Of a DNA stretch of 64,000 nucleotides, positions 1-64,000 are shown one piece after another (the first letter of the stretch is position 1; each line of letters begins with the position of its first letter). The position numbers and the translations under genes were made by a program. The stretch is taken from assembly GCA_025526915.1 (NCBI GenBank), contig JAHLKH010000053.1, positions 84,544-148,543 of the forward strand, given 5' to 3'. The stretch is from Entophlyctis helioformis. Lineage: Eukaryota > Chytridiomycota > Chytridiomycetes > Chytridiales > Chytriomycetaceae. The notes under the pieces are model-generated. The model was not told where the DNA came from, did no database searches, and worked only from the letters and a program-made list of their open reading frames with translations.

Positions 1-78
1 CAAACGCAAACGCAACCGATGTAAGACCTTGTGTGGCGCTGCCGCTGCTCAGCAAAGCCGCTAACCGCTCGTCGGCAG

Positions 79-3000
79 GGATACTACTACTCGCTCGGAA
101 TGGCCATCGCCGTGCTTCTCCACTCGTGCCTCCGCCATATCGAGTTCTTCATGGGCATGCGTTTGGGCATGCAGCTGCGCGTCACGCTCATCGCCGCAGT
201 CTATCGCAAGTGCCTTGCCTTGTCCATCGGCCACACGTCATCCACAGGCATGATCGTCAACCTCGTCTCCAACGATGTCCAGCGCTTTGAGGACGCTGCC
301 ATCTTTGGCAACTTTGCCTGGGTTGGCCCGATCGAGACCGTTCTCTGTTTCTACCTGGTGTACCGCGAGATTGGCTGGGCTGCGTTTGCTGCCGTCGGTG
401 CTCTGCTGTTCTTCATCCCGCTCCAAGGCTTGTTTGCCCGCCAGTTTGGAAGGCTGCGCAAGGAGACAGTCTTGTTCCGCGACGAACGCATCAAGAGCAT
501 CTCAGACATGCTGGCAGGCATCATGGTCGTCAAGGTGCGTGTTGGACGCTTGCATCGTCTCGCACCAGACAATGCTGGGCACACGGGTCTTAACCAGCCT
601 CTTACCATCCGATGCTCTCAAACAGCTCTACGCGTGGGAGGATCCGTTCACCGAAAAGATCCGCTCTTACAGAGAGAAGGAGCTCAAGTACATTGAGAGT
701 GCATCCATCTACCGCGCCATCAACGAAGCCATCTTCTTCGTGTCCACAAGCAAGTCTTGCCATCAGCTCGTGTTGTATCTTGCACACATAGTCAGCCATC
801 TAACTCTGACCCGCCGGCAGTCTTCTTGGAGCTCTGCGGCTTTTTCACATACTTCCTGATCGGAGGCGTCTTTACCCCATCCAAGATCTTTGCCACCCTC
901 ACCTATATCCATGGTGTCCGTGTAACCATGACCAACTTCTTCCCAAAGGCACTCCAGTTCATCTCAGAGGCACTGGTGTCCATGAAGCGTATCCAGGACT
1001 TTTTGTCGCTCCCTGAGATCGACCACGCTGCCGACAATGCCGAGGTCAAGGCGTTCTTCGAGTCGCTCAATGATCCCGCCATCATGATCGCCATCCAGAA
1101 TGCCAGCTTCTCGTGGGGCGAGAGCCGCGTTGGAAACGCATCTCCCGACGCACGCCCTGCATCGCCGTCAACCGACCGTGAGATCCTCAAGGACATCTCG
1201 CTCACCATTCGCCGTGGCGAGCTTGTCGGCGTGTGCGGCCCCGTCGGTGCAGGCAAGTCGTCTCTCATCAACGCCATCCTCGGCGAGATGCAAAAGACGA
1301 GCGGCCGTCTCGGTGTGCGCTCTCGCAAGATCTCCTACGCCAGCCAAACGCCGTGGATCAATGTCGGCTCGATCAAGGACAACATCGTCTTTGGTGGCGT
1401 CTACGACCCCAACCGCTTTGCTGCCGTCCTTCACGCCTGTGCACTTGATCGCGACCTTGACCGCATGCCTGACCGAGAGAACACGCTCATTGGCGAGCGT
1501 GGCGTGACCTTGTCTGGCGGCCAACGTGCCCGCCTTGCCCTCGCTCGTGCCCTATACTACGATGCGGATATCTACATTCTGGACGATCCGCTCTCTGCTG
1601 TCGACACAACGGTTGGCCGCCACCTGTTTGACGAGGCTCTTCGCGGCATGCTCCGCGACAAGGCGGTGATGCTGGTGACGCACCAGCTGCAGAACATCCG
1701 TGCGTGTGACACGGTCGTGCTTCTCGAAGAGGGACGGATTGTGCACCAGGGCAGCTACGCTGAAGTCATGGCGCAAGACACTCCCTTTTGCACAACCATG
1801 CGCGAGTTTGCCACACGCACCGAGTCGCCCAACAGCGATGAAGACTCGCACTCTGACGACAAGAAGGACTCGGAGGACAGCGACTCCACCGCTATGGTCG
1901 CAGCCGCTGCTGTCCTGCGCAAACGTCGCGAGAAGCAGCAGCTCGAAGATGCGCTTGTTGAGGACAGCTCGGGCCAAACGCGCGAGCTTGTCAAGGAGGA
2001 AGTCACCAAGGGGTCTGTCGCTGCCGGTCTGTACTTCAAGTACTTCAAGTCTGGCAGTAATGCTGTGACTGCGGTTGCCCTGCTCCTCATGCTCATCATT
2101 GGACAGGCAGCCGTGCTCGTCACCGACTGGTGGCTTGCCTTTTGGTCGGGCAAGTCGGCCGATGAGCAACGCAACCCTGTATACATTTGGGTGTTTGTCG
2201 CCCTGTGTGTCAGCACCATTGTCATCTCGGTCGTTCGCGCGATTGCCTTCTTCATCGTCTGTCTCCGCTCGAGCAAAAAGTCGTTTGTGGGGATGCTCGC
2301 GGCAGTCTTCCGCAGCCCAATGTCCTTCTTCCAGAACAATCCTCACGGCCGCATCATGAAGTAAGTGCACAGCCGCACTTGCACAGCCGCACTTGCACAC
2401 ACTGCCAAGGATGGCTGTTCTGGCGTGATTCTAACTCTTGCTTGCTTGCTTGCTTGGCACGCAGCCGCTTCTCCAAGGACATCAGTATGATGGACGAGAT
2501 GCTTCCCATGACATTCTTTGACTTTATCCAGTGCTTCTTCATCATCATCGGCACGTTTATCCTCTGTGGCGCAGCGGTTCCCTATGTCCTTATCCTCGTG
2601 CCGTTCATCTCGATGGCCTTTTGGCAGCTGCGCAAGATCTTCCTCGCCACGTCGCGCCAAGTCAAGCGCTTCGAAGCCACCACGCGCTCGCCCGTGTACT
2701 CTGATTTCCCCGCCACTCTCGAGGGTCTTTCCACCATCCGCGCATTCTCGGCCGAGAACCGCTTCAAGGGTCGCTTCTTTGCACTCCAAGACGACAACAC
2801 GCGCATGTGGTTCTCGTTCTTGTCTGTGAACCGTTGGCTCGGGTTCCGTCTTGACATGCTCTCATCACTGTTCCTGATCGTCCTTGCCTTTGCTGCCACT
2901 GCCCTTCGTGGCCCTCTTGGTTTGCGTCCTGGACTCGTTGGTCTCATGCTCTCGTACAGCCTGCAGCTCATGGGCGCCATGCAATGGGCTGTGCGCCAGT

Positions 3001-3926
3001 CAGCCGAGGTTGAGAACCTGATGGTGTCTGTGGAGCGCGTGTTCGAGTACACCGAGCTGCCCTCTGAGGCAGCCTCTGTCACCGACACGAAACCCGGCGA
3101 CCACTGGCCCGAGTTTGGCGATGTGCTTGTCAACGACATGACGCTCGCCTACCCAGCACCGAACCCGGCTGATACACCAAAGGCTGTGCTGAAGGGCATC
3201 AATGTCCACTTCATGCCTGGCACCAAGGTTGGCATCGTTGGACGCACCGGTGCCGGCAAGAGTTCGTTCTTGCAGGCACTGTTCCGGCTTGTGGAGCCCA
3301 CGCCGGCCGGATCGATTGTGATTGATGGCATCAAGACGTCGGATCTCGGACTCAAGGATCTGCGTTCGCGCATCTCGATCATCCCGCAGGAGCCGTTCTG
3401 TTTCAAGGGCACGCTTCGCTTCAACATTGATCCCTTTGGACGCTATTCGGACGAGGAGCTGTGGCGTGTGCTTGAGGCGGTTGAGCTGCGCTCGACGGTG
3501 TCAGAGCTTCCCGGCAAGCTCGAAGCGCCTGTGGGCGAGAATGGCGGCAACTGGTCCGTCGGCGAGCGCCAGCTCATCTGTCTCGCGCGCGCCATTCTGC
3601 GCGACACGCGTTTGATTGTCATGGACGAGGCAACGTCTGCAGTGGACATGCGCACGGACCAGCTGGTGCAGAAGGCGATTCGCTCCGAGGGCGGCCTGTT
3701 TGCCAATGCGACGGTGCTGACGATTGCGCATCGCCTCAACACGGTGGTTGACTTTGACGCCATTCTTGTTCTCGAGGCGGGCCAAGTCGTCGAGTTTGAC
3801 TCGCCGCATGTGCTGCTGAGCCGGCCAGAGTCGCACTTTTCTCAGCTTGCAGATGCGACTGGACCCGAGAACGCACAGCTGCTGCGCGACATTGCTGCCG
3901 CCAAGGCGGCGTCTCTGAGCAGCTGA
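79..3926 (+). CDS. ABCC-family (MRP-like) ABC transporter, 5' end outside window
   Basis: Multidrug-resistance-type ABC exporter of the C subfamily. Family members move organic anions, glutathione conjugates or peptides across plasma or vacuolar membranes; the substrate here is unknown. The first visible exon follows an acceptor at 76-78 and starts inside transmembrane domain 1. NBD1 has Walker A GPVGAGKSS (near 1240), signature LSGGQ (near 1515) and Walker B IYILDDP. An acidic Ser/Asp linker (1830-1990) leads to TMD2. NBD2 has GRTGAGKSS (near 3240), Walker B LIVMDEA, and a signature degenerate to SVGERQ instead of LSGGQ, which is known in ABCC NBD2s. Introns lie at 535-625, about 754-791 (junction tentative) and 2360-2463. 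The segment LYAWED after the first intron is typical of ABCC proteins. Whether a TMD0 domain exists cannot be seen. Confidence 0.93.
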
Positions 3927-4035
3927 TCTGTCTGCCGTGTGTTTACAGTGTGTCAACACTTCGTGAATGAAGCCCGTTGCTTCTTGGTTGGCCACGCTTC
4001 GATCCACAACTTCCCGCCAAACTGAACGTCGCGGC

Positions 4036-7000
4036 ATGGGCAATCTCACATCGACGGCCGTTCCTCGTGCTGCCGTGGCAGGCATCGACTCGTACGTGAG
4101 CGAGCTGCCAGAGCTGGCCTACGAGAAGAGGTGCGTTGCGGATGTGACTGTTTTGCCAGCACGTCTGTCCGGCTGTCTCTGTAGCCGACCCTGGCTGGCT
4201 GCCTGTCTGGCTGGACTGTTCACACTTGCATCTGCGGCCATGTCGGGCACAGCATGGGCAGCTCGCGGTTCCTCAAGACCATCCGCTGCAGACACCCAGA
4301 GGGCCTTGTGGTGGTCAAGATATACGTCAAGCCGCAGCCTGGCCTGTCGCTCAAGCGGCAACTCAAGGAGCTGCAGCGTGCGTTCTCTGCCGCATGTCCG
4401 CCGTGTGCATCGTCCAACTGACGCTCGGCTGCATGCACCAGACGAGCGGGATCTGCTCAGCGGCCTGCCCAACATCCTGGCCTACCACCACATCAGCGAG
4501 ACAGAGCGTGCAGGCTACCTCTTTCGCCAGTTTATCGCCAGCAATGTATACGATCGCATAAGGTGCGGGCTTGCGCTGGCCAATCTGAGTGCCCGTCTGG
4601 ATGGTTGTGGCTCAGCACGCTGCGCTGACACTTGCCGTGACAGCAATCGCCCCTTCATGACCACCTTTGAGAAAAAGTGGATCTCGTTCCAAATCCTCAT
4701 GGGTGTCGTCGAGGCACACTCGAGACAGGCAAGTCCCTGCCCCGCTGTCGCCGATTCCATCCAAAGCACACTCATCCCTGATCGCATGCACGCTAGGTGT
4801 ACCACGGAGATATCAAGACAGAAAACATTTTTGTCACCAGCTGGAACTGGGTGTATCTGTCAGACTTTAGCTCGTTCAAGCCAGCACATCTGCCAGAAGA
4901 CAATCCGGCCGACTTTGCCTACTTTTTCGACACTTCTGCGCGCAGGTCGTGCTACCTTGCACCAGAGCGGTTCCTGGATCCCTCAGCGGCAGGTGCTTCG
5001 GACAGCGGCGGCAAGCTGACGTGGGAAATGGACATTTTTGCGCTGGGGTGCACGATGGCCGAGATCTTCCTGGAAGGCGTGCCCGTGTTCACGCTGTCGC
5101 AGCTGCTACGGTATCGCAAGGGCAAGTACGATCCGACAGCCATGATCGACAAGATTGAAGACGCCAGCATGCGCAGCATGATCAAGCACATGCTGCAGCT
5201 GGATCCAAGCGGGAGACTGACCGCTCAAGAATACCTCTCAGAGTGGTGCGCATCGTCATTCCATGGTCATCTCTTGGTCACTTGTTAATACTGACACGAG
5301 CCTGCTTGGGTAATGGACAGGCGTGGCAAGGCGTTCCCAGAGTACTTTTACGTGTTCCTGCATCCATACTTGGCGTCGCTTTCAGATCCATATGCATCCG
5401 CGAGCTCGACGCAGTACCACGTGTTTCTTGCCAACAACACAAACGCGATTGTCGCTGATGCCGACGCCAAGATCGACCGCATCTACTACGACTTTGACCG
5501 CATCGCAGACGCGCTGGAAATCCCCAACCCTCGGCTGGACCGCACATCGCTGCCAGGCTCGACATCCGTACTCAACGAGCCCATTGACTCGAGCACGAGA
5601 AGCAGAGGGGGCAGTACAGGGTCGCTAGACGGCCCGCCAGACCCATCCGTAAAGCAGAGCGTCCTGCCCAAGACGCTGCTACCTGTCCACGTACACATTC
5701 CCAAGTTTGTGTCCAGCACGATCGACATGGCAAAGAGTGCACGCGCTGCAGACGGCTGTCTTGTCTTGATTGCGGTCATCTGCGCCACCATCCGCAACAC
5801 ACTGTACCCGACATCGCGACTTCGGGGACTGGATCTGCTGCTCACCATGGGCATGCAAGTCTCTGATGAGCATAAGCTGGACCGCATTGTGCCGTACATG
5901 GTGACGCTTCTTTCAGACGAGAATCCGATCGTGCGGATCAATGCCCTGGCTGCATTGACACAATTGGTATGGTTTCACAGCAACAGGCATGATCACACTG
6001 CTTCGTCTGAACGCGTGCTGACCAGAATGCTATTGTCATTCTTAGCTTGGCGCAGTCAAGTCCATGACGCCTTCTGATGCCAGCATCTTCCCAGACTACA
6101 TCTTGCCCAGCCTGAAACGGTTCCTCACTGATCCCAACACACTCGCACGTGCTGCCTATGCCCAGTGCCTACCAGCCATTGGCAAGTGATCGCACACACG
6201 TCTCGGGAGTCCTGGCTGGTGACTAACACAGACTGATTGTATTCAGCCGAGATCGCGTTCCAGTTTCTGGAATTGTCGCAGCTGCTCAAGACCGAGGGCA
6301 ATCCAGATCTTGACATGGACACCAACTTGTACCAGGTAGTTAAGCACGCAGCGATATGAACCTGACATTCATGACATCTGGCTGCCAGTGCTTACATGGG
6401 TTGGTAGATGAGCTACGATGCCAACTTGCGTGATCTTCAAGACGCTGTGCAAGAAGATGTCGTGGCGCTGCTAATTGACCCGCATTCGCTTGTCAAGCGG
6501 TCGCTGTTGACGGACATGCCGCGATTGTGCATCTTCTTTGGACGCCAAAAGGCCAATGATGTGCTGCTGTCGCACATGATTACGTATCTCAACGATCCAG
6601 ACTGGATGCTGCGAAGGTGTGTGTTCATTCACTGCGTTGTCTCGATGCAGAGTGGGATGGCTGACACTGGCTGCAGTGCCTTTTGTGAGGCTATTGTCGG
6701 TGTGGGCACGTTTGTCGGAATGCGCAGTTTGGAAGAGTACATACTGCCGCTCATGGTGCAGGCACTGACGGGTGAGTCCCATCGTGATCTGGGCTGGCAT
6801 TCGTTCAAGATGGAGCGGCATGACTCACTTCCGTGTGGCTGGCATCGCACGGGTAGACGCGGAAGAGTTTGTTGTTGAAAAGGTGCTCAACTCTCTCACG
6901 TCGCTCGCGGAGCTTGGGCTGATTGCCAAGAGCAAGCTCAGGGAGCTGTGCACATCGGTGCTTCCACTCGTCTGCCATCCCAATCGGTGGATACGATATG

Positions 7001-10000
7001 GCGTCGTTGCGTTCCTGGCAGCATCTGCGCGGCTCATGCCGCTGATTGACGTGCGATGCGTGCTCTATCCCATGGTCAAGCCTTTTCTGCGACGAGAAGC
7101 ACCCAGCCTCACCGAGATTGGGCTGCTCGAGAACATCAAGTCACCGGTATGTGCACTTGAATGTGCGCATCAGGCAGCATTGCGTGAGACTCAACCGCCC
7201 GTGTCCTGCGATAGATATCAAGACAGCTGTACGAGCACACCATCCTGTACGCCTCCAAGAACAGCGGCAACGGTGGCAATTTGCTGATTCAGGGGAGCGT
7301 TGGCTCTTACACGCGGCAAGGCGTTGGGAGCTATCAGCAGGGCAACGGCGGCAGCCCGCGTGGAACCCATGAGTCCAGTGGATACGGCGGAAACCAAGGC
7401 GGGCTGCTGTCTCGTCTCAAGGAACTCGGCATGGCAGACGAGGACAAGGAGAAGCTGTTTGCGATGAAGTACTTTATCGCCAAGGCATCGGCAGCACGCC
7501 TCAGACGCCAGGACTCAAGTGCAGCAGCTGGCTCTGGACTCGCACTCGAGGCAGATCTGAGCCACATCGCCCTGCGAGATCACGGCGTTACCCTGCACAC
7601 TGTGTTTTTGACTCCCCCCGCCAACCAGCCGGCTTCTCGCCAGAATGACTTGCGCCAGTCCATGTCGACGGGACTGAACGGATCGCGGAATGCACTGGAC
7701 AGCAAGCGTGGCAGTCGCGCCAATCTAGCCATAGCAGCAGCAACCGCGTCGCTCTCTCCGTTGCTGGGTTTGGGAGTGGCGTCAACCGCAGGAACAGCGG
7801 GTAGTGGAAGCGTGGCAGGAGAGATTGCAAGCAACAAGAGCAGTCCTAGCAGCAGCATTGCATACAATGGCATCGACTCGATGGTATCCCAGGACCGTAT
7901 CTCTCCAGCGTCCTCTTTGGACATGCAAGAAGGTCTTGCCGTTCAGCGCCGTGCTATACCACGTCCGCGGTCAGAGTCGCATCTTCCTGGCGGTGTCAAG
8001 CGCCACTCCAAAACGAGCAGCATTGGCAACTATGATCTCACCGCAGACCCAGCAATGGTGCTCGGCAGCAACGATCGCCACTCTCGACGCTCGTCGTGGC
8101 GAGGCCGTGTTGCAACGACGGTCGAGTCTGCAACAGCTGCCGATGGACAGGAAAAGTACATTCGGCGCGTGCTGGAGAAGAAGACCAAGGAACTCTTTCC
8201 GCCGCCTCTGCCCGGTACGCGCAACACATGGAATGGATGCATGCTTGCCACTCATGCTGATGTTGTTTCTGGCACTTGCCCTGAACGTGTATGCCACAGA
8301 ACTCGGACCCAAAGTGACGCTCGAGGGTCGCACAGCAGCCGTCGATGCGCGGCTTCGACGTGTTCGTGCTGGCGTGAACGCGGCCTCTGAGCTCAAGGGC
8401 TGGCGGCCCAAAGGCATCTTGGTCGCGCACTTTGCAGAGCACGTCAACCAAGTCAATGCCATCCGGGTTGCGCCTGACCATGGCTTCTTTGCAACCTGCT
8501 CTGACGACGGCACCGTCAAAATCTGGGACACCAACCGGCTGCACACCAATGTCGCCAATCGAGCACGGCTGACATACTCGGGCATGGGTGAGTCGTGACG
8601 GGCAGATGCTGTTGATGCCAGTCTGGTGGCTATGGTGCTCAATGCTATCAAACAGGTGGGCGGGTCAAGGCCATCACGTTCTGCGAATCCAAGCATAGCA
8701 TAGTGTCCTCGTCCGATAATGGACAGATCCACATCAATCGGTGAGAGGGGCTACAACCCACGCGAGTTCGCTCATCAGTCACTGACGGATGTGTGCGTGC
8801 AACCATGGCAGCGTCGAGTACATCAAGCCGGCCCAGGGATCGATCAAGTACACTGGATTTGCGCCTGTGCAGAGTCTGGCGCTTCGCAACGAGCACGCGA
8901 CCCTGCTGGACCACTGCGAAACCGACATGCAGTCACTCCTCATCTTTGGCACAACGCGCGGCCGGTTCAGTGCGCTCGACCTGCGGTCCATGAAAGAGGC
9001 GTGGTCGTTCCAGATCCCGCCGCACCATGGCTCGCTAACAGCCATGACGTTCAACCGCAAGAACATGTGGGCACTGACCGGCACACATCGCGGCGTTCTC
9101 TCGCTGTGGGATATCAGGTTCCAGCTGTGTGCCAAGACCTGGATGCATCCGTCCCGAGCACGCATCAACAAGCTTGCGCCGTACCTGTGCAAAAGCCAGA
9201 CGCGGGCGGGCATGAATGCGGGTGGCAAGCTGGTTGCCATGTCGGTCGCGAATGCCAGCAGCGAGATCTCTGTCTGGAATGTGAGCACGGGGCAGTGTGC
9301 CGAGGTGTTTGGTGTGGCGAGCGAAGCAGGCGGCACTTCGACTTGGTCAAGTGTCGACGCTGACCATGAGCTGCAGCGCGTCTTTGTTGATGGCTTGCAG
9401 GTATGTATTGCGTCTCGATCGCACATGCAGCACGCACGTTCCCGTTTGCTGACCTGCATCGCCTTGGTTGATGGCAGTCCATGGCGCCACCAAGCATGCA
9501 CGAGCTGACGGATGACACCGCGTCATTGTCGCTGTATGGGACACACAAGCACCAAGGCGTCCGCTCATTCTCTATCCAGCCAGATGGGCCGTTCATGGTT
9601 GCAGTCGGCAATGACCGCAAGCTGCGATACTGGGATCTCGGCAGAATCGACGACAGCTACGTCGTCAGTGGCAACGAGGATGAAGGCACACTGTACAAGT
9701 ACAGGTAGGCCTGGCAGCGGGATCACTGCCGCTTGTGGATTGCATTGACTCATGGCTGCTTGCCTTGCGATAGTTCAAGCTTCTATCAAGACGCCAACGT
9801 TCACTTGGAGTCGCCTGCATCGCAGCATCTGATGCCTCAGCCGGCACCGTCGTCAGCATCCGGCGATCACGGTCGCGTCGCGTCAACCCAGTCGTGGTCG
9901 CCCTTGCGCAATCTGCCTGGCATGCAGCCGACAGACGAGGTGTCGCGACGCAACAGCGGATCGGCAGCCGCCAGCAGCGGCAGCGCAAACAGCAGTAGCA

Positions 10001-10284
10001 GCAGCACCAGCGTTCTTGGTGCAGTCACTGGGCAGGGTTCTAGTCAGCCAGGAGGCTCGAGCGCAGCCCGTGCCAGTGGCAGCAGGAGCGTCAGCGGCGG
10101 ATCGGGCCGTTCGCTGTGGCTGAGCGACAGACGGACAACCGCAGGCAGCAGTAGCGAGGCACTGATTACCAGTGCAGTGCCCCGCAGACACTTGGACGGC
10201 ATGACCGACGTGGCCGTGACGCAGTTCCCGCATCCGATGATCATCACCAGCGGCCGTGACGGCGTGGTCAAGGTCTGGCAATGA
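4036..10284 (+). CDS. VPS15: VPS15 / PIK3R4, regulatory pseudokinase-like subunit of the class III PI3-kinase complex
   Basis: Membrane-anchored scaffold that activates the VPS34 lipid kinase in autophagy and endosomal sorting. The chosen ATG begins MGNLTS, fitting the N-myristoylation signal of the family. Domains in order: a kinase domain with the VPS15 hallmark HGDIKTEN (near 4800) and DFS in place of DFG; a HEAT-repeat region (about 5690-7140); a long Ser/Gly-rich linker; and a C-terminal WD40 propeller (8400-10280) ending GRDGVVKVWQ. About 16 short introns can be placed by conserved reading, for example 4131-4252, 6182-6246 and 8588-8654, giving about 1,700 residues, somewhat longer than yeast Vps15. 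Poly-Ser/Gly insertions in the propeller (9840-10150) account for part of the extra length. The whole frame is intact. The gene is convergent with the kinase that ends at 10428. Confidence 0.96.
6182..6246 (+). other. Non-canonical GC-AG intron in VPS15
   Basis: The exon ends ...GCCATTG and the intron begins GCAAGTGATC, then ends TATTCAG before CCGAGATCGCG. No GT donor restores the HEAT-repeat reading frame here, whereas a GC donor (G|GCAAGT, the known consensus of GC-AG introns) joins ...CLPAI to AEIAFQF exactly. It is 65 nt long, like its neighbours. Confidence 0.8.
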
Positions 10285-10427
10285 ATGCGCTTGTGTCACA
10301 AGGCAATCCATTCACTTTATTCGTTGGTATTGGCTGATGTTGGTTGTTGAGACAAGGCACGCGCTGGGATTGGAAAGCAGTACAAGGTATACTGGGCAGA
10401 GGATGGAGCGTGGGCAGGTCCATGGGT

Positions 10428-12768
10428 TCAAACAAGGGTCTCGATCTGATCGGCCATGCTCGCATCGCTGCGTCTAAAGGTGAATCCAACAAAGGCGGTG
10501 CGCAAGCCGCGAGCCTCGTCACTGCTGCGGCCGGCCTCTGCATCGTCGTTCATGACCGTGCGGCGCAGATCGTCTTGGCGCTGGTGCACTTCCTTGTACC
10601 GCGCCATGTCCTCTGGATCATCAAAGTTGTCAAAGTACGATGTGTCGGTTGGCGATGCGAGCTGGGGAACCAGCGGCGCTTTGGGGCCCTGGGGTGTGCG
10701 CAGCAGCTCGAGATTGATGTGCTCGCCAAGGAACGGATGGCGCTGGATCTCTTCAGGAGTCTTGTACCGGTCTTCCTGGCTTGCAATCAGACTGGCATGG
10801 GTGTCAGATGAGAGCAGCCGCACGACAGAATGGACGATGCTTCCTCTGACTTACTGTGTGATGAGATCCCATGATGGGTCCGACAGGTTGAACTCTTCGT
10901 CTTCGCCAACATACACCGGCCGCTCAAGAACGCGTTTCCAGTGGTACACATTGAGCCAGACGTCGTCGGTCGACTTGGCTGTAAAGGGTGGGTATCCGGC
11001 CAGACACTCGAACAGGATACACCCGAGCGACCAGTAATCGACTGTAAAGTCGTATCCAGCCTGAGTCGCAACCAGCACCTCGGGTGCCATGTAGTCGGGC
11101 GATCCAACCAGCGTGAACGCGCGAAGGTCCTTGCGCACCGACCGATGCGTGTTGAAGCGCTCCGTTACAGTACGCGGCGTGAGCAGCGTGTGCTTGAGCT
11201 TTTCGAGCTTGGAACGCAGCGACTCGATGACCTCTGGCGACAGCGTGCCGCGGCTCAGGCCAAAGTCGGTGAGCTTGATATGGCCGGTTGCGTCAATCAG
11301 AAAGTTTTCGGGCTTGAGGTCGCGGTGGATGTAACCGAAACGGTGGAGCGCAAAGACGGATGAGCACATTTCTGCAAAGTAGACGCGGGCATGCTGTTCG
11401 CGCAGGACACCGCTCAGGTTCAACAGAGTCCGGAAATCGCCACCTGGGACATATTCCTGCATCGGTCAGGTGTCGGTCAGTGTGGATCCCGCCCATGTCT
11501 TTTTGCATGTGCATTACCATGGCGAGATACACGCTGTCCATGTCTTGGAAGGCATACAGCAGCTTGACAAGCCATGGCGAGTCGCTGCGTGCCAGAATGT
11601 CGCGCTCGGTCAGGATATGCTGGACCTGCGCACATGAAGATGCACAAGTAGCCATTGCAGCCGACAGTGTAAGATCATCCAGGCTGCACTTGTCATGATC
11701 CACTGCTGGCAGCCGTGGTACGATACCTCGCCCATTTTCTGCAGCAGCTTCTTGTTCATGCGCTTGAGAGCACACAGCTCCTGTGAGTCCTTCTTGCGTG
11801 CCAAGAACACCTGCCCATACCCTCCTTGCCCGACCTGCTTGAGGATCTGGAAATGGCTCAGTCGCATACGCGTGCGGCGCTTCCGTAAATGCGCACGCTC
11901 GCGTCCACAGTATGACGCCCACTGGCGTGTTGCTTCCTCCTCGGACAGCTGGGAGGCATGCTGTTAGTGCTGCCACTTGCCAAGGAGACCGGCCATCACG
12001 TCGTACTTCGCTGTGAGCCATGTACGACTTGAACTCGCCCAGCCTCTGCTTGCGCTTGTCAATGTATGTCAGCAGATCAAAGTAGTGGTCGAGAAAGACT
12101 GTGCTCAGCGAATGAGGGTCAGCTTTGTTGGTCGTGGGTCTGATGCTCGTCACTCCTCATGGACACGTACACATCTTCATCAGGTTGCAGTTTCGGATGG
12201 TAGCGGGGCTTGCACTCGGCGATGCGGATTTGGGCAAAGCCTCACCAGTGGCTTCGGCTTGTCGCGTCTTGGGCTCGGCCGTGGCAGCTGGATCGTGGAC
12301 GTGAGGCTTTCGCAACGTGACCGTGTCCGCGTTCGCGTTTGCGTTCATCGGCTGCGTCGCGTGGGCCGCTGACTTGTTCAGTGTTGGCAAAGGCCACACT
12401 GAGTGAGGGGATGATTTGAATGCGGCCAGCCGATGAGCAGCACCTACTATTGTCTGGAGCGCAGCTGAATATGCAGGGGGTCTTGGCAGCAAGCTGCTGA
12501 TAGTGCTGTGGAAATCTGCTTCGGCAGCGACAGCGGCGACGTCAGTGTCGCTTGGTGCCATGCCCGAGGTCGGAAAGCGGTCGAGTGCCGGAAAGACGCG
12601 AGACGACGTGAGTGTAGCATCTGCGGCTGCGACTGCGGCCGCTGTACTGCGACCGTCTGGGACAGTGCCGCAGGAGGCGGCCGCGTGCTTGGTTGCTGAT
12701 GGTCCAGCGATCTCGCCCACGGACAATGACGCCAGGGCTGCCTGTATGTTTGCTGCAGAGTACGACAT
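10428..12768 (-). CDS. NDR/LATS-family AGC kinase of the Dbf2/Sid2 type (mitotic exit / septation)
   Basis: Serine/threonine kinase that acts with a MOB co-activator in the mitotic exit or septation network. The N-terminal regulatory segment contains FLDHYFDLLTYIDKRKQRL, the MOB-binding type of region. The kinase domain has GQGGYGQV, ALKRMNKK, HRDLKPEN, DFGLSRG, then the long NDR-family insert before VGSPDYMAPEVL, and VDYWSLGC. The C-terminal hydrophobic motif FVGFTFRR, with its regulatory Thr, matches Dbf2/Sid2. Introns on the minus strand: 11961-12006, 11626-11726, about 11461-11522, and 10792-10854. The join between the Ala/Pro-rich first exon (ATG at 12768) and the MOB-binding exon near 12140-12172 is unresolved: the simplest GT-AG intron would be only 31-33 nt, and a 76-nt alternative uses a weak donor. 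The start is therefore less certain than the rest. Confidence 0.92.
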
Positions 12769-13014
12769 CTTGTCCAGCGTCCAGTTTTGCGGTTGGCCGG
12801 CAAGTCTAGCGAGCGACGCTCTCGATAGATTGGGGTTTGAGGCCCGCGGCGTGGCGGAGAAGAAGAGGCCGCCTTGTGTCGGCAACGTGTCCCACAGCAC
12901 ATGGACCGGATTGAGATGGCTTGCCGGCGAGCCTGATGTGGCAGCAGCGGCGAGTTGTGTGGCTGGGAGGCAAGCGGGTCGATCCATCCGGATCAGTTCG
13001 GATGGCACCGTGTA

Positions 13015-13044
13015 GCATCGCATGGCATCGCATGGCATCGCGTG
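13015..13044. repeat. Short tandem repeat, 10-bp unit
   Basis: Three near-identical copies of gcatcgcatg / gcatcgcgtg stand in the 803-bp intergenic region between the kinase start (12768) and glycogen synthase (13572). No gene with coding character is seen in that interval; the open minus-strand frame there is a composition effect. Confidence 0.8.
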
Positions 13045-13421
13045 GCTGCTCCCGCACACCCACAGCCGAAAAGTAGGCCGCCGGTTCTTTGCGATGGATG
13101 CGATGGATCTGCGGACATGAATGCGGGCTGATTGCGCCACAGCCCTTTGTTGGCCGCCAGCACGGTGAGTCATTGCGATCCGTCGACGATGTGATAAGAT
13201 GGATGGACGGGCGACGATACGAGCAGATGCTGACAAAGCCTGCCCTGCCCTGCCCATGACGATGCCGCCGCCGACGATCGCTGTCCAATGAGTCGGGGTC
13301 GGCCGGTGCCCGACATGGAGGTGGCAGCGCATCCGCCCGTCAGCCTATCCGCCCGTTTGCCATCGGCCCGTGTCCGCTCACAGCGCATGTGTGCATGCGG
13401 GAATCAGCGCATTCCGCACCG

Positions 13422-13471
13422 GCCAGCCAGCCAGCCAGCCGTCAATCCCGCCAGCCATCCCGCCAGCCATC
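13422..13471. repeat. CCAG/CCAGC microsatellite-like tract
   Basis: Repeated ccagccagccagccagcc followed by cgccagccatcc-type units, upstream of the glycogen synthase TATA-like box. Similar (C)CAGC tracts occur at several introns and intergenic sites in this window and look like a genome-wide simple-sequence habit. Confidence 0.7.
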
Positions 13472-13514
13472 TGTCCGCCTGCTCGGGATCGGATGGCATC
13501 GGATTCCAGCTGGC

Positions 13515-13523
13515 GATAAATAG
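13515..13523 (+). promoter_or_regulatory. TATA-like box of the glycogen synthase gene
   Basis: gataaatag, 49 bp upstream of the ATG at 13572, is the only A/T-rich element in a GC-rich upstream region. Position and sequence suit a core promoter; this is inferred from position. Confidence 0.5.
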
Positions 13524-13571
13524 CGCGGCTTTCCCTGATCGAGCCCATCCCACTCGTCACTCTTGCCCGCC

Positions 13572-16500
13572 ATGCACCACACAGACAACGTCGACATCAC
13601 CCGGCCCCTGCTCTTCGAGATCGCCTGGGAGGTTGCCAACAAAGGTGCGTGCTGCATGCTGCCGCTGCCCTCCACGCCCCTCCCTACACACTGCTGCTGC
13701 TGCCCTCGCTGCTGCCTGGCAAGCCGTGCGTGGGTCGTTGCCACAACCAGCGATGCCGAGTCACGATGATGGCAGCCGGCCATCGGCCTGCCCAGTTGTC
13801 TGCCCGGTTGCCTGCCTGCCTGCCCGGTTGCCTGTCTGCTTGTCTGCTGCTGTGCAGGGGCTCTTGCGCCAGCACCTCCAGCAGCGCCTCCAGCAGGCAT
13901 GCCCCTCTTGCAGACATCCGGCAGCAGATGCAACTGCCGGCAGCCGGCATTGTGTGCATCGATGGCCATCATCACCGCGAGCTCGTCATGCGCCGTGCAT
14001 CGGTCGTGTGCGTCGCATGAGCCCATCTGCTGAGCGAGCCTGACTGACCCGTGCCTTGTGCTTCTGCTGCTGCTCCCACGCACCATCATCCGTGTCCGTC
14101 TCGCTCCGTCTCGCCCTCTCTGGTGCGCTCCTGGCCATCTGAACCAACGGCAAACGGCCCGCAGTCGGTGGCATCTACACGGTCATCAAGTCCAAAGCAC
14201 CCGTCACTTGCAACGAGTATGGCGATCGCTACTGCCTGATCGGCCCGTTGTCATACAAGACTGCCCCGATGGAGGTCGAGACCATCGAGCCGCCGACAGC
14301 CGCCCTGCGCTCCGCCATCGACAGCTTCAAGGCCGCAGGCATCAAGACGCTCTTTGGCCGCTGGCTCATCGAAGGCTCGCCCTTTGTGCTGCTCTTTGAC
14401 GTTGCCTCGGCGTTCCCACGCATGAATGAGTGGAAGGCGGATCTGTGGAACATTGCCGCCGTGCCTGCCCCGCCGGAAGACAACGAGACCAACCAGGCTG
14501 TTGTCTTTGGCTACCTCGTCGCCTGGTTCCTTGGCGAGGTGCGTCCATCTCCCCCCAATGCGTCCACGCATCCATGCATCCATCTGCCCGTTCATTCTGC
14601 TCGCCCTCTGTGGGGGATCCCAGATGCTTCCTGGCTGTTGGCATCGTGACTCACTCTGATCGCATCTGTTGATCCCGCCGCTCGTGCGCATATCATTGGC
14701 CCGATTTCCCTCCCCAGTTCGCGGCCGCCCAGGACCGCCTTCTGCAGTCCCGCCCGCCGTCCGATCTTGCCCTCGAGGACGAGGCCTCCAGAAAGCGCCC
14801 CGTCGTCATTGCCCACTTCCACGAGTGGCTGGCTGGCGTTGGTCTCATTCTCATCCGCAAGCGCGAGATCAACGTCGCCACCATCTTCACCACGCACGCC
14901 ACGCTTCTCGGCCGCTATCTGTGCGCCGGCGACGTTGACTTTTACAACAACCTAAAGTTCTTTGACGTCGACTACGAGGCTGGAAAGCGCGGCATCTACC
15001 ACCGCTACTGCATCGAGCGCGCCGCTGCACACTGCGCCGATGTGTTCACAACCGTCAGCCACATCACTGCCTATGAGGCAGAGTGGCTCCTCAAGCGCAA
15101 GCCTGGTAAGACTCTAGTAGGCGTCGGCTCGCATTGCGTGCACTGTCCAGTTGCTAATTTCAATCTGACGCCTGCCATGCCAGACGGTGTCTTGCCCAAC
15201 GGTCTCAGTGTCGTCAAGTTCAGTGCACTGCACGAGTTCCAGAACCGCCACGCCACAAGCAAGGAGAAAATCAACGAGTTTATTCGGGGCCATTTCTACG
15301 GCCACTACAACTTCAACCTCGACAACACGCTCTACTTCTTTACTGCGGGCCGCTACGAGTTCCGCAACAAGGGCGTAGACATGTTTATCGAGTCTCTTGC
15401 ACGTGAGTCTGCCACCTATCCTTGCATATATGCTCTATCCTCGGTGATCTGACGTTCTTCCTGCTCGGGGGTTGCCAGGTCTCAATGCACGCCTCAAGGC
15501 CGCAGGCTCGGACATGACGGTTGTTGCATTCATCATCATGCCTGCGGAAACACACAGCTTCACGGTTGAGGCGCTCAAGGGCCAGGCAGTCATGAAGCAG
15601 CTCCGCGAGTCTGTCAACGAAATCCAGAGTGCGATTGGCAGACGCATCTTTGAATCTGCAGCCAAGTACGTCGTTGATGCACGAAGCCCCCAATGCACTG
15701 TACTGCTATGAATGGCGAGCAAGTGTCCACTGACGCCTCGCTTGCTGTCTGTCTGGTTACTCAGGGGCGAGATTCCCGACCCGAAGCACATCATGGGCGA
15801 GGAGGAGATTGTTGTTCTCAAGCGTCGCATCTACGCACTCAGACGGGACACGCTCCCTCCCGTTGTGACGCACAACATGGCTGATGATGCCAACGACGCC
15901 ATTCTCTCCCAGATCCGCAAGGTGCACCTGTTCAACTACGCCAGCGACCGCGTCAAGGTCATTTTCCACCCCGAGTTCCTCAGCTCAAGCAACCCGCTTC
16001 TCTCTCTCGACTATGAGGAGTTTGTTCGCGGATGCCACCTCGGCGTGTTCCCGTCCTACTACGAGCCATGGTAAGCCTGGTTGTCTTGAGCAGCTGGCTG
16101 TGCGTGCGCACGTCCATTTTTGCTCACTGACACTTGCCATCCGACATTGGCATCATGGGCACAGGGGATACACTCCAGCCGAGTGCACCGTCATGGGTCT
16201 GCCGTCCATCACAACCAACCTGTCCGGCTTTGGCTGCTTCATGTCCGAGATGATCTCTGTGCCGTCCGACTACGGCATCTACATTGTCGACCGACGGCTC
16301 AAGTCGGTTGAGGAGTCGCTCAACCAGCTCACCGACTACATGTTTGAGTTTTGCCAAAAGACGCGCCGGCAGCGCATCAACCAGCGCAACCGCACCGAGC
16401 GCCTTTCGGACGTGCTGGACTGGAAGCGCATGGGTCTCGAGTACGTCAAGGCACGCTGGGTCGCCATCCGTCGCAAGTACCCGAGCCTGGTGGCCAAGCA

Positions 16501-16870
16501 CGACGAGGAGGCCGGCGAGGACTCTGACGAGATGGGCGACTCTGATCTGCAGCACGGATACGAGAGCGATGCGAATCCTGGCGGCATGCAGCGCGAGGAT
16601 CTGTCGTCGCTGCGATACCACCAAAAGGTGCCACGCCCCGCCAGCATTCCTGGATCGCCCCGCCTCCGCGAGGAGCTCGAGGACGATGTGACGGCGCATT
16701 TGTTCAGCCCCGAGGACAAGGACGTCAATGTGAACGTGCTCATGTCTGAGCTCAAGGCGCTTGGTCTGCGCGGCACCAGCAACTCGTACACCCCGCCCGT
16801 CTATGCCCACTCAACCAGCAGCAACTCGAGCGATGTCACCAGCAGCACAACACAGCCTTCGCATTCTTGA
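13572..16870 (+). CDS. GSY1: Glycogen [starch] synthase, GT3 family
   Basis: Elongates glycogen by transferring glucose from UDP-glucose to non-reducing ends. Exon 1 (13572-13644) encodes [10 protein letters not shown] and joins to [13 protein letters not shown] after a 520-nt intron. Further GT3 features are [13 protein letters not shown], the [13 protein letters not shown] region, [21 protein letters not shown] and [18 protein letters not shown], which carries the catalytic Glu loop. The C-terminal tail contains [15 protein letters not shown], equivalent to the phosphorylated regulatory sites of yeast Gsy2 and muscle GYS1, so control by phosphorylation is likely conserved, as may be the Arg-rich glucose-6-phosphate site ([15 protein letters not shown]). 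Introns: 13645-14164, 14539-14717, then after KRKP, ESLAR, SAAK and YEPW. All exon phases agree, so the frame is intact. The isozyme number in the symbol is nominal. Confidence 0.97.
13645..14164 (+). other. 520-nt first intron of glycogen synthase
   Basis: Donor G|GTGCGT and acceptor CCCGCAG|TC are fixed by the conserved VANK-VGGIYTV join. It is five to ten times longer than most introns here and carries tgcctgcctgcc / cccggttgcctg simple repeats around 13790-13860. No RNA gene or protein was recognised inside it. Confidence 0.85.
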
Positions 16871-16971
16871 ACGCCTCTCTGTTGCGCCAAATACATTGTT
16901 CCTTTCCAAAGTCTTTTCAGTGCAAATCTGCCAAGACGTGATGTGATGGTCGGAGGCCGTTGCATGATGCT

Positions 16972-17049
16972 CATATGACGCTCATATGACTGGCATTTGA
17001 CGCTGCCATTACCTCGTATGACGGTCATATGACGCTAAAAGTATTTAAA
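16972..17049 (+). promoter_or_regulatory. Repeated TCATATGACGCT motifs and a TATA box upstream of the 17.1-kb gene
   Basis: Three perfect copies of the palindrome CATATG (16972, 16983, 17026), each in the context tCATATGac, plus a degenerate copy at about 17015, lie within 70 bp. They are followed by tatttaaa at 17042-17049, about 60 bp before the ATG at 17107. This suggests binding sites for a dimeric factor next to a core promoter. The factor is unknown. Confidence 0.55.
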
Positions 17050-17106
17050 ACAGCGACAGAGAATCGTTGCCCACCCTCCACCACCTCTAGCTCAAGACAA
17101 GCGACG

Positions 17107-18064
17107 ATGGACGACTCCAACGATCTCGACTGGAACTACTATCTCAACGCCCACTTGTTCGTCGACGACGGCGTCGGTCTTGCACCTCCTAATGCTGAGC
17201 CAAGCCAAGCCCTCTCTTCTCACGCCGCCGTCGGCCAGTTCCTCTCTTCTCACGCCTTTGACGTCCAGTTCACCGCTTCCAACGCACATGCCGACTTGCT
17301 CAATACCGGCAACACCCACTTGCTCGTCGATGGCGGTAGTCACCAGCACGCCGACGGCCAGTTCCTCTCCTCTTTCACCTTTGGCGGCCAGTTCATGGCC
17401 TCCAACGCACATGCCGACTTGCTCAATACCGGCAACACCCACTTGCTCGTCGATGGTGGCAATCACCAGTACACCGCTGGCATGTTGAGCTTGGATGCCT
17501 CGCCCTCGATCTCGCCTTCCCTCTCGCCCTCGTCGTCAACTGGCCATGCCGCTGGCAAGCCAAAGCGCAAGAATGCCTCGCTCCCGGCCTTCCCTCTCGT
17601 CGTCGGTCACTGGCCACGCCGCTGGCAGGCCAAAGCGCAAGAATGCCTCGCAGAAGGACCTGCTGACCATTTACCGCAATTTCAAGAGCGAAGGTTGGAC
17701 CGCAACTCCTCGTCTCATCGATGCGATCAGCAAGGCCAGCGACGATGACAAGGCCATCAGAAAGATGATTCCTTCGCCCGAGGCGGTCGATGGCATGACG
17801 GGCGACGACGCCAAGTTCTGGCTGATGGTGTTCACGGGCTTTGCCATCAAGAAGGTCGACCAGTCTGCCCAGATGCAGAGGAACAGCCGCAACCGAGCAC
17901 AGCAAGCCGCCCAGCAAACCGCGGCCCAAGGTGTTGAGTTTGACGCTGAATGGGAGGGCGACAAGCTAAATGCTGGACCTGTCGCGGATGGCGACCTCGT
18001 TGATGGCCCGGCCGCGGAGCCTGCAGCTCCGAAGCGTGCGGCCGCGAAGCGTCAGCGAAAGTAG
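17107..18064 (+). CDS. Unrecognised protein with internal duplications and an apparent frame break
   Basis: Starts MDDSNDLDWNYYLNAHLF. The N-terminal half is made of about 41-residue repeats sharing HADLLNTGNTHLLVDGG (123-nt period, 17281-17461). The C-terminal half reads in another frame and contains QKDLLTIYRNFKSEGW, a Gln/Ala-rich helix-like stretch and a basic tail PKRAAAKRQRK that could be a nuclear localisation signal. The two halves meet at a 70-bp direct duplication in which both copies encode TGHAAG(K/R)PKRKNAS, but in different frames. Either the duplication broke the gene, an unrecognised intron bridges it, or there is a sequence error. No family was recognised. The strong promoter elements upstream suggest that it is expressed. 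Confidence 0.6.
17281..17461 (+). repeat. Tandem coding duplication, 123-nt period
   Basis: The block from the codons of SNAHADLL to LLVDGG appears at 17281-17338 and again at 17404-17461 with almost no differences, and flanking QFLSS segments extend the similarity. It is in frame, so it lengthens the protein by 41 residues per unit. The near identity suggests a recent event or gene conversion. Confidence 0.85.
17511..17650 (+). repeat. 70-bp imperfect direct repeat that changes reading frame
   Basis: Copies ending at 17580 and 17650 share ccttccctctcg and ccaaagcgcaagaatgcctc. The 70-bp period is not a multiple of three, which shifts the downstream reading relative to the upstream one. Confidence 0.8.
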
Positions 18065-18384
18065 CCAGACTGCATCGCCACTCTCATTGCCACTCTCATT
18101 GCCACTCTCATCTTCCAACTGCATCATTCTTCAAAGCATCTTTCTTCAATGGCATGATTCCACGCACTGGCCCGTGAGCGGCAGCCGACCACAATGCAGC
18201 ACGGCCAGGACTGTGTTCAGCCAGCCAGCCAGCCGGTTTGTCTGTTTATGCGTGCAGTTGCGCGTGGCTCCTGCAGTCATGCGTGGCCGTGCCCGGCATT
18301 GCGGCTGCACGGCCACACGCACCGTCGTCAGCCACGCGTGTCGAGTCACCTTTGACTCACTCGAATCACCCGCTTGCCCAAGGT

Positions 18385-18390
18385 TATATA
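18385..18390 (+). promoter_or_regulatory. TATA box, candidate core promoter of the bZIP gene
   Basis: tatata within ggttatatattgcc lies about 300 bp before the first downstream ATG (18683) and 431 bp before the in-frame bZIP ATG. This implies a long leader with an upstream ORF, unless an exon is missed. Confidence 0.5.
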
Positions 18391-18454
18391 TTGCCGCTTG
18401 GTCCAGGTGCGTGCCGCTTCCTGCCATTGCACTCTTTGCCGTCGTCGTCGTTGC

Positions 18455-18526
18455 TGCCTGCTGCCTGCTGCCTGCTGCCTGCTGCTGCACAACCACAACC
18501 ACAACCACAACCACAACCACAACCAC
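18455..18526. repeat. Simple repeats: (gctgcct)n then (acaacc)n
   Basis: About four copies of the 7-bp unit ctgcctg are followed directly by about six copies of acaacc, in the leader of the bZIP gene. In the bZIP frame the second tract would read poly-Thr. Confidence 0.85.
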
Positions 18527-18682
18527 TCTCCGCACGCACACGCCCACGTGCACACCGCCCATCCTGCCGTCGACAGCCGCCCGCTCGCCGCCGCCCGTCC
18601 CGCCCGTCCCGCAGCTCCTCGGGGACCCCCACAGCCCCAGCCCGCCCACCATTTCGCCAAAATCCACCGTCAAGGCCTCGAC

Positions 18683-18763
18683 ATGGACCCCGCTCCCTCC
18701 CCCTCCTGCCAGCACCAGCAGCAGCACCAGCACCAGCAAGCTGACTGTTGCGTCCACAGATAG
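18683..18763 (+). promoter_or_regulatory. Upstream ORF (26 codons) in the bZIP leader
   Basis: The only ATG between the TATA box and the bZIP start. It opens MDPAPSPSCQHQQQ and stops at TAG 18761-18763, 52 nt before the main ATG and in a different frame. uORFs are the classical translational control of GCN4/CPC1/ATF4 genes; the functional role here is inferred only. Confidence 0.45.
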
Positions 18764-18815
18764 CTCCTCTGTCGAGGCCAAACCATCCGCCCTCAACCTG
18801 TCCGACTTTGCCTTC

Positions 18816-19952
18816 ATGTCCGCCGACAACAACACCACCAACAACAACACCAACACCACCAACGCCAACGTTGATGTGCAGTCGCTGCTCAACGTGGCCA
18901 TGGCACGCACCGCCAGCCAGCAGCACCAGCAGATGTTCTCGCCCTACAGCCAGCCCGCCCAGTCGTTCCCGGCGTCGGCCGTCCAGGACGCCATCGCCGC
19001 CTCGCAGATGATGGACGTCATGAACACCATCAATGCAGCCAACAACAGCTTCACTGCCCCATCGCCGCTGCTCAACAATTCCGCCTCGTCCTCGACAAGC
19101 TCGCTGCAGTCGGGCGGCGGCCCTTCGATGATGCAGATCCAGTCGTTCATGGCTGCGGCCTCGCCCTTCCAGGTGTCGGCCCCCGCCGACTGGATGTCGC
19201 CCATTGCCATGAACCGCGATGCGTCCATGATGTCGCAGGCCGCCATCCTGGCCGCGTCGCCGGCCATGTCGGTGCACAATGGCGTGGGCACGCCGCTCAT
19301 GACCCCGAGCGATGCGCTCAACGTGCTGGCTGCCTTTTCGACCATGAACAGCAACCACAACGGCAGCGGCCTGTCTCTGCCGCCCCCGACGCCCATCTAC
19401 CCGTCTGGCAACGCGTCTGGTGACGCCTTTGCTCCCGTGGGATCCAAGCTCTTTTCCAAACACACGCCGGTCGCGCCTGTCCATGCGCTTGCGTCGTCGA
19501 TCATGTCTGGCTCGGGCGCGTCTGGCCATGCGTCCACATCCTCGTCGGGACACCGTGACGAGTCGCCGACCTCCCCGACGCTCTCGAGCACGTCGTCGTC
19601 TGCGCGCGCATCCACAAGTGCCAGTGCCAGTGCCAGCGCCAATGCCCTCGCCGTGGCCAACAAGCACCGCGAGCGGTTCCTCGACCGCGACGCTCTCCTG
19701 CAGCAGATCGAGGACAAGCGCCGGAAAAACACCGAGTCGGCACGCAAGTCTCGCGAGCGCAAGGCCAAGCACATGGAGGAGCTCGAGATTGCGGTCCATG
19801 ACGCCATGCAGCGCATCAAGGCTCTCGAGGCGGAAAATGCCAAGCTGCGTCAACGGCTGGCTGAGCTTGACGGCGACGGCGCTGCTGCCAATGGAAGCGG
19901 CAATGGCAATGGAAGCGCGCCAGCTGCCACCAAGAGACGCAAGCGCGATTAA
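18816..19952 (+). CDS. bZIP transcription factor, Gcn4/AP-1-like basic region
   Basis: Nuclear DNA-binding regulator. A long Ser/Ala/Asn/Met-rich low-complexity region precedes a C-terminal bZIP. The basic region KRRKNTESARKSRERKAKHM carries the N-x7-R signature as NTESARKSR, close to Gcn4 (NTEAARRSR). Leucines of a short zipper follow (LEIAVHD.. IKALEAENAKLRQRLAEL). The tail KRRKRD is basic. Length is 378 residues from this ATG. The frame is open far upstream, but no in-frame ATG occurs between the TATA box and 18816; the Thr/Pro/Ser-rich sequence just upstream could still be coding if a spliced 5' exon exists. No introns are seen in the chosen model. The likely role is amino-acid or stress response by homology of the basic region, which does not prove the target genes. 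Confidence 0.9.
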   Translation: MSADNNTTNNNTNTTNANVDVQSLLNVAMARTASQQHQQMFSPYSQPAQSFPASAVQDAIAASQMMDVMNTINAANNSFTAPSPLLNNSASSSTSSLQSGGGPSMMQIQSFMAAASPFQVSAPADWMSPIAMNRDASMMSQAAILAASPAMSVHNGVGTPLMTPSDALNVLAAFSTMNSNHNGSGLSLPPPTPIYPSGNASGDAFAPVGSKLFSKHTPVAPVHALASSIMSGSGASGHASTSSSGHRDESPTSPTLSSTSSSARASTSASASASANALAVANKHRERFLDRDALLQQIEDKRRKNTESARKSRERKAKHMEELEIAVHDAMQRIKALEAENAKLRQRLAELDGDGAAANGSGNGNGSAPAATKRRKRD

Positions 19953-20114
19953 TACTGTCTATCACCTCCCCTTCTTCCTTTTTACATCGTCACATCACCT
20001 TTCTTCTTATTCGCATCATTCATTCATTCATTCATTACCATCTGAACCGTATCTTGGACCTTTCTTCTTGGACGCTTTCTTGAATACACGGAGTTGTTCA
20101 TCTCCACCACCCGT

Positions 20115-20513
20115 TTATTGTTTGCTGGTGCCAACCGGCGGCTGCTGCTGCTGCTGCTGTTGCTGGTACTTGATCAGCACGTCGTGCAGGTCCTGCGGCT
20201 GCAGTCTGTGCCGAAAGATCTCCTGGCCGTTGAGATGAACGACGGGCACCTCGTACGTGTACTGGCGCCACCACGCCTTGTTCTCGGGCTTGTCAATGTC
20301 GACTTCCTGCAGGTCGAACGGCACCTGCACGAACCAGGCACGGCGGTCAGGTTAGCAGGCAGCGGCACGGCACATGCTGATGGCAACGCTGCCCAGCGTG
20401 CTTGTTGGCTGTACCTTGGCTTGCACGGCCTCGATGACCTCTTTGGCGTGGTCGCACAGCCCGCAGTACTTGCGCGCATACAGGGTGACCAGCAGTCGTC
20501 TCGCCATGGTCAT
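20115..20513 (-). CDS. Glutaredoxin-like (DUF836 / C5orf63-YDR286C type) thioredoxin-fold protein
   Basis: Small thioredoxin-fold protein. It starts MTMARRLLVTLYARKYCGLC with the redox motif CGLC (residues about 17-20), then a 90-nt intron (20325-20414) joins AVQAK to VPFDLQEVDID. The cis-proline segment YEVPVVHLNGQE follows, and the protein ends in a poly-Gln run (CTG repeats on the plus strand) and PPVGTSKQ. The size (about 100 residues) and the pattern LYxxxxCGLCxxA match the glutaredoxin-like DUF836 family rather than classical CPYC glutaredoxins. The substrate is unknown. The start lies only 43 bp from the divergent SEC20 start at 20557. Confidence 0.85.
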
Positions 20514-20556
20514 GGTCGTCTGCTTGTCGCAAAGGTCGGCAACCGCCTCAAAACGA

Positions 20557-21590
20557 ATGGCGCGAGATCTCGTGGACAGGATCGGCAGGCTCGTGGCCAC
20601 CACATCGGCCGACGTTGATGCGCTCGAGCGCACGGCAGCACAGGGGCAGGGGCAGGGGCAGTCGCCGGCAGAGGATGGCGGCGAGACCAGCAAAGACATT
20701 GACAGCCGAGTGCGCAGCCGGCTGGCGGATATCCAGTCGCTGCTCGACGATGCGCAGGATGCGGTGCTGGACGTGCGGCCATCCGAAAAGGAGCTGCTCA
20801 CCCACCTGCTGTCCAAGCACCGCAGCGGGTTCCGTCTGTAAGCCCGGCCGTGTGGTGGTGTGCTCTGCTCTGTGCTCTGCGCTCTGGCTGCCGAATGTGG
20901 TGCTGCCGCGATGCTCACCGTCTTCTGCGCAGGTTGCAGCAACGGTACCGCAGCAGCGTGCTCGAAGCACGGGCAGCGATCGAGGCACGAGCACAAGCAG
21001 AGCGTGCGGCGCTGTTCGCTTCTCTGGCACGATCCACCCCCAAAAGTAGGAGCCGCACAGCCATCGCATGGTGCGACTGGTGGTGCTGACACGCGGGTCT
21101 GTGCGAGTGCAGAGCAGACGCCGAGTCGCTTGTACGCGCCAGCAACGATGTGACGGCGGGTCTACGCCAAGCCGTGCAGATGATGTCCGCAGAAGTCGAG
21201 CGCAGCACCGAGACGGTCAAGCTGCTGGGTATGTGCATCCCACCAGCGATCTCACTCTTGTGCGGCCCGTGTGCATGCCACCACGGCTGCAAACTCGCGT
21301 TAGTACTCACACACTCACACACACACTCGTGTGCGCTGACAGACGAGTCCACACGCACGCTTCAAAAGACGAGCCACGAGTACAGTCTCATGGGCGATCT
21401 GCTCAACGTGTCGTCGGTCATCATCAAGGATCTCAATGGCCGCGACTGGAAGGAACGCGCCATGCTCGCTGCCGGCCTGGCCGTGTTCCTGTCCACGGTC
21501 GCGTACGTCATTGGAAGGCGTGTGCGGATCCCTGGATACCGCTGGCTGACGGGCCAGTGCGTCGACGATCCGTCGTGGTTTTGTTTCTGA
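20557..21590 (+). CDS. SEC20: SEC20/BNIP1-type Qb/Use-complex t-SNARE of the ER
   Basis: Tail-anchored SNARE for Golgi-to-ER retrograde fusion, working with Ufe1/Use1/Sec22 and the Dsl1 tether. Exon 1 (20557-20837) starts MARDLVDRIGRL. Introns follow at 20838-20932, after STPK (donor near 21045) and after VKLL. The SNARE-like helix includes VQMMSAEVERSTETVKLLDE and LQKTSHEYSLMGDLLNVSS. A single hydrophobic helix LAAGLAVFLSTVAYVIGRRV near the C-terminus is the membrane anchor, followed by a short luminal tail. Its length of about 260 residues suits the family. Exon phases can all be reconciled with GT-AG introns. Confidence 0.88.
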
Positions 21591-21692
21591 GCTCTTCGTT
21601 TGTCTCCAACCGTCCGAATACACATACGTTTTTACATGCTCGTGGCTATTCATTGCGGCAACAGCAGGCTGGTGCACAACATGGCTGGGAAT

Positions 21693-22944
21693 TTAATGGA
21701 GGAGGAGAGGAGAGGAGAGAGAGAGAGACTCAGAAGCGAGCAAGAGGAGCTTGGGCTTGTTGTCGAGGGCAACCTCAATCTCGGCCATGACCTCGTCCGT
21801 GAGCTTGGGCACCACCTCGAGCGCCTTGAGGTTCTCGTGCAGCTGCGACACGCGGCTCGCGCCGGTAATGACCGTCGACACGTTGGGGTTCTTGACGCAC
21901 CACGCAAGGGCGAGCTGGGCGACGGTGACGCCCAGACGGTCGGCAATGACCTTGAGCTTGTCGACCTTGGCGAGCTTGGCCTGGCCCTCGGGCGACTCGA
22001 GCGCCGTGCGAATGCGGGTCATGACGGGGTCGGACTTGATGGCGAGACGCGAGTCGGCGGGATGCCGGTGTTATACTTGCCCGTGAGGACGCCCGACGCA
22101 AGCGGCGACCAGATGGTGGTGCCAAGGCCGTGCTTCTTGTACAGCGGGGCGTATCGGACTCGAAGCGCTCGCGGTGGAACATGTTGTACTGCGGCTGCTC
22201 CATGAGGGGAGGGATCAGGTTGAGCTTCTCGGCGACGCGGAAGGCGTCCGTGAGCTGCTCGGCCGACCACTCGCTGGTGCCCCAGTAGAAGGCCTTGCCC
22301 TGGTCGATGATGTGGTTGAAGGCGCGGACAATCTCTTCCATGGGAGTGAGGTCGTCGGGGCGGTGGGCAAAGATGAGATCGACGTAGGTCTGTGGAGGGG
22401 TGTCAGCGCCGTGTCGGGACAAGGGCCGTGCACCAAGCCATGACCACGCAGCAGCAATAGAAGCAGAAGCAGCTGGGCCTACCAGGCCAAGACGCTCGAG
22501 CGAGGCGTTGGTGCCCTCGATGATGTGCTTGCGCGACAGGCCGCGGTCGTTGACGCCGCCGTTGGGGCCCCAGTACAGCTTGGTCGAGATGACGAGCGAC
22601 GAGCGCTTCCAGCCGTACTTCTTGATGGCCTCGCCCATGACACGCTCGGACTCGCCCGCAGCGTACACCTCGGCCGTGTCGAAGAAGTTGATGCCGGCGT
22701 CGTAGGCCGCCTTCATGCACTCGTGCGCCGTCTCTGTGTGCCACAGCAGATCACCACCACCACCACGACCACCACCGCAAGTCAGCCGTCTGCAGGCATA
22801 GCGCGGCACGGGCGGGCGGCAAGACCCACCGTCGCCGACCTGGGCACCCTGCGTGACCCAGCCGCCGAGAGAGAGGACAGAGACCTTGAGGCCAGAGTTG
22901 CCGAGGAAGCGGTACTCCATTGCGGGCTTGGCGGCGTCGGTCAT
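21693..22944 (-). CDS. Aldo-keto reductase, voltage-gated K+ channel beta-subunit (Kv-beta/KCAB) type
   Basis: NADPH-dependent oxidoreductase of the AKR6 group. It starts [18 protein letters not shown]. The tetrad is seen as D and Y in [12 protein letters not shown] in ISTKLYWG and H in [22 protein letters not shown] and the cofactor-binding [18 protein letters not shown] follow. Introns lie between QVGD and ETAHE (about 100 nt) and between ERLGL and TYVDL. Two positions (about 22151-22160 and 22054-22062) each read as if one base were missing: the conserved [12 protein letters not shown] and then [11 protein letters not shown] sit in successive shifted frames. Because all three parts are well conserved, assembly error is more likely than decay. 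It may also act as a plain soluble reductase; no channel gene is near. Confidence 0.88.
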
Positions 22945-23070
22945 GTTGCTGCTGTTGGTTGTTGGTTGTTGGTGTTGGTGTGGCAAGGGGCCAGCTTATA
23001 TGCCAAGCGTCGGCGAAAACATACAACAGATCCACTCGGCCGAGAAGCGGCATTCGGCCGAGCGGCCGCT

Positions 23071-24460
23071 TTATTGCGCCGCAGGGGCAAGGCTCGGCGC
23101 AGACGACGCTTGCCAGACCTGCACAGAGCGGTCGAGCAGGCCGAGCGCGATGCGATCGTCTGCAGCGGCGACGTCCAGCGTCCACACCCACGCGCCCGTG
23201 TCAACAGCGTGCAGCAGCGCGCCGCCAGAGTACACGTGCAGTTTCCCGATCTGCGCAGCACACAACAGCCAGTCGGGCGTGCTGGCTGACGACGCAAGCC
23301 ACGACGGACGGAACCGCGCCAGGCGGGTGACGGCGAAGCCCACGTTGGCATAGCTGATCACCTGGAACGTTCGCTGTTCCGGGTCTTGCAGGCCGGCTGT
23401 CGAGACGATGTAGATTCGGCCGTCCAGACCGCCGACGGCAATGTCCTGATCAACTGTGCCGCCGCCCAACGGGTCGGCCGGTTGGCCAGCTGCGGATGGC
23501 AGTGGCAGAGGCAGAAACTGGCCGGATGCAATCTGCCAGACACATTCGCATGGTCAGCCGGCACGACGTTGGACGGTGACTGCATGGCATTTGCCGAGAA
23601 AAGGCAGTGCATGGCGCCAGACGTGGCCATAGTCTGCAGCCGCCAGGACTCACACATTGGATCTGGGACGGCAAGGGGATGGACGCATGGCAAGACCCTT
23701 CGGCGACCAGATGCAGCGCGCGTCTGCCATCACAGACGGCAATGTAGTGCGACACAGCGCCGCCCGCATCGCGAATGGCAACCGGGTGCACAGCGCGGAT
23801 GATGCGGCAGGCATCGGCGTCGGGCGGCTGCGGCAGCGTGATGTGCGCGAGCCGTGCCTTCCACGCCACGGCGCCCATCATGTCGAGCGTCGTCACGGCG
23901 CCAAACGTGTCGCCCACGACGATGCGGGCCAGACGGTCTGGCAGCGGCTGCACGGCAACGCACGAGATGGGCGAGCCCATGTCCTTGCGGGTGAAGATCT
24001 GCTCGCCGCCCAGCACGACGGCGACGGTGCCCGACGCATCGCCAGCGACCAGATCCATAGGAGTGTGCGGAGCCAGGTTGCCGGCCGCGAGTGCAGCGAC
24101 ACACGAGCCCTTGGTGTCGATGTGCTGCTGGTCCACGGCAAGCGTGAGGGGCTGCGTGGTCGACTGTGTGCTCGGCTGCGTGCCTGCAGGCCTGTCCAGA
24201 CCCAGAGCCGTCAGCCGGCCCGCGTTGTCCGAGACGGTCACGGCACCGGCCACAAAGGCGACGCCGGTCACGTCGTGCGCCGAGTGCCAGCGAGCGAGCA
24301 GTTCAAGGCTGGTGTCTGTGGTGTCTGCCGTGGTGTCTGGCCTTGTGCCTGCCGTGTCTGCCGCAGTGCCAGTGGTGGGTGTTTGGGCGAGCAGAGCCAG
24401 CGGGCCCTTTGCCACGACGTCGGCCAGCAGCGACTCGAAGAGCGCATCGTCCATGTGCAT
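23071..24460 (-). CDS. WD40-like beta-propeller protein, family not assigned
   Basis: Starts MHMDDALFESLLADVVA. The body is made of short beta-rich repeats with GD or D-turn patterns, for example DLVAGDASGTVAVVLGG, IVVGDTFGAVTTLDMMG, IAVGGLDGRIYIVS and the last blade IALGLLDRSVQVWQASS, consistent with a seven-blade propeller of about 415 residues. One intron (23517-23653, 137 nt) joins SQIQC to FLPLPLPSAA. Canonical WD dipeptides are largely missing, so the subfamily (nucleoporin-, ciliary- or scaffold-type) is not decidable by eye. It shares a 362-bp divergent promoter region with the F-box gene; that region holds gtccgtctgtccgtc repeats (24467-24535). Confidence 0.6.
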
Positions 24461-24822
24461 GCGTGCCTGAGTGTGTCCGTCTGTCCGTCTGTCCGTCAGT
24501 GCCCGAGTGTGTCCGTCAGTGTCCGCCAGATCGACGGGCCGATGCTGCTCCAGCGGGTAAATGGCGCACTCGCCGCATGGCCCCAAGTTGCCCTTCCCGA
24601 GTCTCGTCACCGTGACTCACCCTGTTGTGCAGCAGCACCAGAAGTAGCACCAGAAGCAGTCTTGGCAGTCTTGGCAGTCGCACCAGTCGCACCAGTCCAG
24701 TAGTCGCACCAGCCCAGTAGTCCAACCACCCACTCACGCTCCAGCCTCTCCAGCCTCGCCAGCCTCTCCAGCGGCCTCCAACTCCAGCGTCCGTGCCTGC
24801 TGCCCAACGAACCGACCGAGCC

Positions 24823-27576
24823 ATGCTGCCTGCCACTCCGTCGTCGGGAAGCGCTGCGCTGGAAAGCGGGCCGGCTCCTGCATGCGGCTGCAACCAGCCC
24901 GACTGTCCAAACGCCGGCGCCCAGCAGACCCAGCAGACCCAGCAGACCCTGCCACAGACCCAACACACACAACAGCAGACCCACGCGGTGCATCCGTCCG
25001 CCCTGCTTGCGCGGCTCGACGCTGCTGCCATGGCCCACCACCGCACCACCGTGTCGGCATCGCTGGACCTGATCGCCCAGGTGCTCAATGCCGTCGCCAA
25101 CGGCGTGCTGCCCGATACCGCCACGCTCATGCAGAGCAGGCTCGCCCTGTCGCTCCTGCGCGACAGTCTGGGCGGCTCGGCTCCGTCCAGCTCCCATCAG
25201 CCCTTCCACCACCAATTCCACCACCACCACCACCACCACCAATTCCACCAGAACCAGAATCAGATCCACAATACCAGCAGCCAGGCCCTGCCGCTCCAGC
25301 CAGCCAACACGCAGCGCTCCGTGGCCAGCCCGCCACTTCAACTGCAGCAGTATGGCCCTGGTCCTGGCCCGCCGCCGCCGCCGTGGCAATGGGGTGCACA
25401 CCCCGCTCTCTCTCGCAGCCAGTCGGCCTCGTCCAGCACACATTCGCCGCTACCACGCAGAGATGACCAACGCCTGCTTCAACGGTACGACCACCACAGC
25501 CGCAGCCACAGCCACAACCAACATCATCAACATCAACAACTCCCCATCCTCCAAGCTCTTCCGCAGATCCCTCAACTGGATCGCCAGCCGCCCCGTCCTG
25601 CCATCCACTCAGACGCGTCCCATCCAAGCCTGCACCAAAGCCTCCCCGTGTCGCTCCAGCCACAACTCCTTTCTGCCAACCCCACCGAGTCGCCGCAAAA
25701 GCACCTTGCTCTCGCACAGCAGCCCTGCAAGCGCACCGCCGTCCACCCCTCGTCAAAGTCGCGCAAGCCGCACAGCCAGCGGCCGCTGCCCAAGCTTCCT
25801 CCAGAGATCCTTCGCATCATCTTTGACTTTCTCGAAGACGTTTGGCTGACAAACCGCCGTCGCTCCGTGTCGTCAGAGTCTCGCGCCAGCTCGTCCGAGT
25901 CGGTCTCGGCGGCTTCAGCAGCATCTCGGCCGTCCTCTGTGGCCTCTTCGCCACAAATCACCATGCCGCCTCTGCCTGCACATGACGCCAACGGCATTGG
26001 GGCGGCAATCTTGTCATCTCCTATTGCAGTAGGCCTTGGTCTGGCTCCTTCCCTGGACGGCCAACAGGAACACACCATGGATGCCCACACATCGCCGACA
26101 CAGCATCAACTGCCGCACCAGCTGCATCACGATCCCAGCACGCCAACACTGGCATTCGATATTAATGCACATATTGCGTCCACTGCAGATCCCTCGCTTG
26201 GCAACACCTCGCCTGTTCATCGCATGGGAGAGCCGGCTCTCATCCCAGCACTCGTCCAAATCTCGCTCGCCAATGCATCGCTCGTCTGTCGCGAGTGGCA
26301 CGCCGTCGCACAGTCGTGCCTCATGCGCAAGCCCGTGATCAGCAACAGGCAGCAGCTCCGCGCTCTCATCCTCGCCTCGACGCGATACCTGCATTACATT
26401 GACCGCCTGACCATTGGCCACATTGCGTTTGGAGATCCTGCGGATGCCGGCCTGCTTGCAACGCTCTTTAATGGACTCGTTAACCTGCGCATGCTCGAGC
26501 TGTCCGTCTCTGACCTGCGGCCCTCCACGCTCGACTCGATCGTCGCACAGTTTCCAAACCTGCGTTCTCTTCAGCTGCATTGTCCCCGGCATGCCCCTCG
26601 CACAGATGAGCCTTGGATCACTGCTGCGTCTGACTTTCCCAGACTGGCAGAAGCCATTGGCAGGCTGACGACCCTGCATCTCCACAGTGGTGAGTGCCTT
26701 GTTCAGCTTGGCTCGCGCTTGCTGATTCCAATATCTCTGGCACTGACCCGCGCACCTCGTGACTCTTCCGGCTTGTGCACAGTCCTCTACCAGACGAATG
26801 CGCACATGCACCAGTTCATGGCCGAAAGTGCACATTCGCTGCGAAATCTCAATCTGGGCCGAACGTGGATTCCAGACAGCATCCTCATCGCATACGCAAC
26901 TCGCTGCATCAAGCTCGAAACGATCTGGCTCGAGGAAAACACGTCTATCAGCGACGACGCCATTATCAGTGTCGCGCAGCACTGCCCGCAGCTGATGGCC
27001 ATCAAGATGCGCAACTGCGTCAACGTCACAGATGCGTCGGTTGCGCAGATTGCACAAAAGTGCCCGCTCCTCAAGGCGATCGGCATCAGCTACACCCTCT
27101 GCGGCAATGGCACGATCGAGGCGTTTGTTGCGCAGGCAGAGTCGCATAGCCCGACTCTGTCTCGACCGCAGAGCCTCTTGCTGTCACGGCCCCTCAGCAC
27201 GCCTCAATTGCACACCTGCTTCATGAACGACCTCACCGTCACTCGCCCGGTGCTCAGCGCCTTTATTCAGGCACACGGCCAAACCCTCCGCACGCTCTCC
27301 TTGTCGGGCATCGACACGGTCAACGACGCAGTCGTGTACCTCATTGCGACATCCTGCCCAAACCTCCGCCGTCTGGACATTGCCGACTGTGGCGACGGCA
27401 GACACGCCTCGAGCAAGATCACCAGCACGGCCATTCTCTCCCTTCTCGACATGTGCCCGAAGCTGGAGAACCTGGTCATCTCGGGCATTGACGGGCTGGC
27501 CCCGTCGTTTGTGGACAGCATTGAGATGCGGCTCAGCACGAATCGCTTCTGGCTCACAGCGCCTTCTTGCGGATGA
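24823..27576 (+). CDS. F-box / leucine-rich-repeat protein (SCF substrate receptor)
   Basis: Predicted substrate-recruiting subunit of an SCF (Skp1-cullin-F-box) ubiquitin ligase. A long His/Gln/Pro-rich N-terminus includes a His run at about 25220-25240. The F-box begins LPKLPPEILRIIFDFLEDVW (near residue 325) and is interrupted by a low-complexity insert before LANASLVCREWHAVAQSC, the second half of the motif. LRRs of the cysteine-containing type follow (CIKLETIWLEENTSISDDAI, CPQLMAIKMRNCVNVTD, CPNLRRLDIADCGD). One intron at 26690-26782 (93 nt, divisible by three and stop-free) joins LHLHS to VLYQTN, so an unspliced transcript would still read through. Upstream of the ATG are gcaccagtc and ctccagcct repeats. 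Confidence 0.85.
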   Translation: MLPATPSSGSAALESGPAPACGCNQPDCPNAGAQQTQQTQQTLPQTQHTQQQTHAVHPSALLARLDAAAMAHHRTTVSASLDLIAQVLNAVANGVLPDTATLMQSRLALSLLRDSLGGSAPSSSHQPFHHQFHHHHHHHQFHQNQNQIHNTSSQALPLQPANTQRSVASPPLQLQQYGPGPGPPPPPWQWGAHPALSRSQSASSSTHSPLPRRDDQRLLQRYDHHSRSHSHNQHHQHQQLPILQALPQIPQLDRQPPRPAIHSDASHPSLHQSLPVSLQPQLLSANPTESPQKHLALAQQPCKRTAVHPSSKSRKPHSQRPLPKLPPEILRIIFDFLEDVWLTNRRRSVSSESRASSSESVSAASAASRPSSVASSPQITMPPLPAHDANGIGAAILSSPIAVGLGLAPSLDGQQEHTMDAHTSPTQHQLPHQLHHDPSTPTLAFDINAHIASTADPSLGNTSPVHRMGEPALIPALVQISLANASLVCREWHAVAQSCLMRKPVISNRQQLRALILASTRYLHYIDRLTIGHIAFGDPADAGLLATLFNGLVNLRMLELSVSDLRPSTLDSIVAQFPNLRSLQLHCPRHAPRTDEPWITAASDFPRLAEAIGRLTTLHLHSGECLVQLGSRLLIPISLALTRAPRDSSGLCTVLYQTNAHMHQFMAESAHSLRNLNLGRTWIPDSILIAYATRCIKLETIWLEENTSISDDAIISVAQHCPQLMAIKMRNCVNVTDASVAQIAQKCPLLKAIGISYTLCGNGTIEAFVAQAESHSPTLSRPQSLLLSRPLSTPQLHTCFMNDLTVTRPVLSAFIQAHGQTLRTLSLSGIDTVNDAVVYLIATSCPNLRRLDIADCGDGRHASSKITSTAILSLLDMCPKLENLVISGIDGLAPSFVDSIEMRLSTNRFWLTAPSCG

Positions 27577-28184
27577 TGTATTGTGAATGAATTGAGCGGT
27601 GACAGCTTGAATGGATAATCTGACGAGAGACCCGTGTCTGTCCGCTGGACCAAAAGCGGGGAACAAGGTCGTTGGCAAGGACTGTTCCGATTATCCGCGT
27701 GGCGAATGACTCCGCAACGGTGTTCCGGGCCAAAACTTGCCTGGCAATGGCGGAGTTTGAAAGTTACGGCGAGACGAACGGGCCAATGAGCGCGATGCGG
27801 CCCGGGCGAGAGAAGGAGGGAAGCTCGTGCCCCGGTGTATCAATAAACTAGCGATGTGCGCACAACGCAGCCGTTTTGGTTTCTGCAGCGGCCACGACCC
27901 CTGCAGTGCCATCCACAACACCGTCGTCACGACGCCAGAAACCGCAGAAAACGCGCGTTTGTTTTTCCGGCGGCTCGGGCCAATTTGTGCAAGCCCGCGG
28001 GCTTTTCAAAGCCCAGCAGCGTCGGTGTATCAACAATAGCCGCGGCCAAAGCTGCCGGCCCCTGCCGGTCGCTGCCGGTCCCAATGCACACAGCCGGGTG
28101 ATAAAAGCCGTGGGGCCACCCACCCACCCCCAATGCATTCTCTCCAGCACGCAGCACTCTCCCACGCCACATACCAGCAGCGTC
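27577..28184. promoter_or_regulatory. Intergenic region with the AUR1 promoter
   Basis: 608 bp without a gene. A TATA-like ataaaag at 28101-28107, 78 bp before the AUR1 ATG, is the likely core promoter. Two imperfect direct copies of ggtgtatcaa(t/c)aa occur at about 27834 and 28023. Nothing else was recognised. Confidence 0.5.
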
Positions 28185-29663
28185 ATGCAACCCCGACTCA
28201 AGCTCGCTGCTGCGACCATCGCCCCGCTGCGCCTCGACACCGCCATCGCAGCCGCTGGCAGTGCCCGTGATCAAGCATCTGCTGCTTCGACCACCGCGGC
28301 AGCCAGCAGCGCCAAGGCTACCAGCGCGGGCGCATCCATTTCAGCAGCCCCGGCATCCCCACGGACACCACATTCGCAGTCGACAGCCATCAACACCACC
28401 AGCGGCATCGCAAGCAGCGCCAAGAAGCCCATCAAGAGCAAGCTCGCCAGCAGCAGCAGATCCTACGCACCGCTCGACTCGCCCCTCAAAAAGTCGGATC
28501 CGTTTCCGTTCTTTGGCCCAAGCAACCGCTCGCTGCGGGTCCATCTGTATGCCCAGTACGCTGCGATCACTGGATCAAGCACGGCGCCGCAGTCGCCACT
28601 TGCACCGCACGCCAAGTCGGCTGCCTCCACGCTCCTGTCGACGCTCGCTGCAATGCGTCCGCTCGGCCCCACCCTCCTCTGGCTGCTCCTGTTTGTCAAC
28701 TGCAAGTACATCCCTGCAGCTATCCGGCCAGCCATCAACGTCACGACCCTGCCGTGGCTCGACAGCCTCATTTTCGGCACGAGTCTCGGTCTCCTGGGCT
28801 CGGCCATGGCATGCGTCGCGGTTGGATACGCGGCCACGCGGTCGCACAAGGCAGCCTACTGTGCGTTCCTGCCGCTCATTCTGGCGTCGCTGCACGAGGT
28901 GGCTGCCACGCCCGTCAACCCGGTGTTCGACCTGCTCTTCTTCCTGCCCTACGGCGTGCTGCACTACATCTCGCCCGTGCTGTTTGCCGTCTGGCTGAAG
29001 CGCTGCGGCCCGTCGGGCTCGGCCGGCGTGTTCCTCTCGGCCCTCGGCTGGCAGAACCTTGCCGGCGTGGTCACGCAGATCGTCCTGCCGTGCGCGGCGC
29101 CGTGGTACAACGACAAGTACGGCACGGCGGCCGCGTCGTACAGCCTGCCGGGCGACCCGGCCGGTCTGGCCAACGTCGACAAGCTCTTTGGCACGCACAT
29201 GTACACCACGACGTTCAACTCGTCGCCGCTCGTGTTTGGCGCCATGCCGTCGCTGCACTCGGGCTTTGCGTTCCTCATCATGCTGTTTGCCGTGCATGTC
29301 GCGCCGCGGCGTGCGGCCCTGCCTGCGATGGCGTACGTGCTGTGGATGTGGACGGCCACCATGTACTTTCGCCATCACTACATGGTGGATCTGGTCGCTG
29401 GCGGTCTGTATGCCTTTGTCGCGTACTGGTCGTGCCGTCGCTCGCTGGGCGGCGTCTCTGGATTCGCTCTCCTTGTGCACCAGCTCGAGACCCCGCCCGC
29501 GACGGCCGACACCGAGACTCTCCTGCCCATGTACAAGAGCAAGATGGCCGACGACGAGCACGCCATGCTGGTGTCGTCCGTCTTGGTGGACATGGCCAGC
29601 GATACGGCTTCCACGCTCATTGGCTCCGACTCGGACAGCGACACGGACTCGTCTCGCTGCTAG
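28185..29663 (+). CDS. AUR1: Inositol phosphorylceramide synthase catalytic subunit (AUR1-like, PAP2 superfamily)
   Basis: Transfers phosphoinositol from phosphatidylinositol to ceramide in the Golgi, the essential fungal sphingolipid step. A Ser/Ala-rich N-terminus of about 130 residues precedes at least six hydrophobic helices. The signature stretch GTHMYTTTFNSSPLVFGAMP then SLHSGFAF corresponds to the PAP2 C2 motif and adjoining AUR1-specific sequence, and MYFRHHYMVDLVAG is the C3 motif with the catalytic His and Asp. The protein is 492 residues with no intron. The C-terminus is Ser/Asp-rich. A pyrimidine tract (29667-29700) follows the stop. AUR1-type enzymes are targets of aureobasidin A in other fungi; sensitivity here is unknown. 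Confidence 0.93.
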   Translation: MQPRLKLAAATIAPLRLDTAIAAAGSARDQASAASTTAAASSAKATSAGASISAAPASPRTPHSQSTAINTTSGIASSAKKPIKSKLASSSRSYAPLDSPLKKSDPFPFFGPSNRSLRVHLYAQYAAITGSSTAPQSPLAPHAKSAASTLLSTLAAMRPLGPTLLWLLLFVNCKYIPAAIRPAINVTTLPWLDSLIFGTSLGLLGSAMACVAVGYAATRSHKAAYCAFLPLILASLHEVAATPVNPVFDLLFFLPYGVLHYISPVLFAVWLKRCGPSGSAGVFLSALGWQNLAGVVTQIVLPCAAPWYNDKYGTAAASYSLPGDPAGLANVDKLFGTHMYTTTFNSSPLVFGAMPSLHSGFAFLIMLFAVHVAPRRAALPAMAYVLWMWTATMYFRHHYMVDLVAGGLYAFVAYWSCRRSLGGVSGFALLVHQLETPPATADTETLLPMYKSKMADDEHAMLVSSVLVDMASDTASTLIGSDSDSDTDSSRC

Positions 29664-29837
29664 TTGCCTCTCTCCCTCTCTCCCTCTCCCTCTCTCTTCC
29701 TATAGATACACACCATGTTTTAATACCACCCACCAAATACATCCAAACGCATCTGCATCATCCCACTGTTTAATCGATTCTGGTACATGTATAAGAGAGA
29801 CAGAACGGACAGCATGGCATCTGGCCATGCACTCTCG

Positions 29838-32115
29838 TCAAGACCAGTCGGCATACTTTACGATACGGCGCTTGCACGCGTACTTGCTATGTAGTATCCC
29901 CGCCACAAAGTCGTCGGGCAGGAGAGGATCCGCATGCGCATCCGCATCCGCATCCGCCGCTCGCTGTCGATGGGCACTGTCATGCGAGGCCAGGAAGTCG
30001 GGTACAGGCGGCGCGGGCACCGACGCAAACAACGAGCAGGACTGCAGCGTGTAGAAGTAGGACAGACAGCGTGGGGTTGACGCGCAGAGCGTGGCGCAGT
30101 GGTCGCCCGAGGCGGACGGCGACTTTGAAATGAACGATCGCGGTTGTGCGGGGAGCGTTATTGTGGCTGGCGGTCCAATACGCGCGGGGAATGCCGACCC
30201 CTTCTGTTTGGCTGGCGTGTAGTACGGGTGGGCGTAGGGCTCGTACGGGGGATACTTTGCCCGCAAGATGTCTTGCAGGATAACAGGTGTGCGGATGCGC
30301 GGTTTGAGCGACTGGGCACTGAGCACGCGGTGGTCGAGCACCAGGTCGTGCAAGAGTGCCATGTCGGTGTACGTGGCCGGCTGGTACACGACCGGCACGC
30401 TGCACGAGTCCTGCGTGAAATCAAAGCCGGCTGTTGAGCTGCGGGACAGGTAAGGGTAGAGGCCCGGCAGAGGTGTCAGACGTATGCCCGCCTGGGCCAG
30501 ACAGAGTGCGAGCCGCACGTCGCCCGAGGCATGTGTGGCAAGGGTCGCATCACACGTTTCCTTGACGCCGTGCAGTCGCTTGACGGCCTCTCTCGAAAGC
30601 ACGATACCGGACTCTGACTGCGCGACATTCAAGGCCCTTCGACCGCTCGTCTTGACGACCGTGCTGTTGACAACCACAGACGGCCTGCCAAAGTAGTGGG
30701 GCTTAGTGTACGTGTATCGCGACAAGATATGCTCGAGATGGTCGAGGAACACAAAGGCGGTATCGGGGACGAGAGCGAACCACTTGGTGGCCGGGTAGAA
30801 GCGGTACAGGTGCAGCAGGTACTCGATCGTGTCCCGACGTGACGCCGCGTGAGCGTTCTGCCCGCCATGCTCCGAGTCCGAGATTGATGCTGCCATGGAC
30901 AGCGAAGAAGGATGTGTGGCCAGTGCAGAATCCGATCGGGCAGCGTCGCGTTTGTCCAGTCGGAGTGCGGATATCCAAGTTGGCAATGGCAAGTTTTGGG
31001 GGAATGTGCCAGTGGCGTGGTCGAGTGAATGGCGACGCGACGCGACAAGGCCGTGGCAGATCCCGAGGCGGGGGTGGAAGGAGAAGGAGACAGGCATCAG
31101 CAAGCCACGCATGGCATCAAGAGCATCACAAGAAACAGGGACAGCCAAGCAGGGCAGCATGGCGGAGCGGAGAGGAGCAGACACGACATCCGAGAAAACG
31201 CGTCCACTCACCAGCTTTGAGCAGACTCTCGTCCATGACATGGTCGACTGAGCCGTTGACAAGATGCTGGATCCGCACAACCCGCCGCTGGCCACGCACC
31301 GAGTCGCAGTCGTCTAGGGGACAGTCAGCCAGTCTTCGACCGCTCATTGCAGCATCCCACGGCTCCTCAAACACGAGCACGTTCTCCACATGCCACAGCA
31401 TCGAGTTGGCGAGCATGATCTCGACACCGGGCTTGAAGGCATCAGGAGCAACGATACCGACGGCGAGACCCGACCATCGTGTCTGGTAGTGTCCGAGCGT
31501 AAAGGCAGGCTCGTAGGGCAGCACATGATGGCTGCCGCTGCTGCCGCTGCCCGTCGCGCCATCCTCGAGCGACTGGTACACGAATTGCTGCTGGGTTGGC
31601 ATGAGCGTGTTTGCGTTGTCTGCCTGCTCGTTGCTAGGAAGACACGCATCGCGGCCGGCCAAGCGCAGATGCGCCAGCTCGCTTACAACAATCCACAATA
31701 CAAGGGCGACCGCGAGGAGAGCGACAAAGAGCGGTGTGGCTGTCGTGGCGCTGGTGGCGGTGGCGGTGGCGGTGGCCGCCTTGGCCCTCCGATTGGACGA
31801 GCCGCTTGTATGACAGGAATGGCACTCGCACCATGGAGCCCACGAGCATGACTTGGCAGGCTCGCGTTCGGCCGAGTCAAAGTCGACCGTCGCGCAGCCT
31901 GACGCATATGAAGATATAGAGGCGATGCTGAAGGGTGTAAAGGGGATGGCGGGGATGGCAGCATTGCCCGTGCTGGTGGGCGATGCAGTGTTGTCTCCAG
32001 TACGCTCGCACGCCACGGCATTGCGGTTGTCGGTGAGCGTGTCGGCCGGCCCCGGACCTGCATCGGTCTCGTTGGTGTCGCTTTGGCATGCTGCCGTCGA
32101 CCAATGGCTGCTCAT
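29838..32115 (-). CDS. GT31-like type II membrane protein lacking the DxD motif (paralogue A)
   Basis: Type II Golgi-type protein: a 107-residue cytosolic region, then the anchor PLFVALLAVALVLWIVVSEL, a luminal stem and a fringe/C1GALT-like domain. The catalytic-site segment reads WFALVPDTAFVFLDHLEHIL, where its neighbour at 32366-34077 has a canonical LDDDTYFFFDNL; the metal-binding DxD is therefore gone (VPD). Other landmarks are kept: SESGIVLSREAV, SGDVRLALCLAQAGI, FDFTQDSCSVPV. A C-terminal Cys pattern (HCATLCASTPRCLSYFY) resembles a PAN/Apple module. One long intron at about 30890-31211 joins LLKA to SISDSEHGG. The DxD loss suggests a non-catalytic or metal-independent role, but no other break is seen. 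Confidence 0.82.
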
Positions 32116-32365
32116 GAATTTTGACTTTGCGGTCAACCGAGTGGAGTTGGTCGCGCGGAGATGGCCGCACAACTCGCTGGGGCTACTCTGGATGAGGAAT
32201 GCATTGACAGCGAGACTTTATCGGTGGGAGAGTGGGGGTGGGTAGCGTGGGGAAGGAAGAGTGCAACGTGGGACACCAGGATTGTTTTCTCACAGGGACA
32301 GAGTTGGTGTAGACAACAGGCCAAAAGAAGGACACAGCTAGAAGGAGAGTGAAACAAGTGAGATA

Positions 32366-34077
32366 TCACGGTTTGGTTGTCGTCAAGCATTGAAAGTGCT
32401 GCGGCACCACACCGGACGTGTATCCGTCCTTGGGCTTGGCATTCGGGATGGCATTCTTGAGCCAGCACTCGGAGCCGGTGAAAACATACGCCGTACACTG
32501 CTTGTCGTCCAAGCACTCTTTTCTGCACGCGCCAGCATCAGGGAGGGCAAAGTGCCGCAGATCGCCGCCCGTGCGATCGGTGTTGGAGGCCATGGCAGGC
32601 GGACTCGGATGCCAGTCGTGGTAGACGGCCGCCATATTGAGCGGCTTGCCTTCTTTCCGCAACCGCTGGTCCAGATCGCCGAGCTTCTGGATCTGCTTGA
32701 CCAGCAGATGGTGGAACGAGATGGGCTTGTGGCAGGCGTCCTTGGTGAACCAAAAGTCGTCGTTGGGCGGGTCGCGGTAGAACCCAGACGGATCGGTCAT
32801 GAAGATCTTGTGGTCGCGCAGACAGAGCGCCACGCGGATATCGCCGGCCCAGCAGCCCATGTACTTGACAATGCACTCGTTGAGGTTGGACATCATCTTG
32901 GCCATGGCGCCGCGCGAAATGACGATGCCCGAGCCGCCGTGCGCGAAGCCAGGTCCCTCTCCCCACGCTTTGACGCCGTCGCAGCCAATGAACATGTTGT
33001 GCGATCCAATGTAGTGCGGCTGGTTGGGATCGTACTTGTCGAGCAGCTCCTTGAGATTGTCAAAGAAGAAGTAGGTATCGTCGTCGAGCATGATGTACCA
33101 GTCGGCGTTGGGGAACCGTGTCCACAGTTCGCGGAAGCCTGGAAAGTTTTTGTGCGCATCCGCCTTCCAGCCGAGCGAGCCTTCGTCTGGCTTGACGGCA
33201 TCGTCCGCCCGCTTGTCCAGTGTTGGCGCCTCAGCTGCATTGAAACGGCAGTCGGCGAACGATGGGCGATCGTGCAAGAGTAGTGGGTGGTCAGTCTCTC
33301 ATCATGCAGGCGACTCTGGACAGGCAAGCCAGCACAAGACAACATACGCTGATCGTCGCGCCTGGACTTGGGCTTGGCACTGATGAGGTCGGCGAGCGGG
33401 TCAGGCACCGACAGGTTTGCGTACAAGCCCGTGTACACGTCGATCATGTCGTGGTGGCCGACACGCACGCCCGGCGCCTCGCCGATGATGATGAGGTTGC
33501 GGATCGGCGCCAGATACGTCAGCAGCTGCACGGGCGTGCGCTGTAGAGCAACGTCACGGCCAGTCTTGAGGGCGACGGCAAAGTGGTCGTAGAGCGGGTT
33601 GAGCGCGCCGGCCGAGAGATCGGCTGCAGAGGGCTTGTAGACGGTCTTGCTGCTGCTGCTGCTGCTGCTGCTCTGGCGGGCCGTCGAGGCGGCGGTGTCG
33701 GCCAGACGGGCAGCGGCGCCAAGGGCAGCGTCGGGCACGGCATTGGCCTGTGATGGCTGTGCAGCGGGATTCGCAGGGACCCGAGGCACAAACTTGGCGG
33801 ACGAGTCGAGGGCGGCGTCGGCAGGCGCAGGCGCAGGCGCAGGCGGGTCAGCGGGGGCGCCCGGGACGAGCGGCAGGGCCGACATCGACTCTGGGTCGTG
33901 GGCGGCGGCCGAGCGCGCCAGCATGCCGTATGTGGTCAGGAAGAGGGCGGCCGCGACGGCGGCGACAAGGAACCAGCGGTAGCGCGGCGAGGTGACGACC
34001 ATGCGCAGGAACCGCTTGGGGTCCTGCAGCAGGCTTGCGCTGGGCGGGCCGCTGCGTCCGAGGCGGGGCGGGTACAT
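32366..34077 (-). CDS. GT31-family (fringe/C1GALT-like) glycosyltransferase with C-terminal PAN/Apple-like module (paralogue B)
   Basis: Predicted Golgi galactosyl/GlcNAc-type transferase; donor and acceptor are unknown. The N-terminal anchor WFLVAAVAAALFLTTYGML is followed by a Pro/Ala/Ser stem with an 8-Ser run (CTG/TGC repeats, 33646-33672). The catalytic domain has the metal-binding motif YIMLDDDTYFFFDNLKELL, then GGSGIVISRGAMAKM, CWAGDIRVALCLRDHKI and FWFTKDACHKPISFHHL. The C-terminal CRKECLDDKQCTAYVFTG is a PAN/Apple-like cysteine pattern. One intron (high end about 33345) joins SRRDDQ to TDHPLLLHDRPSF. It lies head-to-tail with paralogue A, 250 bp apart, and the two align along their length, so this is a tandem duplication. 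Confidence 0.9.
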
Positions 34078-34095
34078 GGCTGCCGACTCGCACGC

Positions 34096-34140
34096 TGTGG
34101 TGTGTGTGTGTGGTGTGTGTGGATGTGAGTGGATGTGGCT
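34096..34140. repeat. TG-rich simple repeat in the 456-bp gap between GT31-B and SF1
   Basis: gtggtgtgtgtgtgtggtgtgtgtgg, just upstream of the GT31-B start (minus strand). The gap 34078-34533 shows no gene: its plus-strand open frames are composition artefacts rich in agccacagaa and cagcgagtcag repeats. Confidence 0.6.
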
Positions 34141-34533
34141 TGACGCCTGCAGCGAGCGTCGTTGTCACGTTGGCAGGAAGATCGTTTTATTGCAGCAAAC
34201 ACGCCACGGTGATGGCGAGCGATGGGCGGCGGCTGGGCGGGCAGACGCTCCGACAGGAAGCAGCACACGCCCTGGCACGCGCTCAAGACTCCGGCGCGGG
34301 GGCGGGCGGCGGGGGCGGCGGTGGCTGCTCGGGGTATGCGGGCGCTGGATCTGTTGCATGGCAATGAAGCCACAGAAGCCACAGAAGCCACGCAGCCACG
34401 AGTCAAGTGGGCAAGGCGAGATTAGCAAGATCAGCCAGCGAGTCAGCGGGCCAGCGAGTCAGCGGGTCAGTGGGTCAGCAGGTTAGAGACAGTCACTCGA
34501 GCACAACGGCGCACAGCATCGCGCGTGCATCCT

Positions 34534-36933
34534 TCAGCGCGCGCGGGTCGAGCGGTACGTACATGCGTATCCGCCATAGTACTGTGCCGCCGCCGCGCCT
34601 TGCTGCTGCTGCCATGCATATGGATCGTAGGAAGCCATGTGTGGAGGGGCAGGGAGGCCGGGCGGCGGAGGAGCGCCGTAGCCGTAGCCGGCCGCATGCC
34701 CGGCAGGGGGAGGGGGAGGCTGGGCGTAGTGGTCGTATCCAGGCGCGGCTTGGTGTCCATGAGGGGGAGGGGGAGGGGGCTGGCGGCCATCGTCGGGCCC
34801 GCCTGCTGCCATGGCGCGGCTGCCGAGGGCGGAGGAGCGGCTGCCTGCGAGGGTGCGGCTGAACGCGCCCACGGAGGAGCGGCCGCGTCGTGGGAAGGTG
34901 CAGCAGACGCGGCCCATGGAGGAGCATCGTTGGACGGAGGAGGAGGAGGAGGAGGGGCATGTGCACCGGACGATGCCCACGGAGGTGCGCCATCGTTGGA
35001 TGGAGGAGGAGGAGCTCCAGATGCGGCCCATGGCGGCGCGCCACTACCACCGCCGACTGGTGCAGATCCGCCTGCTGCCCATGGAGCAGCGCCACTGCTG
35101 GATGCGCCGCCAGCGTCTGGGCCAGGACCATAGCCACCAGGACGGCGTCCGTATCCACCGCCACCGCCGCCACCACCACCAAGCTCGGCCATCATGTTCT
35201 CGTACTCGTTGTCCATGCGCTGGTTCCTGTGGTTCATGTCGTGCATGGCACGCGGGTTGTTGCGCTGCGTGCAATCTCTTGCAAAGTGGCCCGAGCCACC
35301 GCACATGTGACAGACAAGGTTGTTGGTAAAGTTGCGCTTCTCAGGACACTCGTACTTGCGATGGCCTGCGATAGTCGAGACAGTTGCAAGAGCAGAATGC
35401 GTAAGTATGACGGATCAAAGTACCAGGCAAATCCAAACGCAAGAGAAACATACCAATGCCGCCACAGTTGTTACAGATCTGGTTCTCATCGTCACGCAGC
35501 GTGCCGTTGAGGGCAGCCAACTCGCGCAGCTGGTTCCGCTTGAGCTCGTTTTGCGACTCGGGCGTGCTCGTGGCCTGTGAGCAAAGCACGGCGTTGTCAC
35601 GATTCGCAAGTCAGTCATGGGCCGGTCACCGGCAAGACAGCAGAGACACTTACAGTCTCAATGATCTTGTTGATCATGTCTGACGCACGCTTGATCTTTT
35701 CCTCAACGTCTCCAGAAATGATGCAATGCAGAGGCTCGTCGTCGCCAGGGTTTACAGCGCCGTCAGAGCGCGACTTGCCCTCCTTGACGGAGCCCTTTCC
35801 ACGGATGCTGATCTTGGCTCCAGACTCTGCCTCGATCTTCTTGAGGGTGTTTCCACGCGGGCCGATAAGCAAGCCAATAAAGTTGATCTCGGGAAAGTCG
35901 CGCACGGGGATGTACAGCTTTTCCATTGTTCTGGAGGGCCGCTTGTAGTCTGCCGGCGGACGGAACCCAGGGATGGACTTGAGACCCTTGTCGACCAGCT
36001 TGTGGCGCTCGTCTTCAAGCTTCTTGCGGTAGCGCTGCTCTCTGGTGTTGATACGGCGGCCATCGATGCCGTACTCTGGCGGAGGCGAGACGGATCTGTT
36101 GAGTGACGTCAGCGGAGGAGGAGATGGGGGTTAGTGCCAGCAAGATCAGCGCCAGCGATCGGCAAGCATAGCCAGCAGCAGCAGCCGCCCGTACCTCTTG
36201 TCCGACGGCACGTAGTCGCCGTTCTGAGCTTGCTGGAGATCTCGTCCAGACGCAGATGGATGATGTAGCTCTCGACCTCTTCCATGGGCAGGCCGGCCGG
36301 AAGGGCGGTGGGCATGCCGGGCGTGTTGACCTTGGACTCTTCGCCCCAGCGAGAGCGGCGCTTGCGAGGGCGGCCTTCGCGCTCTTCTGTGCGGGTGGAC
36401 GCAGGGGCAAGCGGGCAAGCGGGCAAGTGTGGGTGAGTCAGCCTGTCAGATGGGCAGCCAGCCAGAGCAGCCAGCCAGCCAGCCAGACCAGACCAGCGAG
36501 TCCAGCTCGCCAGCCAGACCAGGATCACAAAACAGCGCACGGCACCAGCAAGGCGGCGTGCAGGCAGCCAGGCGACAGCGCTCAGGCGGTTAGACGTACC
36601 TTCGGCAGCCGCCGCACCCGTGCGCGACAGGTAGCTGCTGGGCGGACCGCCCCCGCCGCCGCCCCCGCCGCCGCCGCTGTGGGCAGGACGGCTGGCGCCG
36701 TAGTCGTTCTTGAGGAGCAGCGTGTTGCTGCTCAGGTCGGCGTCGTATCCGCTCACCGACGTGGTTCCGCTGGCCTCGTTGTTGCTGCCGTAGCCGCCGC
36801 CGTTGAAGCCGCCCGAGCGCTGGTGGCTGCGGCTGTCGGCCGAGTCTGCGTAGCCGCCCGGCGGAGCGTTTCCGTCGTCTCGCTTGCGACGCACGCCGAT
36901 GGGCACCGAGTTTGTTCCGGTCCAAGAAGCCAT
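34534..36933 (-). CDS. Branch-point binding protein / splicing factor 1 (SF1/BBP/Msl5)
   Basis: Recognises the intron branch site in early spliceosome assembly and binds U2AF. It starts [19 protein letters not shown]. The U2AF-ligand motif [12 protein letters not shown] follows, then the helix-hairpin [20 protein letters not shown], the [16 protein letters not shown] segment, a KH-QUA2 domain ([24 protein letters not shown]), two CCHC zinc knuckles ([14 protein letters not shown] and [14 protein letters not shown]), and a Pro/Gly/Ala-rich C-terminus ending in Tyr/Gln-rich sequence. Four introns separate these parts. Two places (about 36217-36224, KLRT to GDYVPSD, and about 34791-34800, WQQAGP to DDGRQPPP) each need one extra base to keep frame; the protein is too conserved around them for this to be true decay. 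Divergent from NSE2. Confidence 0.9.
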
Positions 36934-37066
36934 CTGCAGCTTTGCGGAACTGAGGGAAAGTCAGGCCCGTCCGAACAGCCAGACTTATGGCAGCCCAAGG
37001 TGCGTGCGTGGTTGTGTGCATGCGTCAGCCAGCCGTGCAGGGCTGTGTGCGTGCGTGCATGCGTGC

Positions 37067-37395
37067 ATGGCTACCACCGCCTGGCTGACGGCCGTGTGCA
37101 CCACAACCGCTGGATCCGCCACGGGGCCGGCAGCCGTCAAGCTCAGCGCGCTCATCAACGACCACGGCACGGTGCTCGGCAACGGCAAGGCCATTCTGGA
37201 CGAGCTCGAGGTGGCCGCCGTCACGCTCGAGCAGACGCTCTTTGAGCTGGACCCCGTGCCGCACACCGCGACCGACGTGTGCTCGCCCGACCCCGCCGTG
37301 CAGCGGCTCGAGGCCGCTCTGCGCAGGGCGCTGGCCGTGCGCCAGAGCATCCAGGCGCAGCAGACGGCCCTGCAGCAGCTGCAGCGCAAGTACCA

Positions 37396-37434
<39 letters not shown>

Positions 37435-38062
37435 TGCAGACGCCGGACAAGACCCAGACGACATGCTGCAGTGGTTCAACGACAGGCTCGCCGAGCAGAT
37501 GGCCCGGCTGGAGGAGATGCCCAGCGAGACCCGCTTTGCCCAGGACGAGGAGTACTTGGCATTCAGGCGCAACGTCTGGGACGTGCGCAATCCAGATGTG
37601 CCGTTCGGACAAGCCGCCACGCACGACGGCGACGACGACGGCGACGACGACGTCTTGATGACGACGCAGACGCTCAACGTCAAGTGCCCACTGACCGTGA
37701 GTGCCTGCCGTGCTTCCATGCTTCCATGCTGCCTGTCCGTGATCGTGCCGCATGGACTGTGCACGGGCTCTGTGGTGGTGCACAGGCTGACCCTCGTGTC
37801 CTGGTGCATGCAGTTGCAAGTCATGACAGAGCCGTACACCTCGCGCGCCTGCAAGCACTCGTTCTCAAAGGCCATCTTCTCGTCATTCGACCGAAACCAC
37901 GCGGAGCTCGACTGTCCCATCCCCGGCTGCTCCATGAGAATCCGTGCCTCTGATCTCTTCCAAGATGTGCCGCTCAAGCGCAAGATTGCCAGATGGCTGC
38001 GCGACCATCCAGAGGACGACGACATGGACGGCAATGTCCTGGATGCCGATGTAATCGAGTAA
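37067..38062 (+). CDS. NSE2: NSE2/MMS21 SUMO E3 ligase of the SMC5-SMC6 complex
   Basis: SP-RING SUMO ligase that docks on SMC5 and acts in recombinational DNA repair. The ATG at 37067 (MATTAWLTAV) follows a 133-bp gap from the divergent SF1 start. The N-terminal half is helical, with a poly-Gln run (CAG repeats, 37396-37432) in the coiled-coil region. The SP-RING is split by an intron at 37697-37813: KCPLT joins LQVMTEPYTSRACKHSF, then LDCPIPGCSMRI, giving the expected Cys/His zinc ligands. The intron is 117 nt and in frame, so retention would not stop translation. Tail: acidic DDDMDGN. The polyQ is unusual for this family. Confidence 0.9.
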
Positions 38063-38179
38063 ATGACCACATGAACATAAGCGGTGCTCCAGATTCATTC
38101 CCACGTCTCCGATCCACTCTCTCTGGCCGCTCTGGTGGGCTGCCCGCGTTTCCTCTTTGTTTGCCCGAAGGCGCCTTGG

Positions 38180-39531
38180 TCATCTGCCATCGTAGAGCTG
38201 TGCAAGCGCGTCGGCTGGGACAAACACCTTGGGTTTGGAAAACGTGTCGATGGCCTGCTCGACCTCGGTCAGATCCCGTTCAATTCTCGCCCTGCGAGCC
38301 TTGAGGCTTGGCAGCTCGACAATCATGGGGAACCGCGACAGTTCATCCAGCAGTTCTTGGTGTTCTGCACATGGCAATGAGTGGCATGAGTGGCATGAGT
38401 GGCATTGGGCAAAGCTGAGCATCCACCAATGCAGGCGAGCTTACGGCGTCTGAGTCCGTTGAGTGTGCGGACTCGCTCAATGTCGGGAAGAACTGCACAT
38501 GCAAGCATACAGATGTGTGTGTGTGTGTGTGTGTGTGTGAGCGATAAGAACAAGGCTTCCAGAACACAACGCCAGCATGCGGGTCGTACGGGCCATTCCA
38601 GCAGGGATCTTGTCCTTTTCCAGTGCCATGATGCGTTCTTCTTCTTGTCTGGCCCACTGCAGCTTGCGATCGACCAGACTTTTGCCCCATGGCAGTCAGC
38701 ATTGCATCCAGCAGCCCCCGAAAAACGAGCAGACGGGCTCACTATTTGGGGATTTGGCCAGGCTTGATCCGTGACTTGGGATCTTCTGTTGGCGTGACTG
38801 TCTTGGACGACGACTGTCCATTCGAGCGCATCGTCAGCGCATGTGCACGACGACAGCAAGATGGCCAGCACTCACGATACTCGACGACGGCTTCTTGGCC
38901 TTGGCGGCGTTGATGGCAATGAAGTTCTTGGGCTTGGACGAAGTGCGCGATGCCTCTGACAGTCCAGCTGTCGAGGGACGCGACGAAAGCGTGCCTTCGG
39001 ACGAGGCCTCTGAGCCAGTCTGTCGCAGACAAGCCGTGCCGGTGGGTGAGTCCAGTGCTGTCCAGGCAGCGCCTCGGCGGGCGAGCGGGTGCATACTCTG
39101 GACCGCGTCGACACCCGCGGCGGCACGTCTGCAAACTGCTTGAGCTTGAACGGCGGCGGCGGCTGCTTGGCGGCCTCCTGTCGGATGGGCAGACGGCATC
39201 GGGCGTGAGCGTGCGTCTGCAAGGCGGCCGGCGGCGTGGTGGTGGCGGCGGCAGCACAACGCACATCCTTCCTGTGCTTGTTGTCCTTTTGCATGTTGCG
39301 CAGCATCTGGCGGTTCTCCTTCATGTGGTCCTTGGGCGTGCCTCCTGCCCGCGCAATGTCGTCGCTGTCTCGCGGCCGCTGTCAGACGGCAGCCCCGTGC
39401 GACGCCCACGCCCACGCACTCGACCACAAGTCGCCCACGCCCACTCACCGCAGCCCCTTTGACGGGTGCAGCAACATGCCCATGGCCACGCCGGCCATGT
39501 GTCGCTGGTGCGTCCGTCGGGCCTCGGCCAT
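38180..39531 (-). CDS. Enkurin-domain protein of the ENKD1 type (cilium/flagellum microtubule protein)
   Basis: Eight small exons can be joined with consistent phases into about 265 residues. In order: MAEARRTHQRHMAGVAMG; TPKDHMKENRQMLRNMQK; PFKLKQFADVPPRVSTR; NFIAINAAKAKK; GQIPKYLVDRKLQWARQEEE; PAGMALLPDIERVRTLNGL; and the C-terminal enkurin core LLDELSRFPMIVE ... IDTFSKPKVFVPAD. PKDHxKEN, FKLKxFxxVxxRV, PKYLxxRKxxWAxxEEE and the final helix-turn-helix are the hallmarks of ENKD1/enkurin proteins, which bind microtubules at centrosomes and axonemes. A (GT)n run lies in the intron before LLPDIERV. Convergent with NSE2 and divergent (79 bp) from zuotin. The family is retained mainly in ciliated eukaryotes, so it hints at a flagellated life stage. 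Confidence 0.85.
38513..38539. repeat. (TG)n microsatellite in an ENKD1-like intron
   Basis: About 13 uninterrupted TG units. On the coding (minus) strand this is a CA tract upstream of the acceptor tgcatgtgcag. Confidence 0.9.
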
Positions 39532-39610
39532 GCTGCAATCGCGCGTGTGCAGGCGGACGGCAACGACGACAACAACAAAACAAACTCAATCACAAACCAA
39601 CAAACCACAA

Positions 39611-42123
39611 ATGTCGACCGCCGTGTTCGAGTTCCTGCTGCCGCCGCCGCCCGCGGGCTGGGATGCCAACAAGGAGAGCAAGGTGCACAAGAAGATTGCG
39701 CAGTGCCTGAGCCGCCCCGTCGAGCCCGCCGGCCACGCCTTTATGTCCCGCGCCCGCCGCCACGTCCACAACCGCACCCTCGAGGAGGACATTCTCATCG
39801 AGGAGGCTCTCCGCGATGCCGCCGGCGAGGATGTGTCGCTCGAGGAGGACGAGCCCGAGTCGGCCAAGCTCCTCAAGAGCGACCCGGCCAACTGGAAGGT
39901 CCGTCTGTCTGCGCTTGCCACTCGTGCGCTGCTGCTGCTGTGGCTGCTGCTGCTGCTGCTGTGCTGCTGCTGTGTGCTCCCCGCCCGCCCGCTTGCTCAC
40001 CGCTTCCCGTTGGCAACCAACCCGCACAAAAAAAAAAATGGCTTCCGCCAACAGACGCAGGACCACTATGCCGTGCTGGGCCTGTCCAAGCTGCGCTACG
40101 CTGCCACCGACGAGGACATCAAGCGTGCCTGTGAGTATGCGCATGTGCGTCTGCCCGAGAGCACTCGGCCGTGTGTGGCTGCATGCTGATCTCGCCGTGC
40201 CTGCGTGTGCACCAGACCGCCGCAAGGTGCTCAAGCACCACCCCGACAAGAAGGCCGTCAACGCCGCCACCGGCAAGAGAGACGACCAGTTCTTCAAGTG
40301 CATCCAGAAGGGTGAGCGTGCCGTCTGTGCACCTGTTTGTCCGTGTCTGCAGCAATGCCTCGCTCGCTAACATGATCTGTCCACCGCTTGATCCGGCTGG
40401 CAGCCAACGAGGTTCTGAGCGACAACAAGAAGCGTCGCGAGTGGGACTCGTGCGATCCCGAGTTCGACGACACCATCCCCAGCGCCAAGGCAAAGGGCGA
40501 CTTCTTTGAGATCTACGCCCCCGTCTTTGCCAGCGAGGCCCGCTTCTCCAAGAAGAAGCCCGTCGTGCTGCTCGGCACCATGGACTCGACCCGCGAGGAG
40601 GTTGACGCCTTCTACAACTTCTGGTGGGGCTTCGAGTCCTGGAGAACGTTTGAGATGATGGACGAGGAGGACGTCGACTCTGTCGAGGGCCGCGAGGAGA
40701 AGCGCTACATTGACCGCAAGAACCGTGCTGCCCGCTCCAAGCTCAAGAAGGAGGACAATGCCCGTCTCAACCGTCTTGTCGACCAGGCGTACGCCCTCGA
40801 CCCTCGCATGAAGAAGTTCAAGGAGGCCGACAAGGCTGCCAAGGAGGCCAAGAAGCGCGAGAGGGAGCTCGCCTCCAAGGCTGGCGAGATCGAGGCTGCC
40901 AAGGTATGTGTGGACAGTTGTATCGCTTTCAACCAGCCAGCCAGCCAGTCTGTGTGCACGGTTCGCCAATCTCACTCTTGCGTGCCTTGCTGTGTTGACG
41001 ACTGCAGAAAGCCGAAGAGGAGCGTCTTCTCCGCGAGGCTGCCGAGGCCGAGGAAAGGCCAAGCTGGCGGCCGACAAGGCCAAGCGCGAGCAGATCAAGA
41101 ACGCCATCCGCAAGGAGAAGAAGGCCATCAAGCGTCTGCTGCGTGACAACAACAACTTCCTCCCTGCCGACGCGTCGCCCGACGCGACCATTGTGCAGGT
41201 CGAGCGCGCCGAGTTCATCCTTGAAAAGTCGGAGCTTGAGCACCTCGAGTCGTTCCGTGCACGCCTCGACGAGGCCTTCCCTGCCGGCGTCGACGCCCTG
41301 ATGCTCGTGTTCGACGAGGAGCACATGGCCACCGAGGAGCGCGAGGCTGACCGCAAGGCCGCCGAGGCGGCTGCCGCCACCGGCCAGGCTGTTCCCGCTG
41401 CCCAGGAGTCCAAGGTTGTCAAGCCCAAGTGGTCGACCAAGGAGATCAGCATTCTCATCAAGGCCGTCAAGCTGTTCCCTGGTGGCGCTTCGGCCCGCTG
41501 GGAGAAGATTGCCGAGTACGTCAACGAGCACGGCAATGCCGAGGGCGAGACTGCCGAGGCCAAGGCGGCCCGCACCCGCACCCCCAAGGAGTGCATTCTC
41601 GAGTCCAAGTCGCTCCAGAACGGTGCGTTGCCTGCTGTTGCCGCTGGCTTGCATGCACGGGCTGCGTGGACACCTTGCACTGACTCGCTCGTGCACTCGT
41701 CCGTTTGGTTGATTAGCTGCCGCCTCTGAGCGCACCCGTCTCCAGATGGCTGCCACCAAGCCCGTTGCCAAGGTCGAGATCACCGAGACGCCCTCGACGC
41801 GCGACGAGCCCCTTCCCGGCGAAGTCGCTGCTGCCTCGCGTCCCGCCACTGCGGCCGCTGCCTCGCGTCCTGCGAGTGCTCCTGCTGCTGCTGCTGCTGC
41901 CGCCGCCCCCTCGATGCCCGCCCCGCCCAACCCCAACTGGTCGGCCGACCAGCAGCTCGCTCTTGAGCAGGCGCTCCGCAAGTTCCCAGCCTCTGCCTTT
42001 ACCAGTGCACCTGCCGACCGCTGGGTCAAGATTGCCGGCGAGATTCCCGGCAAGACCACCAAGGACATCAAGAACCGTGTCAAGGAGCTCGCCGACTTTG
42101 TCAAGAACAAGAAGAAGAAGTAG
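39611..42123 (+). CDS. ZUO1: Zuotin / MPP11 (DNAJC2), ribosome-associated J-protein with two SANT domains
   Basis: J-protein half of the ribosome-associated complex, which assists nascent chains with an Hsp70. It starts [18 protein letters not shown]. The J-domain ([14 protein letters not shown]) carries HPD within [11 protein letters not shown]. The zuotin-specific region follows ([25 protein letters not shown], read here as [11 protein letters not shown]), then a charged Lys/Glu helix that contacts the ribosome. The C-terminus has two SANT/Myb domains ([20 protein letters not shown] and [18 protein letters not shown]), as in animal MPP11 and unlike yeast Zuo1. Five introns. At about 41051-41060 (AEAEE to KAKLAADKA) one base appears to be missing; both sides are conserved. 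Ala-rich spacer before the second SANT. Confidence 0.95.
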
Positions 42124-42198
42124 GCGGCGTCCTTGGCCTGTATGGACAAGTGTGCTTCATTCGCATAATGAATAGCACATTCTGCAACAGATGCCGGC

Positions 42199-42952
42199 TT
42201 AGAATGGTGCTGCAAAGCCGATAATGCCCAGCATCATACAGGTCTCTTGCTCGTCGGCCGCTGCCGTGTCGTGATCGTCGATGCGTTCGACAGCGACAGC
42301 ATCGTCTGAGTCGCAAACATCACCGTTCGCATCCACAAAGCAGGCGGCGTCGCTGGAGACGCCGTGTGCGCGCGCGAGTTTGGACGTGACGGCACCGACA
42401 GCAGGCTGATGCACCGACCCATGATGCTGTGACGGCCGTTGAGCGTCATGGACGCCTGGGTTGTCGACATGACCACACTGCCGTCGCTGGCCATGTCAAG
42501 CGGGATGCATCCCATTGGCGAGTCTGTTGAGAAATGCAACGGCGAACGGTGGCACCAGAGGCAGAGGCACAAGCAAGGGCAAGGATCGGCAAGAGTGAGT
42601 GGTCAGCATTCGCCGCATTGAGCAGACAGGTGCGCACAGCATGCCCGAAGGTGGCCTCCTTGGTCGCCTACCTTTGCCAAACGACTCATCGCCGTAGTTG
42701 CTGTTCGTGGCAATGGCGTGGTGTATGAATCGGGCCTAGAGATTGCGGAGCATGGCAAGACAGGCAAAGAGCCACTCACTGGACTCGCAGCTCGTATGCG
42801 CCAGGCGGGAGGCCCTGAATGCGGATGTGGACAACGGTTGGATGGTCGGGCGACTGCTGCTCGAGACGCACCGACCCGGTACAGCTGTTGCCGCCCGACA
42901 GACAGGAGATGGCGCACATGCGGTTGTACGAGTACGACGAACGGACACCCAT
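42199..42952 (-). CDS. Degenerate Cu/Zn-superoxide-dismutase-fold protein (possible pseudogene)
   Basis: Recognised by order of segments: CAISCLSGGNSCTGSVRLEQ, VVHIRIQGLPPGAYELRVH, NYGDESFGKG, DMASDGSVVMSTTQASMTL, NGRHSIMGR and a last strand MMLGIIGFA, which follow the beta strands of Cu/Zn SOD (AVCVLKG.. GLxxGxHGFHVHEFGD.. SLSGxHSIIGR.. ACGVIG). The first Cu ligand of the HVH pair is replaced (RVH), and the loop holding the zinc His residues is absent. Introns follow RVH and SFGK; the second is about 150 nt. Near 42411-42420 a base seems to be missing or a short deletion exists just after IMGR, around the last Cu-ligand His. Classical dismutase activity is unlikely; a CCS-like or structural role, or a pseudogene, remains possible. 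Confidence 0.6.
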
Positions 42953-43312
42953 GGCTAGAACAGACGGTGGACGAGAGTGTATGGGCAGAGGGTGTATGGG
43001 CAAAGAGTGGCTGTATGGATGAGGCGCTGGCGGGGTCTTGGAGAGGCTCTGGCGAGGTCACGGGAACGGGCTTGCAAACTGGCTTGCACAGAGGGTGATG
43101 CTGAGACGTGGACAGGGAGCCCGTGCGCTATTTGTGCCGTTTCGAGTGAGTGATTTGTGCGGAATGCACCGACAAACGCCAGCCAATCAAAGTGGCCGGT
43201 GCCACTGCGCATCGCATTCCGGCGTGCTGCGGATGCCCCCTGGCAATGGCCGCCGACAGAGCCCTGATGGCGCAATCCCTCCACGCCGCTCGCCCCACGC
43301 CCATCTCGCCGC

Positions 43313-43319
43313 ATAAAAG
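43313..43319 (+). promoter_or_regulatory. TATA box of the Mn-SOD gene
   Basis: ataaaag in cgccgcataaaaggctc, 98 bp upstream of the ATG at 43417. The 464 bp between 42952 and 43417 serve both SOD-family genes, which are transcribed away from each other. Confidence 0.6.
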
Positions 43320-43416
43320 GCTCTCTGGTCAGCTTTCTTGCTCGCTGCATCGCATCCCCTTGCATCCCCCTTGCATCCACCTCACATCCCCTCGCATCCA
43401 CCTCGCATTGCCCAGC

Positions 43417-44192
43417 ATGTCTGTCTATACCGCCAAGTCACTGCCCGCCATCGGCTATGCCTACGATGCTCTTGAGCCTCACATCGATGCGGCCACCATG
43501 GAGCTGCACCACAGCAAGCACCACCAGGCCTACACGGACAACATGAACAAGGCGCTGGCTACTCTGTCGGCAACCGAAGCCTTCACGTCCAAGGCCTCGG
43601 CTGCAACCATCGACGACCTCCTGCGCGCCATCGCCCGTGAGGATGCTGGCAAGACTGAGCCTCTGCCATGGCCGACGCCTCAGGTCCGCGCAGCCATCCG
43701 CAACCACGGCGGCGGGTTTGGTAAGCTCTTTTGTGCTGTTCTCCATCGCCCACACCATGAGCCATCCACTCACGGCTCCTCCAGTCAACCATGCCGTGTA
43801 CTTTGCCAATATGAGCCCAACACCCGCCCCCTTTGACCCATCGTCGCCTTTCGGCAAGGCCGTTGTCGAGCAGTTCGCCTCGCTCGACGCGTTCAAGGAG
43901 CAGTTCACGGCCGCCGCCCTTGGGCTCTTTGGATCGGGCTGGGTGTTTCTCGCTCTCCACCCGAGCACAAAGAGACTCCAGATCGTGTCGACGGCCAACC
44001 AGGACATTCCCGAGTTCGCGTCTGGTCTGGCCGGCTCTGGGCGTTGTCGCCATCCTTGCACTCGATGTGTGGGAGCATGCCTACTACGTCAAGTACCGCA
44101 ACGTGCGCGCCAACTACGTGGCTGCCTGGTGGAACGTTGTCAACTGGGCCGATGTCGCCAGCCGCTTCAACGGCGAGCATGCCAAGCTGTGA
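43417..44192 (+). CDS. Mn (or Fe/Mn) superoxide dismutase
   Basis: Dismutates superoxide using a His3-Asp-bound metal. Ligands: His in [19 protein letters not shown], His in [15 protein letters not shown], then Asp and His in [25 protein letters not shown] is the signature loop. One intron follows NHGGGF (resumes [11 protein letters not shown]). At about 44028-44036 (FASGLA to [13 protein letters not shown]) the frame changes by +1 (equivalently two bases missing), directly before the metal-binding motif; an assembly error is most likely. From this ATG the protein begins at the mature enzyme without a presequence. An in-frame ATG at 43267 would add 50 residues that are basic and almost free of Asp/Glu, like a mitochondrial presequence, but it lies upstream of the TATA box. 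The compartment is therefore uncertain. Confidence 0.92.
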
Positions 44193-44255
44193 TTGCCCCA
44201 ATGCGTATTCATCCTTTACTTGAATACACGGACCATCCACGCTTCCATATCCTGC

Positions 44256-44999
44256 TTAAACGTACAATCCGTCCATGTGGCGCCTGCTGTTGCTGCTGCT
44301 ACCCTCCACGCCCCCCTGGCCAGCAATAGCTGCATCAATCACAAGAGCACGCAGGCCCTTGACAATGTCCACCTCGTCTGCACGCGGCACCACAACGCCG
44401 ACATCCAGCCCATGCACATTGCGAACTGATTCTGCGACCGTCTTGGCGCACATCTCGCCAGCCGCCTGCGCATCTGCAAAGCTCGCCACCAGCGCCAACG
44501 GCACAACCACAAAGCGGCTGTGCACAGCATGCGCCTCGAGCACAGCAAGCTCAACCAGCACCGTCAGCAGCGTGTCGTGGATCTTGGTGTTGTGCACGTC
44601 CAGCTTGGGAGCATCGGCTGCAACCGCCGCGCCACTGCCACGGCCAATGTCGACGACATGGGCAGCATCGTGGACCGTCTGGAACCGAGCGCCTGCATAC
44701 ATAAACAGAGCCGAGGCCTGCGTCTTGGCCAGCAGCTCCCGCACCGCCAATCCAAACTCGATGCTCGCACTGGACGGAACCTTTGACAGCACGTTGATCC
44801 ATGCCGTTGAAGCGTCGGCCGAGACGGCGACATCCACTTGAACGAGAGCGTCGGCAGCGCGGGGCAGCGAGATGTAGTGCGTGGTCGTGGCCAACGACGC
44901 AGCCGCAGCGAGGCGCTTGGATGTTGCTGCGGCGTCGTTGAGCGTCAGCACGACGGTGCAGCGCTGTGGCAGCACAACGGTTTGTGCCAGGGTCGACAT
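44256..44999 (-). CDS. Uncharacterised protein, single exon, 247 residues
   Basis: Starts MSTLAQTVVLPQRCTVVLTL and ends RRHMDGLYV. Regularly spaced Val/Ala-rich segments (THYISLPRAADALVQVDVAV, SRFVVVPLALVASFADAQ, HGLDVGVVVPRADEVDIVKG) alternate with probable helices and suggest a compact alpha/beta fold, with no signal peptide or membrane helix. The layout loosely recalls proteasome-assembly-chaperone-type folds, but no diagnostic motif was seen and no family is assigned. Codon use is like the neighbours. Convergent with Mn-SOD (63 bp) and divergent from ZIM17 (150 bp). Confidence 0.7.
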   Translation of the reverse strand: MSTLAQTVVLPQRCTVVLTLNDAAATSKRLAAAASLATTTHYISLPRAADALVQVDVAVSADASTAWINVLSKVPSSASIEFGLAVRELLAKTQASALFMYAGARFQTVHDAAHVVDIGRGSGAAVAADAPKLDVHNTKIHDTLLTVLVELAVLEAHAVHSRFVVVPLALVASFADAQAAGEMCAKTVAESVRNVHGLDVGVVVPRADEVDIVKGLRALVIDAAIAGQGGVEGSSSNSRRHMDGLYV

Positions 45000-45149
45000 G
45001 TGCGATCTTGCCGACAAACCCCAAATGGCAGCAGCAGCAGCAGCAGCAGCAGGCAGCAGCAGCAAGTCGCTTTGGCAGCCTGCCGCCCTCGTGCGGCCAC
45101 TGGCAAGAGCACTGCAGACGTCGCATGCGCAGCGGGCATTCGTTCGGCC

Positions 45150-45761
45150 ATGGCCAGCACACGCAGCTATCCGCCCTCTGCAGTCGCCGTGGCAGCCACT
45201 CGCTCGTACACTTCGCCGTCCATGCCATGGCTGAATGCATCGAGCTCGGCGCCGAAACCACCCTCGCAGGCGTCGTTGCCAAGCGACCCTGAGCACCCTT
45301 CCGAGTCGACGCTCGCTGGCCTGGACACCTCGGCCGACCGGATGATCATCGGCTTTACATGCAAGGTCTGCGACCTGCGATCGTACAAGAGCATGTCCAA
45401 GCAAGCGTATGCGTCTGGCGTCGTCATCATCAAGTGCGATGGATGCAAGAACCTGCATCTGATTGCCGACCATCTCGGGTGGTTCGAGCATGGCAAGCCC
45501 GCAGGCACGATCGAGGATATTCTGCGCGACAAGGGCGAGAGTGTGCGGAGAGTCCAGTGGCAGCAGCCGCTGCGGTTCAAGTCGCCTGATGCGAGTGCGA
45601 CTGCGAGCGCAAGGTCTGGCGCTGCAGAGACGGCGGCTGGAGGATCGGCAATCGTCGAGGTCCAGGACGAGCCTGCTGTGAATGCCGAGGGCATGTTAGA
45701 GTGGCTGCCCCGAACCCCGGGCGATGCCAACAAGACCGATCCCTCTTCTGGAAAGCAATGA
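45150..45761 (+). CDS. ZIM17: ZIM17/TIM15/HEP1, mitochondrial DNL-type zinc-finger chaperone of Hsp70
   Basis: Keeps mitochondrial Hsp70 (Ssc1) soluble during protein import. The N-terminus MASTRSYPPSAVAVAATRSY is Ser/Arg/Ala-rich without acidic residues, as expected of a matrix presequence. The zinc finger has two CxxC pairs, FTCKVC and IKCDGC, and the family signature DNL-like segment reads KNLHLIADHLGWF. The tail is Ala/Ser/Pro-rich. 203 residues, no intron. The end is 49 bp from the convergent PIG-S stop. Confidence 0.92.
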   Translation: MASTRSYPPSAVAVAATRSYTSPSMPWLNASSSAPKPPSQASLPSDPEHPSESTLAGLDTSADRMIIGFTCKVCDLRSYKSMSKQAYASGVVIIKCDGCKNLHLIADHLGWFEHGKPAGTIEDILRDKGESVRRVQWQQPLRFKSPDASATASARSGAAETAAGGSAIVEVQDEPAVNAEGMLEWLPRTPGDANKTDPSSGKQ

Positions 45762-45810
45762 AGAGCCACACATCCAATCCCACACACGGGATTCATTCCC
45801 CCACTTTGGC

Positions 45811-48105
45811 TCACGCAGACTTCTTGGCTCGGGCAGCCTTCCGTGCCTGGATGAATGTCTTGATCTCGACCAAGAGCGCGACAATAAGCGGCACGGACAC
45901 GGGCACAAAGTACGGCATGTACACGGCAAACTTGTGCTCTTCCGGGAAGTAGAGAAGCGGCACCATGGAGGGATCGAAAAAGGCTGCTTCGGCAGACGTG
46001 ACGGCGTCGCGTGCATGCTGGATCGCCTTGACCGACTGCTTGTTCCGCAGCTCGTCCTTGGCCTGTGACAGGCAGACATGGCCATCCAAAGACCACAGAG
46101 TCAGCAGCGCGCTCCATTGTCAACAGGCACAGACGTGCATGCATGCTTACCTGTCCGAGGGAATCGAGAGATCGCGTGACAAGCGTCTGGATATGGTCCA
46201 ATACCACCATGTTTTCGAGCTGCTCAAGCAGGTTGGCAAGTGACGTGAGCGTCTTGACTGCATTGACCATGTTCTGCACCGTCCGTGCTCTGAACAGCCG
46301 GTCTGTTTCCCATCCAGTCAAGCCGCGATCTGTCGCAATGGCATACTGTACATCGACGTTGGGCTGATCCATGGCACGCATCGCGTGGTGTTAGCAGCCG
46401 GTCACAACTGGCGCCAAATGGAGCAACGACTGAAGCTCACAAGGACAGACGCCGGGCTCGAGATCCAGACGGGGTCCACGCCAAACAGGCCGCGAAGCTG
46501 CGCAACAAAGACTTCCATCATGGGATGCAGGTCGCTGAGCGTGTAGTGCAGACGCGACATGTCTTGTGGCGTGTTCTTGACAATGATGCCGCCCCACTGT
46601 GGGATAAGGAATGCATTCGTCTTGAGCAGCGATCCTAGCCATCCAAGCAGCGTGTGCGTGTATCCGGTGAGCACAACCAAACAGCATGCCGGATGGCCGA
46701 GACATGCTATAGTTGCATACCATCTGAATGCTGGACATACAAGGGCGATTGCTGGGCAGGTGGAATGTACACAATCAGGTTGATGGGCTGTGCAGAAGAA
46801 ACCACCGAGGCTGCCACGGCAAGGATGAGTCAGAGTCATGCGGTATCCAGACAAGGGCGAGACGCAAGGCATACCCAAGTTCCACTCGGCCGAGTTGATA
46901 AAGTTGGTGAGCGCTTTGGGATTCAAAAAGTACGCGTTGCTTCCGTCTGGCTGCTGGTAGCCCTCTGGCGTGATTGGAAGTGGTGCGTAGTTGAGAATCT
47001 GCCCAACACGCGCGTTAGTCCCACCAGATACCATCTGGCCATGTGGAGCTGTCTGAACAAAAAGGCGATGCAGACAGACCTGGGATGTCAGCTGCACATC
47101 AGAGATGTTGGAGATGGTCTCGAGAAAGGGCGACAGGTATGCTGCGTTGGAAAGAGTCAGCAGTGTGCCATCAATGGCCTGTGTGACCACGACCGCGTTG
47201 CTTACCTTTGGCAGCCTCCTCAATGTCCCACGTCACGATCGCATCTTCAGGATCGCCGACCAGAAGACTCAGCACAATCTGGTACTCTGGCGCGTACTTG
47301 ACTGTCCGCATGCTCTTGTGATCCGTCTGTCGCCACACAGCAAGATACGCGCAATAACTCGTGATGTGAGTAAAGTATCCCATAGAGCAGCCTGGATCAG
47401 CAACGGTGGCACATACATCTTGCTGCTGCCTGTCTGCGCTCAGCTTGATCAGACTCTTTTGTTCGCTGCCAAACAGTCCACCGATCGTCCGAGTTGCACG
47501 ATCCACAACCGCGTCCGCCGTGCAGGCATTCTCCAGCAGCCCGATGAATAAGGCACGGTGCTTTCCAACGTACACCGTCTCGCGGTCTCCACGCTTGACA
47601 CCGCATCCCACATACACGTGGTAGTGGCTGTTCTCGCCATGCAAAGCAGCGAGGCTCTGATCCACCGTCTCCACGCTCTCGGTCTCGCTCCAGGCTGGAC
47701 TGGCATCCGCCGAGCCGGCCACAGAGAACTGGAGAGACGCCTGCCGACCATGAGCAGCTTGCGGGACGGCTTCGCGGAAGATGCTGTTGAGATCCGACTC
47801 GACTTGGCGAGTGATGCTTGCGAGGCTGCCGCCAGTCTTGACGGCCGCGCCATGAACGAGATGCAGATGAATGTCTAGCTTGAGCTGCAGCGTCAGCGCC
47901 TGTGCTTGGGTGCCGCCGATGGGCAGAGTGTGAGTAGATGGCATGGTGTGCGGCATGCACAGGCGATGCGGCTTGCCTCTGGAGCGTTCCACGAGCGGAT
48001 TGATGCGTACGGCAGCTCGGCTCTGTAGACCTCAGTCGTCTTCCACCACATGGGCAGCGCCATGAGAATCACGGCCCAGATGACCAACACGATGCGTGTG
48101 CGCAT
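45811..48105 (-). CDS. GPI transamidase component PIG-S / Gpi17
   Basis: Subunit of the ER complex that attaches GPI anchors to proteins. The N-terminal membrane helix and the family hallmark are VLVIWAVILMALPMWWKTTE then VYRAELPYASI. A large luminal domain follows (ALTLQLKLDIHLHLVHGAAV, YAPEYQIVLSLLVGDP, GYQQPDGSNAYFLNPKAL, PQWGGIIVKNTP), and a second helix near the C-terminus (FAVYMPYFVPVSVPLIVALL) leads to a basic tail ARKAARAKKSA. At least six introns. Just after ASIRS (about 47989-47996) the frame shifts by one base, to VERSRGKPHRLCMPHT; again this looks like one missing base. The protein is about 540 residues, like other fungal Gpi17s. Confidence 0.9.
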
Positions 48106-48311
48106 GGCCACTGTGTGCGTGGCGTGCGTGGTGTGGGTGTCGAGTGTGCGGTCAGCAGTCGGTCAGTGGCGCTGCAAAGCTACAGCTGTACCGACATGCT
48201 GCCACAGCGTCGCCAAGCTTACATATGGCCGGCGTTGTCAGAGGCTCCAGCTGAACTTTCATGTTGGCAATGGACGAGGGCGAAGCGGCGGAAAGTGGTG
48301 GCTTTCCGAGT

Positions 48312-51300
48312 TCATTCAAACGCCGAGCAGACAACAGCCGACCACAGACGGATCGCCAGCAGATCACAGCCCAGAATCGCAAAGGTTGCAGCCAGACTGG
48401 GGAGCACCGAGTTGGCCTTGAGCAGCATCTCGTCAAACTCGTCGACTGGATCCGAGAGCGCAACAATGGCGCCACCTGCACCAATCGTCACCGTCGTGCC
48501 ACGTTCTGTGTCCATCTGCCGTCAGATCGTGCGCGCATGCAGATCACATACAGCCCAGTCCAAGCCACAGACTCACCCGGAGTAGATCCAAAAACGGCCG
48601 TGCGGATAACAACGCTCAGGTCAGCCGGACCTGTCACTGAAAAGAACCCAAGAACGCCAGAGTACGGCCCGCGCGGGATCTGCTCCATCTCCTCGAGGAT
48701 CCGCACTGTGCGCAGCTTGGGTGCTCCCGTCATTGATCCTGGCCATACGGCATCAGCCATCGATGCACTTTCGACAAACGCGCAATGGCGAGCCAGAGGG
48801 CAAACAAACCTGGCGGGAATGTGCGCATGGCCGCATCAACTGCAGTCAGATCGGACCGCAGCTTGCCCTTGACCGTCGTCACAAGCTGGTGGACCGTGGC
48901 ATACGATTCTACAACCATCAGATGCGGCACATGCACGCTTTGCGCCTCTGAGATCTGGTTCAAGTCGTTGCGGATCAGATCCACAATCTGTCCATCGCAG
49001 TGGCATTCCGCTCTGCATCAGCGTTTGAAACATCAGCACGGGGTCGCACGCACGTCCCTTACCATCAAGTTTTCAGCGCGGTCCTTCTCGCTGGATGCCA
49101 ATGCAGTGCGCCGCCGCTCGTCTTCCTGTGCGCGTTCTTGGTCTGTTCCGGGAAAGTTTTGCGGCGTTGCGCGCGACAAGGTGCCCTTGATGGGCTTCAT
49201 GCTCAGCCACCCGTCGTCATCCAGCCGCAGAAACCGCTCGGGCGATGAGCTCGCCATGAACAGCTTGTCGCCAAACGCAAGATATGCTCCGTAGGGTGCT
49301 GGATTGCGCTTGCGGAGATGCTGGTACATGTCGAGCGGGTGGCGATGGTTGTGGCCCAGACATCGCGAGAGTTGCGTTGTCAGACAAACTTCGTACGTCT
49401 CGCCTTGGTTGATCTTGTCGAGCGACGTCTGGATGTTGGCAATGTATCTGTCGCGGTCGTGGGCAAGTGTCATCCATCCAGACTTGGCGCTGATGGTTGG
49501 CGTGGATGGTGCGGTGTTGACCGCAGACGTAACGCCGTTGGTCTTGCTGGCGCTCGAACGTGCCAGCTGCGCCAGCTGGCTGAGCATAGAGTCTGCCCAT
49601 GACCGCTGTGCCTGGCAGTTGTCCGTGTCCGAATCCTTGACGACTGCAACAAGGTACATGCTCTGCTCGTGATGGTCGTACACAAGCGCGCGATCGACAA
49701 AGAGGAACGCCGCGTCAGGCACCGTGCCGGCCGACTCGGTCTTGAAACGGTTCAGATCGTCGTGTGCCAATGTGTGCAGGCGCAGCGATTCGGACTTCAT
49801 CTCGTAGCCAAAGTATCCAACCAAGCCGCCAAAGAAGGGGAACGCCAAGCCTGCATCAGAGTCGGGGACAGGGCTGCCGCTGCCGCTGCTGGAACTATGG
49901 GCACCATCTGAATCGCTGACATGACCGTTGGCGTCAAAGGCAGTGTTGGTGTTGATGCTGCCGTTGGCGTGCAGGTCCTGTTGCAAGACACGGATGCGAT
50001 CGCGAGAAACGCTGGCGCTCTTCATGTGCGCCGCAAGCCATCCAAAGAACGTGTCTTGGTGAGACAGTGTCGTCTCTGTTGTGATGCCAGAAGGCATGCG
50101 CTGCACAATCTTGCGTGTCGTGAGCAAATACTTGACATTGAAACTGCCGTTCATGGCCATCATCGCGCGTCAGCCATGTCCTACTGGCGTTGTAGCGTTT
50201 GTTTGGATCGTCTCCAAGACCTCTTACCTGAGCGGGCCGCTTGCATCGCCCATGTACGAGTATCGACTGAGACCAGCCTCGACTTTGGCCGAGTCAAGCC
50301 AGAAGGTATCGTCCCGCTTCCCATACAGATGCTCGAATGCTGCCTTGGCAGGGACAAACAGATCGCGGATGGGGAACACCAGTGCCGAGAGGCCAAGCGT
50401 TCCGCTGGCCTTGCTGGTGAGTGCTGATGGGAGCACGGTCATGCTCGCAATGTGCGGTGGCAGTCTGCCTGTCCGCCGCGTCTGCTGTCGCTCTGGGTGC
50501 TGTAGCATCGAATGTGTTGGCGAGCGTATCCATATGCATCTGCAGCCCACCATAGCTCACATTGTCCCAGTATGCAGAGGCCAGCGACACAAAGTTGTGG
50601 ACCATTTTCTGGCCCTCCTCGGTGCAGATGGACTGACCGTCAAGACACTCCGTTGTCAGTATCCGGGGCCGGCTCTCAAAGATGCAAAGTCGGAGATGGC
50701 TGGCTGTGAGAGACACACCTCGGGGTGGAACTGGACCGACCAGATGGGCCTGCTCTTGTGCTTCATGCCCATGATGATCTTGGGCTTGGTGGAATCTGTG
50801 CCGTGCGACCATGCCGTCTCTTCCAGCACATTCGGCATATCTACAGCCAAACGGCTCGTGTGGGTGAGTACTTCGAGTGGGCATTTTGACAAAAGGGATC
50901 GTGAATGCACCGCATACCGTCGCGTGCCACAATGAGCGAGTGGTACCTGACAGCGCTCAATGGGTTGGGAAGGCCGGCAAACAGGTCGCGACTGTCGTGG
51001 TGCACATCCGACAGACGGCCGTGCATTGGCGGGTCTGCCGTGACGACCCGCCCGCCGTTCACTGCCGCCAGACCCTGGTGGCCAAGACAGACTCCAAAGA
51101 TGGGAATGTCTGCGTGCTTGAGCAGATGCTCGCACAACCCGAAATCCTGCAGCGCCATGAAGTGGTTGAGTTTGATTATGTAAGCCAAGACGCGATGAAC
51201 GGCCGGCGGGGAATGAGCATCGAGCACGCATGCCACAGCAGCCAGGCTTGGACAGCCGCTCCAGACTGTGTGGGAGATGGATTGTGCTGCGGCTTTGTCC

Positions 51301-51789
51301 CGGTCGCACGATGCATTGCTCTGACCGTACCTCTGCACGGTCTGGCCGTCCTGGGCCTGGCGAAATGACAATGGCGTCAAAGTACGGCATGATATTGTCC
51401 CGGAAGTCGGCCCTGCATGTGCCGTCAGCATCGACATGGGCATTGGGTTCGGCCATGGCACTCTCGGACAGGGGGCACAAGCGTGCATGTCGAAAGAGGG
51501 CCAGCAGCAGACCCATGAATCACTGCATGGGCATCCCATCCAAGGAGTGAACCACACACCATTCGAATTGGTCGTTGCGAACGACCACCGGCGGCCGAGC
51601 TGCGTCAATGGTGCAGTACTGGAACAGGTTGAAGGTGTACGAGTCGTAGTTGTCGACAATAAGAGTGCGGATGCTGCTCAGGTCGTGCGTTGACGGTGCG
51701 TGCGCACTGATGCCAGCCGCAGACGATGCCTCTGCGTCACCGGATGTGCTCGCCGTCGCTGTTGTTGGTGTTGGAACTGGCATGCCCAT
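48312..51789 (-). CDS. ABZ1: Aminodeoxychorismate synthase, fused PabA-PabB (ABZ1-like)
   Basis: Makes 4-amino-4-deoxychorismate from chorismate and glutamine for p-aminobenzoate/folate. N-terminal glutamine amidotransferase: [25 protein letters not shown], nucleophile Cys in [10 protein letters not shown], and QFHPE with the catalytic His-Glu. C-terminal PabB part: [61 protein letters not shown] and the PabB-specific [10 protein letters not shown], whose Lys distinguishes it from anthranilate synthase (PIAGT). [19 protein letters not shown] and [15 protein letters not shown] complete the chorismate site. About nine introns. The start [10 protein letters not shown] at 51789 leaves 153 bp to the divergent SHANK-like gene. 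Ser/Asp-rich insert at about 49860-49960. Confidence 0.95.
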
Positions 51790-51942
51790 ACGGTTCGAAT
51801 GGCTCAAAACGCGGTTGCAGAGTGTGTGGGCAAGCCAGCAAACATCCACGATGACAATGGCATGCTCGATCTGATCGCTTTCCCTCGCGCCGACACTCGC
51901 CAACGCAGCAAGACAAACAAACGAGACCGCAGCACACTCCGC

Positions 51943-54531
51943 ATGTCGCACATGTCGCAACTCGCGTCGATGGGCAGTACGCTCACCCTCGGCAGCTCAA
52001 TGACGCTTGGCAGCGCCGGCATGATTGTGCTGCGCATCAACGTGCCGTCCCTCAAGCTCCAAAAGGCACTCAAGGTCAACGCGAGCGAGACGGTGTGGCA
52101 GCTCAAGAGGCAGCTCATTGAAAAGTTTGGCAACGAGGCCAAAGAAGCATGGAACTTTGGCATCTTTCTGCATGGCAAAGAGGGCAAGCAGAGCAAGTTT
52201 CTGGACGAGCGCAAGGAGCTGAGCACCTACGGCATCGACTCGTCTGTGAGTGGCGCTGATTGCACCGATTGTGCTGATTGTACTGGCTGCAATGCTCGGC
52301 TCGCCTTGCCCTGCCCGTTTCCGATTTTTGGATCTGGCAGCCAGCAAGGCGTGGCACAATGTGTGTTTGGTTGTTGCGGCCGCAGATTGCTCCATGCTGA
52401 TCAATCCTGACCCGAATGGACTGGCGGCGCATGTACAGTCGCAGATCGACTTTACGATGAAGGCCCGTCCGGGCGCCGAGGCAGACAGCAAGAAGCAGAA
52501 GAAGGTGTTTGAGGACCTTCAAAAGGGCAACCTTGACCGTGCCAAGGAGAAGATCAGCAAGACCTTTGAGCCCAACTTTCTGTCCGAGACACAGGGTAAG
52601 ACGCCAGACGCGTGCCGTGTGGTTGAAAGATGGCCGACGAATGGATGGGTCTGCGCACTGACACGCACACGGCATGCAGAGAGTCCGATGGCAGTGGCTG
52701 TGATGAACAACGATCGCGACACCATCATCTACCTGATCGACAATGGCGCATTTCTTGACTTCCGTAACGGCGACAAGGACGGTTGGAAGACACCGCTGCA
52801 CCTTGCTGCTGTCCACAACAAACCGCTTGCTCTCGAGGTAACTACAAGCCATAGCGCTGCATTGGGTTTCTGTCGCGAGCTGCCCAGCACTGAACATGGA
52901 ACTAACTCCAAGTACCCAGACGCTCCTCAAGTTTGGTGCATGGCCCAACTCGGTCGACATCCATGGCCTGACACCAATCTTCTACGCGGTGACATCTGGG
53001 CATTCCGAGTGCGTGCTTCGATTGCTGATGGCAAAGGCAGATACAGAAGTGTTTGACGAAAGCGGAAAAGGGCCCTTGCATCAGGTAAAGCGAGGAGATG
53101 TCTCATGCAGACGCTCAGGCTACTCATTTTCATTCCATTCTGCTGATTCCGAACAACCATAGGCGGCGTTGAACAACTTTGACTGCATTGTCGCGCTGCT
53201 CATCGACTTTGGCGCCAACATGCAGGCAGTCAATGTGGCCGGCAACACACCTCTGCATGTGGCCGCGACTCGCAACCACAAAGAAAGCGCAAAGTGGCTG
53301 CTGGCTAGAGGCGCCGACCGCAAATGCGCAAACAAGAGCGGAAAGACGGCGTTTGAGGTCGCAACACAGGCCAACTGTCCCGAGGTCGCAGAGATTATTC
53401 AAAAGTTTACCGACGATCTCATTGGTGAGGCGTTGACGGTGTTTGGCAACTGGATGGAGCTTGCAGTGGTTTGCAGGGGCTTGCCGCTTTCTGACACGCG
53501 CTTGATCGGACATGGTCCCATTCTGCATGGGCACAGTGCCACCTCCGCCAAGGAACCTGCTCGACGGCGATGTTTCGGCCATTGTCAACAACGTACTGTC
53601 TTCGTTGTCTTCGTCGATTGGCAGCGAGTACAAGCCGCAACCGATGATCAGCAAACAACAGTCACGCCAGTCCACACAGCTGCAATCGCCCATGACGCCA
53701 ACAACGCCTCAGACGCCAGTGTCAACCCACGCCTCTCCGATCCCAGCACCACGCAGACAGCCTTCAAGTGCACAAGTCGACGGCAACGGCAGCGACCCAG
53801 GCTCTGCGTCTCCTGAGACCCGAAAGTCCACTGCCCGCCGCTCCATGAACATGCTCCCGCCGCCGCCCAAGCGCACGTCTGGCGTCTCTCCGACGGGCTA
53901 CGATCTGCCTTCGTATCCACCCAAATCGCGTCTCTCGACGCAAGCCACACCGCCTCTGTCCGGCCCGCCATCCAGCTCCTCATCACACCAGCTCAGCACG
54001 CTGGCACAGTCCACAGACAGTCTGGCTCTTCCGTCCATGACATCCAACGGCATGTCGCGATCGGGATTGGATCTTTCCGCCTCATTGACTGCACAAATGC
54101 ACGTGCAGGCGAACGGCAGCCATTCTGGCAAGGGGCAGGGCACCTCGTACCGCTCGTCGCATGAGCCCGATGCGCGCAAGTCCAGTGACTCCATCAACGT
54201 GACATTCAACCTCGAGTCAAGCGGCAACGGCAGCGCCAGCGGAACGTCCAGTAAGCGCGAGAGCGGCGACCATACGCTGGGCCAGGCCGCATCGCTCTCG
54301 ATGGCCATGACCGTGCCAGACACGTACCACACGCCGGAAGTGCTCGATGCTCTGCGCAAGATGCTGGGCAAGAATGTGGTGTCCGAAACGACTGGACGGT
54401 TAGATGCAGACGCGATCGCCAAGGGCGTGGACGACCTCGACTCGATCCTGTCGCAGACCATGCAGTCGCTGCGGCAACTCGAGGCAGAGAACCAGCGTTT
54501 GCGATCGGAGCTGAGCCATGTGCGGGTATGA
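51943..54531 (+). CDS. SHANK-like ankyrin-repeat protein with N-terminal ubiquitin-like (SPN/F0-type) module
   Basis: Domain order and several motifs match the N-terminus of animal SHANK scaffolds. A ubiquitin-like module (MIVLRINVPSLKLQKALKV ... WNFGIFL ... SKFLDERKEL) is followed by a linker, then ankyrin repeats starting VFEDLQKGNLDRAKEKISK with FEPNF and GAFLDFRNGDKDGW, and continuing through GLTPIFYAVTSGHSE, GPLHQAALNNFD, GNTPLHVAATRN and KTAFEVATQANCPEVAEII. SHANK has equivalent FLDE, DPNF, LDFR, GLTPLYHSA, GNTALHICA and TAFQVA segments in the same order. After the repeats comes PPPPRNLL, a Ser/Pro-rich region and a short C-terminal coiled coil (MQSLRQLEAENQRLRSELS). No SH3, PDZ or SAM was found. 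Introns after GIDSS, SETQ, LALE, PLHQ and DDLI; the first junction is off by one phase, so one base may be missing near 52240-52395. Confidence 0.85.
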
Positions 54532-55923
54532 ATGGCGTCCAAATGATCTGGCTCACAGCTGCCCAAGCCCAAATCCGCGTGTGCCATCCATCCGTCCATC
54601 GGTCCCATTTCCGACACGTTCATACGTTCATTCATCCATCTAATTGCCTGCCCGTCTGCCTTTCTTCCTTCGCAATACACAACCGGATCAGCCAAACATC
54701 GGGTCCTAATCTAAGAAAACAGTTTATTCGGAGGGGTTTTCTTGATAGAGTACACAATCCATCGACCCTTGACATCTTTCCACGACTGTAACCCAGCGCG
54801 CACGACCAAATGCACCAGACACTGTATCCACTCATCATCCCATCATCGTCATTATCATCGTACTGTGTATGTGCGCATCGCGAGCCCTCCAAAAGCCAAT
54901 CCAATCTTGTCCGCAGTCTTTTCCACAGTCTTGACCACGAGTCGATCTCCATTGATCCAGCAGGCGTGCTCCAGAAAAGGGCAACAACTCGGTAGAAAAA
55001 GAGTGTGTAGATCTTGACTGTGACCGTCCATTCCGCAGCGAGTCTTGTCCAGAAAACAACAACATCCTTTGGCCAACCAGATGTGCTCCGTCCAAGGAGG
55101 GGCACTAACCCAGCAAGGATGGCCGACCAGGTGTGCTCCGTCAAGGTGAGGGGCACTAAACCGGCAAAGATGGATTGTTGAAATCGAGACTCTCGAAAGA
55201 TGGACAACGCTGCAACACGACCGGCGGCTAGAAAGGCAGCTGTCGTGAAGGTGCATAGACGGTGCGTATAGACGAAGGAGGAAGGCGAAAGGCGAGAGTA
55301 GAGTCGTGATGGCGCGGTAGTTATGGTGTCGTAACAAACAGGCATGCTGATGGCGGAGACGGGGCAAGGAAGCAGCTGGAAAACAGTGGCGGTTGTGGCG
55401 GAGGGCATGGGCCGTGATAGCCAGGTCACCGTCGTGAAAAGCGTGGCAAGGATCGATATCGGTCGAAACAAAAAAAGTATCACACGGAGAACAGAAAAGA
55501 AAAAGAGTCTTGCAAGTTGAGCAAATGCAGTCAACGGTGTCGTGTGTGCAGGACGCGTATCGTGGCGGGGGCAAAAAGATGGTCCGGCGGCCAAGCGGAG
55601 TTGAAAGACGGGACGTTTTTCGGAAGTCGTTGGTGTTGACACAGGCGGACACGTCGTGTTTTTCGTGACGGAAGGAGTCGCGTGCGTGTCGAGTATCAAG
55701 AAAGCATCGCGTCGGCTCGGGGGAGCGATATGCTTTTTGAGTCGGAGATTGGAAACAGAGGGGCTTGGCGTGTAGAGATTGTTCGTGAAGGTGTGAAGTT
55801 GCGGGACAGCGGACGTGATGAGGTAGTTGAAGTGTGTCGATAGCGGGCGAGCCAGTCGAGAGGATGCGCGGTCGCTGTGGATGTGCAGCTGGCGTGTCAC
55901 AATGCCACACAGCGCTGTGCTGC
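54532..55923. other. Gene-poor region with long open minus-strand frames, no supported gene
   Basis: 1.4 kb of lower-GC sequence. Two overlapping minus-strand frames stay open for more than 350 codons (54632-55900 and 54855-55910), but neither begins with ATG, their predicted proteins (Ser/Thr/Leu/Phe-rich) show no family, and codon choice differs from the neighbours. It may be the 3' UTR or downstream DNA of the flanking genes, a decayed sequence or a non-coding RNA. Confidence 0.4.
55079..55172. repeat. Imperfect tandem repeat, about 50-bp unit, two copies
   Basis: The copies share (a/g)tgtgctccgtc, aagg, aggggcacta and ggcaaagatgg / agcaaggatgg. They lie in the middle of the gene-poor region. 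Confidence 0.65.
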
Positions 55924-56985
55924 TCAGTGAGACGACACGGTCCCAGTCAAGGGCTTCTTGGCGCGTGAGGCGGCTCGGCCAGTGCGCGAAGCAACAATCT
56001 TCAGGGACAGGCGAGGGCCGGCAGCAGCCAGACCACCGACAACGAACAAGGGGTCGCTGGATGGTCCGAGGCTGCCGATTGGGGGGGCCGCGTCAGGAAT
56101 GATATTGGGGATAGCAGCTGGGGCGGCCATGGTTTGAACGTCAGGAGCATTGCCGTCCGCCACGTTGTGTCCACAAAAGTCGATGAATTGAGTCTGAGGC
56201 GATACGGCGGCGAGTGTCACGGGAGCATCAGAGCCTGGAATGCCGGCGCTCATCAGCGAATTGATAGTTTCGGCAGCCTCGAGATGGGCCAGCTGCGAAG
56301 CCGTGAGCACAGCAGCCGCCGCCGCAGCCGTCGCAGCAACAGCCGCCGCCGCCGACAGGCTGACGGAGCGGGTCGTGCGAGTCGCCGAGGCTGCCGCCGC
56401 AATATTGGCCGCCGCGTTAATGGCAGCAGTGCGCGTTGGTCTCGTGTTTGGCTGGGAAACAGACGAAGGGCCGTGCGCACCAGAAGGCTGCTTTGCGGAG
56501 GTAGGGCGTGAGCCATTGGGCCGCTTCGGTGCCATCGTCTTTGTGACCTTTTCAGGTGTCGAGCGCCGGCCAGTGCCAAGCTTGAAAATGAGGTCGACAC
56601 TGCGCATGACCTTCGGCTTGTCATCGCCAAAGCCCATGCTCATCACGACGCCTGGGCATATGTCTTGCTCGGCGGATTGGGTTGAGCGAGACGGCACGCT
56701 GCTCTTTCGCTTTGACGGCTTCTTGCCCACCGACGTGGAGGACGAGGCTTCAGGCGACAGGGCGTGAGTGCTGGACGAGACATCCACAAGAAGCGGCCCG
56801 GGCGTTGAGGGCAAGCTCTCGAGCTGCGCAGTCGCACTTCCAACGCCCTCAATGTTGTGCGATGAAGCGACCGCGTTTGCCGGCTTGCTTTGCGTCGGGT
56901 CGATGGGAACAACCACCGTGGAGCGAGGCGCGGGCCAGTGAGCAGGGCGAGGCACGCACGCGAAGTAGCGGCGAATACGGGGCAT
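55924..56985 (-). CDS. Hypothetical Ala/Ser/Pro-rich protein, single exon, 353 residues
   Basis: Starts MPRIRRYFACVPRPAHWPAP. Basic patches (KKPSKRKSSVPSR, MAPKRPNGSRPTS, ASRAKKPL) alternate with an Ala-rich helix-like stretch (INAAANIAAAASATRTT and [17 protein letters not shown]). A short ordered-looking segment, VMSMGFGDDKPKVMRSVDLI, interrupts it. No domain, signal peptide or membrane helix was recognised; the basic, disordered character suggests a nuclear protein. An upstream in-frame ATG at 57159 would add a poly-Thr N-terminus ((GTC)n on plus) and come within 13 bp of the SRP9 start, so the downstream ATG is preferred. Confidence 0.6.
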   Translation of the reverse strand: MPRIRRYFACVPRPAHWPAPRSTVVVPIDPTQSKPANAVASSHNIEGVGSATAQLESLPSTPGPLLVDVSSSTHALSPEASSSTSVGKKPSKRKSSVPSRSTQSAEQDICPGVVMSMGFGDDKPKVMRSVDLIFKLGTGRRSTPEKVTKTMAPKRPNGSRPTSAKQPSGAHGPSSVSQPNTRPTRTAAINAAANIAAAASATRTTRSVSLSAAAAVAATAAAAAAVLTASQLAHLEAAETINSLMSAGIPGSDAPVTLAAVSPQTQFIDFCGHNVADGNAPDVQTMAAPAAIPNIIPDAAPPIGSLGPSSDPLFVVGGLAAAGPRLSLKIVASRTGRAASRAKKPLTGTVSSH

Positions 56986-57171
56986 CGTTGTCGTTGAGTG
57001 CGGTGGGCTTTTTGCGTTGCTGTGTGGATATCTCTGTCTAGTGGCCGCACCAGTCGTCGTCGTCGTCGTCGTTGTCGTCGTCGGCAAGAAGTGCTCGTGT
57101 GGCCGAAGCTGAGCAACTATTGTTTGCCGCGATTTTTCAAAGTATTTTGGCCCAATCATCTGTCAACCACA

Positions 57172-58028
57172 ATGGTCAACTTTACGCTATGGGACGACTA
57201 CCAGGCGGCCGTGAACGAAATGTACACACAGTCGCCGTTTAACGTACGTGCTGGATCCACTCGAGAAAGACCTCCGGCTGCGCTCTCTCATCTGGCGCAT
57301 CCTGCGCAGTCGTCTCTCTTGGCCGCCTGCTGCTTGAGTCGCTTGCTGGCAGGCGGCGGCGACAGCTCGCATGATCAAGAGGCTCGGCAGCGCATGTGTC
57401 GTGTGCAGACCTGCATGCTGCTGTGCCCGAGTGCTCGAGTGGTGGTGCGCTGCCTGCTCAGAGGCAGGCGCAGGCAGCTGGATGCGGGCGTCCGACTGAC
57501 CAGCTGCTATGCGCCAATGCACACAGACCCGCTACGTTTCCAAGTACAGACACTGCGACGGCAGGCTGGTTCTCAAGGTCACCAACGGACCCAAGGCAAG
57601 AGGCGCTTGAGCTTGTTGTTGATGCCATGGTGGCCGACTGGATGTGCATGGTGTGCATGCAGATGGCCCAACGGGCTGCTGACAGCTGCCGACAGTGCCT
57701 CAAGTTCAAGACCGACAAGCTGCAGGACCTCAACAAGTTTGACCGTCTGAACCGTGGGCTGATGGCGCTCATGCAGCAGAACCCAATCGATCTGGCCAAG
57801 GTCGACGCCGAGAGTAAGTGCGGAGCGGCTTCTCGTGTGCGCCGTGGCTGCCAGGCAGCTGTCGAGCGGTTGTGGAGCAGCATCGCACGCACGCAGGCTT
57901 GCTGACCGCTTGGTTGGGTGGCGTGATCCACAGAGCAGGAGCAACTACTGCAGCAACAGCAACAGGCCGCGTCTGGAGCAGGAGCGTCTGGATCTGGCGG
58001 CAAGAAGAAGGGCCGCAAGGGCAAATAG
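57172..58028 (+). CDS. SRP9: Signal recognition particle 9 kDa protein (SRP9)
   Basis: Alu-domain protein of the signal recognition particle; with SRP14 it pauses elongation. Exons encode MVNFTLWDDYQAAVNEMYTQ, then after a 283-nt intron (57244-57526) TRYVSKYRHCDGRLVLKVTN, and after a GC-AG intron (57596-57695) CLKFKTDKLQDLNKFDRLNR. The pattern RYxxKYRHxDGxLxxKVT..CLxxKTDxxQDxxK is that of SRP9. A final intron leads to EQLLQQQQQ and a basic tail KKKGRKGK. About 120 residues, longer than the roughly 86 of the human protein because of the Gln/Gly/Lys tail, as in fungal SRP21-like forms. Confidence 0.9.
57596..57695 (+). other. Non-canonical GC-AG intron in SRP9
   Basis: CCCAAG|GCAAGAGGCG ... 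CTGCCGACAG|TGCCTCAAG. No GT donor preserves KVTNGPK-CLKFKTD. AAG|GCAAG fits the GC-donor consensus. 100 nt. Confidence 0.8.
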
Positions 58029-58160
58029 ACGCTGTTGGTGTGCTGGGCGTGCAGGCGGAGAGCCGCAGAGGGCCGGACGGATCAAGCACAGAACACGGAT
58101 GCACAGGAGAGAGCGGCTGTATTGAGCCAGTGAATGAACGTGCCTGGATACCTGCGCCTC

Positions 58161-58204
58161 AGCCACGCCAGCCACGCCAGCCACGCCAGCCACGCCAGCC
58201 ACGC
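58161..58204. repeat. Nine-bp tandem repeat (ccacgccag), about five copies
   Basis: Lies between SRP9 (ends 58028) and prolyl-tRNA synthetase (starts 58382). No gene was seen in this 353-bp gap. Confidence 0.9.
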
Positions 58205-58381
58205 TGGTCGCCTGCGTCGCTCCAGTCCCGAGCACGCACCGGGTGGGACGTGGCGATGTCTGCAGCGTCATCACACTCGTCCCGCTGCATGGGATGATCG
58301 TCAGACCCAAGATCCAGCCGGCCACAGCCTGCTCCTTGAGCACGGAATGTGCCGGCTCTCCGGCTTTCCGACACAACACAA

Positions 58382-61432
<3,051 letters not shown>

Positions 61433-61504
61433 AGGGGTTGGAAACGTCGTTTTCAGTAAACGCTTGTTCCACTTTCTCAGCAATTTCTGCAACAACAATC
61501 TAAC

Positions 61505-63181
61505 ATGGGCAGAAAAGGAAACGGCTCCAAGCACTTTGGCAAGCTGCTCACGACCGACCTGGGCATGCAGGTAAGACGCCAGTGGGGCACCTTGCTGATG
61601 CCGAGCAGCAGCCGTCGAGACAGTCAACGTCTGGTCTTGGCTTGCGGGCATGTCTGGTCTGCGGAACAGTATGACGCATTTTGGAACACAAGCCAGTACT
61701 GGACATGCTCCAAGTCACGCAGGACTGTGGCGGCGCTGCTCCAGCAGATGCCGTGCTCTTTGGAGCCCCCGAGACATGATGCAGAGCGTGTGCCGTGCTG
61801 CCCAGATTCGCTGTTCTGTGCATCGGCTGCACTTCCTGCTGTCTGCCATCACCGGCCTGCTGCCAACGACTGTGAGAACACTCCCTGACTCGTGACTGTG
61901 TTTGGTACCGATATCGACCGAAATCATGCGCAATCGGCTGCAATCGACACCATGTTGCACACATCCACGAATGCCTTGCAAACCACGCAGATGGCCTTGG
62001 ATCTCGCCAAGCTGGTGACAACAGCCCAGGCCCTCGACAGCCTCATTCTGGCCACGAATCCCGAGATCCACGCGACTGCACATGCGGCTGTAACCTCCAA
62101 GGGCATGTCGGACCTCTCGGTCTTTGAGCTCGGCCCCAACGGCAAGGTGACCAAGCGCCGAAAGCGCGCGCTCAAGGACCCCAATGCACCAAAGCGTCCT
62201 CCGCCCTCGTACGTGCTGTTTGTCCAGCAGGCGTACCAGGAAATGGCCGAGCAGAACTCTGATCTCAAGCCCAAGGAGATCATGGCCAAGCTTGGCCAAG
62301 CGTGGCGCGAGCTGCCTGACGAGCAGAAGAAGGTGTGTGCGTTTTTCGTGGCACGTTGCAGTGCGCTGGGAGAACGCGTTGATCTGCTGGACGATTGCTG
62401 GACATGCTTTGGTGGCATGGAGTCTCACGTCTCTGCAATATGCTGCCACTGTCATCACCGCCAGCCGTTCAACGACGAGTTCATCAGCAAGCGCAACCAG
62501 TACCAGAGCGACGTCAAGGCGTACAAGGCTCATCTTGAAGAGGCCGAGGCAAAGATCGGCCTGCCCATCGAGACGCCCGGTGGCGACTCTGACGAGTCTG
62601 ATGAAGAGTCGTCGTCGCTTGCCAAGGCACCAGCAGAGGACGACTCCGACTCGTCAGCCAGCTCCAGCGATGCCGACAGCAGCTCCGACGAAGATTCCGA
62701 CGACGAAGAAAGCGGATCCGCCTCGCCTTCCGTGCCCGTCGCTGCACCTGTAGCCAAGCGATCGATCAAGGCTGCACCTGCACCTGCACCCGCCAAGAAG
62801 ACTGCTGCTCCTCCCGCGGTCAAGCCATCTAAACCCCCGACGCCTGCTGTTGCTGCCAAGGCTGCTGCTGCAGAGGCTGCCGGCAACAAGAAGCGAAAGC
62901 ATGCCGGCGATGCCGAGACTGCTCCCGCAACACCTGTGGCGAAGCCTGCCAAGACTGCTGCTGCTGCACCACCCGCCGTGTCCACGCCTGCCGCCAAGGC
63001 CAAGGCTGACAAATCCAAGGACGCCGCTGGCGTCCCTTCTGCGACGGTGGACGTGGGCAGCGAAAAGAAGCGCTCGCGTAGCACCAATGGCAAGGCTGCT
63101 GCTGCCCCTGCTGCTTCTGCCGCTCCTGCTGTCACATCGACACCCAAGAGCGACAAGAAAGCCAAGTCGTCCAAGCAGTAA
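61505..63181 (+). CDS. HMG-box chromatin protein with acidic and Lys/Ala-rich tail
   Basis: Sequence-nonspecific DNA-bending protein of the NHP6/HMGB kind. The model starts MGRKGNGSKHFGKLLTTDLG, then a 420-nt intron (61571-61990) to MALDLAKLVTTAQALDSLI. The HMG box runs from DPNAPKRPPPSYVLFVQQAY through IMAKLGQAWRELPDEQKK and, after an in-frame intron at 62333-62464, PFNDEFISKRNQYQSDVKAY. A Ser/Asp/Glu block follows (near 62580-62720), then an Ala/Pro/Lys tail of about 150 residues resembling a linker-histone tail. The single box with long tails recalls Hmo1-like factors. The first exon is supported only by matching phases; an alternative start is the ATG at 61991. Confidence 0.85.
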
Positions 63182-63511
63182 AACGCTGTCCAGGACAGGA
63201 TCCTTGCTCTGCCTACTTTGCGTTGATATCCCCTCCGCCTTCTGTCTCACCTTCACACACACACACTCCCTCTCTCTCTTTCCCTTTCTGGCATCCTCTC
63301 TTTCACGACCGCCTCCTTGCCCGTCACCTCCATTGATGTTCTTGCGACTTGCAAATATTCATGCCGTTCATCGCGTCCGTTTATCGCGTCCGTTTACATG
63401 AGGCACCCAGACAAACGAAATGATGCTCGACCGGGATTCAGTAGTTTGGGGAGGAAAAAGGCATGGCTGGAAGGCGGGCGGTTGGATTCACGCGTGATGC
63501 CCACAAAGGCA
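63182..63511. other. Intergenic region, convergent 3' ends
   Basis: 330 bp between the HMG and PRPP synthetase stop codons. It holds a cacacacac / ctctctctc tract (63254-63290) and otherwise nothing recognised; presumably both 3' UTRs. Confidence 0.5.
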
Positions 63512-64000
63512 CTAGATGGCAGTGTGGAACAGGTACGAGATGGACTCGCCGTTGTGGGTGCGACGAATAGCCTCGGCCAGCACGCCAGAAATGTCAATAA
63601 TGGCCAGCTTGCTCGACGTCCGACGCTTGGACTCGGAAATCGGGTACGTGTTGGTGACAATGACCTCATCGACCGACGAGCAGCGCTCGATTTCCTGCAG
63701 GGCATCGCCAGACAGGATTCCGTGTGTTGCAATGACGTACACTTTCTCGGCGCCGCACTTTTTGAGGTGCACGCACGAGTCCAGGAACGAGTGGGTTCCG
63801 TCAATGCAGTCGTCCTGTTTGCGTTTCGCATTCCAAGGGGACACACGTGAGACAGGTGGATTGATGGACGTGGCATGTGCAACTCGTCTACTCACGACGA
63901 TAAAGCAGATCTTGTCCTTGACATCACCAACAAGCGTGATGCGCGTCTCCACCTTGTCTGGGTTGCGGCTGTCGGTGTGGTGGCGCTCACGGTGGATAAG
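63512..64000 (-). CDS. Ribose-phosphate pyrophosphokinase (PRPP synthetase), C-terminal part
   Basis: Makes PRPP for purine, pyrimidine, His and Trp synthesis. Only the last two exons are visible; the 5' part lies beyond the right edge. LIHRERHHTDSRNPDKVETR then LVGDVKDKICFIV precedes a GT-AG intron (about 63840-63898), and DDCIDGTHSFLDSCVHLKKC, VYVIATHGILSGDALQEI, VIVTNTYPIS and LAEAIRRTHNGESISYLF follow. The last is the family's strongly conserved C-terminal motif. VGDVKD-DD is the ribose-5-phosphate binding loop region, where D-x-x-D-T is modified to DDCIDGT. Confidence 0.93.
   Translation of the reverse strand, partial: LIHRERHHTDSRNPDKVETRITLVGDVKDKICFIVVSRRVAHATSINPPVSRVSPWNAKRKQDDCIDGTHSFLDSCVHLKKCGAEKVYVIATHGILSGDALQEIERCSSVDEVIVTNTYPISESKRRTSSKLAIIDISGVLAEAIRRTHNGESISYLFHTAI

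What the first reader, a model, noticed from the sequence alone, without database searches (positions are those of the whole stretch)
51943..54531. A fungal SHANK-like scaffold: SPN/ubiquitin-like module followed by six ankyrin repeats
SHANK proteins are known as postsynaptic scaffolds of animals and their unicellular relatives. Here the same two N-terminal modules occur in the same order, with several SHANK-like short motifs in register (SKFLDERKEL, FEPNF, AFLDFRNGD, GLTPIFYA, GNTPLHVAATRN, KTAFEVATQ), followed by a Pro/Ser-rich tail and a coiled coil instead of SH3-PDZ-SAM. It could represent an opisthokont ancestor of the SHANK N-terminus, where the SPN module folds back on the ankyrin repeats and binds small GTPases in animals.
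Basis: partly seen in the sequence, partly recalled or inferred. Interest (0 to 1): 0.78.

Follow-up and report, generated by a model that had tools for sequence, protein, structure and literature searches.

The report
Chytrid relative of SHANK synapse scaffold
A chytrid fungus carries a gene whose front half matches, in sequence, predicted shape and several intron positions, the front half of SHANK, a scaffold protein of animal synapses, which suggests that this part of SHANK is older than the split between animals and fungi.

The parts
51943..52245 (+). Exon 1 (aa 1-101): Ser/Thr-rich leader and most of the SPN ubiquitin-like domain (from aa 27)
   Evidence: Gene model; FERM_f0; SHANK-SPN HMM covers aa 27-113
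52033..52035 (+). R31, equivalent of SHANK3 R12 (Ras/Rap site)
   Evidence: R in 25, K in 3 of 28 chytrid rows; SHANK rows R 11, K 1, L 1 of 13; role of R12 from passages of PMC10861631 and PMC8766471
52063..52065 (+). K41, equivalent of SHANK3 K22
   Evidence: K in 41 of 41 rows; the Rap1-contact role of K22 is recalled, from no call
52153..52155 (+). N71, equivalent of SHANK3 N52 (SPN-ankyrin contact)
   Evidence: N in 41 of 41 rows; role from PMC8766471 passages
52246..52438 (+). Intron 1 (phase 0, DSS|SQIDF); not at an inferred SHANK boundary (nearest about 4 residues on)
52439..52595 (+). Exon 2: end of SPN, linker, first ankyrin helices
52596..52679 (+). Intron 2 (phase 1, ETQ|E): same residue junction as an inferred SHANK boundary (ETG|ETPL)
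   Evidence: insert in one gene model, P0186; compatible with phase 1 or 0
52680..52837 (+). Exon 3 (ankyrin repeats)
52838..52919 (+). Intron 3 (phase 0, ALE|TLL, between aa 206 and 207): same site as human SHANK3 intron 5 (c.601-1)
   Evidence: figure legend of PMC5283828; one search aligns query end aa 219 with 5g4x residue 213, hence 207 with 201
52920..53084 (+). Exon 4 (ankyrin repeats)
53085..53162 (+). Intron 4 (phase 0, LHQ|A): same site as an inferred SHANK boundary (HQ|AC)
   Evidence: inserts in P0186, P0188, P0196; exon skip in P0167, ambiguous by one Q
53163..53424 (+). Exon 5 (ankyrin repeats)
53425..53536 (+). Intron 5 (phase 1, DLI|V); 1-2 residues from an inferred SHANK boundary, not the same
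   Evidence: extra residues at this site in gene model P0009
53537..54531 (+). Exon 6: VPPPP just after the ankyrin repeats, Pro/Ser-rich tail, C-terminal coiled coil, stop
53539..53550 (+). First PPPP motif (aa 350-353)
   Evidence: Present directly after the repeats in 24 of 28 chytrid rows
53857..53868 (+). Second PPPP motif (aa 456-459)
54427..54528 (+). C-terminal coiled-coil-like helix (aa 646-679)
   Evidence: Sequence; long C-terminal helix in the model of orthologue P0004

Best explanation
The gene is the chytrid orthologue of the N-terminal SPN-ankyrin module of SHANK, inherited from the common ancestor of fungi and animals. Most likely the SPN ubiquitin-like domain binds an active Ras-family GTPase at the membrane through R31 and K41, while another face folds back on the ankyrin repeats (contact at N71) and controls their access to partners; the C-terminal coiled coil multimerises the protein in place of SAM, and the PPPP motifs recruit actin-linked proteins. 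The holozoan line later added PDZ, SH3 and SAM. Shown here: homology, predicted fold, intron coincidences, conserved residues. Inferred: GTPase binding, the closed state, multimerisation, partners and cellular role. Orthology about 0.92, the Ras-regulated scaffold mechanism about 0.6.
For: Among the 60 PDB sequences shown, only SHANK3 chains match in one stretch over SPN and ankyrin repeats (6kyh: aa 23-369 of the first gene model, 155 bits); SPN plus linker finds SHANK3 at 1e-14, the first non-SHANK chain at 4e-4. SHANK-only HMMs; a talin F0 fragment of the same genome scores 12.9 bits with the SPN model against 67.7 for the window. Fold. Ankyrin-only tree: one branch with 100/99 support parts chytrid plus SHANK rows from all 33 generic rows used. 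Introns 2, 3 and 4 coincide with SHANK boundaries. K22 and N52 positions invariant in 41 of 41 rows, R12 position basic in 28 of 28 chytrid rows. The genome has Ras genes with effector loop YDPTIEDSYRKQ (L006, L017; L013 from PTIED on, at a contig end).
Against: No SH3, PDZ or SAM; no PPxxF in this protein; the animal linker signature KYKRRVY is not kept. The two WH1 matches of the genome read as WASP-like, no Homer-type was seen. No Rap-type switch among the 25 Ras-family loci read of 57 matches. P141, which helps to hold the closed state in SHANK3, is P in only 21 of 28 chytrid rows, and R12 is L in 1 of 13 SHANK rows. One chytrid row (P0009, part of a repeat missing) scores below the best generic row on the ankyrin model. 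Two of five introns do not coincide and six inferred SHANK boundaries have no intron here. No SPN-ankyrin protein from other lineages appeared, which leaves transfer possible. The folded SPN appeared only when SHANK rows were in the alignment.
Confidence: 0.78

Rival explanations
1. Horizontal transfer: chytrids took the SPN-ankyrin gene from an early animal or choanoflagellate relative (or the reverse), so it is not an inheritance from the opisthokont ancestor.
For: Named relatives in three searches were chytrids, animals, and EukProt proteins that I take for choanoflagellates, and no others with SPN.
Against: Chytrid and SHANK rows each form one side of a branch (100/100 and 99/94), so a transfer would predate the chytrid radiation sampled; three intron coincidences speak against transfer through cDNA; saprotrophs such as Spizellomyces carry it. 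The searches are limited by shared words, length and number of candidates.
Confidence: 0.1
2. Independent fusion: a talin-F0-like domain was joined to a generic ankyrin array in chytrids, and the SHANK likeness is convergence.
For: Pfam calls the domain talin F0, and UniRef names several homologues so; a talin head is in the same genome.
Against: Ankyrin repeats alone prefer SHANK (205.9 bits against a generic maximum of 129.7); the SPN prefers SHANK over the talin F0 fragment; repeat order and three intron sites are shared.
Confidence: 0.03
3. It is a true orthologue, but in chytrids the SPN does not bind GTPases; the protein is an ankyrin adaptor whose work is done by the repeats and tail.
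For: No binding data exist; no Rap-type switch was seen among 25 of 57 Ras-family matches.
Against: Two of the positions tied to GTPase binding (R12, K22) are kept as R/K and K in 28 of 28 chytrid rows while mean SPN identity of the window to SHANK is 28.5%; Ras genes are present.
Confidence: 0.25

Closest known systems
SHANK1/2/3 (ProSAP), N-terminal SPN-ankyrin module (PDB 5g4x, 6kyh, 6kyk)
   Same: SPN fold, repeat register, R12/K22/N52 positions, three intron sites, predicted closed arrangement
   Different: No SH3, PDZ, PPxxF motif or SAM; tail with PPPP motifs and a terminal coiled coil; no KYKRRVY linker
EukProt SHANKs P0041, P0089, P0090 (choanoflagellate by naming style, recalled)
   Same: SPN and ankyrin repeats colinear with the window protein
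   Different: Carry PDZ, then SH3, then SAM
[quoted passage not shown]
   Same: Same family (31 rows, P0001-P0031); the second label on five: P0005, P0009, P0020, P0023, P0025
   Different: Database labels only; some gene models seem to retain introns (P0002, P0005) or to be fused to a neighbour (P0026)
Talin head (FERM with F0)
   Same: F0 belongs to the same Pfam family FERM_f0
   Different: Talin continues with a FERM domain; the own-genome F0 fragment scores 12.9 bits with the SHANK SPN model against 67.7

Membership tests
SHANK family | N-terminal SPN ubiquitin-like domain | tested here: met
   FERM_f0 36.3 bits; SHANK-only SPN HMM 67.7 bits; predicted fold of an orthologue with SHANK rows in the alignment
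SHANK family | Ankyrin repeats directly after SPN, SHANK-like in sequence | tested here: met
   SHANK-only ankyrin HMM 205.9 bits against a maximum of 129.7 in 52 generic proteins; tree
SHANK family | Basic residues of the Ras/Rap site, R12 and K22 | tested here: met
   R31 and K41; R/K 28 of 28 and K 28 of 28 chytrid rows; role of K22 recalled
SHANK family | SPN folded back on the ankyrin repeats | tested here: inconclusive
   Model matches the SHANK3 structures over both domains, N52 invariant, P141 kept in 21 of 28 chytrid rows; the alignment held SHANK rows
SHANK family | GTP-dependent binding of Ras-family proteins | not testable with these tools
   Needs a binding assay
SHANK family | SH3, PDZ and SAM domains | tested here: not met
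   None in the window protein, in 5 of 5 chytrid orthologues scanned, or in the precomputed Pfam lists of the 30 chytrid-type rows
SHANK family | Homer-binding PPxxF motif (motif recalled) | tested here: not met
   None in the window protein; a match in 2 of 28 chytrid rows
SHANK family | Shared gene structure in the SPN-ankyrin region | tested here: met
   3 of 5 introns at inferred SHANK boundaries, 2 not
Talin | F0 followed by the rest of the FERM domain | tested here: not met
   Ankyrin repeats follow; no other FERM family hit
KRIT1 | Ankyrin repeats followed by FERM | tested here: not met
   No FERM hit after the repeats; Ank_KRIT1 16.1 and 22.6 bits in P0004 and P0008, cut-off 80

The most novel reading that the evidence does not exclude
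The regulatory front half of SHANK is a pre-animal, Ras-GTP-gated scaffold that already existed in the ancestor of fungi and animals; chytrids keep this 'proto-SHANK', other fungi seem to have lost it, and the holozoan line turned it into the synaptic scaffold by adding PDZ, SH3 and SAM.
Probability: 0.65. Interest if true: 0.8.

Novelty: new variant of a known kind. Interest (0 to 1): 0.68.

Why it matters
SHANK is called the master scaffold of the postsynaptic density, and its origin is published as the choanoflagellate-animal ancestor (PMC2824662; abstract and passages). An orthologous SPN-ankyrin module in chytrids would make it older than animals and would separate the ancient, probably GTPase-gated part from the later PDZ/SH3/SAM part. 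Chytrids such as Spizellomyces punctatus, for which transgenic lines exist (PMC7213984; search listing and start of abstract only), then offer a nerve-less system in which to ask what the SHANK3 N-terminus, hit by missense mutations in autism, did originally.

Tried and rejected
Rejected: my first splice choice at exon 1/2 (698 aa), replaced after the homologues were seen; searches used that longer model or parts of it. The first structure job (11 sequences) left residues 1-96, the SPN, below pLDDT 50 apart from residue 17; the second, with 44 sequences, resolved it. Whole-sequence bit scores put ankyrin-1, DARPins and the like above SHANK3, because their many repeats are summed; the single-stretch scores printed put SHANK3 first. 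An attempt to check SHANK3 numbering through 'A198G' led to another gene (PTPRM) and was dropped. An 18S search to name the species did not complete. Integrin beta gave no hit, but the controls were silent too: no conclusion. PDZ gave one match in the genome, which I read as HtrA-like. No tRNA in the window; a bacterial promoter scan upstream says nothing here. One search read the Ras loci on one strand only and was redone on both. Papers: ten searches; none of the listed papers is about a fungal SHANK by title and start of abstract, but lists were cut at 8-20 rows (for example 20 of 90) and most subscription papers are not held.

Full report
What is there. The window (64,000 bases, 60.3% G+C) lies in a 29.6-Mb assembly of 482 contigs. 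At 51943-54531 on the + strand is a six-exon gene; its introns are GT-AG, 78-193 bases long, and the product has 679 residues. The exon 1/2 junction was ambiguous from the window alone and was fixed with chytrid homologues. There is no transcript evidence.

Domains. FERM_f0 (Pfam's talin F0 family) matches residues 29-99 with 36.3 bits, cut-off 26.9, followed by ankyrin repeats. The genome search with this family gives two matches: this gene and a place in a gene that reads as a talin head (L001 read). No SH3, PDZ or SAM was found in the protein.

Relatives. A search with the SPN and first repeats gave 11 proteins at E <= 1e-5 among 406 candidates, all 11 from chytrids. With P0009, seen only, this makes 31 chytrid-type rows, P0001-P0031. 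The orders include Rhizophydiales, Cladochytriales, Synchytriales and Spizellomycetales. [quoted passage not shown] A third search from the EukProt protein P0041 gave 122 proteins, 120 listed: animal SHANKs, some named hypothetical or uncharacterized, two rows without a name (P0110, P0187) and three EukProt proteins, P0041 included. I take those three to be choanoflagellate by naming style (recalled) and because they lie next to the animals in the tree.

SHANK affinity against generic ankyrin. HMMs were built from 13 SHANK rows (10 animal, 3 EukProt, chosen by hand for spread) and run on 28 chytrid rows (window plus 27 of the 31; P0011, P0025, P0027 and P0031 were left out as lacking SPN or as a near-copy) and on the 52 generic rows. 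The alignment behind the models was made jointly with the chytrid rows. SPN model: chytrids 53.6-80.0 bits (window 67.7); generic best -1.5, 37 of 52 without any match. Ankyrin model: chytrids 110.1-236.7 (window 205.9); generic 47.0-129.7. The reverse models behave alike. One chytrid row, P0009, whose gene model lacks part of a repeat, falls below the best generic row. A fragment of the talin F0 of the same genome scores 12.9 bits with the SHANK SPN model. Against the PDB, only SHANK3 among the 60 sequences shown has one stretch over the whole module, and SPN plus linker finds SHANK3 first, at 1e-14; no talin is among its 38 matches.

Tree. On the ankyrin part of 19 chytrid rows (window plus 18 of the 31), 13 SHANK and 33 generic rows (33 of 52 covered enough of the model), chytrid plus SHANK rows are parted from all generic rows used with 100/99 support; chytrids 100/100, SHANK 99/94. 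The tree is unrooted, generic branches are long, and the generic rows are those that the chytrid profile ranked best; it says that none of these rows is closer to either group, not more.

Introns. Animal SHANK exon boundaries were inferred from two kinds of source. Human SHANK3 c.601-1G>A lies in intron 5 (PMC5283828, figure legend), i.e. after codon 200. One search aligns window residue 219 with 5g4x residue 213 at its end, so window 206|207, the site of intron 3 (phase 0), equals 200|201; that the cDNA and 5g4x numbering agree is my assumption (5g4x numbering fits P141 in PMC8766471). Among 121 other SHANK rows, 15 had an unusual core; inserts and skips in some of these place boundaries at ETG|ETPL (one gene model, P0186) and HQ|AC (P0186, P0188, P0196; P0167 by a skip ambiguous by one residue), the sites of introns 2 and 4. 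The insert at ETG|ETPL fits phase 1, as here, but phase 0 is not excluded; the P0186 insert at HQ|AC fits phase 0. Introns 1 and 5 do not coincide (about 4 and 1-2 residues off), and six inferred SHANK boundaries have no intron here. With nine boundaries on 322 residue junctions, three or more of five matching by chance has probability about 2e-4; this ignores preferred intron sites, and boundaries read from odd gene models may be wrong. Extra residues in the gene models P0002, P0004, P0005 and P0009 suggest that introns 1, 3, 4 and 5 are shared by relatives. PMC2824662 reports two introns shared by animal and Monosiga SHANK in the N-terminal region, but their places are in a supplement that could not be read.

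Function. In SHANK3 the SPN binds active Ras and Rap1, R12 lies in that site, and N52 and P141 help to hold the SPN to the repeats (PMC10861631 and PMC8766471, passages). Equivalent positions: R31 (R 25, K 3 of 28 chytrid rows; R 11, K 1, L 1 of 13 SHANK rows), K41 (K 41 of 41), N71 (N 41 of 41), P146 (P 21 of 28 chytrid, 13 of 13 SHANK rows). The genome has three genes that read as Ras (L006 and L017 with effector loop YDPTIEDSYRKQ, L013 cut by a contig end) and a Ral-like one (L005; the name is recalled); no Rap-type switch was seen in the 25 loci read of 57 matches. A PPPP motif follows the repeats in 24 of 28 chytrid rows, and the orthologue model ends in a long helix. The reading is a membrane scaffold gated by Ras-GTP and multimerised by a coiled coil; its link to actin is a guess from SHANK and the PPPP motifs. 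CaMKII and Homer functions are probably animal additions, as the linker signature and PPxxF are absent and the two WH1 matches read as WASP-like.

What is known. Alie and Manuel 2010 (PMC2824662; abstract and passages) place SHANK's origin in the choanoflagellate-animal ancestor and say that its N-terminal 126 residues resemble no other protein; the starting data set that they name held one fungus, yeast, and was then updated by searches. Ten paper searches showed no description of a fungal SHANK (limits under Tried and rejected). Because SH3, PDZ and SAM were tested and not met, this is filed as the orthologue of the SHANK N-terminal module, not as a SHANK.

Noticed in passing
P0041, P0089, P0090 (EukProt): In 3 of 3 of these SHANKs the order after the ankyrin repeats is PDZ, SH3, SAM, while animal SHANK has SH3, PDZ, SAM (PMC2824662 passage, which lists the Monosiga domains in the animal order); the C-terminal half may have been assembled or reshuffled separately.
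   Followed up: partly
L003 and L004 (G000 C374 and C151): Two similar contig stretches give identical WH1 scores and read as the same WASP-like gene, so the assembly may hold duplicated contigs.
   Followed up: no
L001 (G000 C1:230445-233633, - strand): A gene that reads as a talin head, followed by a long Ser/Pro-rich frame; no integrin beta match was seen in the genome, but the controls were silent.
   Followed up: partly
window 49036-50169, - strand, and frames up to about 51960: Neighbour on the other strand: chorismate-binding enzyme (Chorismate_bind and Anth_synt_I_N), probably with a glutamine amidotransferase part nearer to the SPN-ankyrin gene (by eye); its start was not established.
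   Followed up: no
window 697-2361, 17970-19949, 21778-22995 (-), 24721-27573, 27852-29660, 45170-46390 (-), 61889-63178: Open frames with Pfam matches: ABC transporter, bZIP, aldo/keto reductase, F-box/LRR, PAP2, PIG-S, HMG box; two of the ten frames scanned matched nothing.
   Followed up: no
P0026: A public record joins the SPN-ankyrin protein to a glucoamylase, probably a gene-model fusion of neighbours.
   Followed up: no
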